DNA from: a virus
Virus record (IMG/VR): IMGVR_UViG_3300019752_000002
Span: 1 to 40,932 of that record
DNA length: 40,932 bases
Strand: one strand, 5' to 3'
Shown here: piece by piece, positions 1 through 40,932 of the stretch
Layout of the letters: each line of letters begins with the position of its first letter
How positions within the stretch are numbered: position 1 is the first letter of the stretch
Program-made: the position numbers and the translations under genes
The notes under the pieces: model-generated
What the model was told of the DNA's origin: nothing
The model's input: the letters and a program-made list of their open reading frames with translations, nothing else
Databases searched by the model: none

Positions 1-123
1 ATTATTTAGCTCTACTGTATTGTCAGTAATATCTGTAATGCTTGTTTCACCTTTTAGGCTATAATCGGCTAAGTTCATTAGCTGCACATCCATAGCATTT
101 TCAAAGAAAGTATAAGCATAATC
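1..123. repeat. Terminal overlap copy 1 (identical to 40810-40932)
   Basis: The first 123 bases of the window are the same as the last 123. A long open frame crosses the join without a break when the copies are merged, which is the signature of a circularly assembled genome. This does not show whether the virion DNA has direct terminal repeats, is permuted, or has cohesive ends. Confidence 0.95.
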
Positions 124-1572
124 GCTGTTTGTAGCACCTTGTAAAACTTCGCTAGCTGTGTATAAACCACCATAAACATCATTTACATATCCCACAACTT
201 CTACTACATTTGTGTCTGTAGCTATTACTTTTAAAGCTGGGCTAATAGGGTTTTTAACTACATTTTCTATTATAATAAACTTAGCTTCTAAAGCATTAGC
301 ACTATAACACAAAGCAACTGTATCAATCCTACTGGGTATAAAGTAAGTGAAGTCTTTCTTGTTAACATCTTCTATTTCTGAAATTTTATATCTTTGTCCT
401 ACTTCATATGTATGAGTTGGGATAACAACTATTTTTAAATAGCCAAAAACTACGCCTCTAAGCCCTGCTACACTTCTAAGTAAAGACATAACATCTACTG
501 TATTATCGTTAATTTGATAAGGCTCTGATATATCTATGTCAATTTCTATCTTCTCGCCAGCACTTGTATTATTGCCAACTACGCTATTAATTTCTACTTC
601 GTAACTTTCATCAAAGTCATCCCATTTAGCATTAACTTGTGTTGTTGTAGAAGCTAACTTACTTTCATACCCTCCATTTATATCCATGTAGCTATAAATA
701 CTTGTTAAAGTAGTACTTTTATTAAACTCTGTAGTTATTGCAATAAAGTTAACTTGCTGCATACCGTCTTTGAGCTGAATATAACCATTTCTAAGCTTCA
801 TAACTTCCATTAAAATTTCGTAAGGGTTTAGCTTACTAACTTGTATATCTCTATTAGCTATTGTAATATCTGGCAAGCCTTCCCAAAAGCCGTCTTGAAA
901 CTCTACTACTCCATAAAGCATATCTGTTAATACTTCTTGCAATTGTGGTAAAACCCAACGCCCTATATTCCCACCTTCAAAGCTCATATAAGACCTATAA
1001 TCCCATGCTAACTCCCTATCATATCCTTTTAAAACAGGGTCAAATGTAAATATAATGGACTTTCCAGTACTTGTTAGCTCTGCTAGTGTAACTGTCATTA
1101 CTAAGTTGTCATCTTCATCATGAATCTTAGCTTCTGTGCCAACTGGAGTGAATAAACCGTTTACATAGCCAGTAATTGGAGCATATTTATTAGCATAGTG
1201 GTTAGTTCTTCTACTATAACTATTTCTGCTAAGTGTAGCATATTTAATACCGTCTACTGTAGTCTGTGCTGTTACTTCTGTATACTCAGCTTCTATTAAA
1301 ACTATATCTCCTACTGTTAACGTATTACCTTCATAAATTATGCTAAGTGTAGTGTCATTATATTTACAAGCTAATTGTACTATCTTTATAGCGTCGTCCG
1401 CTGTCGCTACGTTACACCAAGAGCCTAATTTTACTGTTTCTAATTCAATATCAAAGCTTTCATAACTATATTCATTTTCTACTAGATCATAACTATCATT
1501 TTTTAACTCTGTGCTAAGTACTAAATTTTCCGGCTCTGTAGGAACTAACCACTTTATTGTATATTGCTTCAT
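1..1572 (-). CDS. Tail-tip/baseplate protein, N-terminal 524 codons (cut by window end)
   Basis: The frame opens at ATG 1572, three bases after the stop of the distal-tail gene, and runs without a stop to base 1. Because bases 1-123 repeat at 40810-40932, the gene continues there and stops at 40708, giving 557 aa in the closed circle (1674 nt, a whole number of codons). It begins MKQYTIKWLVPTEPENLV and is rich in beta-prone, acidic sequence. Its position directly after tape measure and distal tail protein is that of the tail-associated (hub or tip) protein in siphoviruses. No peptidase or lysozyme motif is seen. Function is inferred from order only. Confidence 0.7.
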   Translation of the reverse strand, partial: MKQYTIKWLVPTEPENLVLSTELKNDSYDLVENEYSYESFDIELETVKLGSWCNVATADDAIKIVQLACKYNDTTLSIIYEGNTLTVGDIVLIEAEYTEVTAQTTVDGIKYATLSRNSYSRRTNHYANKYAPITGYVNGLFTPVGTEAKIHDEDDNLVMTVTLAELTSTGKSIIFTFDPVLKGYDRELAWDYRSYMSFEGGNIGRWVLPQLQEVLTDMLYGVVEFQDGFWEGLPDITIANRDIQVSKLNPYEILMEVMKLRNGYIQLKDGMQQVNFIAITTEFNKSTTLTSIYSYMDINGGYESKLASTTTQVNAKWDDFDESYEVEINSVVGNNTSAGEKIEIDIDISEPYQINDNTVDVMSLLRSVAGLRGVVFGYLKIVVIPTHTYEVGQRYKISEIEDVNKKDFTYFIPSRIDTVALCYSANALEAKFIIIENVVKNPISPALKVIATDTNVVEVVGYVNDVYGGLYTASEVLQGATNSDYAYTFFENAMDVQLMNLADYSLKGETSITDITDNTVELNN

Positions 1573-1574
1573 AT

Positions 1575-2285
1575 CTACCTACCCAACAAAGCAAGCTTAG
1601 ACTCATAAACGCCTAGATGCTCATAAATTTGTGTTCTAGTTTCAGACTCTGTAGGCTGTACATCATATAAAATAGTATCCAGTAAATACCAATCAGAAGC
1701 ATTTTTTATAGTTACATAGCTATTTCTTGCACTCTCTACAAACCACAAGAAAGCGTTCTTGTATTCCTCATTCAATCTCATTGTAAAGCTCCAGCCAGTA
1801 CGCATAAAAAACTTGCTTGAACTAGAGGCCTCCAACCCGTTGTAAGTTTCGCCTGACATAGAAGCGTCAAAAGGCTCCTTATTCCTAGCTCCGCCTGGAC
1901 TATCAGGGTCGTTAGCAAATGCGCTAGGATTAGTTAAGGTAAAGTTAAAAGGCAATTTAGCTCCAAATAAATCCGCCACACATTCCCCATCTACTAAGCT
2001 ATAACTAGTACCCATTGCGATAATTCCGTCTGCATCTCCACTTAAAACTACACTAACCATATCATATAAAGGGTCTAAGCTTTTAAAGTAAAAGAAGCCT
2101 TCATCATCCATCATTTGTACATCAAGGGGAACCATAACCGCATTTACGGATGCTAATATTTCTAATACTGTTCCTGCTGTAGTTATATTAACTATGCTTT
2201 GTGCTGTTCCTCCGCTATTTTCATAGTCTATAGTAAAAGTTATATTGTTATATTCTGTATTGCTTAAAAAATAAGGTACTGCCAT
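1575..2285 (-). CDS. Distal tail (Dit-like) protein, 236 aa
   Basis: The product starts MAVPYFLSNTEYNNITFT, and its ATG at 2285 overlaps the tape-measure stop by one base. In siphoviruses the gene after the tape measure encodes the distal tail protein, a hexameric ring joining tube and tip, and the length (236 aa) fits the smaller Dit proteins. The sequence is beta-rich with no membrane segment. It contains a passage, residues about 160-205, of the type W-S-F-T-M-R-L-N...Y.V.L..W found in tail-tip proteins that align local coordinates. Assignment rests mainly on gene order. Confidence 0.55.
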   Translation of the reverse strand: MAVPYFLSNTEYNNITFTIDYENSGGTAQSIVNITTAGTVLEILASVNAVMVPLDVQMMDDEGFFYFKSLDPLYDMVSVVLSGDADGIIAMGTSYSLVDGECVADLFGAKLPFNFTLTNPSAFANDPDSPGGARNKEPFDASMSGETYNGLEASSSSKFFMRTGWSFTMRLNEEYKNAFLWFVESARNSYVTIKNASDWYLLDTILYDVQPTESETRTQIYEHLGVYESKLALLGR

Positions 2286-4201
2286 TAGTTCCTCCCGTTT
2301 CTACTGCTATTAGACTTCTTAATTTGATTCTGCAGCCTTTCTAATTGCTCCTTAGGACTAGGATACTGATATACATTTACTACAGGCTCTGTTTGCTTAG
2401 TATTATCTATAGCATTTCTAGTATTTACCCTTTCTGTGCTTCCTTCTGCCTTAGCTGTAGAGCCTCCAGTACCACCAGAGCCACCACTTAAAAACTTAGC
2501 TCCTAAAGCTCCGCCTGCTGCCAAAGTTCCACCCGCTAACATTTCCTTAGCTCCCGTTGCTGTTTCGACTGGGCCTAGCGGATTACCTGTAGATGTATCT
2601 CCAATTCCTTTCCACCATACTTTTAAACCATGCATAAACATTTGAGTTCCTTCGCTTTGCGCAATCTGAGCTAATATAAGAGGTAAGCCTTTAGCGTTTC
2701 CATCTAGCACGGCTGTTATAGAAGCTTCAATCCCACTCATTAGTAAGTTTTCCTTCATGTCTTGGAACTTTTTAATTATTGCTAACTTCTTAGTTTCAAA
2801 ACTTTCCTCTTCTTTTTTTCTTTTAGCATATTCTTTTAACATACGCTTAGTTTGTCTGTCCCAAAGTGCTTGCTCTTCTTTTGCAATTCTTTTCTTTTCT
2901 CTTAAAGCGTCCTCTTTAGCTTTCTTTTCCTTTTCTAATAAGTCTTCTTTTTTCTTATTTGCTGCGTCTAAAATATCTACTTCTTTTGCTGTGTCTTCCT
3001 TAGTTGCTTGTAAAGCTTTTATATTAGTTTCTTCTAATAAACCTAGTCTTAACTTAGCTAAAGCTTTATCAGCCTGTATCTTATCAAAGTTACTCAAATC
3101 TTGATAACCCATTAACTCTTTTTCAAACTTTATTATAGCGTCTATTTCTTTTTTTCTAAGTTGTGCTTGTATCTTTGCGGCTTTCTCTGCTGCTTTCTTC
3201 TTTTCCTTAGCTTCTGCGTTAGCTGCTCTTCTTTTTATTAAGGCTTCTTTCTTTAAGTTACGTCTTATTTTCTTATACTGTTTATCTACTACAGTACCCA
3301 CCTGACCTGCTAACTTGGAATAGGACTGTAATAACTTTAATCTAGTTCTATGTTCCTTTGTCATATTAGCTAACATTTTAGCGTGTCTTTTATCAGAAGT
3401 ATTATCGTGTGTTAGCTCATAGTACCATGCCCCCACTTTTTCCATGTTGCTTGCTACTGTTTCGTAATATGTTAAAGCAGCTGTAGTAGCATTATTCCAA
3501 GTTGTCTCTAACCTTTTTAATCCCTTAGTTGCCCTACTATTACTTACAATCATCTTTTCTGTTACGTCTTCTGTTGTTATACTTAATTGTCTTATTGTTT
3601 CTTCTGTTAAAGCTGTTTGCTTTTGTTGTGCTGTTAATTGTTGCACTGTTATTCCAAGTTGACTCGCGTAATCCTTATTAATTTGTGTAATATCTACCAT
3701 TACGCCCAAGTTATCTAAAATAGGCTTAGATCCTCTAGCAATACCTACAATTAAATCATCAAAAGCCTGCTTAGCATCTGTACCAATTACACTAGCAACT
3801 TTGGTAGTTAAGCCCACGAGCTTTTCAAATTTGCCATTGCTTAAATCTATTCCAAAAGCTAGAGCCTTGTTAGCAGAGCCCACCATATCAAAAGAGTTAG
3901 CTAAGCCAAAACTAGCTTGCTGTGTTTTCATTAATTGGTCATAAACACCCTTATTGCTCTTTTCTAAAATAGTCATTTGGAGCTTTACTTTTTCAAGTTC
4001 TTTAGCTTTATTAGCCATTGTCTTAAAAACCTGTGCGGCTTTCTGAATATTATTACTAAAATGGTCTATTTCTTGACTCATACTTTTTGTATTTCTATTA
4101 ACTGTCTTAGAAGTTGTGCTACTCCCTTTTTGAATTTCCTTCCACATTGCCGCCACGGACGCCGCGTCGCCTTCTATCCTAATCTTCCCTTTAGCTGCCA
4201 T
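2285..4201 (-). CDS. Tail length tape measure protein, 638 aa
   Basis: This is the longest protein of the tail block, helical and Lys/Glu/Ala-rich, with a long coiled coil at about residues 310-460. A small-residue Gly/Ala segment lies near 540-580 (ATGAKEMLAGGTLAAGG...), of the kind found in tape-measure proteins. It follows the tail-assembly chaperone pair, the canonical place. Tape-measure length sets tail length at roughly 0.15 nm per residue, so a tail near 95 nm is predicted (inference). No lytic peptidase domain is visible. The start has a good ribosome-binding site (AAAGGAGT) and overlaps the preceding gene by 11 nt. Confidence 0.85.
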   Translation of the reverse strand: MAAKGKIRIEGDAASVAAMWKEIQKGSSTTSKTVNRNTKSMSQEIDHFSNNIQKAAQVFKTMANKAKELEKVKLQMTILEKSNKGVYDQLMKTQQASFGLANSFDMVGSANKALAFGIDLSNGKFEKLVGLTTKVASVIGTDAKQAFDDLIVGIARGSKPILDNLGVMVDITQINKDYASQLGITVQQLTAQQKQTALTEETIRQLSITTEDVTEKMIVSNSRATKGLKRLETTWNNATTAALTYYETVASNMEKVGAWYYELTHDNTSDKRHAKMLANMTKEHRTRLKLLQSYSKLAGQVGTVVDKQYKKIRRNLKKEALIKRRAANAEAKEKKKAAEKAAKIQAQLRKKEIDAIIKFEKELMGYQDLSNFDKIQADKALAKLRLGLLEETNIKALQATKEDTAKEVDILDAANKKKEDLLEKEKKAKEDALREKKRIAKEEQALWDRQTKRMLKEYAKRKKEEESFETKKLAIIKKFQDMKENLLMSGIEASITAVLDGNAKGLPLILAQIAQSEGTQMFMHGLKVWWKGIGDTSTGNPLGPVETATGAKEMLAGGTLAAGGALGAKFLSGGSGGTGGSTAKAEGSTERVNTRNAIDNTKQTEPVVNVYQYPSPKEQLERLQNQIKKSNSSRNGRN

Positions 4202-4532
4202 TTTTACTCCTTTCCTTTTCGATAAAGTACTCTCTTCTTATATTAAAGTAATTTAGCATTTCTGTGTATACTACCCTTTTAGATAAGCTAAAGTTACTAA
4301 TATCTGGTCTACTTAGTTCTATTTTATTATACCAGTCATACAAGTATCTATACTTATTAAAATAGTAAACTGGGCATTTATCTACAGTTATGTTAGGGCT
4401 TTTTAAAGCTGGAAAGTCTATTTTATCTTCGCGTCTTTGGTCTTTTGGTAAATACCCGCATGAGTTTTCCCACTGTGCATTTTCTGCTTTACACATTGCA
4501 CAAGTTCGAGGCATTAAAGCCCCCTCTATCAT
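4191..4532 (-). CDS. Tail-assembly chaperone frameshift extension (gpT-like half)
   Basis: This frame has no Shine-Dalgarno sequence before its first ATG (4532). It lies in the -1 frame relative to the upstream chaperone gene and is open through the A9 run at 4542-4550. A -1 slip there joins ...AEIKKK to V-I-A-M-I-E-G-A, giving a product of about 279 aa. Lambda G/GT-type chaperones are made this way and coat the tape measure during tail assembly. The extension has a Cys cluster (CAMC, then C..., CP) that may bind zinc. It is best regarded as the C-terminal half of the fusion rather than an independent protein. Confidence 0.7.
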   Translation of the reverse strand: MIEGALMPRTCAMCKAENAQWENSCGYLPKDQRREDKIDFPALKSPNITVDKCPVYYFNKYRYLYDWYNKIELSRPDISNFSLSKRVVYTEMLNYFNIRREYFIEKERSKNGS

Positions 4533-4537
4533 TGCAA

Positions 4538-5029
4538 TTACTTTTTTTTTATCTCTGCTTTATATTGTGCAAAGGACTCAGCAACGTTAGCCGCTTCTAT
4601 AGCTGCTTCATAATAACTAAGCTGTTTAAACTCTTCTAAGTTAGCTTTCAGCCACCTTACAGCATCTTCTAAATTTTGCTTTGGTACTTGTCTTAAGATA
4701 TCTTTTTGTCTTATTATTCGTTTGCCTCGTTTTTCTCTACTTTCATCAAACTTTTTAAGCATCTTTAAAATTTTATCAATTCTAGTTTGATTCTTTTCTT
4801 TGTCTTCTGCTAATAAAGTATAGTATTCGCTTAGTAATTCAAGTTCTGCTAAGCCCAAAGCTTCAAATCTATCATTGCTTAATAGAGCTTTTTCTTTAGC
4901 TTCTTGAATATCGTAAGCTATGTTTTCTAGCTCGTATTCTGCATCTAAAGTTAAGTTTTTAATTGTGTAGATTATTTCGCCTTTGTCATCTTTAATTTCT
5001 AGTTTCTTGTTATAGAGTAGTTCTGCCAT
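4538..5029 (-). CDS. Tail-assembly chaperone (gpG-like), 163 aa
   Basis: A small, helical, highly charged protein sits between the major tail protein and the tape measure, the standard position of lambda gpG-type chaperones. Its ATG has a strong upstream GGAGG. The last codons before the TAA stop (4538-4540) are read from a run of nine adenines, a classic slippery site, and the -1 frame downstream is open for more than 110 codons. The shorter product is this 163-aa protein; the frameshifted one carries the extension at 4191-4532. Confidence 0.75.
   Translation of the reverse strand: MAELLYNKKLEIKDDKGEIIYTIKNLTLDAEYELENIAYDIQEAKEKALLSNDRFEALGLAELELLSEYYTLLAEDKEKNQTRIDKILKMLKKFDESREKRGKRIIRQKDILRQVPKQNLEDAVRWLKANLEEFKQLSYYEAAIEAANVAESFAQYKAEIKKK
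4542..4550 (-). other. Slippery A9 run: programmed -1 frameshift site
   Basis: On the coding (minus) strand the sequence reads ATA AAA AAA AAG TAA, nine adenines directly before the zero-frame stop. Tandem AAA codons allow simultaneous P- and A-site slippage by -1. The -1 frame enters the second chaperone half with no intervening stop. Known tail-chaperone pairs across tailed phages use the same arrangement. Confidence 0.75.
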
Positions 5030-5106
5030 TTAGCCTCCAAGCTAGCCTCCGATATGTAAAGTAAAGCCCACCTGCTGGAGGCGACAAGTAGGCAATGTTA
5101 ATATGT
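5030..5106 (-). other. Gap between tail-tube and chaperone genes with a weak GC hairpin
   Basis: On the minus strand this spacer holds GCCTCCAGCAGGTGGGC followed by TTTACTTTAC, which could form a short imperfect hairpin before a T-rich stretch. That is consistent with partial termination after the abundant tail-tube message. Two GGAGGCTA copies follow, the second serving as the ribosome-binding site of the chaperone gene. The hairpin is weak and unproven. Confidence 0.3.
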
Positions 5107-6279
5107 CTAATGTGGTAATGCTAGTAAAAAAACCGTTTCTTTATCAAAGTTAATATCTGCATTCATCTTAACATGGTCAAATTCGTCTGTATACCCAAAG
5201 TCTGCATTAGTAAACCTAATTACGTCTGCTATGAAAGCTAAGTTGCCTTGTGCTAAGTATAAAAAGTTATTAGAATTAACTCCATTTCTTCCTGCAAAGG
5301 TTTTCTTATTAGCTACTGTCTTAGCTACTTCTAGCTCTGCTGTTAAGCTAGCCATGTTATAATAATCAATTATGCCATTAATCCCGCAAACTGCTTCTTC
5401 TGCTTTTAAAGTATGTGCAATTTTGAGGTCAAATCCATAAGGACAAACCGCTTTTGCTGCTGCTGTTACAGTGTCATATACCCACTTTTGAGCAAAGTTA
5501 AGATAAATACTTTCATGATTACCCTCATACGCAATAGTTCCACTTGGTTTTACATAATCAGTTCCGCTTGCATCTTCGCTTGCTATGCTTGCTGCCTTAA
5601 TTTCAAACTTTAATTCTTGCTTTCCTTTTCTAGCAGAGTCATAGCTAATAGCTACTTTAGCTCCTCTAAGTACTTCTACAGAGTTATCTGAATATTCACA
5701 TACAAAGATAAAATTAGAGTCTACAACTTTAGCAGGGTTTATAACTGGCACTTGTATAACTTGATCTACTCCAGTCTCAATCATGATTTGCTCTTCTGCT
5801 GTTAAGTCATACTTTAGTGTGATAACTGTAGTAGCGATATTAGTAATCTTGTTAATAGAGCTATAATAATTAGAGCCAGGAACACCAAAACATATATAAT
5901 CCCCTTCTGCAAGGTCTGCTGCATCGTCTAAAGTTACTGTATTAGCTGTCAAGCTTTGTACAATCCCACCAGGGGCATTGTAAGCTTGTACTATTTGCCC
6001 TAGTCCTGCTTTAGTAAGCTCTGCTAGCTCGTTGTAAGCCGAAGCTGTTAAGGGCTTAGTAAAAGTAACCTTGCCGTGCGTATATGTTTCTGTAGTTATG
6101 TTATCTAATTCTCTATCTGCATCTAAGTATTTAGATTCCATCTTTTCAGTTACTCTGTTAATAACAAAGTCCGCCACTTTAATTTCGAAAAAGCCTGATG
6201 CCGCTGCATTGTACTCTTCGCCAAATGTAGTTGCTTTGAAGCCATAGAAATTTTTTAAATTCTTTTTAGTTCCTGCCAT
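5107..6279 (-). CDS. Major tail (tube) protein, 390 aa
   Basis: A beta-rich protein starting MAGTKKNLKNFYGFKATTFG, directly upstream of the frameshifted chaperone pair and followed by the tape measure. This is the expected place for the tail-tube subunit. Residues about 108-175 form an inserted module (DLAEGDYICFG...ITNIATTVITLKYDLT) that resembles segments in the connector gene at 6615-7472 and in the tail gene at 38760-39260, so it may be a surface beta-domain added to the tube fold. The ribosome-binding site is AAGGAG. No Ig-like domain is obvious at the C-terminus. Confidence 0.65.
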   Translation of the reverse strand: MAGTKKNLKNFYGFKATTFGEEYNAAASGFFEIKVADFVINRVTEKMESKYLDADRELDNITTETYTHGKVTFTKPLTASAYNELAELTKAGLGQIVQAYNAPGGIVQSLTANTVTLDDAADLAEGDYICFGVPGSNYYSSINKITNIATTVITLKYDLTAEEQIMIETGVDQVIQVPVINPAKVVDSNFIFVCEYSDNSVEVLRGAKVAISYDSARKGKQELKFEIKAASIASEDASGTDYVKPSGTIAYEGNHESIYLNFAQKWVYDTVTAAAKAVCPYGFDLKIAHTLKAEEAVCGINGIIDYYNMASLTAELEVAKTVANKKTFAGRNGVNSNNFLYLAQGNLAFIADVIRFTNADFGYTDEFDHVKMNADINFDKETVFLLALPH

Positions 6280-6288
6280 GTTTACTCC

Positions 6289-6606
6289 TTATATTTCTAA
6301 ACATCTAAACGATGTAATTCTTAGTTCACCTTGTTTATTATTAGTACTAAAGCTCTTATTGATTAAGTTTAAGCCTTTTAGCTGCAAAGCTTTTCTAAAA
6401 GCATCGTCTATAACATTATTAAACTCTGCTCTTGTATAAATATTTACTATTACTACTAGCTCAGAAGGTATATAATTAAAATTTTGTTGCCCTTCATCTT
6501 CGTCTCTTATGTAATATGTATTCTCTGTTGTTGTATCTTCTTCTGTAATTGCTAAATTAGTTAAATCGTCAAAAACTTCCTCTATTTTGTCTATATCTGT
6601 GCTCAT
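6289..6606 (-). CDS. Probable tail terminator/completion protein, 105 aa
   Basis: A small acidic protein (MSTDIDKIEEVFDDLTNLAIT) immediately before the tail-tube gene. Siphovirus tail-terminator (gpU-like) genes occupy this slot and have about this size. The central stretch (residues 45-75: ELVVIVNIYTRAEF.. then a helix) fits a small alpha/beta fold. No motif is decisive; the call is from gene order. Confidence 0.4.
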   Translation of the reverse strand: MSTDIDKIEEVFDDLTNLAITEEDTTTENTYYIRDEDEGQQNFNYIPSELVVIVNIYTRAEFNNVIDDAFRKALQLKGLNLINKSFSTNNKQGELRITSFRCLEI

Positions 6607-6614
6607 TTAGCCCC

Positions 6615-7472
6615 CTAATAGCAACTATTGTTAGGTATTCCAAAGCCTTTTCCATTGCTATAAGCATCTACGCACCCGCTGCTTTCTCCTTTATAACTAG
6701 CTCTGTTACTCCAACTAAAATCTACAGCAGAAGGCATAGTATCAGGGTCTGTAGCATCACCATTTGGTGTGTTGTCGTCTATTGTATTTAATATGTTTAC
6801 TGTGTTATTTACTAGCTTATCATATTGGTCAGTTAAAGGTTGATTATTACTATCTCTATCTGTTTCGCCCAGCTCTAATATACTTAATATTTTACGCTTC
6901 ATAAGCTCTGTTAATTGTCCTAAATCTAGTGTTTTATAAAAATGTGGGTTTAATGCAAAGTCACCGATTAGAGCTTCTTTAGCATCATCATTAAGTAAAT
7001 CAATATTTTTATTATCATCTAAGTTAGGGTATCTATTTTGTATAAATGCTTTGTTAATATAGCAATTACTGAAAGTATTAGCAACTATAATCACATCGTT
7101 AGCATCTGTAGTATATTGTCCTTCTGTTAATTCTGCTCCGAATGTAACTACATATTTCTTTGTTTTTACTGTTACTTCTGCTCCTACTGTTTCGCTTAGC
7201 TTAGTTAAAAGCTTAATAACATCTGTTCCAGCTCCAATTACTATAAAGTCTTGCTCTATGCCATCTGTGCCAACTATGCCAACAACATCACCTTTGCTTA
7301 TATTAAGCCCAGTGACTCCGCTAACTATGTATTTACTGTCTACTGTAGCTGTAGAGCTAGAAGGTGATGTATATGTGTAATCTGTTACTTCTTTACCGTC
7401 TATATCTAATATTACATCGTTAAAATAGTCTGTTTCAAAGCTTCCCAGCTCCTTAATTATTTTCATAGCCAC
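6615..7472 (-). CDS. Head-tail connector/completion-region protein, 285 aa
   Basis: It lies between the HK97gp10-like gene and the tail-terminator candidate. Residues about 50-110 carry a beta-module (LNISKGDVVGIVG...IVIGAGTDVIKLLTKL) of the same pattern as in the tail-tube protein. The middle holds a helical part (PHFYKTLDLGQLTELMKRKIL) and the C-terminus is Ser/Gly-rich. It overlaps the upstream gene by 10 nt. I do not recognise a named family; a head-closure or neck role is inferred from position. Confidence 0.4.
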   Translation of the reverse strand: MAMKIIKELGSFETDYFNDVILDIDGKEVTDYTYTSPSSSTATVDSKYIVSGVTGLNISKGDVVGIVGTDGIEQDFIVIGAGTDVIKLLTKLSETVGAEVTVKTKKYVVTFGAELTEGQYTTDANDVIIVANTFSNCYINKAFIQNRYPNLDDNKNIDLLNDDAKEALIGDFALNPHFYKTLDLGQLTELMKRKILSILELGETDRDSNNQPLTDQYDKLVNNTVNILNTIDDNTPNGDATDPDTMPSAVDFSWSNRASYKGESSGCVDAYSNGKGFGIPNNSCY

Positions 7473-7882
7473 CCCTTTAATTGAAAGTAGTTGTTAATAT
7501 ATCTGTTTAATGCTTCTTCTGTTTGCTTAGCCCATGCTAAAAATTCCCTATCTTCTGATACATGCTCAGCTTTCTTATTATTTTCAGCTCCAGTAATAAA
7601 CACCTCAAACATGATTTGCGTATTCCTTGCTGTTATGCTTAGCTTCATATTAGATGTAAACTCTAAGTTAACCTTAGTTGTTAAGCCTTCCTTAGCCCTT
7701 TTATTAACATACTTAGCTGAGTAAGGCTTGTAACGCATGCCATGCACATCTATTCCCTTAGTCATAAGTTGTTTTACATAGCGTTGTAATAGCTTAGAAA
7801 CATAGTTCCACATATCCCCGCTTTGCATATCTTCCAGCTTATTATATAAGTCAATAAATTCTACGTTTGCTTTCATGCTCAT
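7463..7882 (-). CDS. HK97 gp10-like / virion morphogenesis protein, 139 aa
   Basis: The protein has the general features of tail-completion proteins of the HK97 gp10 / gpS type: an amphipathic N-terminus, a basic middle (RYKPYSAKYVNKRAKEG) and a beta stretch (NMKLSITARNTQIMFEVFITG) followed by a short helix. It overlaps the minor-head gene by 4 nt and the next gene by 10 nt, so the three are translationally coupled. Identification is from pattern and order, not from an alignment. Confidence 0.5.
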   Translation of the reverse strand: MSMKANVEFIDLYNKLEDMQSGDMWNYVSKLLQRYVKQLMTKGIDVHGMRYKPYSAKYVNKRAKEGLTTKVNLEFTSNMKLSITARNTQIMFEVFITGAENNKKAEHVSEDREFLAWAKQTEEALNRYINNYFQLKGWL

Positions 7883-8592
7883 TTCAAGTCCTTTTTATTC
7901 ACTGGTACTAGCTCTAAGCTATGTCTACATTTAAAATGCCCACCTTTAATAAAGATATCAGACTTTATAGCCAGCCACTCAGCCATTGTTTTAATTTTGC
8001 CCACATACATACTACAAAAGTCGCTAGTTTTGCTGTCTGAGGGTCCCATATATTCATACTTTATAACATATTTGCTTAAGTCTTTTTCAATTTTATTATA
8101 AGCATCCTTTGTTATATTTCTAGTAGTCGTTACAAGAGCCTCGGACATTAGTAGCTTTGTTTGAGCTAAGCTTTTACCTATCGCTTTACTAACATTTGTA
8201 TATGCTGTTTTGCTATCTTCATATAAGTAAAGCCCCATATTTTGGTTAATAGCTTCTCTTGTAGCATCATCTATGTTATCTATGTAAATGTTGTTAATCG
8301 TTTTAAAGTCTGCATAGTAAGCAATTCTACTAACAGAAACACCGCTAGCTTTGCTAATTGCTGCTAATTCTTGCTCCATAAACTTAATACTTTGCTTATT
8401 AATGCTTGCCAAGAATAAGTCCTTAGCGTCTGTAAATACATCACTTTTTTTTAGTAGCTCTGCTAACTTTTTATGTGGTTTTTTATACTTTCTGGATTGC
8501 TTAAATAGCTTTGTGTACTCTTTTTGATATGTTTTATTTAGCTTAGAAAATAGGGAGTCTATAGCGTTGTCAATCTTATCTACTGTAGTCAT
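7879..8592 (-). CDS. Minor head / head morphogenesis protein (SPP1 gp7 / Mu F-like), 237 aa
   Basis: The C-terminal third has the signature of the phage minor-head family: YEYMGPSDSKTSDFCSMYVGK, then GGHFKCRHSL, a Cys/His-bearing motif typical of Mu gpF/SPP1 gp7 proteins. These bind portal and DNA and are present at low copy in heads. I chose ATG 8592 because it follows GGGGGAAT; a TTG seven codons upstream (8613) is in frame but lies in a T-run with no binding site. Unusually, this gene lies after the major capsid gene instead of between portal and scaffold. Confidence 0.65.
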   Translation of the reverse strand: MTTVDKIDNAIDSLFSKLNKTYQKEYTKLFKQSRKYKKPHKKLAELLKKSDVFTDAKDLFLASINKQSIKFMEQELAAISKASGVSVSRIAYYADFKTINNIYIDNIDDATREAINQNMGLYLYEDSKTAYTNVSKAIGKSLAQTKLLMSEALVTTTRNITKDAYNKIEKDLSKYVIKYEYMGPSDSKTSDFCSMYVGKIKTMAEWLAIKSDIFIKGGHFKCRHSLELVPVNKKDLK

Positions 8593-8611
8593 ATTCCCCC
8601 AAGAATGCAAC

Positions 8612-8628
8612 AAAAGGGGCTAAGCCCC
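8612..8628 (-). terminator. Hairpin after major capsid gene
   Basis: On the minus strand GGGGC-TTA-GCCCC is followed by TTTTG, a five-pair GC stem with a short T tract, just after the capsid stop and before the minor-head gene. Possible partial terminator that lowers expression of downstream genes relative to capsid. Confidence 0.5.
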
Positions 8629-8635
8629 CTTGTTA

Positions 8636-9667
8636 CTAAGCTACTACGTTCTTCACGATTCCGATAGGAGAGTCAACAACCATAATACTTCTGTGGAAAG
8701 CAACGATTTCAACACCATAAGCGTTTTCTTCTTGTTCTCCACCACTACCAACGATATGTAATTCTACCTTGATTCCGTCCATCACACCAGGACCACCAAA
8801 ATTAAGTCTTCTGATACTATGATCAAAACCAAGTAAAATCCAGTCAGCTGCATTGTCTGTATCTAAATAAACACCTACATACTTAGAACCACCGTTCATA
8901 GCATCTGCCATACTTCTTGAATTTACATCTACAGAGCCAGAAGGATTAACTTGATCCATCATTAATGACAATCTAGTTGCATGTAATCCAGCCACAAAAT
9001 CGCCTCTCTCAAAGTCGTCATTTTCAATGTTCTTTTGACTAGAAGCTAAGATATCAAGAGCTTCATTGAAACCTGCTCTGTCTAAAGTAGTTAAAGCTAA
9101 AGAGTTAGTGTAAGTGTAAAAATCTGGTCTAGCTGCTGCTGTAGCAACACAAGCCTTGCCATCAATCGTTTTTTGCCATGCTAAAGTTGGAGCTTCTAAA
9201 GTACTAAGTAAATGTACTACTTGCGCTCTTCTAGAACTCTTAACTTTTCTAAGTAACTTCTTCTTTTCAGCATCTAAGCCATTAATAACGTTGTTAACTG
9301 CTGCCATGTCTACTTCTGTACTAATGCTAGCGCCTAAAGTAGAGTTGTTAATACCATACTGATATAGTTTTTCATGGGGAATAGAAACTCTGATTCTTTC
9401 TTCTCTAGGAAAATCCCAAGATTCGATAGTGTAAGTTCTATCTTGCAGCTTTGCTAAATCAGCATCACTTGTCACAGTTCCGTCTGCTGCTACTGTAGAT
9501 AGTACGTTTCCGTCTAGTCCTAAAATTCTTTTATGTGTTTCAACTGTAGTCACAAACTGCTTGCCCTCTGATAACAGAGTAACTGCGTCTGGATTAGCTG
9601 ACACCATGCCCTCTTGAATTTCTACTGTAAACACACCTTCAATAATTTCTTTTGCTGTCATTGCCAT
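8636..9667 (-). CDS. Major capsid protein, 343 aa
   Basis: Position after scaffold and the size point to the capsid subunit. The sequence opens MAMTAKEIIEGVFTVEIQEG and has an HK97-like layout: an N-terminal arm, a helix-rich stretch near 120-160, and alternating beta segments ending IVAFHRSIMVVDSPIGIVKNVVA. The AAGGAG ribosome-binding site is 8 nt before the ATG. It has its own late-type promoter (9720-9748), matching the need for high expression. Codon use here is slightly less AT-driven than in neighbours (more ACC/AAC), as often seen in abundant proteins. Confidence 0.8.
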   Translation of the reverse strand: MAMTAKEIIEGVFTVEIQEGMVSANPDAVTLLSEGKQFVTTVETHKRILGLDGNVLSTVAADGTVTSDADLAKLQDRTYTIESWDFPREERIRVSIPHEKLYQYGINNSTLGASISTEVDMAAVNNVINGLDAEKKKLLRKVKSSRRAQVVHLLSTLEAPTLAWQKTIDGKACVATAAARPDFYTYTNSLALTTLDRAGFNEALDILASSQKNIENDDFERGDFVAGLHATRLSLMMDQVNPSGSVDVNSRSMADAMNGGSKYVGVYLDTDNAADWILLGFDHSIRRLNFGGPGVMDGIKVELHIVGSGGEQEENAYGVEIVAFHRSIMVVDSPIGIVKNVVA

Positions 9668-9719
9668 AATTAACTCCTTTATAATTTGTAATAATATAGC
9701 TCAATTCCGTCTCTGCTAT

Positions 9720-9748
9720 ATATTAGCTACTAGTATTTTCTTTGTTAA
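9720..9748 (-). promoter_or_regulatory. Late-class promoter for major capsid gene
   Basis: Minus strand reads TTAACA (9748-9743), 17 bp, then TAATAT (9725-9720). The -35 box is extended as TTAACAAAG, as at the terminase and 39.3-kb sites. It is back-to-back with the early-type promoter of the plus-strand cassette, and the TGTGA pair at 9760-9776 lies between the two. Confidence 0.55.
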
Positions 9749-9759
9749 TTTTTGCTTTA

Positions 9760-9776
9760 TGTGACTTATTTGTGAA
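9760..9776 (+). promoter_or_regulatory. TGTGA direct-repeat operator, site 1
   Basis: TGTGAC at 9760 and TGTGAA at 9771 are 11 bp apart, one helical turn. The second copy begins 21 bp before the -35 box, the same distance as at sites 2, 3 and 5. Likely binding site for a transcription regulator. Confidence 0.55.
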
Positions 9777-9791
9777 CTCAGCTAGCAGGGC

Positions 9792-9820
9792 TTGACTTAT
9801 CTAAAATGAAATGCTAAACT
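9792..9820 (+). promoter_or_regulatory. Sigma70-type promoter for plus-strand cassette A
   Basis: TTGACT (9792-9797), 17-bp spacer, TAAACT (9815-9820). The transcript would start near 9827 and reach the AAGGAGG binding site of the 9849 gene almost at once, so this unit lacks the longer leader seen in the other cassettes. Confidence 0.6.
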
Positions 9821-9848
9821 CTATTATAACTTTGCTAAAGGAGGCAAA

Positions 9849-10118
9849 ATGAGAGACTCAATTAAATCAGTTAATATTAAAGATACTACTTTTACCTTTC
9901 ACACAGAAGGAGGATACTTAGTAGCATACGACAATACTAAGAAAAGGAAAATTAATATAGTGAGAGGTGATAAATATATCTTCTTTGGACTTTTACTTTT
10001 AGGATTTAGGGAAGAGTTAACTAAACAAGCTTTGCACTTAGAAAAGGAAGGCTTTTTAATTAAGCCAAAATCCGAATATCTCAAAGATATTAATAATAGG
10101 ATGGTTAGGTATTTTTAG
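9849..10118 (+). CDS. Cassette A: small protein of unknown function, 89 aa
   Basis: A plus-strand gene set between two minus-strand head genes, with its own promoter (9792-9820) and a strong ribosome-binding site (AAAGGAGG, 6 nt before the ATG). The product (MRDSIKSVNIKDTTFTFHTE) is beta-rich at the N-terminus and basic at the C-terminus, with no membrane segment or known motif. Its independent promoter inside the late block makes it a moron-type accessory gene, probably expressed early. Function unknown. Confidence 0.75.
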   Translation: MRDSIKSVNIKDTTFTFHTEGGYLVAYDNTKKRKINIVRGDKYIFFGLLLLGFREELTKQALHLEKEGFLIKPKSEYLKDINNRMVRYF

Positions 10119-10125
10119 GGATTGC

Positions 10126-10695
10126 TTACTTAGTTCTTGCTTCTTCTAGTCTTGCTAATAGTTCTTCTTTAGTTCCGCTTACCTTTAAACCGAAAAATCT
10201 ACACTCTTCTTTAAGCTGGTCAACAAAGTATTTTTCATATTCCTTAGCTTCTAAGATTTTACGTTCCCAAACCTCAAAAGTTCTATTATATGGGTCTATC
10301 TTAAGTTCTATGTTAAGTTCTTTCTTTAATATTACAGCTATCTCATACACGCTTAACGCTGTTAGCTTTTCTTTAGTTAAGCCTTTATCGAAAGCTAAGG
10401 TTTTAAACTGCTCTTTAAACTTGTCAAATATTTCTAGTTGCATAGCTTTAAAAGCCTCAGCATTCCTAAAATATGGATCTGTTACATGAATAGCAATAAA
10501 CCAATGCTCTATCATCCTTGCAGCTTCAATTACATGGTGTCCAAATATTTCTATAAACTCTTCTTCTTCTGTTATTCTGATCCATTCGGGCTTTAAATAC
10601 TTTTTAGGTATGTTTCTATCTGGCTTATTATGCTCTTTTACTTGCAATCTAACTCTAGTAGCATTTACTCTTACAACTTCGTTTATCTTAGCCAT
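10126..10695 (-). CDS. Head protein with C-terminal SAP-like motif, 189 aa
   Basis: It lies between scaffold and capsid genes and shares one base with the scaffold stop. Residues about 160-189 (LKEECRFFGLKVSGTKEELLARLEEA) match the SAP helix-turn-helix pattern (two short helices, G, T-K-x-E-L), a small DNA-binding element. The remainder is charged and mostly helical. A role at the head-DNA interface or in head decoration is inferred; the main body belongs to no family I recognise. Confidence 0.5.
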   Translation of the reverse strand: MAKINEVVRVNATRVRLQVKEHNKPDRNIPKKYLKPEWIRITEEEEFIEIFGHHVIEAARMIEHWFIAIHVTDPYFRNAEAFKAMQLEIFDKFKEQFKTLAFDKGLTKEKLTALSVYEIAVILKKELNIELKIDPYNRTFEVWERKILEAKEYEKYFVDQLKEECRFFGLKVSGTKEELLARLEEARTK

Positions 10696-11249
10696 TATTT
10701 ACCCTCCTTTGCTTTCTTAGCTTCTGCTCTAAGCTTCAATACACCTTCTAAGCTAGGGTCTTTGCCAGTTGGGCTATAAGGTTGAAATAAACTACTTGCA
10801 TTTGGGTTTGGTGTGTCCTGATTTACTTTCTGCTGCTTTGTTAACGTATTGTAAAGCGTAGTTAACGTAGTTTTATCGAAACCTTCAGGCTTAAAATCCT
10901 TGTCAATCTCTTTAATCTTAGAAACTAAGCTTTCTACTTCCTTAGCCGCCTGAGCTGACTCAATGCCTGCTTTTACCTGCTCTGCTACTGTGTTAGCCAT
11001 TTGCTGCGCTAGCTCTGCTTTAAAAGCCTCAGCATCGAAAGGATTTTCCTTTGCTGGCTTCTTTTCTTTTAGCTTTGCTTGCAATGCTTGAATTGTAGTT
11101 TCGTGGTTTTTGAGCTTTGCTTCAAGTTCTGTTTCGTCTCTCTCTTCAAGCTCTTTTTTCTTAGCTTCTAGGGCGTCTTTCTCTGCTTGCAATGCTGCTT
11201 TCTCTGCTTCGATTGCTTCTTGTGCTGCTTTTAATTCTGCTTCTGTCAT
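10695..11249 (-). CDS. Capsid scaffold protein, 184 aa
   Basis: An almost continuous coiled coil (residues 1-65, heptad-rich in Ala, Glu, Lys), then a Pro-containing hinge (KKPAKENPFDAEAFKAELAQ) and a second helical part. It ends with a disordered stretch (NPNASSLFQPYSPTGKDPS) and a basic tail. This composition, and the place between portal and capsid, is that of tailed-phage scaffolding proteins (GPO/gp11-like). No protease motif is present. It has a late-class promoter at 11285-11313. Confidence 0.75.
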   Translation of the reverse strand: MTEAELKAAQEAIEAEKAALQAEKDALEAKKKELEERDETELEAKLKNHETTIQALQAKLKEKKPAKENPFDAEAFKAELAQQMANTVAEQVKAGIESAQAAKEVESLVSKIKEIDKDFKPEGFDKTTLTTLYNTLTKQQKVNQDTPNPNASSLFQPYSPTGKDPSLEGVLKLRAEAKKAKEGK

Positions 11250-11284
11250 TTTACCTCCAAGTTAATAACTAGTTGCCTCGCTTA

Positions 11285-11313
11285 CTATTAGCTAATTTAG
11301 CAGGATTTGTTAA
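11285..11313 (-). promoter_or_regulatory. Late-class promoter upstream of scaffold gene
   Basis: Minus strand: TTAACA (11313-11308), 17 bp, TAATAG (11290-11285). It is diverging from the cassette B promoter, with the TGTGA pair (11323-11339) in between. Confidence 0.55.
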
Positions 11314-11322
11314 GGGGCTAAA

Positions 11323-11339
11323 TGTGAAAAGTTTGTGAA
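11323..11339 (+). promoter_or_regulatory. TGTGA direct-repeat operator, site 2
   Basis: TGTGAAAAGTTTGTGAA contains two TGTGAA copies starting 11 bp apart (11323, 11334). The second starts 21 bp before the -35 box. The 17-mer and the following TGTTAGCATTGAGC are identical to site 3. Confidence 0.6.
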
Positions 11340-11354
11340 GTGTTAGCATTGAGC

Positions 11355-11383
11355 TTGACTTATTCAGTTTAATATGCAATACT
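11355..11383 (+). promoter_or_regulatory. Sigma70-type promoter for cassette B
   Basis: TTGACT (11355-11360), 17-bp spacer, AATACT (11378-11383). Drives the two plus-strand genes at 11435 and 11937. Confidence 0.6.
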
Positions 11384-11434
11384 TAGTTATTGAAGCAAGG
11401 GAATGTTCCTAAGCTTAGCTAAGAAGGAGACAAC
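11384..11434 (+). promoter_or_regulatory. Shared 5' leader, copy in cassette B
   Basis: Begins TAGTTATTGAAGCAAGGGAA then TGTTCCTAAGCT and ends in the AAGGAGACAAC binding site. The same leader, with few changes, precedes the genes at 13877 and (partly) 33094. AGGGA and TCCT can pair around a short loop, so the leader may form a small hairpin just upstream of the ribosome-binding site. Confidence 0.5.
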
Positions 11435-11896
11435 ATGATGAACTTAACTAACCAAATCAGTCAAGCAAGAGAAGATGAAATCAGAGCAACATATGTAGCA
11501 TCTACAGAAGCTAATATTTATACAAAAGGGTCTTTAGGAATGTGGTTAACTAATAAAGCTGATAATGAAAAAACATATTGTAACTGTGCAAGCGCTCCAA
11601 TGTTAAAAGAAGTAAAAAAAGCTCTTAATATATCTCTAATAGGCGGTGCTGAGATTAACCATCTATATAGAATTAAGACCTCCCCAGAAGGATGTTTCTT
11701 TAGAACATTAAGAGATGCTAGCACTGGTAATCTATTTTTATTTAAATTTAACTTTAGTAGTTATGATTATTTAGTATTAAAGGATACACCTTGGAATAGA
11801 TTTCAAATAGCTGAGATTACAGCAACTGACGTAACACTTAAAAAACAAAATAAGGAATGGGAATACTTAAATAACACAGCATCTTTAAATAAATAG
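11435..11896 (+). CDS. Cassette B first gene: unknown, 153 aa
   Basis: Starts ATGATG after AAGGAGACAAC. The product (MMNLTNQISQAREDEIRATY) has a helical N-terminus and a Cys pair (YCNC) near residue 48-50, then a beta-rich body ending in Lys/Asn-rich sequence. No known domain was recognised and no membrane segment is present. Transcribed against the surrounding head genes from its own promoter; an early host-directed or anti-defence role is possible but only inference. Confidence 0.75.
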   Translation: MMNLTNQISQAREDEIRATYVASTEANIYTKGSLGMWLTNKADNEKTYCNCASAPMLKEVKKALNISLIGGAEINHLYRIKTSPEGCFFRTLRDASTGNLFLFKFNFSSYDYLVLKDTPWNRFQIAEITATDVTLKKQNKEWEYLNNTASLNK

Positions 11897-11902
11897 TTAA
11901 TT

Positions 11903-11920
11903 GTAGGGCTTAGGCCCTGC
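11903..11920 (+). terminator. Intercistronic hairpin, cassette B
   Basis: GTAGGGC-TTAG-GCCCTGC forms a 7-bp stem with a 4-nt loop and no T tract. It is followed by CAGCTTAGGAGGC, the binding site for the next gene. The block GGGCTTAGGCCCTGCCAGCT through GGAGGC is repeated exactly at 14197-14223. Confidence 0.6.
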
Positions 11921-11936
11921 CAGCTTAGGAGGCCAA

Positions 11937-12335
11937 ATGAACATATATGAGCAATTAAAACAAACAGTAAAAGAAGTCAGGAAAGAGCCAGCACTTAGTA
12001 CATCTAAGAAAAGATTTAATAACTTAGTATATAGCCGTTTTCTTAGCTATGCTAAACGAAATGATTTAATAAGTATGAACGCTCCTTTCTCTGATATAGA
12101 GCTTTATAACACTGTACACGACTATATAAGCTGGGGTAATTTATTATTAACTGGTAAAGATGAATATTTTTGTCCACAATATAAGCTATTATTTAGCTAT
12201 GTAGGAAGTGAAATACTAGTAAGTGATGCTAATATAGAAGAAATAATAGCTTATAAAAAGTCTGTAATTAGTCGAGAAGAAGAAAAACTAGCAGCTAAGC
12301 GAGCTGAGTTAAATGAAATCTTAGCTACTCTGTAA
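11937..12335 (+). CDS. Cassette B second gene: unknown, 132 aa
   Basis: Uses the TTAGGAGG site 6 nt before the ATG. The protein (MNIYEQLKQTVKEVRKEPAL) is mostly helical and ends in a probable coiled coil (residues 105-132). Its 3' end overlaps the 3' end of the portal gene on the other strand by 11 nt, so antisense contact with the portal message is built in. No family recognised. Confidence 0.7.
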   Translation: MNIYEQLKQTVKEVRKEPALSTSKKRFNNLVYSRFLSYAKRNDLISMNAPFSDIELYNTVHDYISWGNLLLTGKDEYFCPQYKLLFSYVGSEILVSDANIEEIIAYKKSVISREEEKLAAKRAELNEILATL

Positions 12336-13656
12336 CTTCGTCAACTTCGCTACCCTCGCCCTCTAAGCCATCATCATCAATACCCAAGTCTTCTGGAGTT
12401 AAGCCGTAAAGCTTAATCTCTGTAGCTGCTTTTTCATAGCTAACATTGAATACATTAGCATAAAGTTGCTGAAAGTTAATTAAGCCTATCTTGTACAAGT
12501 TTTCATTGTAAGTTAACTTTTCTTGCTCTGTTTCGTTCACTTTTAAGTCTGGAAAGCTTATACTATCATAGCCCACATCGATATTAAAGCCTTCTTTTAG
12601 CCTATCCCAAAGTTCTTGCTCATGTTGCTCAAATATCATAGTATGATTCTTTCTAGCTTTGTTGATATAGTTAAGCTTTACCATCTTAGCTGCTGCACTT
12701 TCGCTTCCTGATTCCTCGCTAGGTATAACGGCAGTAATATCTGCTCCTTGCTGCACTGCAATTTGCTTTAATATCTCTGTGTACATGTCAAAAAGGTCTA
12801 AAAGTACCTTAACATCGCCAGGAATTATCATGTCCAGCTTATTACCTTTGCCAACTTGTACAACTTGGTTGACAGAGCCTAGGTTAGCTAGCATAGCCTT
12901 AGTTTTCTCTGGGTCTGTGCTACTTTCTAATACCATCTGCGAAATAAGCTTAATAGAGCCAGCATATATGCCCCAGCTAATGTCAGATATGAAAGCTTCT
13001 TGTAATATAACTAAGCTAGAAAGGTAAGCTTTCTTGTTGTTAAACGTCGTAATCTCGACGATAGGGCTTTTAGTAATGCCGTTCATTTCGCGTTCACGCT
13101 TAACTACTACAATATTGCTGTTTTCCTCGCTCTTATATTGCTCTAGTGGCTCTTTTTCTAAGTCATAATCATTAACTGCTTTGTCTATTGCTAAAGCTAT
13201 GTCATATATGTCTAAAGTGTTCTCTTGCTCTATGTAAAGCACTGTGTTATTATCATCTTTGCTCATAAAACTATACTGGCCTTGCACAAAATATCTTGTT
13301 GGATCTAGAGCAGTAAATTTTACCTTGTTGTCCTTGTCTGTGCTTAGATAAGTAGCAGCTCTTTTATGTAGTTGGTAAAATCTTTCTAAGTATACCTCAT
13401 TAACCTTTAAGCTCTTATTATCTAGCTGTGAATCATTCTTTAAAACTCTTGTAAAGTCTTCGCTATATAGGCTAGATATGCTGTTTATCATGCTTTCAAT
13501 AAAAGTTAAAGGCTGCACTTTAATTCTGCTTAGAAAGTCTTTGTGTTTATTGTTCAATATGCTTTGCATACTTTGTATATATTCAGAGTCGGCAAAGTAA
13601 GCGCTATTATTAGCTGCTAGGCTAGTAAAGTTAGGGATATTATTAAAATGTAGCAT
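12325..13656 (-). CDS. Portal protein, 443 aa
   Basis: Follows large terminase in the head block and has the size and make-up of a short portal protein: helical wing and stem regions and an acidic C-terminal tail (LEGEGSEVDEVTE). The segment ITAVIPSEESGSESAAAKMV followed by a long helix (residues about 310-360) fits the portal crown/wing region. The dodecamer would form the DNA entry channel and dock terminase. GAGGAAATAAC precedes the ATG. A variant late promoter may lie at 13688-13714. Confidence 0.7.
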   Translation of the reverse strand: MLHFNNIPNFTSLAANNSAYFADSEYIQSMQSILNNKHKDFLSRIKVQPLTFIESMINSISSLYSEDFTRVLKNDSQLDNKSLKVNEVYLERFYQLHKRAATYLSTDKDNKVKFTALDPTRYFVQGQYSFMSKDDNNTVLYIEQENTLDIYDIALAIDKAVNDYDLEKEPLEQYKSEENSNIVVVKREREMNGITKSPIVEITTFNNKKAYLSSLVILQEAFISDISWGIYAGSIKLISQMVLESSTDPEKTKAMLANLGSVNQVVQVGKGNKLDMIIPGDVKVLLDLFDMYTEILKQIAVQQGADITAVIPSEESGSESAAAKMVKLNYINKARKNHTMIFEQHEQELWDRLKEGFNIDVGYDSISFPDLKVNETEQEKLTYNENLYKIGLINFQQLYANVFNVSYEKAATEIKLYGLTPEDLGIDDDGLEGEGSEVDEVTE

Positions 13657-13687
13657 TGTTATTTCCTCGTTTTATAGTTCATTAGTT

Positions 13688-13714
13688 ATTATAATAGCGG
13701 GCTTTGTTAGTTAA
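13688..13714 (-). promoter_or_regulatory. Possible late promoter for portal gene (variant)
   Basis: Minus strand has TTAACT (13714-13709) and TATAAT (13693-13688) only 15 bp apart, overlapping CTAACAAAGC, which resembles the TTAACAAAG core of the other late promoters. It is the weakest match of the set. Confidence 0.35.
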
Positions 13715-13748
13715 GTAATGCTTAGAAGTAAAACTAATGTGTTCAATT

Positions 13749-13784
13749 TGTGAATAAAGCCTTTAATTGTGAAAAGTTTGTGAA
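13749..13784 (+). promoter_or_regulatory. TGTGA repeat operator, site 3
   Basis: TGTGAA at 13749, 13768 and 13779. The last two are 11 bp apart, and the last begins 21 bp before the -35 box. The upstream copy is spaced 19 bp away. Confidence 0.6.
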
Positions 13785-13799
13785 GTGTTAGCATTGAGC

Positions 13800-13828
13800 T
13801 TGACTTTGTAAATTAAATATATTATAGT
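13800..13828 (+). promoter_or_regulatory. Sigma70-type promoter for cassette C
   Basis: TTGACT (13800-13805), 17 bp, TATAGT (13823-13828). Preceded by the same TGTTAGCATTGAGC stretch as in cassette B and followed by the same leader. Confidence 0.65.
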
Positions 13829-13876
13829 TAGTTATTGAAGCAAGGGAATGGTCCTAAGCTAGAGAAAGGAGACATC
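13829..13876 (+). promoter_or_regulatory. Shared 5' leader, copy in cassette C
   Basis: TAGTTATTGAAGCAAGGGAA followed by TGGTCCTAAGCTAG and AAAGGAGACATC. Nearly the same as the cassette B leader over about 35 nt, showing duplication of the whole promoter-leader unit. Confidence 0.5.
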
Positions 13877-14182
13877 ATGAGTAACTTAACTGATAACCAA
13901 TTCAACCTACTTATCAACTTTCTAGTAGCAAAATATAATATAAAAGATTTATCAGCTCAATTAGGTCTAGTTGAAGCTGTAGAAATTGCTTTAAACTTTG
14001 GGAAAGAAATGATTCAAAATCTAAGCAATGATAAGATAAACATGATTGCAGTTTTAACACTTAAAGAAACAGAAGAAAAAGTTGATAGTAAAAAATTTAT
14101 TGACAGTATCAAAGAAACTTTAACAGCAATCAGGGATAACTATTCTAACTTTTTAGAATCTGTTGTTTTAGCTAAATCTTAA
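13877..14182 (+). CDS. Cassette C: unknown helical protein, 101 aa
   Basis: I chose ATG 13877 because AAAGGAGACATC lies directly before it; an upstream in-frame ATG at 13835 sits inside the shared leader and has no binding site. The protein (MSNLTDNQFNLLINFLVAKY) is almost wholly helical and acidic, with a possible four-helix arrangement. No known domain. It is followed by a perfect hairpin and by a ribosome-binding site with no gene, a sign that a second gene was lost. Confidence 0.75.
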   Translation: MSNLTDNQFNLLINFLVAKYNIKDLSAQLGLVEAVEIALNFGKEMIQNLSNDKINMIAVLTLKETEEKVDSKKFIDSIKETLTAIRDNYSNFLESVVLAKS

Positions 14183-14192
14183 ATTAATTAAT

Positions 14193-14210
14193 GCAGGGCT
14201 TAGGCCCTGC
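14193..14210 (+). terminator. Hairpin after cassette C with orphan ribosome-binding site
   Basis: GCAGGGC-TTAG-GCCCTGC is a perfect 7-bp stem with a TTAG loop. It is followed by CAGCTTAGGAGGC, identical to cassette B, but here only the tail end of the terminase gene follows and no open frame starts (ATG CAT AGC TAA). Confidence 0.6.
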
Positions 14211-14227
14211 CAGCTTAGGAGGCTCTG

Positions 14228-15922
14228 CTAAACCTTATGCATAGCTAACTTAGTCCCGCTTAGAAAATATCCCTTAATTCCATAACTAACAGCATCACCT
14301 ACGTGTGAATCCTGCTTATTTACTAAGCCATCATCTTTATATCGGTATATCTGCATCATGTCGCAAAGTACTTCGCAATCTTTGTTACAGTAAAGCTGAC
14401 CTAGCTCTATTCTGTCAAATATGTCTCTATGTACTGTCATAATATCTCTGTTGTCTACTTCATTAACATTAAAGCCTTGTTCAGCGAGTAGGTATGCTGT
14501 GCTATGGTTAACATAGGTGTGGTTTTGCGTGATAGCCCTATCAGCATGTATCCAGTCTGAGTACATATCAAAGCCATGTTTTAAAGCCCATTTCTTAGTA
14601 TCTTCTGGCCTTGATGTATTGTCAATAAAGAATGTGTCTTCTATGAAGATTAGGCTTGTAGCTTTGTGTATCTTAATTAAGCTATAGTTTTGGCTCATTC
14701 TATGCCCACCATTATCACTTGCTATAATAGTATCCCAGCCATTTTCTTTAGTCATTTCGCCAAATCTGTTAATGGCTTCTTGCTTAGTTATAAAGTGTTT
14801 CTTTTCGTCCAGGTTAGGCCATACACGGCCTTTTATACTTGCAGCAGGGTTTATATCGTACTCTCTAGCTACTTTAACTGGGTCATTAAGCTTACCTGTT
14901 TCTCTGTCATACCAGCTTTGGTTGCAGGTAGGATTATCTTTCCAATGCAGCCTGATGAATGTCCATACCTTAGTATTGTGAGTCTTCTTAACTTTAAAAA
15001 AGCTGTAAGCAATGCTTCGATATGTACTAAATAAAATCATACGGCCCGTTGATGCAGAAACAGCAGAGAATAACTCACCTTCTATATTTTCATGCTCAGC
15101 TGACCAAGGGTCAATTTCATCGCCGTAGAACTCATGACTAGCTTGCCCCGTTCCCGTTCCTTTACCAAATACGCTGCCATCTAGTCTATTAGTCCCATAT
15201 ATGAATAATATAGGGTTGTGGCCTCGGTAAATAGCTGTCTGATTTAGCTTACGCTCGCTTGTGTTATGTAATGCGTCGTTTTCCCAGTCGTCAGGCACAA
15301 AGATAGAGTTGTTAAAATGGAAGTCTATTCTAGTAAATGTGGAGTTATTCTTAGTATCACCTTTTAGATCAATATCTTTGCTAGATTTGTTACTAGCTAG
15401 CATTACCATATTCTTTTTATGTCTTAGGTTACGTCGTTGTTGAAAGCTAACATATGTAGAAGCCCCAGCACGCCTTGATTTTTCTACATGAACTGACTTC
15501 TTGCCATATTCGAGCTCGTGTATGAACTCTAACTGATTTGAGTAAGGCATTAACGGTAAAAGCTGCTCTCCTCCAACGTCCATGTTACGGTTTGAGTCTG
15601 TAGTGTAGCCATCTATAAGCAAATCAAACATATAGTTCTTAGCTGCAAAGTCTTCTACTTCCAAGTAAAGCTCATGGTCCGCTAAGATAACTTCTAGGAT
15701 GTCGAATCTGTAAGCAATAAAGTTTTTAAGGTAGGCTATATAAGTTTCGTTTAGCTCTTCTACTGTGTAAACATCTTTGTTATCTTGTAATCTATCCAGC
15801 CAGGGCAAAAAGGACATTAGGTCTTGAAATACAGCCCAAACAGTGTCTTTATGCTCTGACTCTCTAGGCCTAATGGAGTTCCACTGCCAGTCATGATGAT
15901 TTGCTGGTCTATTTTCTAGCAT
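14228..15922 (-). CDS. terL: Terminase large subunit, 564 aa
   Basis: Packaging motor with ATPase and nuclease halves. Visible motifs: a Walker A-type loop KSRRAGAST (about residues 148-156), Walker B with catalytic acid FYGDEID (about 263-269), an ATPase coupling stretch ILFSTYRS, and an RNase H-like nuclease with IIASDNGG (about 397), a second acidic site at SDWIHADRAI, and DSHVGDAVSYG (about 540). The length is typical. It overlaps the small-subunit gene by 14 nt, indicating coupled translation. Its 3' end abuts cassette C on the other strand. Confidence 0.85.
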   Translation of the reverse strand: MLENRPANHHDWQWNSIRPRESEHKDTVWAVFQDLMSFLPWLDRLQDNKDVYTVEELNETYIAYLKNFIAYRFDILEVILADHELYLEVEDFAAKNYMFDLLIDGYTTDSNRNMDVGGEQLLPLMPYSNQLEFIHELEYGKKSVHVEKSRRAGASTYVSFQQRRNLRHKKNMVMLASNKSSKDIDLKGDTKNNSTFTRIDFHFNNSIFVPDDWENDALHNTSERKLNQTAIYRGHNPILFIYGTNRLDGSVFGKGTGTGQASHEFYGDEIDPWSAEHENIEGELFSAVSASTGRMILFSTYRSIAYSFFKVKKTHNTKVWTFIRLHWKDNPTCNQSWYDRETGKLNDPVKVAREYDINPAASIKGRVWPNLDEKKHFITKQEAINRFGEMTKENGWDTIIASDNGGHRMSQNYSLIKIHKATSLIFIEDTFFIDNTSRPEDTKKWALKHGFDMYSDWIHADRAITQNHTYVNHSTAYLLAEQGFNVNEVDNRDIMTVHRDIFDRIELGQLYCNKDCEVLCDMMQIYRYKDDGLVNKQDSHVGDAVSYGIKGYFLSGTKLAMHKV

Positions 15923-16412
15923 TGTGCTTTTCTCTTATAAGTTTAAGTTTATTTTGTGTTTGCTTTGGGCTTAGTCGCTCTGTTAGCACATCTTGAATAG
16001 CTTCTAGTGTCTTAAGCTCTTTAGTACTCCAATTTTGGGAGTCTTTGTTAGTTAAGTAAAAGATAAGCAGCTTATCAGATCCAGGATACCACTTTTTATT
16101 CTTTTCTTTTTTGATAACTACAAATTTACCTGTTTCTTTGTCTAGTACTTCTGTTGTTTTAACTTCTGTTTTGTAATACCCAGCAGCTCTTTTTATTAAG
16201 TCACTTATCATTTTTGTTATTGTTTTGGCGTGGCCATCAGCTATAGCTTTGCTTATTTGTGCATTCTCTCTTTTGTACTTAGTAAAAGAGTCCGCATGGA
16301 TGCCAAAACTAAGCCCTACTGCACGTTCTGTGTATCCTTGGGATATAAGGCTTGTAATCTTTTCCAGTGCTTCTGGAGTTAATAGTAATCCGATTTTTGA
16401 AACGTTAGCCAT
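15909..16412 (-). CDS. terS: Terminase small subunit, 167 aa
   Basis: DNA-recognition partner of the packaging motor. The N-terminal third has a helix-turn-helix: TPEALEKITSLISQGYTERA, then VGLSFGIHADSFTKYKREN, as in small terminases and related phiKZ/Mu-type packaging proteins. The C-terminal part is basic with a coiled coil. Start choice: ATG 16412 is preceded, 11 nt away, by GGAGGAGG; an in-frame GTG at 16469 would add 19 residues but has no binding site. First gene of the late strand, driven by the promoter at 16505-16533. Confidence 0.65.
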   Translation of the reverse strand: MANVSKIGLLLTPEALEKITSLISQGYTERAVGLSFGIHADSFTKYKRENAQISKAIADGHAKTITKMISDLIKRAAGYYKTEVKTTEVLDKETGKFVVIKKEKNKKWYPGSDKLLIFYLTNKDSQNWSTKELKTLEAIQDVLTERLSPKQTQNKLKLIREKHNARK

Positions 16413-16504
16413 GCTGTGTAATTCCTCCTCCAAGAAATAGGTAAAAGCTTTGTTTGGCACATAAACCACTTTTAGGGCTTAGAGGTGAAAAGCTTTGTTA
16501 CTAA

Positions 16505-16533
16505 TTATTACTAAAGTAGCAAGGCTTTGTTAA
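16505..16533 (-). promoter_or_regulatory. Late-class promoter for terminase genes
   Basis: Minus strand: TTAACA (16533-16528), 17-bp spacer, TAATAA (16510-16505), with the extended TTAACAAAGCC core. One of four well-matched copies of the same promoter class on the late strand. Confidence 0.6.
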
Positions 16534-16612
16534 GAGCTAATAATAAAACTATAAAACAAAAATGAGTTACAATGACCGTGTTTTAGGCCTAAATAATTAT
16601 TTTCTAATATAT

Positions 16613-16687
16613 ACTGAACAAATGTACAAACTGACTTTTTAGCATAGTTACTATATACTATATTATTAATATGTTCATTTGTTCAGT
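16613..16687. repeat. Inverted repeat ACTGAACAAATG / CATTTGTTCAGT
   Basis: Perfect 12-bp arms at 16613-16624 and 16676-16687, separated by 51 bp of AT-rich DNA. The arm shares GAACAAA with the second inverted repeat. Confidence 0.8.
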
Positions 16688-16822
16688 AAATATATAATAA
16701 AAAGTAAAAGGGGCTAAAAGTGGGTCATTGAAGATGAAAAAATCCGCTAAGTCATTGTAATTCCTCAACTCAGCCAAAAACAGCTAATTTTAGCTTAAGT
16801 GAACAAATACGGACAAATGGGC

Positions 16823-16914
16823 AATAATTGCACCTTCGTGAACAAACTGACTTTGCCTATTTTGGGGGCATTCCAGTTTGTTCACTAGCTGCACAAATTA
16901 ACTAATAATTGCAC
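16823..16914 (+). repeat. Direct repeat AATAATTGCAC (two copies)
   Basis: Identical 11-mers at 16823-16833 and 16904-16914 bracket the second inverted repeat at the right side of the candidate origin. Confidence 0.7.
16838..16885. repeat. Inverted repeat GTGAACAAACTG / CAGTTTGTTCAC
   Basis: Perfect 12-bp arms at 16838-16849 and 16874-16885 with a 24-bp spacer containing GGGGGC. With 16613-16687 and 16799-16810 it makes five copies of the TGAACAAA core in under 300 bp. Confidence 0.8.
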
Positions 16915-16956
16915 TTACAAGGCCAGTGTGTACATATTAAATAGTAATTATGTCTA

Positions 16957-16985
16957 TTGCTAAAAACTTATAATTATGCTATAAT
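16957..16985 (+). promoter_or_regulatory. Promoter for the homing-endonuclease-like gene
   Basis: TTGCTA (16957-16962), 17 bp, TATAAT (16980-16985): a perfect -10 box with a weaker -35 box, 24 bp before the TTG start codon. Transcription may read on into the tRNA-like region. Confidence 0.6.
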
Positions 16986-17008
16986 ATAACAAGATTAAAG
17001 GAGGAATA

Positions 17009-17707
17009 TTGACGAGAATACATTTTAATAAAAATCAACAAGAGATATCTAAATTCCGTATAGGCGAGGTTCATGGAGAACTTACAATTATTGGTTATGT
17101 GCCTATGTTAGCTAGGACACATTCTAAACGTAATGTTTATGCTATGTGTAGTTGTGGATACATCACTACTTATCGAGCAGGTATGATGCCTAATAAATGT
17201 AAAAATCACAATCTAATTTCTTCAGTAGGTCAAAAATATGGGGAACTCCTAATATTGGAAGCTTACTATAAGAGTCCCTCAATAAAGCTAAGAAGAAGGG
17301 TTTGTGTCTTAGCTAAGTGCTCTTGTGGTACTATAGGTGAGTTTTACTTAGATAAATTAAAACAAGGAAATACCAAATCATGCGGATGTCACTCATTTAA
17401 AGATGGGGATTATATACGCCCAGAGATAGCTTTCTTAAATGAGCTAGAGCCTTTACTACTTACCAGGGGACTAACAATAGAAAGACAGTATTTTATTAAT
17501 GGTTATAGAATTGATGCTTACTGTCCAGAGCTAAACCTTGCTATAGAATATGACGAAGCTCACCATCGAACAACTAAAGGAAAAGAGTACGATATTAAAA
17601 GACAAGCTGACATAGAGGATATACTACATTGTACCTTTATTAGAGTATCGGATAACAAAACACACCAAGAGAATATAAACATTATTTTTGACTTTTTATC
17701 TAAATAG
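17009..17707 (+). CDS. Homing-endonuclease-like protein: zinc-binding repeats plus Vsr/DUF559-type nuclease, 232 aa
   Basis: Start is TTG 17009, preceded by AAAGGAGG. Two tandem N-terminal units follow the pattern G-E-L-x-I ... C-S-C-G ... C (Cys 47, 49, 64 and Cys 104, 106, 125, 127); the second ends in the typical SCGC. These are small DNA-binding zinc elements seen in phage mobile endonucleases. The C-terminal part has D169, then AIEYDEAHH (E180, D182, H185-186) and a KRQADIEDI stretch, matching the PD-(D/E)XK/Vsr fold of EDxHD-type free-standing homing endonucleases. It lies alone next to non-coding DNA, as selfish intron-less endonuclease genes often do. Confidence 0.65.
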   Translation: MTRIHFNKNQQEISKFRIGEVHGELTIIGYVPMLARTHSKRNVYAMCSCGYITTYRAGMMPNKCKNHNLISSVGQKYGELLILEAYYKSPSIKLRRRVCVLAKCSCGTIGEFYLDKLKQGNTKSCGCHSFKDGDYIRPEIAFLNELEPLLLTRGLTIERQYFINGYRIDAYCPELNLAIEYDEAHHRTTKGKEYDIKRQADIEDILHCTFIRVSDNKTHQENINIIFDFLSK

Positions 17708-17754
17708 GCCCTTTGACCTATATACAAACACCACAAACAATGTTATATTATAGA

Positions 17755-17836
17755 TGTTGGGTAGCTCAGTTGGTTAGAGTGCTTGCCAGCCCATAGAGGG
17801 AGCAAGAAGCCCTAGGTTCAAATCCTAGCCCAACAA
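17755..17836 (+). tRNA. tRNA-like gene 1 with 15-nt anticodon loop
   Basis: Acceptor stem TGTTGGG/CCCAACA (7 perfect pairs), D arm GCTC-AGTTGGTTA-GAGT with the GG of the D loop, anticodon stem CTTGC/GCAAG, 5-nt variable loop, T arm CTAGG-TTCAAAT-CCTAG. All arms fit except that the anticodon loop (17787-17801) has 15 nt instead of 7, with CCC and GGG inside it that could pair. CCA is not encoded. No anticodon can be assigned with the normal rules, so this may be a non-decoding tRNA mimic or a tRNA with a small insertion. Confidence 0.55.
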
Positions 17837-17901
17837 CCTAGTAAAATGTGTGGCCTAGTTACTCTTTAGCTGTGGTGGCTTTAGTTATAACTAGGCTCTT
17901 T

Positions 17902-17968
17902 CGCGAGGACTTCGGAGATGTCGGGGCTTGGACCCTTGGCTTTGTAGGTTCGATTCCTACCCTCGCGA
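17902..17968 (+). other. tRNA-like unit 2: acceptor and T arm only
   Basis: CGCGAGG/CCTCGCG acceptor pairs (extendable by one more T-A pair) and a canonical T arm GTAGG-TTCGATT-CCTAC. The 35 nt between them form no normal D or anticodon arm. Flanking AGGCT/AGCC can extend the stem outward. Total length of 67 nt is short. Possibly a degenerate tRNA or a deliberate minihelix. Confidence 0.4.
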
Positions 17969-18040
17969 CTAGCCCTTTCTTTGACAGTAGATGATAGGTT
18001 AAATAAACTGTTAGTCATAGCATCCTAGGACTTTAACTAA

Positions 18041-18116
18041 GGGTGGTTTGGGAAGCTACTACTAATGGCAAGTGGGCATGAAAGTGTCAAAGAGGGTTCG
18101 ATTCCCTCACTCCCCT
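18041..18116 (+). other. tRNA-like unit 3: acceptor and T arm, no clear anticodon arm
   Basis: T arm GAGGG-TTCGATT-CCCTC is perfect. Acceptor GGGTGGT/ACTCCCC pairs at six of seven positions, including a G-T. The 44 nt in between do not give a recognisable D or anticodon arm. Confidence 0.35.
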
Positions 18117-18121
18117 ACTTT

Positions 18122-18194
18122 GTGACTTTAGCTTAAAGGTAGAGCGGGCCTGGAAAGAATGGTCTGTACTCTGGTTCAATTCCAGAAGGTCACA
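18122..18194 (+). tRNA. tRNA-like gene 4 with 10-nt anticodon loop
   Basis: Acceptor GTGACTT/AGGTCAC, D arm GCTT-AAAGGTA-GAGC, T arm TCTGG-TTCAATT-CCAGA are all good. The anticodon arm pairs as GGGCC/GGTCT around a 10-nt loop (18151-18160) and no 7-nt loop with U33 can be drawn. Overall length (73 nt) is normal. No encoded CCA. Confidence 0.5.
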
Positions 18195-18196
18195 AC

Positions 18197-18252
18197 AACG
18201 CTATTTAGCCAACGCTATTTAGCCAACGCTATTTAGCCAACGCCGTTTAGCT
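18197..18252 (+). repeat. 14-bp tandem repeat, four copies
   Basis: AACGCTATTTAGCC three times without change (18197-18238), then AACGCCGTTTAGCT (18239-18252). The unit contains GCTA and TAGC and could pair with itself. It begins directly after tRNA-like gene 4. Confidence 0.85.
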
Positions 18253-18370
18253 AAGAGCTACTTAGCAAGGAAATATATCACCTTGGGCAAATCATATGTA
18301 GAGTGAACACCAAAAGCGGGGCTTGGCTGTGTATCAAGCCTCCACCTTTACAACCATCTGAGGAACAATA

Positions 18371-18613
18371 ATGAAATATCTAACTAAAATACTACTTAAA
18401 AGCGTGCATTCTGAAAGTAAGCTATGCGCCTATTTGGCTACTGAGGAAATAGAATCTTTTACTAATAGCAATGATAATAATGTTATATTTACTATAGAAG
18501 TAGTTGAAAAAGCCCTTTTTTGGGACGATACTCAGAGTGATAACAAGCTTGCTTTGTTATGGATAGAGCATATCCGAAATAGGGAATACTTAGATAACTT
18601 CTTTTCGAAGTAA
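18371..18613 (+). CDS. Small protein of unknown function, 80 aa
   Basis: GAGGAACAATA precedes the ATG. The product (MKYLTKILLKSVHSESKLCA) is acidic with two predicted helices and a short beta pattern, and resembles no family I know. It is the first protein gene after the tRNA-like island and is followed by a strong promoter, so it probably belongs to the preceding transcript. Confidence 0.65.
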   Translation: MKYLTKILLKSVHSESKLCAYLATEEIESFTNSNDNNVIFTIEVVEKALFWDDTQSDNKLALLWIEHIRNREYLDNFFSK

Positions 18614-18614
18614 A

Positions 18615-18641
18615 TCACAAACTTTTCACAAATAAATCACA
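18615..18641 (-). promoter_or_regulatory. TGTGA repeat operator, site 4 (reverse orientation)
   Basis: TCACA at 18615, 18626 and 18637, each 11 bp apart, the reverse complement of the motif at the other sites. The array ends 8 bp before the -35 box of the ncRNA promoter, so orientation and distance differ from sites 1, 2, 3 and 5. Confidence 0.55.
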
Positions 18642-18649
18642 TTTAGCCC

Positions 18650-18678
18650 TTGACAAAGCTAAAAAAGTAAAGTATAGT
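18650..18678 (+). promoter_or_regulatory. Strong sigma70-type promoter for the structured RNA
   Basis: TTGACA (18650-18655), 17 bp, TATAGT (18673-18678): a perfect -35 box with optimal spacing, the best promoter in the window. Start point near 18685, about 200 nt before the next gene. Confidence 0.75.
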
Positions 18679-18684
18679 GTAAAT

Positions 18685-18860
18685 GTCCTGACGGATATGA
18701 GGAAGCAAAACATACCGATGCTAAGGGAGTAGTTAGACATTAGAACTTAGCTAATTAACGGGGGCGTAAGCCTAAATAACATAAGAGCTGGGTAACTCTA
18801 TAATCTGCCCTCCAACGATGCACAGTCATTTTTAGATCTCCTGGGCTGTGCATTTTCTTT
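18685..18860 (+). ncRNA. Structured leader or independent small RNA, about 175 nt
   Basis: Between a strong promoter and a terminator-like hairpin there is no open frame but there are several stems: CGG-A-TATG with CATACCG (18692-18718), GGC-GTAA-GCC with a GNRA-type tetraloop (around 18762-18772), AGAG-CTGGGTAA-CTCT (18784-18799) and ATGCACAGTC/GGCTGTGCAT at the end. This could be a free phage RNA or an attenuator for the operon that begins at 18891. It matches no riboswitch, tmRNA or 6S RNA pattern I know. Confidence 0.55.
18818..18860 (+). terminator. Intrinsic terminator/attenuator before the early operon
   Basis: ATGCACAGTC pairs with GGCTGTGCAT (10 pairs, one G-T) across a 16-nt loop, followed by TTTCTTT. 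It lies about 30 nt upstream of the ATG at 18891. Readthrough would be needed for the operon. Confidence 0.6.
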
Positions 18861-18890
18861 AACTAAGGAGATTAACACATAGGAGATAAT

Positions 18891-19076
18891 ATGGACATAG
18901 GAAAACTGAGAATGCTTCAAGCTTATGCTAAGACAGCCAGCAAAGCTGTCGGTAACTTTGTGGGATTTAACGCAGAGCAAGAAGAAAACGAAACAACTAA
19001 GTTAGTAGCTGACATCTTAATCGATGTAGAAAGGCAACTTAAAGCAATACAAGATATTTTACAGGAGGCAAAATGA
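18891..19076 (+). CDS. Small helical protein, 61 aa
   Basis: First gene of the early operon, with TAGGAGATAAT before its ATG. The product (MDIGKLRMLQAYAKTASKAV) is helical and ends in a likely coiled coil; no Cys, no membrane segment. Its stop overlaps the next start by 4 nt (ATGA). Function unknown. Confidence 0.65.
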   Translation: MDIGKLRMLQAYAKTASKAVGNFVGFNAEQEENETTKLVADILIDVERQLKAIQDILQEAK

Positions 19077-19651
19077 AGAAAGCTTCTAAGAAGAAAATAA
19101 CAAATACTAACCCATTACAAGGAGATAAAATGGCTAAATTAACAATTAACAGCGAAACAAACGAAGTAAACGACATTAATCAAGAAATCATGGTAACAGC
19201 ATTAAAAGTGTTGGCATTGTATGATAACAATGAGAAAGTATGCTACTTTAGTAAATGGAAACCTTTCTTTAATAACCTATTCCCTACCGAGAAAATGAAA
19301 ACAAAAAACGGTTACTGGATTATGGCTTTATCTGCACCTACTAGCTATGCTTTAGATCAGGATGGCAACCAATATATCAAAAATGAGGGTGCTTTAGCTT
19401 TCCTAGTTAGGCAAGGCTTTATAGAAGAGCATGAAAAGGCTTTCAAATCTGGCTTTACTGGAAAGCTTTATAATATCAAAGCAGGAAAGCGAGATAAAGT
19501 AGACGAAATACTAAACAACTTCGTAAGAGACTTTGACGCTCAGCTATTCGAAGAGATACAAGCCGAGTATGACAAGATGGAAAATAGCCAAGATACCAAC
19601 AATTTCAAATCCAGCACCGCTAGCTTTGCTAGCATGGGATTTACTAGCTAA
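19073..19651 (+). CDS. Early protein with two possible starts, 192 or 173 aa
   Basis: ATG 19073 follows CAGGAGGCAAA and overlaps the previous stop; ATG 19130, in frame 19 codons later, follows AAGGAGATAAA. Both binding sites are strong. The added N-terminus (MKKASKKKITNTNPLQGDK) is basic and looks like a separate tag. The body holds a stretch WKPFFNNLFPTEKMKTKNGY and a C-terminal acidic Ser/Thr-rich tail, a make-up reminiscent of phage single-strand-binding or replication accessory proteins, but no OB-fold signature is clear. Confidence 0.65.
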   Translation: MKKASKKKITNTNPLQGDKMAKLTINSETNEVNDINQEIMVTALKVLALYDNNEKVCYFSKWKPFFNNLFPTEKMKTKNGYWIMALSAPTSYALDQDGNQYIKNEGALAFLVRQGFIEEHEKAFKSGFTGKLYNIKAGKRDKVDEILNNFVRDFDAQLFEEIQAEYDKMENSQDTNNFKSSTASFASMGFTS

Positions 19652-19656
19652 TCTAC

Positions 19657-19676
19657 GCCCCGCAAGGGGCTTTCTT
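19657..19676 (+). terminator. Intercistronic GC hairpin
   Basis: GCCCC-GCAA-GGGGC, a 5-bp stem closed by a GNRA-type tetraloop, followed by TTTCTT and then the binding site of the next gene. Likely partial terminator or mRNA-processing block. Confidence 0.55.
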
Positions 19677-19688
19677 CAAGGAGGAAAC

Positions 19689-20036
19689 ATGGCTGTTTAT
19701 TCTAAGGTAAGCTGTTGTAGCAAATATGAAAGCAAGACTTATTTAATAGTAAGTCACACTGCTACTAATTTTAGGCCATATCAATGGTTTGTATGCTATG
19801 TGGAATTGCAGCAAATATTAAGTGAAGAGTATTTACAAAAACTAATTCCAGAGCTAAAAAACTTTGAATATGTTTTGGTAAATAAACTAGACTTTGAAAA
19901 CAACGGATTAACTAAAGACTTACCAATAAAAAATGGTATTTATCTACAATTTATACCAACTAATGAGTATGAACAGCTAAAGGGTGCTACTGAGATAATA
20001 AAGAAAATAATTAATAAATTAAGCAAGGAGGAATAA
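19689..20036 (+). CDS. Unknown early protein, 115 aa
   Basis: Start chosen at ATG 19689 because CAAGGAGGAAAC lies just before it; the frame is open further upstream, but that part overlaps the previous gene and the hairpin. The product (MAVYSKVSCCSKYESKTYLI) has a Cys pair near the N-terminus, a beta-rich first half and a helical, basic C-terminus. Its stop overlaps the next start (TAATG). Confidence 0.65.
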   Translation: MAVYSKVSCCSKYESKTYLIVSHTATNFRPYQWFVCYVELQQILSEEYLQKLIPELKNFEYVLVNKLDFENNGLTKDLPIKNGIYLQFIPTNEYEQLKGATEIIKKIINKLSKEE

Positions 20037-20131
20037 TGGACATAGTAATTATAATTTTACTTATAATCAACCTAAGCTGGACTTCCCAGCTACTTAAAAG
20101 CGAAAAGCAGAAAGCAAAGGGGGCAAAATGA
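20036..20131 (+). CDS. Small membrane peptide, 31 aa
   Basis: Starts on the A of the preceding TAA (TAATG) after AAGGAGGAA. It is one hydrophobic helix (IVIIILLIINLSW, residues 3-15) followed by a basic tail (KSEKQKAKGAK), so probably a single-pass inner-membrane protein with the tail inside. Stop overlaps the next ATG by 4 nt. Confidence 0.55.
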   Translation: MDIVIIILLIINLSWTSQLLKSEKQKAKGAK

Positions 20132-20280
20132 TAATGAATAAAGTAGAGCAAGCAGCAGTAGAAACAATATTAGAGTATATGGCAAATAATAAAGCCCCTA
20201 AGTTAAGTATAGATGTAGACATTGACGGCGAAATAGTTAACCTTAAAATAGTAGCAAGCCCTAAAGTAGCTGAGGAGTAA
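20128..20280 (+). CDS. Small acidic protein, 50 aa
   Basis: ATGATAATG start overlapping the previous stop, with GGGGGCAAA as binding site. The product (MIMNKVEQAAVETILEYMAN) is a helix followed by a beta hairpin (KLSIDVDIDGEIVNLKIVAS). Unknown function. Confidence 0.55.
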   Translation: MIMNKVEQAAVETILEYMANNKAPKLSIDVDIDGEIVNLKIVASPKVAEE

Positions 20281-20282
20281 AC

Positions 20283-20579
20283 ATGGCTTATACCAGAAAA
20301 AGTTGCTTTGTCAAGGTAGAAACTAGCGGAGTTAGCAGAGAACATGGCAAAGAAATACAACTAGGCCTAACAAGCCAAATAGAAGCAGCAAAGCTAAGCC
20401 CAGACGGGCTAAGTAGTAGTGCAATAAGCATCGAAGTTGACTTTTTACTAACCACAATTCACCAACACATTATAATCAACCCAGACAAGACACAAGTACA
20501 CATAACAAACGAACCAGCAAAGCACAGAGAAACAGAAGTGGACAAACCAAAAAAGAAAAGCTTATTTAGCAAAAAATAG
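20283..20579 (+). CDS. Unknown early protein, 98 aa
   Basis: Starts two bases after the previous stop; that gene ends GAGGAGTAA, which supplies the binding site. Product (MAYTRKSCFVKVETSGVSRE) is beta-rich with a basic C-terminal tail (DKPKKKSLFSKK). Codon use is unusual for the window: many ACA, CAA, AAC and CCA codons and few AGT, suggesting a different origin or selection. Confidence 0.6.
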   Translation: MAYTRKSCFVKVETSGVSREHGKEIQLGLTSQIEAAKLSPDGLSSSAISIEVDFLLTTIHQHIIINPDKTQVHITNEPAKHRETEVDKPKKKSLFSKK

Positions 20580-20587
20580 GAGGAACT

Positions 20588-21052
20588 ATGAGCAATTTTA
20601 AGTGGATAGCAAGGGATAAAGACGGGGATTTATGGAAGTTTACACACAAGCCTATTAAAGGCGAAGGCGGGCAATTATTTATAAAAGACCCCAAGGTTGC
20701 AGACTATTTTGGGAACCTTGAAGAATTAAACAAAGAACTGTACCCAGAGGTGACTTTCGAAAACAGCCCTCAGCCCTACCCAGTAGTAGCTAAGGAAGAA
20801 GAAAAGCTAATCTGGGTAAATCCAGAGCCAGCAAAGCCAAAGAAGACAAGAAAGCTTATAGCAGGTGATATAGTTTATCACAAAGCCACACCTAATCGTA
20901 AAATGGTAGTCTTAGGAATTAAAAAAGCTATCAAAGGTAAATACTACAAAGCTGCTAATTTAGAATACTACGACATTATGCTAAGAAATTATGTGCAAAT
21001 TCAAACTAGTTACATAGCTTTAGCTTTATGGGAGGACAAAGACAATGAGTAG
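20588..21052 (+). CDS. Unknown two-part early protein, 154 aa
   Basis: TAGGAGGAACT precedes the ATG. The N-terminal 60 residues (WIARDKDGDLWKFTHKPIKG ... ELYPEVTFENSPQ) match a small phage module seen again at the C-terminus of the Nmad1-like protein (22793-23476). The C-terminal part has GDIVYHKATPNRKMVVLGI, a beta-barrel-like pattern found in small proteins of the DUF2158 kind (tentative). Overlaps the nuclease gene by 8 nt. Confidence 0.6.
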   Translation: MSNFKWIARDKDGDLWKFTHKPIKGEGGQLFIKDPKVADYFGNLEELNKELYPEVTFENSPQPYPVVAKEEEKLIWVNPEPAKPKKTRKLIAGDIVYHKATPNRKMVVLGIKKAIKGKYYKAANLEYYDIMLRNYVQIQTSYIALALWEDKDNE

Positions 21053-22010
21053 AGAAAAAGTGTATACAACTAGCTCCATTAAGGCTATGCTTAGCTGTGC
21101 TGGCTTTAAAAACAACCCTAGAGGCTCTCTTGCAATGACACGAGGAAATATGTTGCATAGTATGTTTGAGCTAGGCGTAGAAAACTATGATAAAAAAGGC
21201 TCTGAATATAGGGGAGAGTATAGGCCTTATAGCTTTTTAGATAAGATAGACTTAGAAGAGCTTGAAGACATGGCTACACAGTATATGCGCGACCACCCAG
21301 AATATTTTACTAAAGACTGGGAACGTGAGCAAGAGATTAATTGTACTATGCCTTGTGGCTACAAAATAAGCGGAATTGTAGACGCTATGAGCATAAAAAG
21401 CACTTCTGCTATCTTAGTAGATTATAAAAGCGGAGTTAGCAGAGCTAATCCTAGCAGTATTTTAGATATGCTACAAGCTATAATGTATGCTTATATAATC
21501 TTTAAAACAAAGCCCTCTATAACAGATGTCCGCTTTACTTTTCTATATATAGAAGGCGTAGACGACTACATTACAAGGGATTTTAACATTAATGATCTAA
21601 ACAAGATGGAGCAGCTAATAGAAAAGCTTATCTTTGCTACACAGTACACAGGGCTTAGAGTTAATTCTAAGTGTAAATACTGTAACAATAAAGGAACTTG
21701 TGTACTTCTAGCTAAAGAAGCAGAAAGCCTAGACAGCTTTGGAATTAAGAAAGTAAAAGCTATTAAAGCAGCGTGCAAAGCTAAAGAAGAGGAGTACAAA
21801 GAAGAAAAGCTTAGCGAAGCAAAGAAAAGCGAAGACTACCAGGGCTTTACTAAAGTTATGCTCTACTCTGTAGACAAAGACAAATTAAGTGAAGCACAGT
21901 TACTGGATTTGCTAAAAGATGAAGTTAAACTAACAAAGAAGAAGGCTCTATACTTAGAAGAGCAAGGAATTAAAGTTAATAAAAAAGCTAGTTACAGAAT
22001 GAAGAACTAG
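21045..22010 (+). CDS. Cas4/RecB-like PD-(D/E)XK exonuclease with probable Fe-S cluster, 321 aa
   Basis: Nuclease core: H38 in NMLHSMFE, D113 in SGIVDAM, then VDYKSG (D126, K128) and a Q-x3-Y element (LQAIMYAY, Q144). Four cysteines fit a Cas4/AddB-type iron-sulfur site: C18 (LSCAG) near the N-terminus and C210, C213, C219 (CKYCNNKGTC). Such enzymes resect or trim DNA ends in phage recombination. The last 80 residues are Lys/Glu-rich and helical. The gene lies next to small early genes and upstream of the SF2 helicase, with which it may act. Confidence 0.75.
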   Translation: MSREKVYTTSSIKAMLSCAGFKNNPRGSLAMTRGNMLHSMFELGVENYDKKGSEYRGEYRPYSFLDKIDLEELEDMATQYMRDHPEYFTKDWEREQEINCTMPCGYKISGIVDAMSIKSTSAILVDYKSGVSRANPSSILDMLQAIMYAYIIFKTKPSITDVRFTFLYIEGVDDYITRDFNINDLNKMEQLIEKLIFATQYTGLRVNSKCKYCNNKGTCVLLAKEAESLDSFGIKKVKAIKAACKAKEEEYKEEKLSEAKKSEDYQGFTKVMLYSVDKDKLSEAQLLDLLKDEVKLTKKKALYLEEQGIKVNKKASYRMKN

Positions 22011-22023
22011 CAGAGGAGGCAAA

Positions 22024-22206
22024 GTGAAAGTAAGCTACAGCTTAAACAAGGAGGACTTGCTAGAAATACTCAGAATGCATTTTAAGGAAAAGAAGCAATT
22101 AATCATCGAAGATATAGAAATTGAACTAAAAACTAACTATTATAGAAACGAAGACCAAGGCAAAGAATTTGACTGTATTAACTTAACTATAAAGGAGACA
22201 AATTGA
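22024..22206 (+). CDS. Small unknown protein, 60 aa (GTG start)
   Basis: GTG 22024 follows AGAGGAGGCAAA. The product reads MKVSYSLNKEDLLEILRMHF and continues with alternating charged beta strands. Its stop overlaps the next TTG start by 4 nt. No family recognised. Confidence 0.6.
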   Translation: MKVSYSLNKEDLLEILRMHFKEKKQLIIEDIEIELKTNYYRNEDQGKEFDCINLTIKETN

Positions 22207-22409
22207 ATAGAAGAAAAAAGCAAGAATTAAGAGAACGTTTACAAAGAACAGAAGGCCGAAACAGCTTTGCTGAGTTACTAGGCTTAATGTTTATAGGACT
22301 TAAGTTAGCTGGCTTAATAACATGGTCATGGTGGCTTGTTTTACTACCTTTAATAGTAGGCTGGTTAGGTAGAAGTATTGCACAAACAATAGCAGAAGAG
22401 GAGGAATAA
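22203..22409 (+). CDS. Small membrane protein, 68 aa (TTG start)
   Basis: TTG 22203 after AAAGGAGACAAA. A basic amphipathic N-terminus (NRRKKQELRERLQRTEGRNS) is followed by two hydrophobic segments (about residues 23-38 and 40-56, rich in Trp/Leu) and an acidic tail (AEEEE). Holin-like in size and layout, but it lies in the early block. Start of a run of three coupled membrane mini-genes. Confidence 0.6.
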   Translation: MNRRKKQELRERLQRTEGRNSFAELLGLMFIGLKLAGLITWSWWLVLLPLIVGWLGRSIAQTIAEEEE

Positions 22410-22549
22410 TGTTTTTATTATTAAGCATGATTTTATTAGTAATTAAGTTGGCCACAGCAGCAACATTCAGCTGGGCTTGGATTTGGGGAACTTTCATTGT
22501 TTGGATAATAGCTTCTATTATTGTTGCAACGATGCAAGACGACTATTAA
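22409..22549 (+). CDS. Small membrane protein, 46 aa
   Basis: ATG overlaps the previous stop (TAATG) with GGAGGAATA before it. Two hydrophobic stretches (MFLLLSMILLVIKLATAA and FSWAWIWGTFIVWIIASIIV) and a short acidic tail (MQDDY). Probable two-pass inner-membrane protein. Confidence 0.6.
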   Translation: MFLLLSMILLVIKLATAATFSWAWIWGTFIVWIIASIIVATMQDDY

Positions 22550-22551
22550 GA

Positions 22552-22626
22552 ATGTACTACTTATCAATAATATATTTACTGGGCTACATTGCGTTAGCCC
22601 TTTATTATTTAAGAACGGAGGAATAA
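22552..22626 (+). CDS. Very small membrane peptide, 24 aa
   Basis: ATG two bases after the previous stop and TAA overlapping the next ATG (TAATG). One hydrophobic helix (YYLSIIYLLGYIALALYYL) followed by RTEE. There is no good binding site of its own, so it would depend on reinitiation. The same bases can fold as GGGCTA/TAGCCC, so the frame could be incidental. Confidence 0.4.
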   Translation: MYYLSIIYLLGYIALALYYLRTEE

Positions 22627-22793
22627 TGACTTTAAAGATATGTGGACTATGTAACGGTACAGGAGTACATAGGGATTATCAAAGTGGTTGGGATTTAACG
22701 TGCCCCTCTTGTAAAGGAACTGGAGGAATGTATACAGACCAAAAAAGCGGACATGAGGAAAATATAAAAGATGTGCTTAAGGAGGAGGAATAA
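22626..22793 (+). CDS. DnaJ-type zinc-finger mini-protein, 55 aa
   Basis: Start at ATG 22626 (CGGAGGAATA before it), not the in-frame upstream ATG inside the previous genes. Two motifs, CGLCNGTG (residues 6-13) and CPSCKGTG (about 25-32), are the two halves of one DnaJ-like zinc finger (CxxCxGxG). Such mini-proteins are common in phages, perhaps as chaperone or protein-binding adaptors. A second copy of the type is encoded at 25377. Confidence 0.65.
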   Translation: MTLKICGLCNGTGVHRDYQSGWDLTCPSCKGTGGMYTDQKSGHEENIKDVLKEEE

Positions 22794-23476
22794 TGAACTT
22801 TGCAGACAAAGCAAAACAGATAACAGATAACATTTACACAATATTAGTAGAGAAAAATAAAGCATATGGCAACAGTGCTTTAGAACCCGTTAGAGTATTT
22901 AGTAAAGCAAGCTCAGAAGAGCAAATCCTTGTCAGAATCGACGATAAATTAAGTCGCATAGCAAAAGGTACAGACTATGCAAACGAAGACACAATAGACG
23001 ATTTAATAGGCTACTTAATCTTACTTAAGATAAATAGGCAAGAAGCAGAGGAAAATAAGGACAAAATAAATGAAGACACTTTGCTAGGTAAGCTAGTTAG
23101 TTTAAGAAAAGAAGAAGAAACTAAGCAGTTAAACAAAGAAGCCTTAGCCAAAAATGAGCGACTACTTAAAAACATGGATGAAAAGGGAAACATAGATGAA
23201 AAGGGAAACATAGGATATCAAGAAGTAGAGGACAAAGAACCTTTTTACATAGTTAGAAATAGCAGTGGCAAACTTAGAAAGTTTAAAGAAAAACCTCATC
23301 AAGGCTTTCATTGGTGGTTTGGTAGCAATGATAAAAATGGCGAAAATATAGAATTTGAGAAGGACCCACAGAATGGCTATGATAGCGAAAGTGAAGCATA
23401 TGAGGATAAGGAAGGCCTCTTTCACCACATAACATGGGAAGATGGCGATATTTATTGCAGCAAAGAGGAGAAATAA
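22793..23476 (+). CDS. Nmad1 (DUF1599)-like protein fused to a small phage module, 227 aa
   Basis: Residues 10-85 (ILVEKNKAYGNSALEPVRVF ... RIDDKLSRI ... DTIDDLIGYLILL) match the nucleotide-modification-associated domain 1 pattern: K-N-x-x-Y-G-N-S, RxDDKLxR, D-x-x-GY. An 18-bp tandem repeat (23177-23212) then encodes DEKGNI twice. The C-terminal part (PFYIVRNSSGKLRKFKEKPH...W) resembles the start of the protein at 20588. Overlaps both neighbours (TAATG). The Nmad1 role in modified-nucleotide metabolism is known only by genomic association. Confidence 0.6.
   Translation: MNFADKAKQITDNIYTILVEKNKAYGNSALEPVRVFSKASSEEQILVRIDDKLSRIAKGTDYANEDTIDDLIGYLILLKINRQEAEENKDKINEDTLLGKLVSLRKEEETKQLNKEALAKNERLLKNMDEKGNIDEKGNIGYQEVEDKEPFYIVRNSSGKLRKFKEKPHQGFHWWFGSNDKNGENIEFEKDPQNGYDSESEAYEDKEGLFHHITWEDGDIYCSKEEK
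23177..23212 (+). repeat. 18-bp in-frame tandem duplication
   Basis: GATGAAAAGGGAAACATA occurs twice in a row inside the Nmad1-like gene, adding six residues at the domain linker. Likely replication slippage. Confidence 0.85.
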
Positions 23477-23802
23477 TGAAACACAGTATTAAAAAACAAA
23501 GAACAAAGAAGCAGAGAGAAAAAGAAGCAATGTCTTTAGACAGAGCATTTATGACCTTAGTTGCTGAGTGTATGATACAAGAAACGAGTGTAATAGAGCT
23601 AACAAGACCGATAGGGACAAAAGGCTATAATTATCACTACATTTTCCAACTTTACAAAATAACTGACAAAGATGGCAAGGAAATAGACCCTAGAGGGCTT
23701 CTAGCAGAAACTGAGGTAGAAGACGCTAAAATAATAGAGTTAGCTAAGCTTGAAGCAAAGAGCAAAGAGGAGGAGGCAAAGGAAGCACACGAGAAAAGAT
23801 AA
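23476..23802 (+). CDS. Unknown charged early protein, 108 aa
   Basis: ATG 23476 overlaps the previous stop and follows GAGGAGAAA. The N-terminus is strongly basic (KHSIKKQRTKKQREKEAMSL), the middle holds a beta pattern (YNYHYIFQLYKITDKDGKEI) and the C-terminus is a Lys/Glu helix. Unknown function; nucleic-acid binding is possible from charge alone. Confidence 0.6.
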   Translation: MKHSIKKQRTKKQREKEAMSLDRAFMTLVAECMIQETSVIELTRPIGTKGYNYHYIFQLYKITDKDGKEIDPRGLLAETEVEDAKIIELAKLEAKSKEEEAKEAHEKR

Positions 23803-23806
23803 ACTG

Positions 23807-23824
23807 AGCCCTTCGGGGCTTTAC
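23807..23824 (+). terminator. Intercistronic hairpin with TTCG tetraloop
   Basis: AGCCC-TTCG-GGGCT followed by TTTA, just after the stop at 23802 and before the TTAGGAGATAAT site of the next gene. Same architecture as at 19657 and 31549. Confidence 0.5.
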
Positions 23825-23836
23825 TTAGGAGATAAT

Positions 23837-23995
23837 ATGGAAGTTAAAAGCTTATGTATAGAAGATAGCAAAGGTAACATTTATAGGCTCCTTTTAACTA
23901 AAGAGCAATTAAGAGAAGCTATAAGCACATTAGACAAACAAGAGCATTTATACATAGCTAAAAAGCCCACAGTAGCCCATTTTGAACGAGATTAG
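23837..23995 (+). CDS. Small protein, 52 aa
   Basis: Start chosen at ATG 23837, which follows TAGGAGATAAT; the frame is open upstream through the hairpin but has no site there. Product MEVKSLCIEDSKGNIYRLLL, a beta hairpin then a helix. Unknown. It is followed at 24004 by the SF2 helicase. Confidence 0.55.
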   Translation: MEVKSLCIEDSKGNIYRLLLTKEQLREAISTLDKQEHLYIAKKPTVAHFERD

Positions 23996-24003
23996 GAGGA
24001 AAG

Positions 24004-25392
24004 TTGAGACATAAAAGAAAAAAGCTAATCTTACATGACTGGCAAAGAAAAGCAATGAAAGACTTTTTCGACAAGGGAGGCTTAGCTTTAAATGTAGACA
24101 CTGGACTTGGAAAGTCTATTTTAGCTGTAGCTTTGTCTATAGAAGCTTTAGAAAAGCAAGACACAGTTATCATAGTTACACCGCCTCACCTAATTAGCGA
24201 CTTAAAAGCTAAGTTTGAGGAGTTCTTCCCCGCTATATTACCCAGTATAAGCATAGCTAATAAGAGCAACAAGGTAATAAAGCCACATAGCATTAACATA
24301 CTAAGCTATAATAAGTTTGTCTTATATAGCAAAGAAATAGAGAAAAGCTTAAAAAAGACATTTAGTTACACAGTTATCTATGACGAAAGCCACTTAGCTA
24401 AATCTGTAAGCAGTAAAACATATAAGTTCGCAATAAAGATAACAAATAAATATAATACCAAAAACTTATTAACTACTGCAACTATGATGTCTAATAATAA
24501 CTTAGATCTATTCAGCCCTGCTTACTTAGCTAGTAAAGAGCTAAGAGCAAAGTTTAATAGCTACTACACGTTTAAAGACCTTTATATCGAAACTGAGATA
24601 ATGTACATAGCTTCTAGGCAAATACACAAGCCACTTAAAATTAGCGATGCAGGAATGAATAACTTTATAAATCCAAACATAACAAAACTACAAAATAAAT
24701 TACTACTAAGTGCTAGCGAAACAATTATAAGCTGTCCCAGCTCTAAACAAGTAACAGCTAAGCTAAAACAGTTAAAAGACTATGAAATTACACAGATTGA
24801 TTTTAGCAAGCTTACAGCTATAGAAACAAACCGACTAACTAATATTATAGCAAACCCAGCCGGTAAGTTCTTACAGCTAGCAAATAACTTTATCTATGAT
24901 GAAATAACGAATGAAGCTAAGTATTTTAAATACAAAGAAAAGCTAGATTTACTTAACAGCATAGTAAACACAGAAAGCACAGCAAACAAAAAAGGAATAT
25001 TGTTTTACTTCTTCAAAGCAGAGCTAGATAAACTACAAAGCTTTTATGCTAAGAATAAAAGAATATACTGGCATAACAACAAAAAAGACATTGTAGGACA
25101 GATAACAGAGTTTGAGCAAGGAAAATATGACTTGTTTGTAATGAACATTGCTGCAGCAAGCACAGGCATTAGATTTAAAGAAACTGACTACATAGTACAT
25201 TTTAACATTGGCTGGAATACACTTGCAATTAAGCAAGCAGATGGAAGGCTAAATTACAATGGAAGAACAAAGCCTTACAAGATTTTCAGATTTGAAACAG
25301 ACAACGAAGAGCTAAAATATATTGGTGAACGTGTAAGAGAAAAGCAAAATAAAGCCCAGCAATGGAAGGAGGAGGAATGTCTAGTAAAATAA
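24004..25392 (+). CDS. SF2 helicase/translocase (SNF2/DEAD-like), 462 aa
   Basis: TTG start at 24004 after TTAGGAGGAAAG. Motifs in order: HDWQRKA (Q-like element, 11-17), Walker A DTGLGKS (32-38), motif Ia VTPPHL, Walker B DESH (127-130), motif III TTATM (157-161), motif IV region KGILFYFFKAEL, motif V ASTGIRFKETD, motif VI QADGRLNYNGR. The length is minimal for both RecA lobes with no extra domain. Phage enzymes of this class support replication, recombination or transcription switching. It sits between nucleases (21045 and 25625), consistent with a recombination/replication role. Confidence 0.8.
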   Translation: MRHKRKKLILHDWQRKAMKDFFDKGGLALNVDTGLGKSILAVALSIEALEKQDTVIIVTPPHLISDLKAKFEEFFPAILPSISIANKSNKVIKPHSINILSYNKFVLYSKEIEKSLKKTFSYTVIYDESHLAKSVSSKTYKFAIKITNKYNTKNLLTTATMMSNNNLDLFSPAYLASKELRAKFNSYYTFKDLYIETEIMYIASRQIHKPLKISDAGMNNFINPNITKLQNKLLLSASETIISCPSSKQVTAKLKQLKDYEITQIDFSKLTAIETNRLTNIIANPAGKFLQLANNFIYDEITNEAKYFKYKEKLDLLNSIVNTESTANKKGILFYFFKAELDKLQSFYAKNKRIYWHNNKKDIVGQITEFEQGKYDLFVMNIAAASTGIRFKETDYIVHFNIGWNTLAIKQADGRLNYNGRTKPYKIFRFETDNEELKYIGERVREKQNKAQQWKEEECLVK

Positions 25393-25625
25393 TACACAGA
25401 ATAGTGGTAGAAACTAAGGAAGTAGTAGTACACTACTATCATTGCACAGATAAGAAAGTTTTTAGTGTTAAGCACGAAGCAGAAATACATCAAGGCAAGC
25501 TGGACGGAACAATAAAAGAATGCAGTTTCTGTAATGGACTTGGAGTAGATGCAGAAGGTTGGCAATGTAGAAAGTGCAAAGGGGCCGGTTATTTAAAGCA
25601 AATATGGGTAGGAGGGAATGAATAA
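25377..25625 (+). CDS. DnaJ-type zinc-finger protein, 82 aa
   Basis: ATG 25377 lies directly after AAGGAGGAGGA, so it is preferred to the in-frame ATG at 25362, which is part of that site. Residues about 49-73 have CSFCNGLG and CRKCKGAG, the paired CxxCxGxG of a DnaJ-like zinc finger. The first half is beta-rich. Overlaps helicase by 16 nt and the nuclease gene by one base. Second such protein in the operon. Confidence 0.6.
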   Translation: MSSKIIHRIVVETKEVVVHYYHCTDKKVFSVKHEAEIHQGKLDGTIKECSFCNGLGVDAEGWQCRKCKGAGYLKQIWVGGNE

Positions 25626-26074
25626 TGCTAGAAACAAAAGTAGTAAAGATAGTTAAAAATACTTGCTTAGAGCTTAATTGCTTACCTTACTTTGTCCAGC
25701 CAGTTGCGGGGAGTGGAGGAGTACCAGACAGCATAATTAAGCTTCCTTTAGGGGGAACTATACATTTAGAGCTTAAAGGGGATTCTAAACTAAGAAAAGC
25801 ACAAAGAATCTTTATAGAAAAGAGCGATAATGCGTGGGAAGCAAGATATAATAAAAAAGCAAAGCGAGTAGAAGTACACGTAGATCAAGATAACTTAGAT
25901 GAAGTAGTAGAACTAGGCTTATTTCTAGCTATGTGTATACAAGACGAAATAGACCAAAAAGGCTATAGGGATTATTACTTAAAAACTGAGCTAGAAAAGA
26001 AGGAAAGACGCATTTATTTAGACAAGCTAGGCATAGAAGAAGAAACCCTAGCAGACTATGAGGAGCTATTATGA
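25625..26074 (+). CDS. VRR-NUC domain nuclease, 149 aa
   Basis: Compact PD-(D/E)XK nuclease of the VRR-NUC family: GSGGVPDSII (P34-D35), then TIHLELKGDS (E49, K51) and Q60 in RKAQRIF. Stand-alone phage versions act as structure-specific or Holliday-junction-type nucleases. The C-terminal half is helical and charged. ATG overlaps the previous stop (TAATG). Probably works with the helicase and polymerase in resolving replication intermediates (inference). Confidence 0.7.
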   Translation: MLETKVVKIVKNTCLELNCLPYFVQPVAGSGGVPDSIIKLPLGGTIHLELKGDSKLRKAQRIFIEKSDNAWEARYNKKAKRVEVHVDQDNLDEVVELGLFLAMCIQDEIDQKGYRDYYLKTELEKKERRIYLDKLGIEEETLADYEELL

Positions 26075-26382
26075 AAGAGCAAATAGTATACAAAGTATGG
26101 GATAAAAAGGAAAATAAGTTTTGTGGTTCTTTTGAAAATAAAGCCAAGATTTACGCTAACGACCCTACATCAAATTTAATAATAATAGCGGCACCTATAC
26201 ATAAACGTGTACAAGTAGAAGACGGAAGCTATGATTTAATAAAAACAAGCATAGAAGAGCGTAGACAATATGTAAAAGACAATATAGAAGTTATTAAATG
26301 CAGAGTAGTTGAAGAAGCTGTACTATTACAAGTTATAGAAAACATAAAGGATATAAAGGAGCTAGCATGTTTACCTTCCTAG
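26071..26382 (+). CDS. Unknown early protein, 103 aa
   Basis: Overlaps the nuclease stop by 4 nt (ATGA) and uses the GAGGAG of its last codons. The product (MKEQIVYKVWDKKENKFCGS) has a short beta-rich N-terminus (x-VWDKK-x-x-KFCGSF) followed by helices. No family recognised. Confidence 0.55.
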   Translation: MKEQIVYKVWDKKENKFCGSFENKAKIYANDPTSNLIIIAAPIHKRVQVEDGSYDLIKTSIEERRQYVKDNIEVIKCRVVEEAVLLQVIENIKDIKELACLPS

Positions 26383-26471
26383 TAGCAATGTTACTAAGTG
26401 AGTATGGGCCTAATAATTTATTTAACTATGCAAAGGAGCTATTATGCTATCTGAAGCACTTAAACAGCTAA
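26367..26471 (+). CDS. Very small protein, 34 aa
   Basis: ATG preceded by AAAGGAGCTAGC. The product (MFTFLVAMLLSEYGPNNLFN) starts with a short hydrophobic helix. It overlaps genes on both sides in other frames, consistent with a coupled mini-gene. Modest support. Confidence 0.4.
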   Translation: MFTFLVAMLLSEYGPNNLFNYAKELLCYLKHLNS

Positions 26472-26599
26472 GCTTAGACTTAGAACAAAGTTACTATATA
26501 AACTATGAAAATATGCGAATAACAATCACAGAGCTAAAATTAAGCAAAAACAATACCTTATCTATACGTCAATTTCTGGACAAAAATAAATCAAAATAA
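26444..26599 (+). CDS. Small protein, 51 aa
   Basis: ATG 26444 follows AAAGGAGCTATT. Product MLSEALKQLSLDLEQSYYIN, helical with a basic end. It is the last gene before the replisome promoter. Unknown. Confidence 0.5.
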   Translation: MLSEALKQLSLDLEQSYYINYENMRITITELKLSKNNTLSIRQFLDKNKSK

Positions 26600-26602
26600 A
26601 AC

Positions 26603-26631
26603 TTGCAAAACAAAAACAAATAAGCTATACT
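26603..26631 (+). promoter_or_regulatory. Promoter for the replisome gene
   Basis: TTGCAA (26603-26608), 17 bp, TATACT (26626-26631), followed 35 nt later by the AGAGAGGAGG site and ATG 26667. No TGTGA array here. Confidence 0.55.
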
Positions 26632-26666
26632 TTATCAAGCTTTAACTTATCCAGAGAGGAGGTAAA

Positions 26667-29600
26667 ATGTTAAGACTGGACAAAAACGAACACTTAATAG
26701 TAAGATTAAACAAAAATAACCTAGACGGCTCGCTGAACTATGAAAAGCCCGCTTATATGGTTATTAAAGACTTAGAAAGCTTAAACGATATCAAGCCTTT
26801 ACCTAATCATTCTTATTATATTGAAAACTATACAACTACAGACAAAGTAACAGAGTATAGATCAAGCTTACCTACTAAGTCAACAAAGCGTTTTATTATG
26901 TTTGAGCTAGAACAACATCAAGGAATGAAATTAGCAGGCGAAATTAGCACAGAGCTAGTAAATAAGCTTGTAAAAACACATGACGAATTAATGCCAGAAG
27001 GCCTAAAAAGCAAAGATGCTTTACTATCTTATAAAACAGGTGGGGGATATAACTTAATTTACTTTACTAGCATAGAATTTATAAGAAAGATAACTAGAGC
27101 AGGACGCAGAGTCAGAAAAGAAATTAACAACATTATTAAAGAAAACGCTTTTCACGAAGAGCATAACAAGGAGGGCGTATATGATGTCAGTTATCACTTA
27201 TCTGTTAAGGGTCTTAAAAGGCTTAGACTTCCTTTAGCTGGGACAGTAAACCCAAAATATGGTAATAAGTTTAGCGGAGTAGTTATGCAAGAAACAGCAA
27301 AGGAAGTGAATCTAAATAAAATGGAGTTACAACAAACGCAGCAAGAAAAAAGCATGGATGATCTAATTATGCAAGCATACGAAGAAACAAGAGACGAAAT
27401 AAATATTGACAAAGAAGAAAAGATATTAGCTGGAACTTTAGACTATTTAACAAGCTTGGGCTATGATGTTGGCTCTGATAACACTTGTATACACCCTCTA
27501 CACTTAGATTTAAAGCCTTCCATGTATATTGGTTATGATGGCAAAGCTGTTTGTAAAAGTGGACACTCAGACCATCACCGATTTAGTACTGCTGACTTAG
27601 TAGAAGCAAAGGGAGGAGATGTTACTAAGATAGCTCAAACTGATTATGTCAGTAATGATTTACAGCTAAACGGTACTTTCATAGAAAATGATACAATTAG
27701 AACAGTGTTAAGACATATAGAGCGCAATAGAGTAATGGTAATTGGTACTAATATATCGGACAAAGCAACTGTGTATAATTATGATAATGGAAGATGGTCA
27801 ATCTCTGCTATAAGCTCTATTTTATGGAGAGCTGCAAATAATATGGCTGAAATATGTAGAAATACACTAGGCAAAATAACAAATATGGGCTTTGATCCAG
27901 TAGAGCTTAAGAAAAGTGAGCTATATAAGCTTATTAGCAAAGCTACTATAGTAAGAGCTGACAATAATCACAAAACTTTAATGCAGACTTTAATTTTAGT
28001 AATAGAAACCGAGCGAGAAATAAGAAACAAAGCTCTATTTTCTTCGCTACCTTCCGAAAAGGAACTAAGCATACCTTTTCTAAATGGTGTTTACAATGCT
28101 AAAACAGATAAGTTAGAACAAGAAACACCAAAACACCGCATATTAAGCAGAGTAGGAGTAAAATATAAGAAGTTTAGCGACTATTCCGAAATAGAAAATA
28201 TGCTGAATGACTGGACAGGGGGACAAGGTACAGAGCTAGCAATAGGATTAGCTAGAGCATTGACAAGAGCAGAATCAGGGAAGATGTTATTTCTAATTGG
28301 AAAAGGAGCAAATGGTAAAAGTACACTAACTACAGAGATACTAGGAGCAGTTTTAAACAATAATAAAGATTCGGACGACAGGGCATCTAATATTAGCTTA
28401 ATTAACTTAGCTGATACAAGCGGAAATAATTTTATGTTACAAAGTTTAGCAGGTAAAAGCTGCAATATCTCTTCTGAAATTGAACGTAGTCATGCTTTAC
28501 TGGACACATTAAAAGAGAAGACTGGCGAAGGTGATGTAATTCAGGTTAATATTAAGCATAAACAGCCTTTCGAGATGAAATTTAATGCTACTCTGCTACT
28601 TGCTGGTAATACTATGCCTTATGTGTCTGAAACTAATAGAGCTTTAGTGCGTAGAATACAAATTTTTGAGTTTAACAACGATTATTTAAAGTTAAATACA
28701 ACACAGCAACTAAGAGAGTTTAGATCTAGGATAAGAAGCAATGACTTTTTAGAGCTTTTCTTTAGCTACTTAGCTAATATACTAAATAAATATAATCAGA
28801 ACTTAATAGCTGAGCAAGCAGAAAGCAAAGTAGTTGAACTAATAAAGAAATACAATGACACAATAAGAACTTTGATAGAATATGAATACGTAGTTGAAGC
28901 AGAAGCAAAGGCAAGCTTAGTTGACTTTCAAGCAAAGCTTGACATTTTGCACGGAGATATAAAGCAGGGTTCACAGTGGAGTAGACGCGTAGTAGTAGAG
29001 AAGCTAAAAGAAAAAGGCTTTGTAACAGATATACAAAATAATATTGTGGGACTAAGACCGAAAACAAGTGATGATGATAATACACCACCTAAACCTAAGA
29101 AGGAGGAAACTATGCAACGCAAAGAAAAGGGACATAAAAACAAAACTAGCTTATTTGCTAAGAAACAAGCTGAGAAAGCAAAAGAGCAGAACACTACAGA
29201 CATATTTACACCATCTAATCTTAGACATACTATGCAATTAATAACACCTTCTACAGTAGCTCCTCAGTCTGTTTTTGACAAGGTTAATAGTCTGCTAGGC
29301 GATAAACTTAAAGGTAGAATAATAACAGCTCTTGACATTGAAACTACGGGCCTTATCCCTTCTGAGCATAAGGTTGCAACTATACAAATGCTTAACAGTG
29401 CAGGCGAAGAATTTATAGAAGTTAAGAAGCATAGCGAAATGGAACTAAGCTTATTACTAGATAAGAGATTAAATAATCAAGCTGTGCTAGGACATAATAT
29501 AACTTTTGATATGGCTTTCTTAAAAGAGCATTATGATGTAGATGTAGTTAGAGATAATATTTATGTGCTTGATACTATGATAGCTGCAAAGATAGATAGA

Positions 29601-31538
29601 CAAAGTACAAGCGTAGCGGACGAACTAGAGCAAAACTTGCACATGACTATTAAAGATTACAAAACTACAGCAAATGGCATAATTAAAGATTACAGCTTAA
29701 AAGGCTTAATGAAGTTTTACTTAAATATAGAGATGGATAAAACAGAACAAAAAAGCGACTGGTCACAAAGTCTTACTGCAGAACAAAAAGAGTATGCAAT
29801 GGAGGACGTAAGACATTTACATAAGCTATACGAAGTAATTACAAAGAGCATACAAAGTAAAGGCATGGACTTAGTACTAAAGCTAGAAGAGAATACAACA
29901 AGAGCTATCATAGATGCTAACAGCCATACACTACACATTAACATGGAAAAGGGTAATAAACTAGCTGATAAGTTCGCTAAGATGTCTAATATTGAAGTAA
30001 CAAAGTACAATGAAATAATGAAAGATGTAGTAGCTCAGCTTTGGGAAAATAAAGAAGATATGTATAATGCATACTTGGACCACAAACACGCTGAGAAGAT
30101 GAAGACATTTAAAGCTAAGACAGATAAAGAATTAATGCTAAAAGCGGAGCTTAATTTTAAGAAAATAGAAAGTAAAATAGCAGAAATGCAAGAAAGTACT
30201 TTAAACGATAAAGAAGCTAAGAAGCTAGTAAGCTTAGAAAAAAGCATAGCTAATAAAGATATCTTTCTAGCTAAAGAATTAGCTAAGTTACAAAAAGCAG
30301 AAGCAAAGAAAACAGAGCGTAAAAAGCTGACAGATGCTAAGCTGGCTAAGGACTTAGCAGCATTGACAGATAAGGACGGCATATTTATTTCTAAGAGTAA
30401 AGGAATATTTAAGTATATTATGTCTACACTATTAGATATCGAAATAGATAGCACAGACAAGAAAGCAATAACTAAGCTTTTAGATAAGCATATAATTTTT
30501 AAGCAAATTGAAGCTATGACCGCAATGTTAAAAGAAAAGATGGATATAGAAAACGCTCTAAGATACAGAACTGGCGAAGGTAGAGTAATAACTAGATTGA
30601 ATCAAATTGGAGCTGTTACAGGGCGTATGTCCAGCTCAGCTTTGAAAGATAATTCAGGCAAGAAAGCTGGAATTAATATGCAGCAAATTAACAGAGATGC
30701 AGACTTTAGAGACATCTTTGAAGCTACAGAAGGAAAGAAGCTAATTCTAGCCGATTATAGTGGTATGGAATTAAGAATAGTAGCTAAAGTGGCTAAGGAA
30801 ACTAAAATGATAGAAGCTTTTTCTAAGAATGAAGACTTACATAGTAAAACAGCTGCTTTATTGCATGATATTGACTATACAGAGTTTATGGAAGTACTAA
30901 GTAATAGTGAACACAAGCTATACAAAGAATACAAAGCATATAGAAATGCAGCAAAGTCTGTAGGATTCTTGACTGTATATGGTGGTGGAGCTAAGGCATT
31001 AAGTGAAAATAGCGGAATAAGTACAGAAGAAGCAAAAGAGCTAATTAATAACTATAAAACGGTCGCTTTTCCTAAGCTAGCTGAGTATATAGAACAACAA
31101 AACAACACTAAGACAGTATTTACAGCTTTAGGGCGTAGAATAGACACAGAAGATGTAATAACAAGTGCAAAATACTTTGGTATGGCAAACTCTGAGTTTA
31201 GTTGGAAACAACATAATTATGAACAAAGAATAGCAGGGCTTTACAGTGCAGCTGGGTATACAACTCCAGTTAACTTCCCTATCCAGGGAACGGGAGCGGA
31301 CATAGTAAAGCTTGCAATGTCTTTATTAATAGATCACGAAGATTACATAGCTGACGATGTACACATAGCACACGTTGTACATGATGAAATTATACTAGAA
31401 GTTAGCGAAGCAGTAGCTAAGAAATGGACAACTATATTACAAGATGTAATGGAGCTAGCAGGCAACACTATAATGGATAATAAAGTTTATATGGAAGCAG
31501 AAGCAGCAATTGGTAACAGCTGGAATGAAGCAAAGTAA
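26667..31538 (+). CDS. Replisome fusion: primase-like/SF3 helicase joined to 3'-5' exonuclease and family A DNA polymerase, 1623 aa
   Basis: Parts in order. (1) Residues 70-205 resemble an archaeo-eukaryotic primase core with MFELEQ in the acid-pair place, KTGGGYN and RLRLPLAGTVNPKYG. (2) About 272-300 is a zinc-finger-like CHC2 pattern (TCIHPLHLDLKPS, VCKSGH). (3) D5-type helicase with Walker A GKGANGKST (about 545) and motif C LLLAGNTMPYVSETNRALVR (about 645). (4) DnaQ-like exonuclease ALDIETTG (about 890), HNITFDMAF, YAMEDVRHL. (5) Family A polymerase: motif A ADYSGMELR (about 1365), motif B with SVGFLTVYGGG, motif C VHDEI (about 1573). Phages usually carry helicase and polymerase as separate genes. 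A lysine-rich coiled coil (about 1130-1245) interrupts the polymerase. Confidence 0.85.
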   Translation: MLRLDKNEHLIVRLNKNNLDGSLNYEKPAYMVIKDLESLNDIKPLPNHSYYIENYTTTDKVTEYRSSLPTKSTKRFIMFELEQHQGMKLAGEISTELVNKLVKTHDELMPEGLKSKDALLSYKTGGGYNLIYFTSIEFIRKITRAGRRVRKEINNIIKENAFHEEHNKEGVYDVSYHLSVKGLKRLRLPLAGTVNPKYGNKFSGVVMQETAKEVNLNKMELQQTQQEKSMDDLIMQAYEETRDEINIDKEEKILAGTLDYLTSLGYDVGSDNTCIHPLHLDLKPSMYIGYDGKAVCKSGHSDHHRFSTADLVEAKGGDVTKIAQTDYVSNDLQLNGTFIENDTIRTVLRHIERNRVMVIGTNISDKATVYNYDNGRWSISAISSILWRAANNMAEICRNTLGKITNMGFDPVELKKSELYKLISKATIVRADNNHKTLMQTLILVIETEREIRNKALFSSLPSEKELSIPFLNGVYNAKTDKLEQETPKHRILSRVGVKYKKFSDYSEIENMLNDWTGGQGTELAIGLARALTRAESGKMLFLIGKGANGKSTLTTEILGAVLNNNKDSDDRASNISLINLADTSGNNFMLQSLAGKSCNISSEIERSHALLDTLKEKTGEGDVIQVNIKHKQPFEMKFNATLLLAGNTMPYVSETNRALVRRIQIFEFNNDYLKLNTTQQLREFRSRIRSNDFLELFFSYLANILNKYNQNLIAEQAESKVVELIKKYNDTIRTLIEYEYVVEAEAKASLVDFQAKLDILHGDIKQGSQWSRRVVVEKLKEKGFVTDIQNNIVGLRPKTSDDDNTPPKPKKEETMQRKEKGHKNKTSLFAKKQAEKAKEQNTTDIFTPSNLRHTMQLITPSTVAPQSVFDKVNSLLGDKLKGRIITALDIETTGLIPSEHKVATIQMLNSAGEEFIEVKKHSEMELSLLLDKRLNNQAVLGHNITFDMAFLKEHYDVDVVRDNIYVLDTMIAAKIDRQSTSVADELEQNLHMTIKDYKTTANGIIKDYSLKGLMKFYLNIEMDKTEQKSDWSQSLTAEQKEYAMEDVRHLHKLYEVITKSIQSKGMDLVLKLEENTTRAIIDANSHTLHINMEKGNKLADKFAKMSNIEVTKYNEIMKDVVAQLWENKEDMYNAYLDHKHAEKMKTFKAKTDKELMLKAELNFKKIESKIAEMQESTLNDKEAKKLVSLEKSIANKDIFLAKELAKLQKAEAKKTERKKLTDAKLAKDLAALTDKDGIFISKSKGIFKYIMSTLLDIEIDSTDKKAITKLLDKHIIFKQIEAMTAMLKEKMDIENALRYRTGEGRVITRLNQIGAVTGRMSSSALKDNSGKKAGINMQQINRDADFRDIFEATEGKKLILADYSGMELRIVAKVAKETKMIEAFSKNEDLHSKTAALLHDIDYTEFMEVLSNSEHKLYKEYKAYRNAAKSVGFLTVYGGGAKALSENSGISTEEAKELINNYKTVAFPKLAEYIEQQNNTKTVFTALGRRIDTEDVITSAKYFGMANSEFSWKQHNYEQRIAGLYSAAGYTTPVNFPIQGTGADIVKLAMSLLIDHEDYIADDVHIAHVVHDEIILEVSEAVAKKWTTILQDVMELAGNTIMDNKVYMEAEAAIGNSWNEAK
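29096..31538 (+). CDS. Internal in-frame start: stand-alone exonuclease-polymerase, 808 aa (nested)
   Basis: Inside the fusion gene, AAGAAGGAGGAAACT (29097-29111) stands directly before ATG 29112, codon 816, in frame. This is as good a ribosome-binding site as those of most genes here. It falls exactly in the disordered linker between the helicase half and the exonuclease half (PKPKKEET-MQRKEKGHKN). Initiation there would give an 808-aa polymerase with its whole exonuclease, alongside the full fusion. The site itself encodes K-K-E-E, so chance cannot be excluded. Confidence 0.5.
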
Positions 31539-31548
31539 TTAATTAAAC

Positions 31549-31564
31549 GGGGCTTTTACGCCCC
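31549..31564 (+). terminator. Hairpin after the replisome gene
   Basis: GGGGC-TTTTAC-GCCCC (5 bp), then TAGGAGGAG, the binding site of the next gene. No T run follows, so an mRNA-stabilising or processing role is as likely as termination. Confidence 0.45.
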
Positions 31565-31575
31565 TAGGAGGAGAT

Positions 31576-31761
31576 ATGAGTGACTGGGCAGCGTATGTAG
31601 ACGAATTAAAAGCAATGAGTGATGAAAGGCTACAGACAGAAGCAAAGAGCATGGCTAAAGCAATGCGTGTATTTACTGGCGGCTTATTACAGAGAGCTAC
31701 ATATAAAAACACTTGGGTAAGAATTGAACTAAGCAGGAGGAATAATGGAAAGTCTATTTAA
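31576..31761 (+). CDS. Small protein, 61 aa
   Basis: AGGAGGAGAT before the ATG. Product MSDWAAYVDELKAMSDERLQ, helical with a basic C-terminus (WVRIELSRRNNGKSI). Overlaps the next gene by 17 nt. Unknown function. Confidence 0.6.
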   Translation: MSDWAAYVDELKAMSDERLQTEAKSMAKAMRVFTGGLLQRATYKNTWVRIELSRRNNGKSI

Positions 31762-31960
31762 GAAAATTAGAGAAGCTACAGAGCACTTTATAACAGAGAA
31801 GGAAATAAGGTTTTTTAATGGGGCTTACTATGTAGCTATTTATAGCTCAGAGAATAGCGGATTTGCTAGAAAGATTAGTTATTCCGACTCTCCTAGAACT
31901 AAGCAACTATTTTTTGAAGCAATAAAGGAATATGATAAACTATGTAACAAGGAGGCATAA
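31745..31960 (+). CDS. Small protein, 71 aa
   Basis: Starts inside the previous gene after GCAGGAGGAATA. Product MESLFKKIREATEHFITEKE, mixed helix and strand. Its stop overlaps the next ATG (TAATG). Unknown. Confidence 0.55.
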   Translation: MESLFKKIREATEHFITEKEIRFFNGAYYVAIYSSENSGFARKISYSDSPRTKQLFFEAIKEYDKLCNKEA

Positions 31961-32202
31961 TGGCTAAGCCTTACGGACCAGCTACTTTAAATTATTTATG
32001 GCTATTTTGGGAGTATGAACCGCCCATGCACACTAATAGCTCTGGAGCATTAACAAGTAGAAATTATGCTAAGAATAAACAAATATATAAGAAATTTCAC
32101 AGCAAAGCTAGACGTAGAGATAGCAAAGCAATTTTGCAAGCAGAGTATAGACAAGCTTTACTAGACATAGAAGCAGAAGAATATCTAAATTACTTACACT
32201 AA
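31960..32202 (+). CDS. Small basic protein, 80 aa
   Basis: ATG after AAGGAGGCATA. Product MAKPYGPATLNYLWLFWEYE; a Trp/Tyr-rich start and a basic helix (KKFHSKARRRDSKAILQAEY). Possibly nucleic-acid binding by charge. Last gene before the sigma-factor promoter. Confidence 0.55.
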   Translation: MAKPYGPATLNYLWLFWEYEPPMHTNSSGALTSRNYAKNKQIYKKFHSKARRRDSKAILQAEYRQALLDIEAEEYLNYLH

Positions 32203-32216
32203 AATAAAAATAATAC

Positions 32217-32244
32217 TTGACAAACAACGAAATATCGTTATACT
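32217..32244 (+). promoter_or_regulatory. Promoter for the phage sigma factor
   Basis: TTGACA (32217-32222), 16 bp, TATACT (32239-32244). The spacer holds an ACGA/TCGT inverted repeat. No TGTGA array is present, so this gene may follow a different timing from the cassettes. Confidence 0.6.
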
Positions 32245-32263
32245 GTAAATAGGGAGGTCATAA

Positions 32264-32317
32264 ATGCATAGGAGCATAGATGATAACAACACAAGAAGAG
32301 TTAGTAACGCTAATTAA
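32264..32317 (+). CDS. Possible 17-aa leader peptide overlapping the sigma-factor start
   Basis: GGGAGGTCATAA precedes ATG 32264, a better site than the one of the sigma gene itself. The frame (MHRSIDDNNTRRVSNAN) runs past the sigma start in another frame and stops 38 nt into it. It could tune sigma synthesis by competition or reinitiation. Very short, so tentative. Confidence 0.35.
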   Translation: MHRSIDDNNTRRVSNAN

Positions 32318-32939
32318 GAAAACAGTAAACAAAAGAGCTAAGTTTGCTTTAAATAAGCGTACGCAAAAAGAAGAGTTAGTAAACGAGGCCTATATTTACG
32401 TTATGGAAAACAGGCACAGATTAGCAAAGTTTAAACATGACCCAGCTCACGAAAGGGCATACATTGTAAGTATGGTCAGAACAGCTATAACAAAGTTTTA
32501 CATAGCTTTAGACGTAGTAAAATTGCCCCCTATTAAGCATAGACGAAATAGCTTACATATCATAGACGCAGAGACACCCAAATTTGAAACTACAGCAGAC
32601 GACAAAGAAATTGAAAGCGAATATAGCAGAGCTGTTAAAAACATAGAAGCAGACTATCAAGGAAAGGAAAAAAGCGAAGAAGTAGAGCTTTGGAAAGACT
32701 TTTTTGACGATGCTTTTACAGAGCTTAGCAATGTAGAAACTTATATTATAGAAAATAGATATTACTTAGAGGACGTAGCAAAGCGTAAAACACTAAGAGA
32801 GCTAGCAGAAGAGCTACACGTAACAAGAGAAAGAGTATTTCAGCTAGAAGAGTCAGCATTGAATAAGCTACTTAACTACTATGTACAGAATAGCAACCCT
32901 AACGAAGCCCAAAGCTTTGAGCCTAAATTAATCTCCTAA
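32280..32939 (+). CDS. Phage sigma factor (sigma70 family), 219 aa
   Basis: Residues 171-199 (TLRELAEELHVTRERVFQLE then ESALNKL) are a clear sigma region 4.2 helix-turn-helix that recognises -35 boxes. Residues about 25-80 (EELVNEAYIYVMENRHRLAK ... AYIVSMVRTAI) have the spacing of region 2, which melts the -10 box. Regions 1.1 and a full region 3 are missing, as in small alternative sigmas. It should redirect host RNA polymerase; the late-strand TTAACA-N17-TAATA promoters are the natural targets (inference). The ATG follows AGGAGCATAG. Confidence 0.75.
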   Translation: MITTQEELVTLIKKTVNKRAKFALNKRTQKEELVNEAYIYVMENRHRLAKFKHDPAHERAYIVSMVRTAITKFYIALDVVKLPPIKHRRNSLHIIDAETPKFETTADDKEIESEYSRAVKNIEADYQGKEKSEEVELWKDFFDDAFTELSNVETYIIENRYYLEDVAKRKTLRELAEELHVTRERVFQLEESALNKLLNYYVQNSNPNEAQSFEPKLIS

Positions 32940-32946
32940 AATCAAA

Positions 32947-32994
32947 TGTGTCTTATTTGTGAACTTTGTAAACAGTTTGTAAACAGTTTGTAAA
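32947..32994 (+). promoter_or_regulatory. TGTGA/TGTAA operator array, site 5, with triple TTTGTAAACAG repeat
   Basis: TGTGTC 32947, TGTGAA 32958, then TGTAAA at 32967, 32978 and 32989. Steps are 11, 9, 11, 11 bp. The final copy begins 21 bp before the -35 box, as at sites 1-3. The first part differs by one base from site 1. Confidence 0.6.
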
Positions 32995-33009
32995 CAGAGC
33001 TAAATAGCC

Positions 33010-33038
33010 TTGACTTTGTAAAAAATAAATTATATAGT
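33010..33038 (+). promoter_or_regulatory. Sigma70-type promoter for the right-end small-gene operon
   Basis: TTGACT (33010-33015), 17 bp, TATAGT (33033-33038); boxes and the first spacer bases are the same as for cassette C. Confidence 0.65.
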
Positions 33039-33093
33039 GTTTATGTGGAGAGGGAATGAGTCCTAAACTACTTAACTTTAACAAGGAGACATC
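33039..33093 (+). promoter_or_regulatory. Leader related to cassettes B and C
   Basis: GAGGGAATGAGTCCTAAACT corresponds to AAGGGAATGGTCCTAAGCT of the other leaders, and the leader ends in AAGGAGACATC just before ATG, as in cassette C. This links the four TGTGA-controlled units. Confidence 0.45.
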
Positions 33094-33294
33094 ATGACTA
33101 AATCGGGAATATTATCACTAACAGCATATAACATGGGTAACAAAGAGTGGAATTTGTCAATTACTTTTAATAATGCTGGAGTAAGTCACTTCTACTCACT
33201 AAAAGGAACTAAACTAAATGCTATCAAAGATAGACTAGAAAGTATTGGACACAGTCTCACAAAAAAAGAAATATCAGCATTATTAAATAACTAA
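33094..33294 (+). CDS. Small protein, 66 aa
   Basis: AAGGAGACATC before ATG. Product MTKSGILSLTAYNMGNKEWN, strand-rich first half and a helix at the end. First gene of the right-end operon under the TGTGA-type promoter. Unknown. Confidence 0.6.
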   Translation: MTKSGILSLTAYNMGNKEWNLSITFNNAGVSHFYSLKGTKLNAIKDRLESIGHSLTKKEISALLNN

Positions 33295-33302
33295 ACAACC
33301 CC

Positions 33303-33320
33303 GCCCCCTAGGGGGCTTAA
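33303..33320 (+). terminator. Palindromic GC hairpin
   Basis: GCCCCCTAGGGGGC is a perfect 14-bp palindrome followed by TTAACTTT and the next ribosome-binding site. As hairpin it has at most 5-6 pairs with a minimal loop. Confidence 0.45.
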
Positions 33321-33339
33321 CTTTAAATAAGGAGACAAG

Positions 33340-33588
33340 ATGAAACTTACAAAGAAAATTACAGAATTACTAGAAAAGTACGACATTGAAGCTAAGTTAC
33401 TAGGTACAAGGTTTACCTGCTGCTTAACTAGCTATGTAGGAAAGATTAACAACGCTGATGTAACATTCAGCGAAACTGGTGTAGACGGTAGTCCACATAT
33501 TTTCAAGATATTTTTCATTTACAATGAAAGTGATTTAGCAGAACTAGAAAACTTTTTAAAAGGAGCAGGCCATGACTTTTCTAACTAG
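33340..33588 (+). CDS. Small protein, 82 aa
   Basis: AAGGAGACAAG before ATG. Product MKLTKKITELLEKYDIEAKL; an alternating strand/helix pattern and a Cys pair (TCCLTSY). Overlaps the next gene by 17 nt. Unknown. Confidence 0.55.
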   Translation: MKLTKKITELLEKYDIEAKLLGTRFTCCLTSYVGKINNADVTFSETGVDGSPHIFKIFFIYNESDLAELENFLKGAGHDFSN

Positions 33589-33778
33589 GTATTATGATAC
33601 AACATTTATAAGTTTGTGGGTAGAAGACCCTAAGCATGACATAGAAACTAAATGTAACAAGGCTGTGATTAAACTCGCAGAAGGCGGAGCTAATGAAAAG
33701 ATACTTAAGATAATCAGCAATGACAAGGTAGCATATCATAGCTATGTAATTCAAGAAGCTTTCGGAATAGATTTATAG
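33572..33778 (+). CDS. Small protein, 68 aa
   Basis: ATG inside the previous gene after AAAGGAGCAGGCC. Product MTFLTRYYDTTFISLWVEDP, strand then helices. Unknown. Confidence 0.5.
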   Translation: MTFLTRYYDTTFISLWVEDPKHDIETKCNKAVIKLAEGGANEKILKIISNDKVAYHSYVIQEAFGIDL

Positions 33779-33787
33779 GGAGGAAAT

Positions 33788-33991
33788 ATGACTAAACTAG
33801 ACAGACTAAAAGAAGTTAAAGAAGAAGCAAAGAAATTAATTGAAGCTATCGAAGCTGTGGAGGCTAAGCATAAAAAGGACAGCTATGTATTAAAAACTAA
33901 AAGTAATGAAAACAGCATAGTAAAAGCTAGACTAACTTTAGTAACACAGAGTATTTATGCTTATAAGAAAACTAATAGCTGGGAGGAGTAA
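33788..33991 (+). CDS. Small coiled-coil protein, 67 aa
   Basis: GGGAGGAAAT before ATG. Product MTKLDRLKEVKEEAKKLIEA is a Lys/Glu/Ala heptad pattern over the first 30 residues, then a basic helix. Stop overlaps the next ATG (TAATG). Confidence 0.55.
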   Translation: MTKLDRLKEVKEEAKKLIEAIEAVEAKHKKDSYVLKTKSNENSIVKARLTLVTQSIYAYKKTNSWEE

Positions 33992-34080
33992 TGAATATTT
34001 GGGAAGCCCTAGGCACTTTTATTGGTATGTTAGCCTTCTTTTTATTGGTTTTTATGACTTTACTTAGCTTTGATGGCTAA
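33991..34080 (+). CDS. Small membrane peptide, 29 aa
   Basis: ATG overlaps the previous TAA, with GGGAGGAGTA before it. One hydrophobic helix (residues 8-25: TFIGMLAFFLLVFMTLLS). It is the last plus-strand gene and faces the lysis cassette across a short gap. Too short for a typical holin. Confidence 0.5.
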   Translation: MNIWEALGTFIGMLAFFLLVFMTLLSFDG

Positions 34081-34102
34081 GTGATTGATTTTACTAAGGA
34101 AT

Positions 34103-34140
34103 GCACGAAGCTCAAAATCGCTCTGTGCTGCACGTTTTTT
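34103..34140. terminator. Possible terminator between convergent early and late blocks
   Basis: GCAC...AGC...GCT...GTGC can fold as an interrupted stem (34103-34128), followed by TGCACGTTTTTT ending in six T. It sits where the two transcription directions meet. Stem pairing is imperfect. Confidence 0.4.
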
Positions 34141-34167
34141 AAATTCGTGAACTTTACTACTCGGAAA

Positions 34168-34455
34168 TTAAGCCTTCAAAACAACTTTAACAACTTTATC
34201 ACAGCTACTGGCATTGTGACTAGTCGCTAAGGTAGAAACATTACTTTCTACTATGCCTATTCTACTTTCATGATTATCTAGCTTGCTATTTATAGTTGTA
34301 AGCTCTTTATCTTGTGCTATGTCTTTAAAATACCCAGCCTTAATTTGTTCTCTGTTATCAAACACTAATTTTACTAAGCCCTTAACCGCCCAAACTAAAA
34401 AAGCCCCTGCTGTAACTAATATAGCCCAGCTTATCTTTGCTAATATTGCTTCCAT
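34168..34455 (-). CDS. One-TM coiled-coil protein: holin or inner-membrane spanin candidate, 95 aa
   Basis: Residues about 7-28 (KISWAILVTAGAFLVWAVKG) form one membrane helix; the rest (FDNREQIKAGYFKDIAQDKE ... KLDNHESRIGIVESNVSTL) is polar with a coiled-coil pattern and a Cys near the end. N-in with the coil outside would be the layout of an i-spanin; small holins with a similar plan also exist. It ends the lysis cassette after the peptidase and the PLA2-like gene. The partner o-spanin is not obvious. Confidence 0.45.
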   Translation of the reverse strand: MEAILAKISWAILVTAGAFLVWAVKGLVKLVFDNREQIKAGYFKDIAQDKELTTINSKLDNHESRIGIVESNVSTLATSHNASSCDKVVKVVLKA

Positions 34456-34456
34456 A

Positions 34457-34969
34457 CTAATACCTTATTAATCCCATCTTCAAAGCTTCGCTATGTGTAT
34501 ACCATCTTTGAGCTTTACTAATCCATACTATTCTAGTAGCTCCTAACTTTTCTCTGTCATGATCTAGAGGCACAGCTCTAAAACTTGGTAGATCATTGAA
34601 GCCTAATTTATAGCTCCAGTTAAAAGCCGAGTCTCCAAAGTAGCTTACAAGTAAAAAATATTGGTGCATTTTATAGTAGTAAAACCATCTAGTCCAGATA
34701 CTATGCCCTGCTCTTTTAATACTTCGCTTCATAGCTTTTTTGAACTCTTTGTCAGCTATCTTCTTATCTTTCTTAGTTACTCCACGCCAGTATTTTACAT
34801 CATGCTTATTTGCGTCTTCTTTAAAATCTAAATCAAAATAAGGCTTCATAAAATTATCTATTTTTTCACCTAGAAGGTGGCTTAGCCAGTTAGGTCTAGC
34901 TCCATTGCATATAATTAATCTGTCGTATTCATTTAAATAAGTTATATCTTCAATTTTCTTCTTTGCCAT
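34457..34969 (-). CDS. Lysis-cassette protein with phospholipase A2-like HDxxY motif, 170 aa
   Basis: Residues 53-80 read ANKHDVKYWRG, then TKKDKKIADKEFKKAM: an H56-D57-x-x-Y60 core, a glycine, and an A-D-x-x-F element. This is the active-site helix pattern of phospholipase A2-like proteins (H-D pair, C-terminal Asp). A Cys and CNGARPNWL precede it. Two amphipathic/hydrophobic stretches follow near 95-120. It lies between the M15 peptidase and the membrane protein, so membrane attack during lysis or ejection is plausible. The family call is from motif only. Confidence 0.4.
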   Translation of the reverse strand: MAKKKIEDITYLNEYDRLIICNGARPNWLSHLLGEKIDNFMKPYFDLDFKEDANKHDVKYWRGVTKKDKKIADKEFKKAMKRSIKRAGHSIWTRWFYYYKMHQYFLLVSYFGDSAFNWSYKLGFNDLPSFRAVPLDHDREKLGATRIVWISKAQRWYTHSEALKMGLIRY

Positions 34970-34970
34970 A

Positions 34971-35462
34971 TTAGCTCCTCTGTATGCTTAATTTTCGTCT
35001 TGTAGTCACTAAGCCAACATGGATAAAAGTTCCATATCTTCTAAATAATACTTGTGCTAGCTCTCCACCCATACACTTTACTATTAAGTTAAATATCTCT
35101 AGCAACACATCTTTGTCTAATATTCTATTACCTTGCTTATCATAGAAGGCTAAGTCTAAAGCTTCCCAGAACGGGTGCTGCGATGTCTTAGAGCTTCCAG
35201 GAAGTAATTTATTAATCTTAAAAGTTCTATATCCGCTATTTACCCTAGTAATATAGCCAAAAGCATTATAAACTAGTTGTGATACTCTTACAAAAACACT
35301 AAGTAATCTATAGCCCTTTGCTACTGCTTTGTCGGATATCCATATATGATCTTGATGTGAACTAACTAAAATAGGGGCAAAGTCGAGCTGTATTTTTAAT
35401 AAGTCTTTCTTAGCTGTATACACTTTATTAGCTTTTCTAAAACCTTTTATTTCTACGCCCAT
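34971..35462 (-). CDS. M15-family peptidoglycan peptidase (endolysin), 163 aa
   Basis: Cell-wall peptidase with the M15 motifs: NSGYR (75-79), SSKTSQH (H96) with D103 seven residues on in EALDL, and the last zinc ligand in FIHVGL (H148). The usual SxHxxGxAxD has Trp (W99) instead of Gly, a small deviation. The catalytic acid is probably in the GGELAQVL region. No signal peptide, so it needs a holin or similar for export. It is the first gene of the lysis cassette. Confidence 0.75.
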   Translation of the reverse strand: MGVEIKGFRKANKVYTAKKDLLKIQLDFAPILVSSHQDHIWISDKAVAKGYRLLSVFVRVSQLVYNAFGYITRVNSGYRTFKINKLLPGSSKTSQHPFWEALDLAFYDKQGNRILDKDVLLEIFNLIVKCMGGELAQVLFRRYGTFIHVGLVTTRRKLSIQRS

Positions 35463-35478
35463 ACTTGCCCCACATTTT

Positions 35479-35973
35479 CTAGTTTAATCTACTTAGTACA
35501 AAGTCTACATTAATTCCAGTTATTGCATTTGCAGCTGTGTCACTAGCTACTGCTATTTCAATTGTATCATCTTCTGTTAGCTCTATTGTAGAAAAGCCTA
35601 CCAAGTCTTTAGCTACTGTAGTTGCAAAAGTTCCACTAGCGTCTGTTCCAGCTATGATAGTAGCCGCACCATTTAGCATAATAGCGAAGGTTAAAACAGC
35701 TCCGTCTTCTGCACTGATTGCTTGTACTTTTAAAGCACTTTTCATTAGTAAAGTTTGCAAAGAAGTCATTGTGTATACATTGCTAGCAGAAGTAAAACCT
35801 TCTAATACTTTCTCTGTAAATGTTCCAGTTAGTGTATAATAAGTATCTGCATCTGTGCAAGTAATACTATCATCTCTGATAAAAGCTGAAATAGCTACTT
35901 CTTCAAAATTCTTGTTTAATGTCTTTCTTGTCTCTAGCTTATTAGCTGTGTTTCCTATTGTTAATGTTTCCAT
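35479..35973 (-). CDS. Fibre-head/decoration-like protein, paralogue 2, 164 aa
   Basis: Shares a full-length pattern with the protein at 36252-36800: an N-terminal NKLETRKTLNKNFEEV region, ITCTDADTYYTLTGT, EKVLEGFT, GAVLTFAIMLNG, and a C-terminal ELTEDDTIEIAVASDTAANA followed by INVDFVLSRL. The alternating strands suggest a jelly-roll or C1q/TNF-like trimeric head. Placed between fibre and lysis genes, it is probably an adsorption or virion-surface protein. ATG follows AAGGAGTTAAA. Confidence 0.55.
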   Translation of the reverse strand: METLTIGNTANKLETRKTLNKNFEEVAISAFIRDDSITCTDADTYYTLTGTFTEKVLEGFTSASNVYTMTSLQTLLMKSALKVQAISAEDGAVLTFAIMLNGAATIIAGTDASGTFATTVAKDLVGFSTIELTEDDTIEIAVASDTAANAITGINVDFVLSRLN

Positions 35974-36040
35974 TTTAACTCCTTCGTTAAATAAATAATC
36001 TCTTGTTAATTAGTAGCTTTATAACTTCATTCTGTAAAGT

Positions 36041-36199
36041 TTAATCTTGCTCTATATAGCACTTATCTATAATATGCCCTTCTTCAAAACTCGCTAGCTC
36101 TGTACAAGGGGGCACTATTTCGCATTGCTTTGGCTCTGTCTCTTCTCTAAATAAGCTAAGAATAAGCAAAGTAAATAGAACACCGCAAAGTATTTTCAT
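36041..36199 (-). CDS. Small exported or membrane-anchored cysteine protein, 52 aa
   Basis: AAGGACTTAAT precedes ATG 36199. The product has a hydrophobic N-terminus (MKILCGVLFTLLILSLF), then an acidic polar part with four Cys in total (C5, then three in the tail: KQC, PPC, DKC). It could be a signal-anchored periplasmic peptide; no proper lipobox is present, so it is not a clear o-spanin. Lies between the two paralogous fibre-head genes. Confidence 0.5.
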   Translation of the reverse strand: MKILCGVLFTLLILSLFREETEPKQCEIVPPCTELASFEEGHIIDKCYIEQD

Positions 36200-36251
36200 A
36201 TTAAGTCCTTAAAAGGCAAAGTTTCCACAGTTTCAAATCCCATCTTGCCTC

Positions 36252-36800
36252 TTAGAAAAATCTTTTAATAGTTGTATTTACATTAAGCACACTAACCACA
36301 TTTGCAGCTATGCTACTTTTTACAACTAATTGTACTTTGTCCCCAGCTGTTAATTCTACAGTAGTAATATTGCCCATAGCTCCGCTTGTTCCTGTTGCAA
36401 ATTCTCTACTTACATCAGAGCCGTCTATAATCTCAGCAGGCAAAACTGGGTCTGAAGGATTTAGAGCTACTGCAAAAGTAAGAACAGCTCCATTTTTAGA
36501 GCATTGTGTACTAATTTGCTCGTTTAACTCCATCACTAAATCTTGTAAACTATCATACTGAATAGCATTTTCGAGGGGCAAAGCGGTAAAGCCTTCTATG
36601 TGCTTGTTAACTAAAGCCCCCACAATTGGGTAATAAGCATCTGCATCTGTGCAAGTAACACTAGCTCCCCTGATATACCCACTCACTCCGACTTCCTCTT
36701 CTCTTAAAGCTAGTCTAGTGTCTAATTCTGCAAAATTTGCATTAATTTTAGTTCTCTGTGCTAAATAAGAAACTAAATTTTCTAAAACTTGTATAGCCAT
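36252..36800 (-). CDS. Fibre-head/decoration-like protein, paralogue 1, 182 aa
   Basis: Aligns by eye with 35479-35973: RTKINANFAELDTRL, GYIRGASVTCTDADAYYPIV, NKHIEGFTALP, GAVLTFAVALN, VELTAGDKVQLVVKSSIAAN and a final LNVNTTIKRF. The EVGVSGYIRG segment leads into repeated beta strands. It follows the large fibre gene after 9 bp. Divergence between the copies is high in the middle, as expected for receptor-contact regions. Confidence 0.55.
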   Translation of the reverse strand: MAIQVLENLVSYLAQRTKINANFAELDTRLALREEEVGVSGYIRGASVTCTDADAYYPIVGALVNKHIEGFTALPLENAIQYDSLQDLVMELNEQISTQCSKNGAVLTFAVALNPSDPVLPAEIIDGSDVSREFATGTSGAMGNITTVELTAGDKVQLVVKSSIAANVVSVLNVNTTIKRFF

Positions 36801-36809
36801 TATATCTCC

Positions 36810-38750
36810 TTAATCTGTCCATAAATTATCATCATTCCAAATCTGTAAGTCATTCCAAATATTCATCTTAATACATTTTAAAGCTTTTGCGGTTTCCTCT
36901 GCTGTTAAATCTCTATCCCAGAAACAGAGCTGTCTTTTCTTATTAACTTCTGTATTAGATATAGCAGAAAGACCGTACTGAGCTAAAAAATCAGCATAGC
37001 CTAGAGGGTCTGTAATATCTCCATCTACAACCGCTTTTAAAGTATCAGGTAGATTAATTTTTGTTTCTGCTCCATTATGCCCTACTACAGCGATGTTGGT
37101 TATCTCATTATCTAGTGCATCAATCGTTGCTGTTTTTGCAGGCGTAAATTGAGGCTGATAAGTAACTGTATCTATATTTAAAGTAGATAATCTAATGTTT
37201 TCTAGTGTTCCAAAATCTTCACTTGTAAGAGTGTCTACCCAACTTTGAGCAATTAGCAATCGGCCATCTCCGTTAGGGTGTACTCCATCACCAACATCAT
37301 ACTCGGCTTTTAGGCTTCCTTCTGATGTGCTAAGCTCATATAAATGCTTATTGTTTCTATAATCTAAATCTGTAATTGTATTACTTATGCCCATAATTGC
37401 ATTATTTAAAGCTAGCATTTTATTATAGTATTCTAAGCCTAAAGTTTCACCAAAAAGACTAATCCATGCATCTTTTATTAGTAAAACACAAGAACCCACA
37501 ATTTTAGCCCCTGTTTTAATATCTGCTCTAATTGTATCTATCAAAATTTGATAATTAGCAAGTGTTACACTTATATCTGCAAGATTATCGTTCAACCCAA
37601 TTTCAACAACTACATAATCCAAATTACTTTTTATAGTAGAGCTAAGAGCATTCCATTTACTTGTTTGACCCAGAATAGTATCTGAACTTGTAGCAATAGA
37701 ATCACAAGAAAAATCAAAACTTTGATTAAGATAATCAGCTATGCTGTTAAAACCATTTCTAGCTGCAATTGTGGAATCCCCTAATGCCATACCTTGATAA
37801 ATATTCCTTTTCATTCTTAGTAAAGACTGACCTGCATCTAAGTCCTGAACAGAGTAAACACTTGTTGTGTAAGTGTTGTCAGGAGCAGATGGATTAGTCC
37901 CAAAATCAGCCTCTATCATTACATATTCAGAGCCAAAAGCACCTCCTTTAATTAAAAATTGAAATTCACCGTCTAACAGTCTGATTATTTTAACAGAATA
38001 AGGAACATTATTTTCTATGTAATTATTAACTGTATACATCATAATTGATTTATTAGCCCCTCTGTTAAAAGTTAAAGAATTTGTAGCTAAACTGATAAAA
38101 TTATATCTATCTGAGTCAAGAGGCCATGATTCTGTGTCTTCAGAGATAAATGAAGTACTCCAAACCGTACCAGGTTGTTTAATAAAATCGAATACCCAAA
38201 CGCCATACGCATTATTACTTTCTATATTAGATTTTCCACTTGTTTGACAAAATAAAGCTTCACTGAATCCGTTGTTAAAATTAGCGTGATATCCATCTGT
38301 TGTACCTCTTACGGTTGCTGTAGATAGTGTCCCGTGTTCTCCAGTTCCTTTATTATAGCAATGTAGATTTTCACCTTCTGCTAGCGGAAATATATGGCCA
38401 GAACTTAGAACTAAATCCCAGCAAGTGCCAATTGTGAAACTTATAAATCCCGCTGAAATTGTAGGCGTAGAAGTTCCCCCACTTGATACTACTGTTTCTG
38501 TTCCAACTAAATCAGTAACATATAATAATTCAGTTCCAGCAAGAATATCTAAGCAATTAGAATTTACTAGCTGTGCATCATTTCCATTTCCACTTTCATC
38601 ATAGACCACCCCCGCCGAGCTAGGTAATATGTTACCAAGTAACACGCACTCTAAGTCCGTTTGAGCAGGGAGGCAAGCTGGGAACTTTACACCGTAATAC
38701 ATTTCTCTTCGCCTTCTTGGCCATGTTATTTTAAATCTTTCGCACGCCAT
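36810..38750 (-). CDS. Large tail fibre/receptor-binding protein with embedded SGNH (GDSL) hydrolase, 646 aa
   Basis: N-terminal 300 residues are beta-rich with a LamG-like opening (DESGNGNDAQLVNS) and Gly/Ser/Thr-rich stretches. Residues about 318-500 have the SGNH blocks: MALGDSTI (catalytic Ser), VEIGLNDN (Gly-x-Asn-Asp), and DGVHPNGDG (catalytic Asp-x-x-His). Such domains in phage fibres remove acetyl groups from surface polysaccharide. The C-terminus ends in the Trp-rich IWNDLQIWNDDNLWTD found at tail-fibre ends. The enzyme suggests a capsule- or LPS-bearing host. Start lies after AAGGGGCTAAC. Confidence 0.7.
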   Translation of the reverse strand: MACERFKITWPRRRREMYYGVKFPACLPAQTDLECVLLGNILPSSAGVVYDESGNGNDAQLVNSNCLDILAGTELLYVTDLVGTETVVSSGGTSTPTISAGFISFTIGTCWDLVLSSGHIFPLAEGENLHCYNKGTGEHGTLSTATVRGTTDGYHANFNNGFSEALFCQTSGKSNIESNNAYGVWVFDFIKQPGTVWSTSFISEDTESWPLDSDRYNFISLATNSLTFNRGANKSIMMYTVNNYIENNVPYSVKIIRLLDGEFQFLIKGGAFGSEYVMIEADFGTNPSAPDNTYTTSVYSVQDLDAGQSLLRMKRNIYQGMALGDSTIAARNGFNSIADYLNQSFDFSCDSIATSSDTILGQTSKWNALSSTIKSNLDYVVVEIGLNDNLADISVTLANYQILIDTIRADIKTGAKIVGSCVLLIKDAWISLFGETLGLEYYNKMLALNNAIMGISNTITDLDYRNNKHLYELSTSEGSLKAEYDVGDGVHPNGDGRLLIAQSWVDTLTSEDFGTLENIRLSTLNIDTVTYQPQFTPAKTATIDALDNEITNIAVVGHNGAETKINLPDTLKAVVDGDITDPLGYADFLAQYGLSAISNTEVNKKRQLCFWDRDLTAEETAKALKCIKMNIWNDLQIWNDDNLWTD

Positions 38751-38759
38751 GTTAGCCCC

Positions 38760-39260
38760 TTATATGCTATTACCAACTTGTAAAATTTCGATGCTAAGCT
38801 CTACTGTTGCGTCTGCTTGTACAACCATAAAGTTAAACTCTTTGCTACAAATAGGCTTAGTTCTACCTTCTAGTAAAATCGGGTCACCGTCTAGGATGAT
38901 TTGTGTTATATTTGCTTCTGTTAAACTAGTATTTTTAGTTAGCTTATAAGTTACAGTTGTTCCAGAAATACTTGTAATAATTCCACCACCTAGAAAATCG
39001 TCATCTGCATCATAAAAGCCAACATATTCACCTTGTCTAAGCTTTGCAGCGTCTACAGCTTCGAATGTTCCCTCTACAGAATCTGTTATTGCTACTACTA
39101 TTTCTGCTGTTCTAATTTCCCACGTTGACATTTCGCTAAGTACTTCTCTAGTTAAGTCTATAAAGCGAATATTTCCACCAACTGGCGTAATTGCTATGTC
39201 TGTTCCGTTATATCTTTGCTCTAAGCTTATTGTTTTATCTACACCGCTTGCTAAGTTCAT
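38760..39260 (-). CDS. Tail/fibre accessory protein, 166 aa
   Basis: First gene after the late-class promoter at 39293-39321. The product (MNLASGVDKTISLEQRYNGT) has at residues 60-110 the module AKLRQGEYVGFYD ... IITSISGTTVTYKLTKNTSL, similar in pattern to the tail-tube and connector insertions. ATG follows AAAGGAGTAGAA. Probably a virion structural protein; family unknown. Confidence 0.5.
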   Translation of the reverse strand: MNLASGVDKTISLEQRYNGTDIAITPVGGNIRFIDLTREVLSEMSTWEIRTAEIVVAITDSVEGTFEAVDAAKLRQGEYVGFYDADDDFLGGGIITSISGTTVTYKLTKNTSLTEANITQIILDGDPILLEGRTKPICSKEFNFMVVQADATVELSIEILQVGNSI

Positions 39261-39292
39261 TTCTACTCCTTTAATTTAGTTTCGTCTATTGT

Positions 39293-39321
39293 TTATTAAG
39301 TCTTTAAAAGTGCTTTGTTAA
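39293..39321 (-). promoter_or_regulatory. Late-class promoter inside the tail block
   Basis: Minus strand: TTAACA (39321-39316), 17 bp, TAATAA (39298-39293), with the TTAACAAAG extension. It would boost fibre and lysis gene expression. Placed in the 68-bp gap after the 459-aa tail gene. Confidence 0.55.
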
Positions 39322-39328
39322 GTTTACT

Positions 39329-40708
39329 TTAGTCTGTAAAAGAGATACTCCAAGTAACACCGTCCGCTATATAGTCTAATTCTCCGTTATATTCTGCTTG
39401 TGCTTGTGTAAGATGATTATTAAGTGCTATGTATTCTTTGCTAATAAGCAATAAATCAGCATTATTAGGGTTTGTAGGGTCGTCACTAATTGGTATTAAA
39501 TCAAAGTTTTCATGCTCTTCATACTTAAATAAGCCCACATCGCTAGTTATATAATCTTGTGTTGTGCTGTCAAAAATAGCTTGCTTTCTACTGGAAAATG
39601 TCCAGTTCTTATATTCTAAGTTACTTAAATAAGTAGCTGCACTTTTCAGCACAGCATTGATATATATTTGTGTTAAAGGTTGGCTATCATTCATAGCTGG
39701 CAAAGTAAGCAAAGCAGATAAGCCATTATTTTCGTTATACATATGATCAAGCTCTATATACATACCTATTAACGTAGAAGGAGTATTAAACTTTATTCTA
39801 TCGTCCGCAGCTCCCGCTACATCTCTAGTATTAAAAATATAAGTATGTCTGTAATAGCCCGTTTTATACAAAGCTATATTACTGCTAATTAAGCTCATAG
39901 AACCTTGAGGAGCTAAAGCTGTGCTGCTACTTGTACTTATTAACTCTACTTTAAAATAGTCTCCTCGCTTAAAAGGACCTTTACTTATATCTAAAAAATC
40001 TATTGTTGTTGTGCTTTTATCTTCTAAGCTAAATAAAGGGATTTGCATAATAGTTCGTTCTAAAAAGCTGTCTGCTATTAGCTGGGTTGGGTTTATACTT
40101 ATTTCGCTACCTACATCTAAAATAGGGTCTATTCTAACATCGCTTGTATGGTCATATCCTGTTCTAAAAGTAGTTAAATTATCTAAGTTTACATCCCCAC
40201 TAGCATCTTGAAAATGACTAATTAAAGCTAGCCCATCTGTCGGAATTGTACTTGTTACACCTAGATTAATTAAGCAATAAGTATAATAATATCTAGCTAC
40301 CATTTCTTCTTCTTGAAAAACTTTACTGTGTATCTGTACTGGACTACTTAAGTTATCTTCTCTATTTATTAGCACTGTTGTTAAAGCTGTTCCGTCCACT
40401 TCTGTCAACTTAACACCAACAAGCCCAGCTGGTATAGTATTCTGTGTGTTAATATTAGCTAAGCCCTTAGCATTGTAGGCTATAACATTGCCGTTAAAGT
40501 CTTCTAAAATACATTGTATATTTTCTACTAATACACTAAAACTGCCATCTGAGGGTAGCTTAACCATTATGCCCATGTCTGGAATCTCTATATCTCTAAT
40601 TATAGTAGCCTTACTGCTCCAATTTATGCTGTGTCTATTATGTAAAGCATAACAAGCATTTCTAAAGTTTGTAGGCTCTAGTAATTTACCGCCTTGAATT
40701 CTACTCAT
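39329..40708 (-). CDS. Tail protein, 459 aa
   Basis: Overlaps the stop of the split 557-aa tail gene by one base. The product (MSRIQGGKLLEPTNFRNACY) is beta-rich throughout with a Gly/Asn pattern (IPDMGIMVKLPSDGSFSVLV) and no enzyme motif, as in baseplate-upper or fibre-base proteins. It ends FTD just before the internal late promoter. Position after the tail tip suggests the fibre-attachment part. Confidence 0.5.
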   Translation of the reverse strand: MSRIQGGKLLEPTNFRNACYALHNRHSINWSSKATIIRDIEIPDMGIMVKLPSDGSFSVLVENIQCILEDFNGNVIAYNAKGLANINTQNTIPAGLVGVKLTEVDGTALTTVLINREDNLSSPVQIHSKVFQEEEMVARYYYTYCLINLGVTSTIPTDGLALISHFQDASGDVNLDNLTTFRTGYDHTSDVRIDPILDVGSEISINPTQLIADSFLERTIMQIPLFSLEDKSTTTIDFLDISKGPFKRGDYFKVELISTSSSTALAPQGSMSLISSNIALYKTGYYRHTYIFNTRDVAGAADDRIKFNTPSTLIGMYIELDHMYNENNGLSALLTLPAMNDSQPLTQIYINAVLKSAATYLSNLEYKNWTFSSRKQAIFDSTTQDYITSDVGLFKYEEHENFDLIPISDDPTNPNNADLLLISKEYIALNNHLTQAQAEYNGELDYIADGVTWSISFTD

Positions 40709-40932
40709 TATATAATCCCTCCCTTCATTCTTAAATGCTCTAATCTTAAATTATCTGTACTATTTTTGCTATATTCTAAGATGTAATAATCACCTATTAC
40801 TAAAATATCATTATTTAGCTCTACTGTATTGTCAGTAATATCTGTAATGCTTGTTTCACCTTTTAGGCTATAATCGGCTAAGTTCATTAGCTGCACATCC
40901 ATAGCATTTTCAAAGAAAGTATAAGCATAATC
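40708..40932 (-). CDS. Tail-tip/baseplate protein, C-terminal end of the gene split by the window ends
   Basis: This is the 3' end of the gene that starts at 1572; the stretch 40810-40932 is the same DNA as 1-123. The reading frame has no stop from 40932 to the stop at 40708 and ends LEHLRMKGGII. Its last base overlaps the start of the next tail gene at 40708, so the two are translationally coupled. A methionine at 40902 lies inside the long frame and has no special ribosome-binding site, so it is not a separate gene. Confidence 0.7.
   Translation of the reverse strand, partial: DYAYTFFENAMDVQLMNLADYSLKGETSITDITDNTVELNNDILVIGDYYILEYSKNSTDNLRLEHLRMKGGII
40810..40932. repeat. Terminal overlap copy 2 (identical to 1-123)
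   Basis: Second copy of the end overlap. Unique genome length after merging is 40,809 bp. Both copies lie inside coding sequence of a tail gene, which argues for an assembly overlap rather than a packaging terminus. Confidence 0.95.

Follow-up and report, generated by a model that had tools for sequence, protein, structure and literature searches.

The closest published relative of the gene described here is the 1,606-aa helicase-PolA polyprotein of the Pyrovirus TOSV OS3173, '3173 Pol' (PMC7689252, PMC10423840). The genus includes TOSV and TGBSV, with helicase fused to PolA, and AJCSV and ACSV, in which the two are separate (PMC7689252). Fused replicases raise a problem of stoichiometry: with both enzymes on one chain, how does a virus adjust the number of helicases relative to that of polymerases? 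Phage T7 gene 4 specifies a co-linear in-frame pair, 4A and 4B, of 63 and 56 kDa, the second start of which has its own ribosome-binding site (PMC12593628), and in phage endolysins an in-frame internal start between domains yields two isoforms (PMC12203907). Here we describe a viral helicase-polymerase fusion that carries a strong candidate internal start in the linker between its two halves.

Results

The window, that is, the whole stretch of DNA analysed, is a 40,932-base virus record, in which the ORF at 26667-31538 (Table 1) is, by its domain matches, a D5/DUF5906 SF3-type primase-helicase joined to a 3′-5′ exonuclease and family A DNA polymerase. The Pfam assignments agree with the PHROGs matches, which are to DNA primase and DNA polymerase families, and a helicase, a 3′-5′ exonuclease and a family A polymerase reside in a single ORF, as in a Pyrovirus-like polyprotein. 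All of the exonuclease and polymerase motifs are present (DIETTG, DYSGMELR and VVHDEIILE), and the D-x-E-T, DYSxxELR and VHDE signatures, with the Pfam DNA_pol_A and DNA_pol_A_exo1 matches, identify a proofreading family A polymerase. The polymerase half is predicted to fold as such an enzyme, with apicoplast apPol and Aquifex PolA as the best structure matches; by sequence, Aquifex PolA is the best solved match, followed by Prex apPol, and both of these are named kin of 3173 Pol. Ahead of D5_N, a Cys/His pattern, CIHPLHLDLKPSMYIGYDGKAVCKSGH, at 27486-27572 (aa ~274-302) resembles a zinc ribbon. The stretch at aa ~184-198 (KRLRLPLAGTVNPKY) is like an archaeo-eukaryotic primase motif; a Pfam primase domain was not found there.

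Table 1. Features of the fused replicase gene and of its candidate internal start
Feature	Position	Strand	Basis or remark
Fused replicase ORF	26667..31538	+	1623 aa
Primary start with strong SD, AGAGGAGGTAAA-ATG	26645..26669	+	duplex -12.6
N-terminal region	aa 1-368		without family match
D5_N	aa 369-516		Pfam
DUF5906 / SF3-type helicase	aa 543-656		Pfam
Predicted disordered inter-domain linker, aa 786-862 (~77 residues)	29022..29252	+	AlphaFold pLDDT <50
TGATGATGATAA stop cluster, -1 frame, four consecutive stops	29069..29080	+	matters only if indel artefact or frameshift
Internal Shine-Dalgarno AAGGAGG	29100..29106	+	sequence
Internal in-frame ATG, Met816 (codon 816)	29112..29114	+	sequence
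Proposed free exo-polymerase, 808 aa	29112..31538	+	every exonuclease and polymerase motif kept
Met856 codon, aligned with starts of stand-alone relatives	29232..29234	+	SD absent (+0.5)
DNA_pol_A_exo1, 3′-5′ exonuclease	aa 888-1062		Pfam
DNA_pol_A, family A DNA polymerase	aa 1262-1621		Pfam

The resemblance to Pyrovirus extends to a viral fusion of ~1,600 aa with an N-terminal helicase/primase-like part followed by a 3′-5′ exonuclease and a family A polymerase, to genome size (37-42 kb versus 40.9 kb here) and to a DEAD-type helicase and a PD-(D/E)XK nuclease that are also among the replication genes. In the window, the block at 21045-31538 holds a PD-(D/E)XK nuclease, a DEAD/ResIII helicase and the helicase-exonuclease-PolA polyprotein, an arrangement described for the Pyrovirus of Aquificae. 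The helicases differ: that of Pyrovirus is annotated as DUF927, whereas D5_N and DUF5906 were found here and Pfam DUF927 was not. The virus may be a remote Pyrovirus relative with a D5/DUF5906 helicase in place of DUF927.

The virus is very divergent. Of the large minus-strand genes at 1575-15922 that were tested, the majority lacked a PHROG match at E 0.001, including one for a 564-aa protein beside the small terminase. The 646-aa product of a minus-strand gene at 36810-38750 has a GDSL lipase/acylhydrolase domain and may be an enzyme of the tail or one that degrades a receptor, and the product of 32280-32939 contains Sigma70 region 4 (PHROG RNA polymerase sigma factor) and is a possible phage sigma factor. 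A tRNA-Gly (gcc) and a second Rfam tRNA match without an ARAGORN call, at 17755-17838 and 18122-18194, adjoin an HNH/homing endonuclease-like gene (17009-17707).

No close relative of the fused ORF turned up when IMG/VR and GTDB genomes were searched directly and by motif. The only genome match (L173) covers a 95-residue exonuclease stretch in a partial ORF that begins at the exonuclease and lacks a fused helicase, and PolA was not found within the fetched flank of 80 loci with helicase relatives. Three distant fused IMG/VR ORFs of 1469-1498 aa (L053, L059 and L084), on GC-rich contigs, join a Prim-Pol/ATPase-like part to exonuclease-PolA. Split layouts are also represented: a separate primase/ATPase gene lies upstream of polA in several loci (e.g. 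L021, L042, L045 and L055), and helicase and polymerase are adjacent separate genes in bajarodcaudo virus 5. In L045, the Prim-Pol/ATPase gene stops 2 nt before the ATG of a stand-alone polA, whose SD-like sequence, GGGAGGAG, lies inside the last codons of the upstream gene, so that this layout is identical to that of the fused ORF save for the stop codon.

The initial annotation of this DNA had claimed a strong internal ribosome-binding site and an in-frame ATG at codon 816 that would give an 808-aa polymerase, and this description of the site is borne out. The AAGGAGG lies 5 nt from the ATG, and its duplex with the anti-SD of the 16S tail is worth -12.2 kcal/mol, a strength equalled or exceeded at only 2 of the 46 predicted gene starts (median -8.8). 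Among the 201 internal in-frame ATGs, it is the only one with an SD at this level; as in T7 gene 4, then, a longer ORF encloses an ATG that is in frame and is preceded, at a functional distance, by an SD of its own. Local structure around this ATG is weak, like that of real gene starts: the mean unpaired probability is 0.60 (gene starts, 0.53; internal ATGs, 0.48), and the MFE is -4.0 (gene starts, -4.15; internal ATGs, -6.5). The further statement that most starts in the genome have the GGAGGAA spacing was incorrect: GGAGGAA is found at 7 of 44 starts, GGAG or GAGG at 37 and GGAGG at 20, while the gap from GGAG to the start is usually 5 nt (27/35) and is 6 nt at 29112. The possibility that the short form has a promoter of its own was considered and rejected: promoter-like sites occurred no more often than in shuffled sequence, and near 29000 none was conspicuous.

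A K/E-rich linker might happen to spell AAGGAGG ahead of a methionine, in which case only the fusion would be functional and any free polymerase negligible. We regard this as unlikely, though it is to be taken seriously, and the chance controls bear on it from both sides. When the peptide KKEETM was held fixed and its codons were redrawn by usage, AAGGAGG arose in 13% of trials (P = 0.13), and of the 35 K-E-G contexts throughout the window, 3 are spelled AAGGAGG, where 4.3 would be expected. The word is therefore not enriched, and the codon choice at 29100-29106 is not unusual in itself. The expected genome-wide number of in-frame AAGGAGG-N3-8-ATG sites, 0.14, is close to the contribution of the 29112 site itself. 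Also in favor of chance, the same gene contains a second, equally good SD-ATG (27167-27186; AAGGAGG-N6-ATG at 27181), out of frame and opening only 18 codons, which would be a useful negative control. Finally, no comparable SD-ATG was found in the linkers of the three distant fusions, where the best value was -8.9, at a GTG; these are remote kin with GC-rich sequence. Against a chance origin, linkers shuffled from the same residues with the codon usage of the window seldom yielded a site this strong (P = 0.0007) or even one near typical gene strength (P = 0.018). In addition, SD-like words are depleted about 2-fold in the coding sequence of the window (AGGAG, 23 observed versus 44 expected; AGGAGG, 4 versus 10.8), which suggests that stray starts within genes are selected against. 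At 29112, moreover, SD strength, spacing, an ATG, the reading frame and a place in the linker all come together. The four controls place the rarity of the site in peptide order, frame and location and not in codon choice, and together they argue well, though not conclusively, for a genuine signal.

The location of the site was assessed with an AlphaFold prediction of aa 740-1623, made with 31 relatives (mean pLDDT 73.6). Because pLDDT is below 50 throughout aa 786-862, Met816 falls in the middle of the predicted linker, the exonuclease being predicted confidently from about aa 867. The prediction for the helicase half is of low confidence (pLDDT 36) and was used only for the coil that follows about aa 796. 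The most hydrophilic point of the whole protein, at about aa 805-819, is likewise inside the linker. Placement of the site at the exact helicase-polymerase junction, as first annotated, is overstated: the site is mid-linker, and the conserved exonuclease fold begins some 45 residues beyond Met816. The 808-aa product would, according to this model, keep the whole exonuclease-polymerase fold. Since unfused polymerases start near Met856, a product begun at Met816 would be longer by a basic tail of ~40 residues. In that tail, KTSLFAK (~29172-29190, aa ~836-842, approximate) loosely resembles a sliding-clamp-binding motif, a speculative likeness. In alignment A3, the Met at 816 looks 'nearly invariant', but this was discarded as an end-gap effect, because the block that follows the stand-alone starts aligns with Met856. 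The alignment of stand-alone polymerases to Met856 and not to Met816 counts against the proposed internal start.

The linker also bears on two readings in which the site belongs to a polA gene that is, or until recently was, separate. In one, the SD and ATG are remnants of a former polA whose helicase neighbor recently lost its stop codon, leaving a weak, unselected signal. The position of the polA signal in the tail of the upstream gene of L045 fits such a history, as does the coexistence of fused and split states in Pyrovirus (PMC7689252). However, the segment at 29067-29111 scores as coding in frame 0 (0.46, versus 0.36 +/- 0.17 for the gene) and is thus unlike recent intergenic DNA, and the stand-alone polA starts align to Met856; on balance we find this reading improbable. 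In the other, the fusion is itself an assembly error or a rare indel, and a separate polA starts at 29112. The -1 frame contains the four consecutive stops of the TGATGATGATAA cluster, which ends 31 nt before the ATG, and a single extra A in the run at 29061-29064 would end the helicase there; split helicase/polA layouts are, moreover, common. Yet frame 0 of the linker has the character of coding sequence, with strongly negative coding scores for the stop-bearing frame, and fused polyproteins have been published and are found in three IMG/VR contigs, which makes an artefactual fusion very improbable.

Discussion

We propose that one virus gene gives rise to two replication proteins, a fused and a free polymerase, by internal initiation at 29112, and we assign this reading a probability of about 0.58. 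It is favored because the SD surpasses nearly all gene starts and is unique among the in-frame internal ATGs, because so strong a site stands in a disordered linker of a genome that depletes SD words, and because the split layout of L045 matches this one save for a stop codon. Ribosomes starting at 26667 would produce the 1623-aa primase-helicase/exonuclease/polymerase fusion, while others would bind the AAGGAGG, start at the internal ATG and produce an additional 808-aa exonuclease-polymerase with a flexible basic tail. At the fork, the fusion would move together with the helicase, and the free form may raise the ratio of polymerase to helicase and serve synthesis that is not tied to the helicase ring. 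From the sequence we infer that initiation at 29112 would take place in vivo, and that the site is perhaps the retained ribosome-binding site of a once separate polA gene. The fused-plus-free arrangement put forward in the initial annotation is partly supported: the sequence favors a second initiation site that would give a complete exonuclease-polymerase, and in a linker of such composition chance would seldom place so strong a site there, but the three distant fused relatives have nothing comparable.

Should the proposed internal start prove true, it would provide a simple answer to how helicase and polymerase numbers are set. It would also suggest how split and fused helicase-PolA genes may interconvert while independent expression of the polymerase is kept, and annotation of the gene as a single polyprotein would hide a second product.

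A free polymerase might alternatively arise by cleavage of the polyprotein, the internal start being irrelevant. In Plasmodium, proteolysis separates the primase, helicase and polymerase of PREX (PMC9631997), and Prex apPol is, with Aquifex PolA, the closest solved kin of the polymerase; a strong SD-ATG at 29112 would then be a coincidence, and we consider this explanation hardly credible.

To our knowledge, in a literature search that covered open papers, an internal start at a helicase-polymerase junction has not been reported. Internal initiation is a known phage device, and what is new here is probably its use at this junction. The accessible portions of the Pyrovirus papers contain no mention of internal initiation, ribosomes or Shine-Dalgarno sequences. 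GP55 of lactococcal phage 1706 likewise combines helicase, AEP primase, exonuclease and polymerase in a single protein, but its polymerase belongs to family B, and the accessible part of its description does not mention internal initiation (PMC12205980). The endolysins that start internally differ in being lysis enzymes whose isoforms heterodimerise (PMC12203907). T7 gene 4, to which the site had been likened at the outset, is similar in that one phage replication gene gives two in-frame products by an internal start. The parallel goes no further, since the T7 short form is a helicase that lacks part of the primase, whereas here the primase-helicase half would be dropped and the polymerase kept, and the two genes are not homologous as a whole. 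The apicoplast PREX/apPol system places primase, helicase and polymerase on one polypeptide, with a polymerase among the closest solved kin of the present one, but it is encoded by a eukaryotic nuclear gene and obtains its free polymerase by proteolysis (PMC9631997). We tentatively suggest, at somewhat less than even odds, that internal initiation at the helicase-polymerase junction sets how much of the polymerase is tethered and how much is free in this virus and is thus a genetic counterpart of PREX proteolysis.
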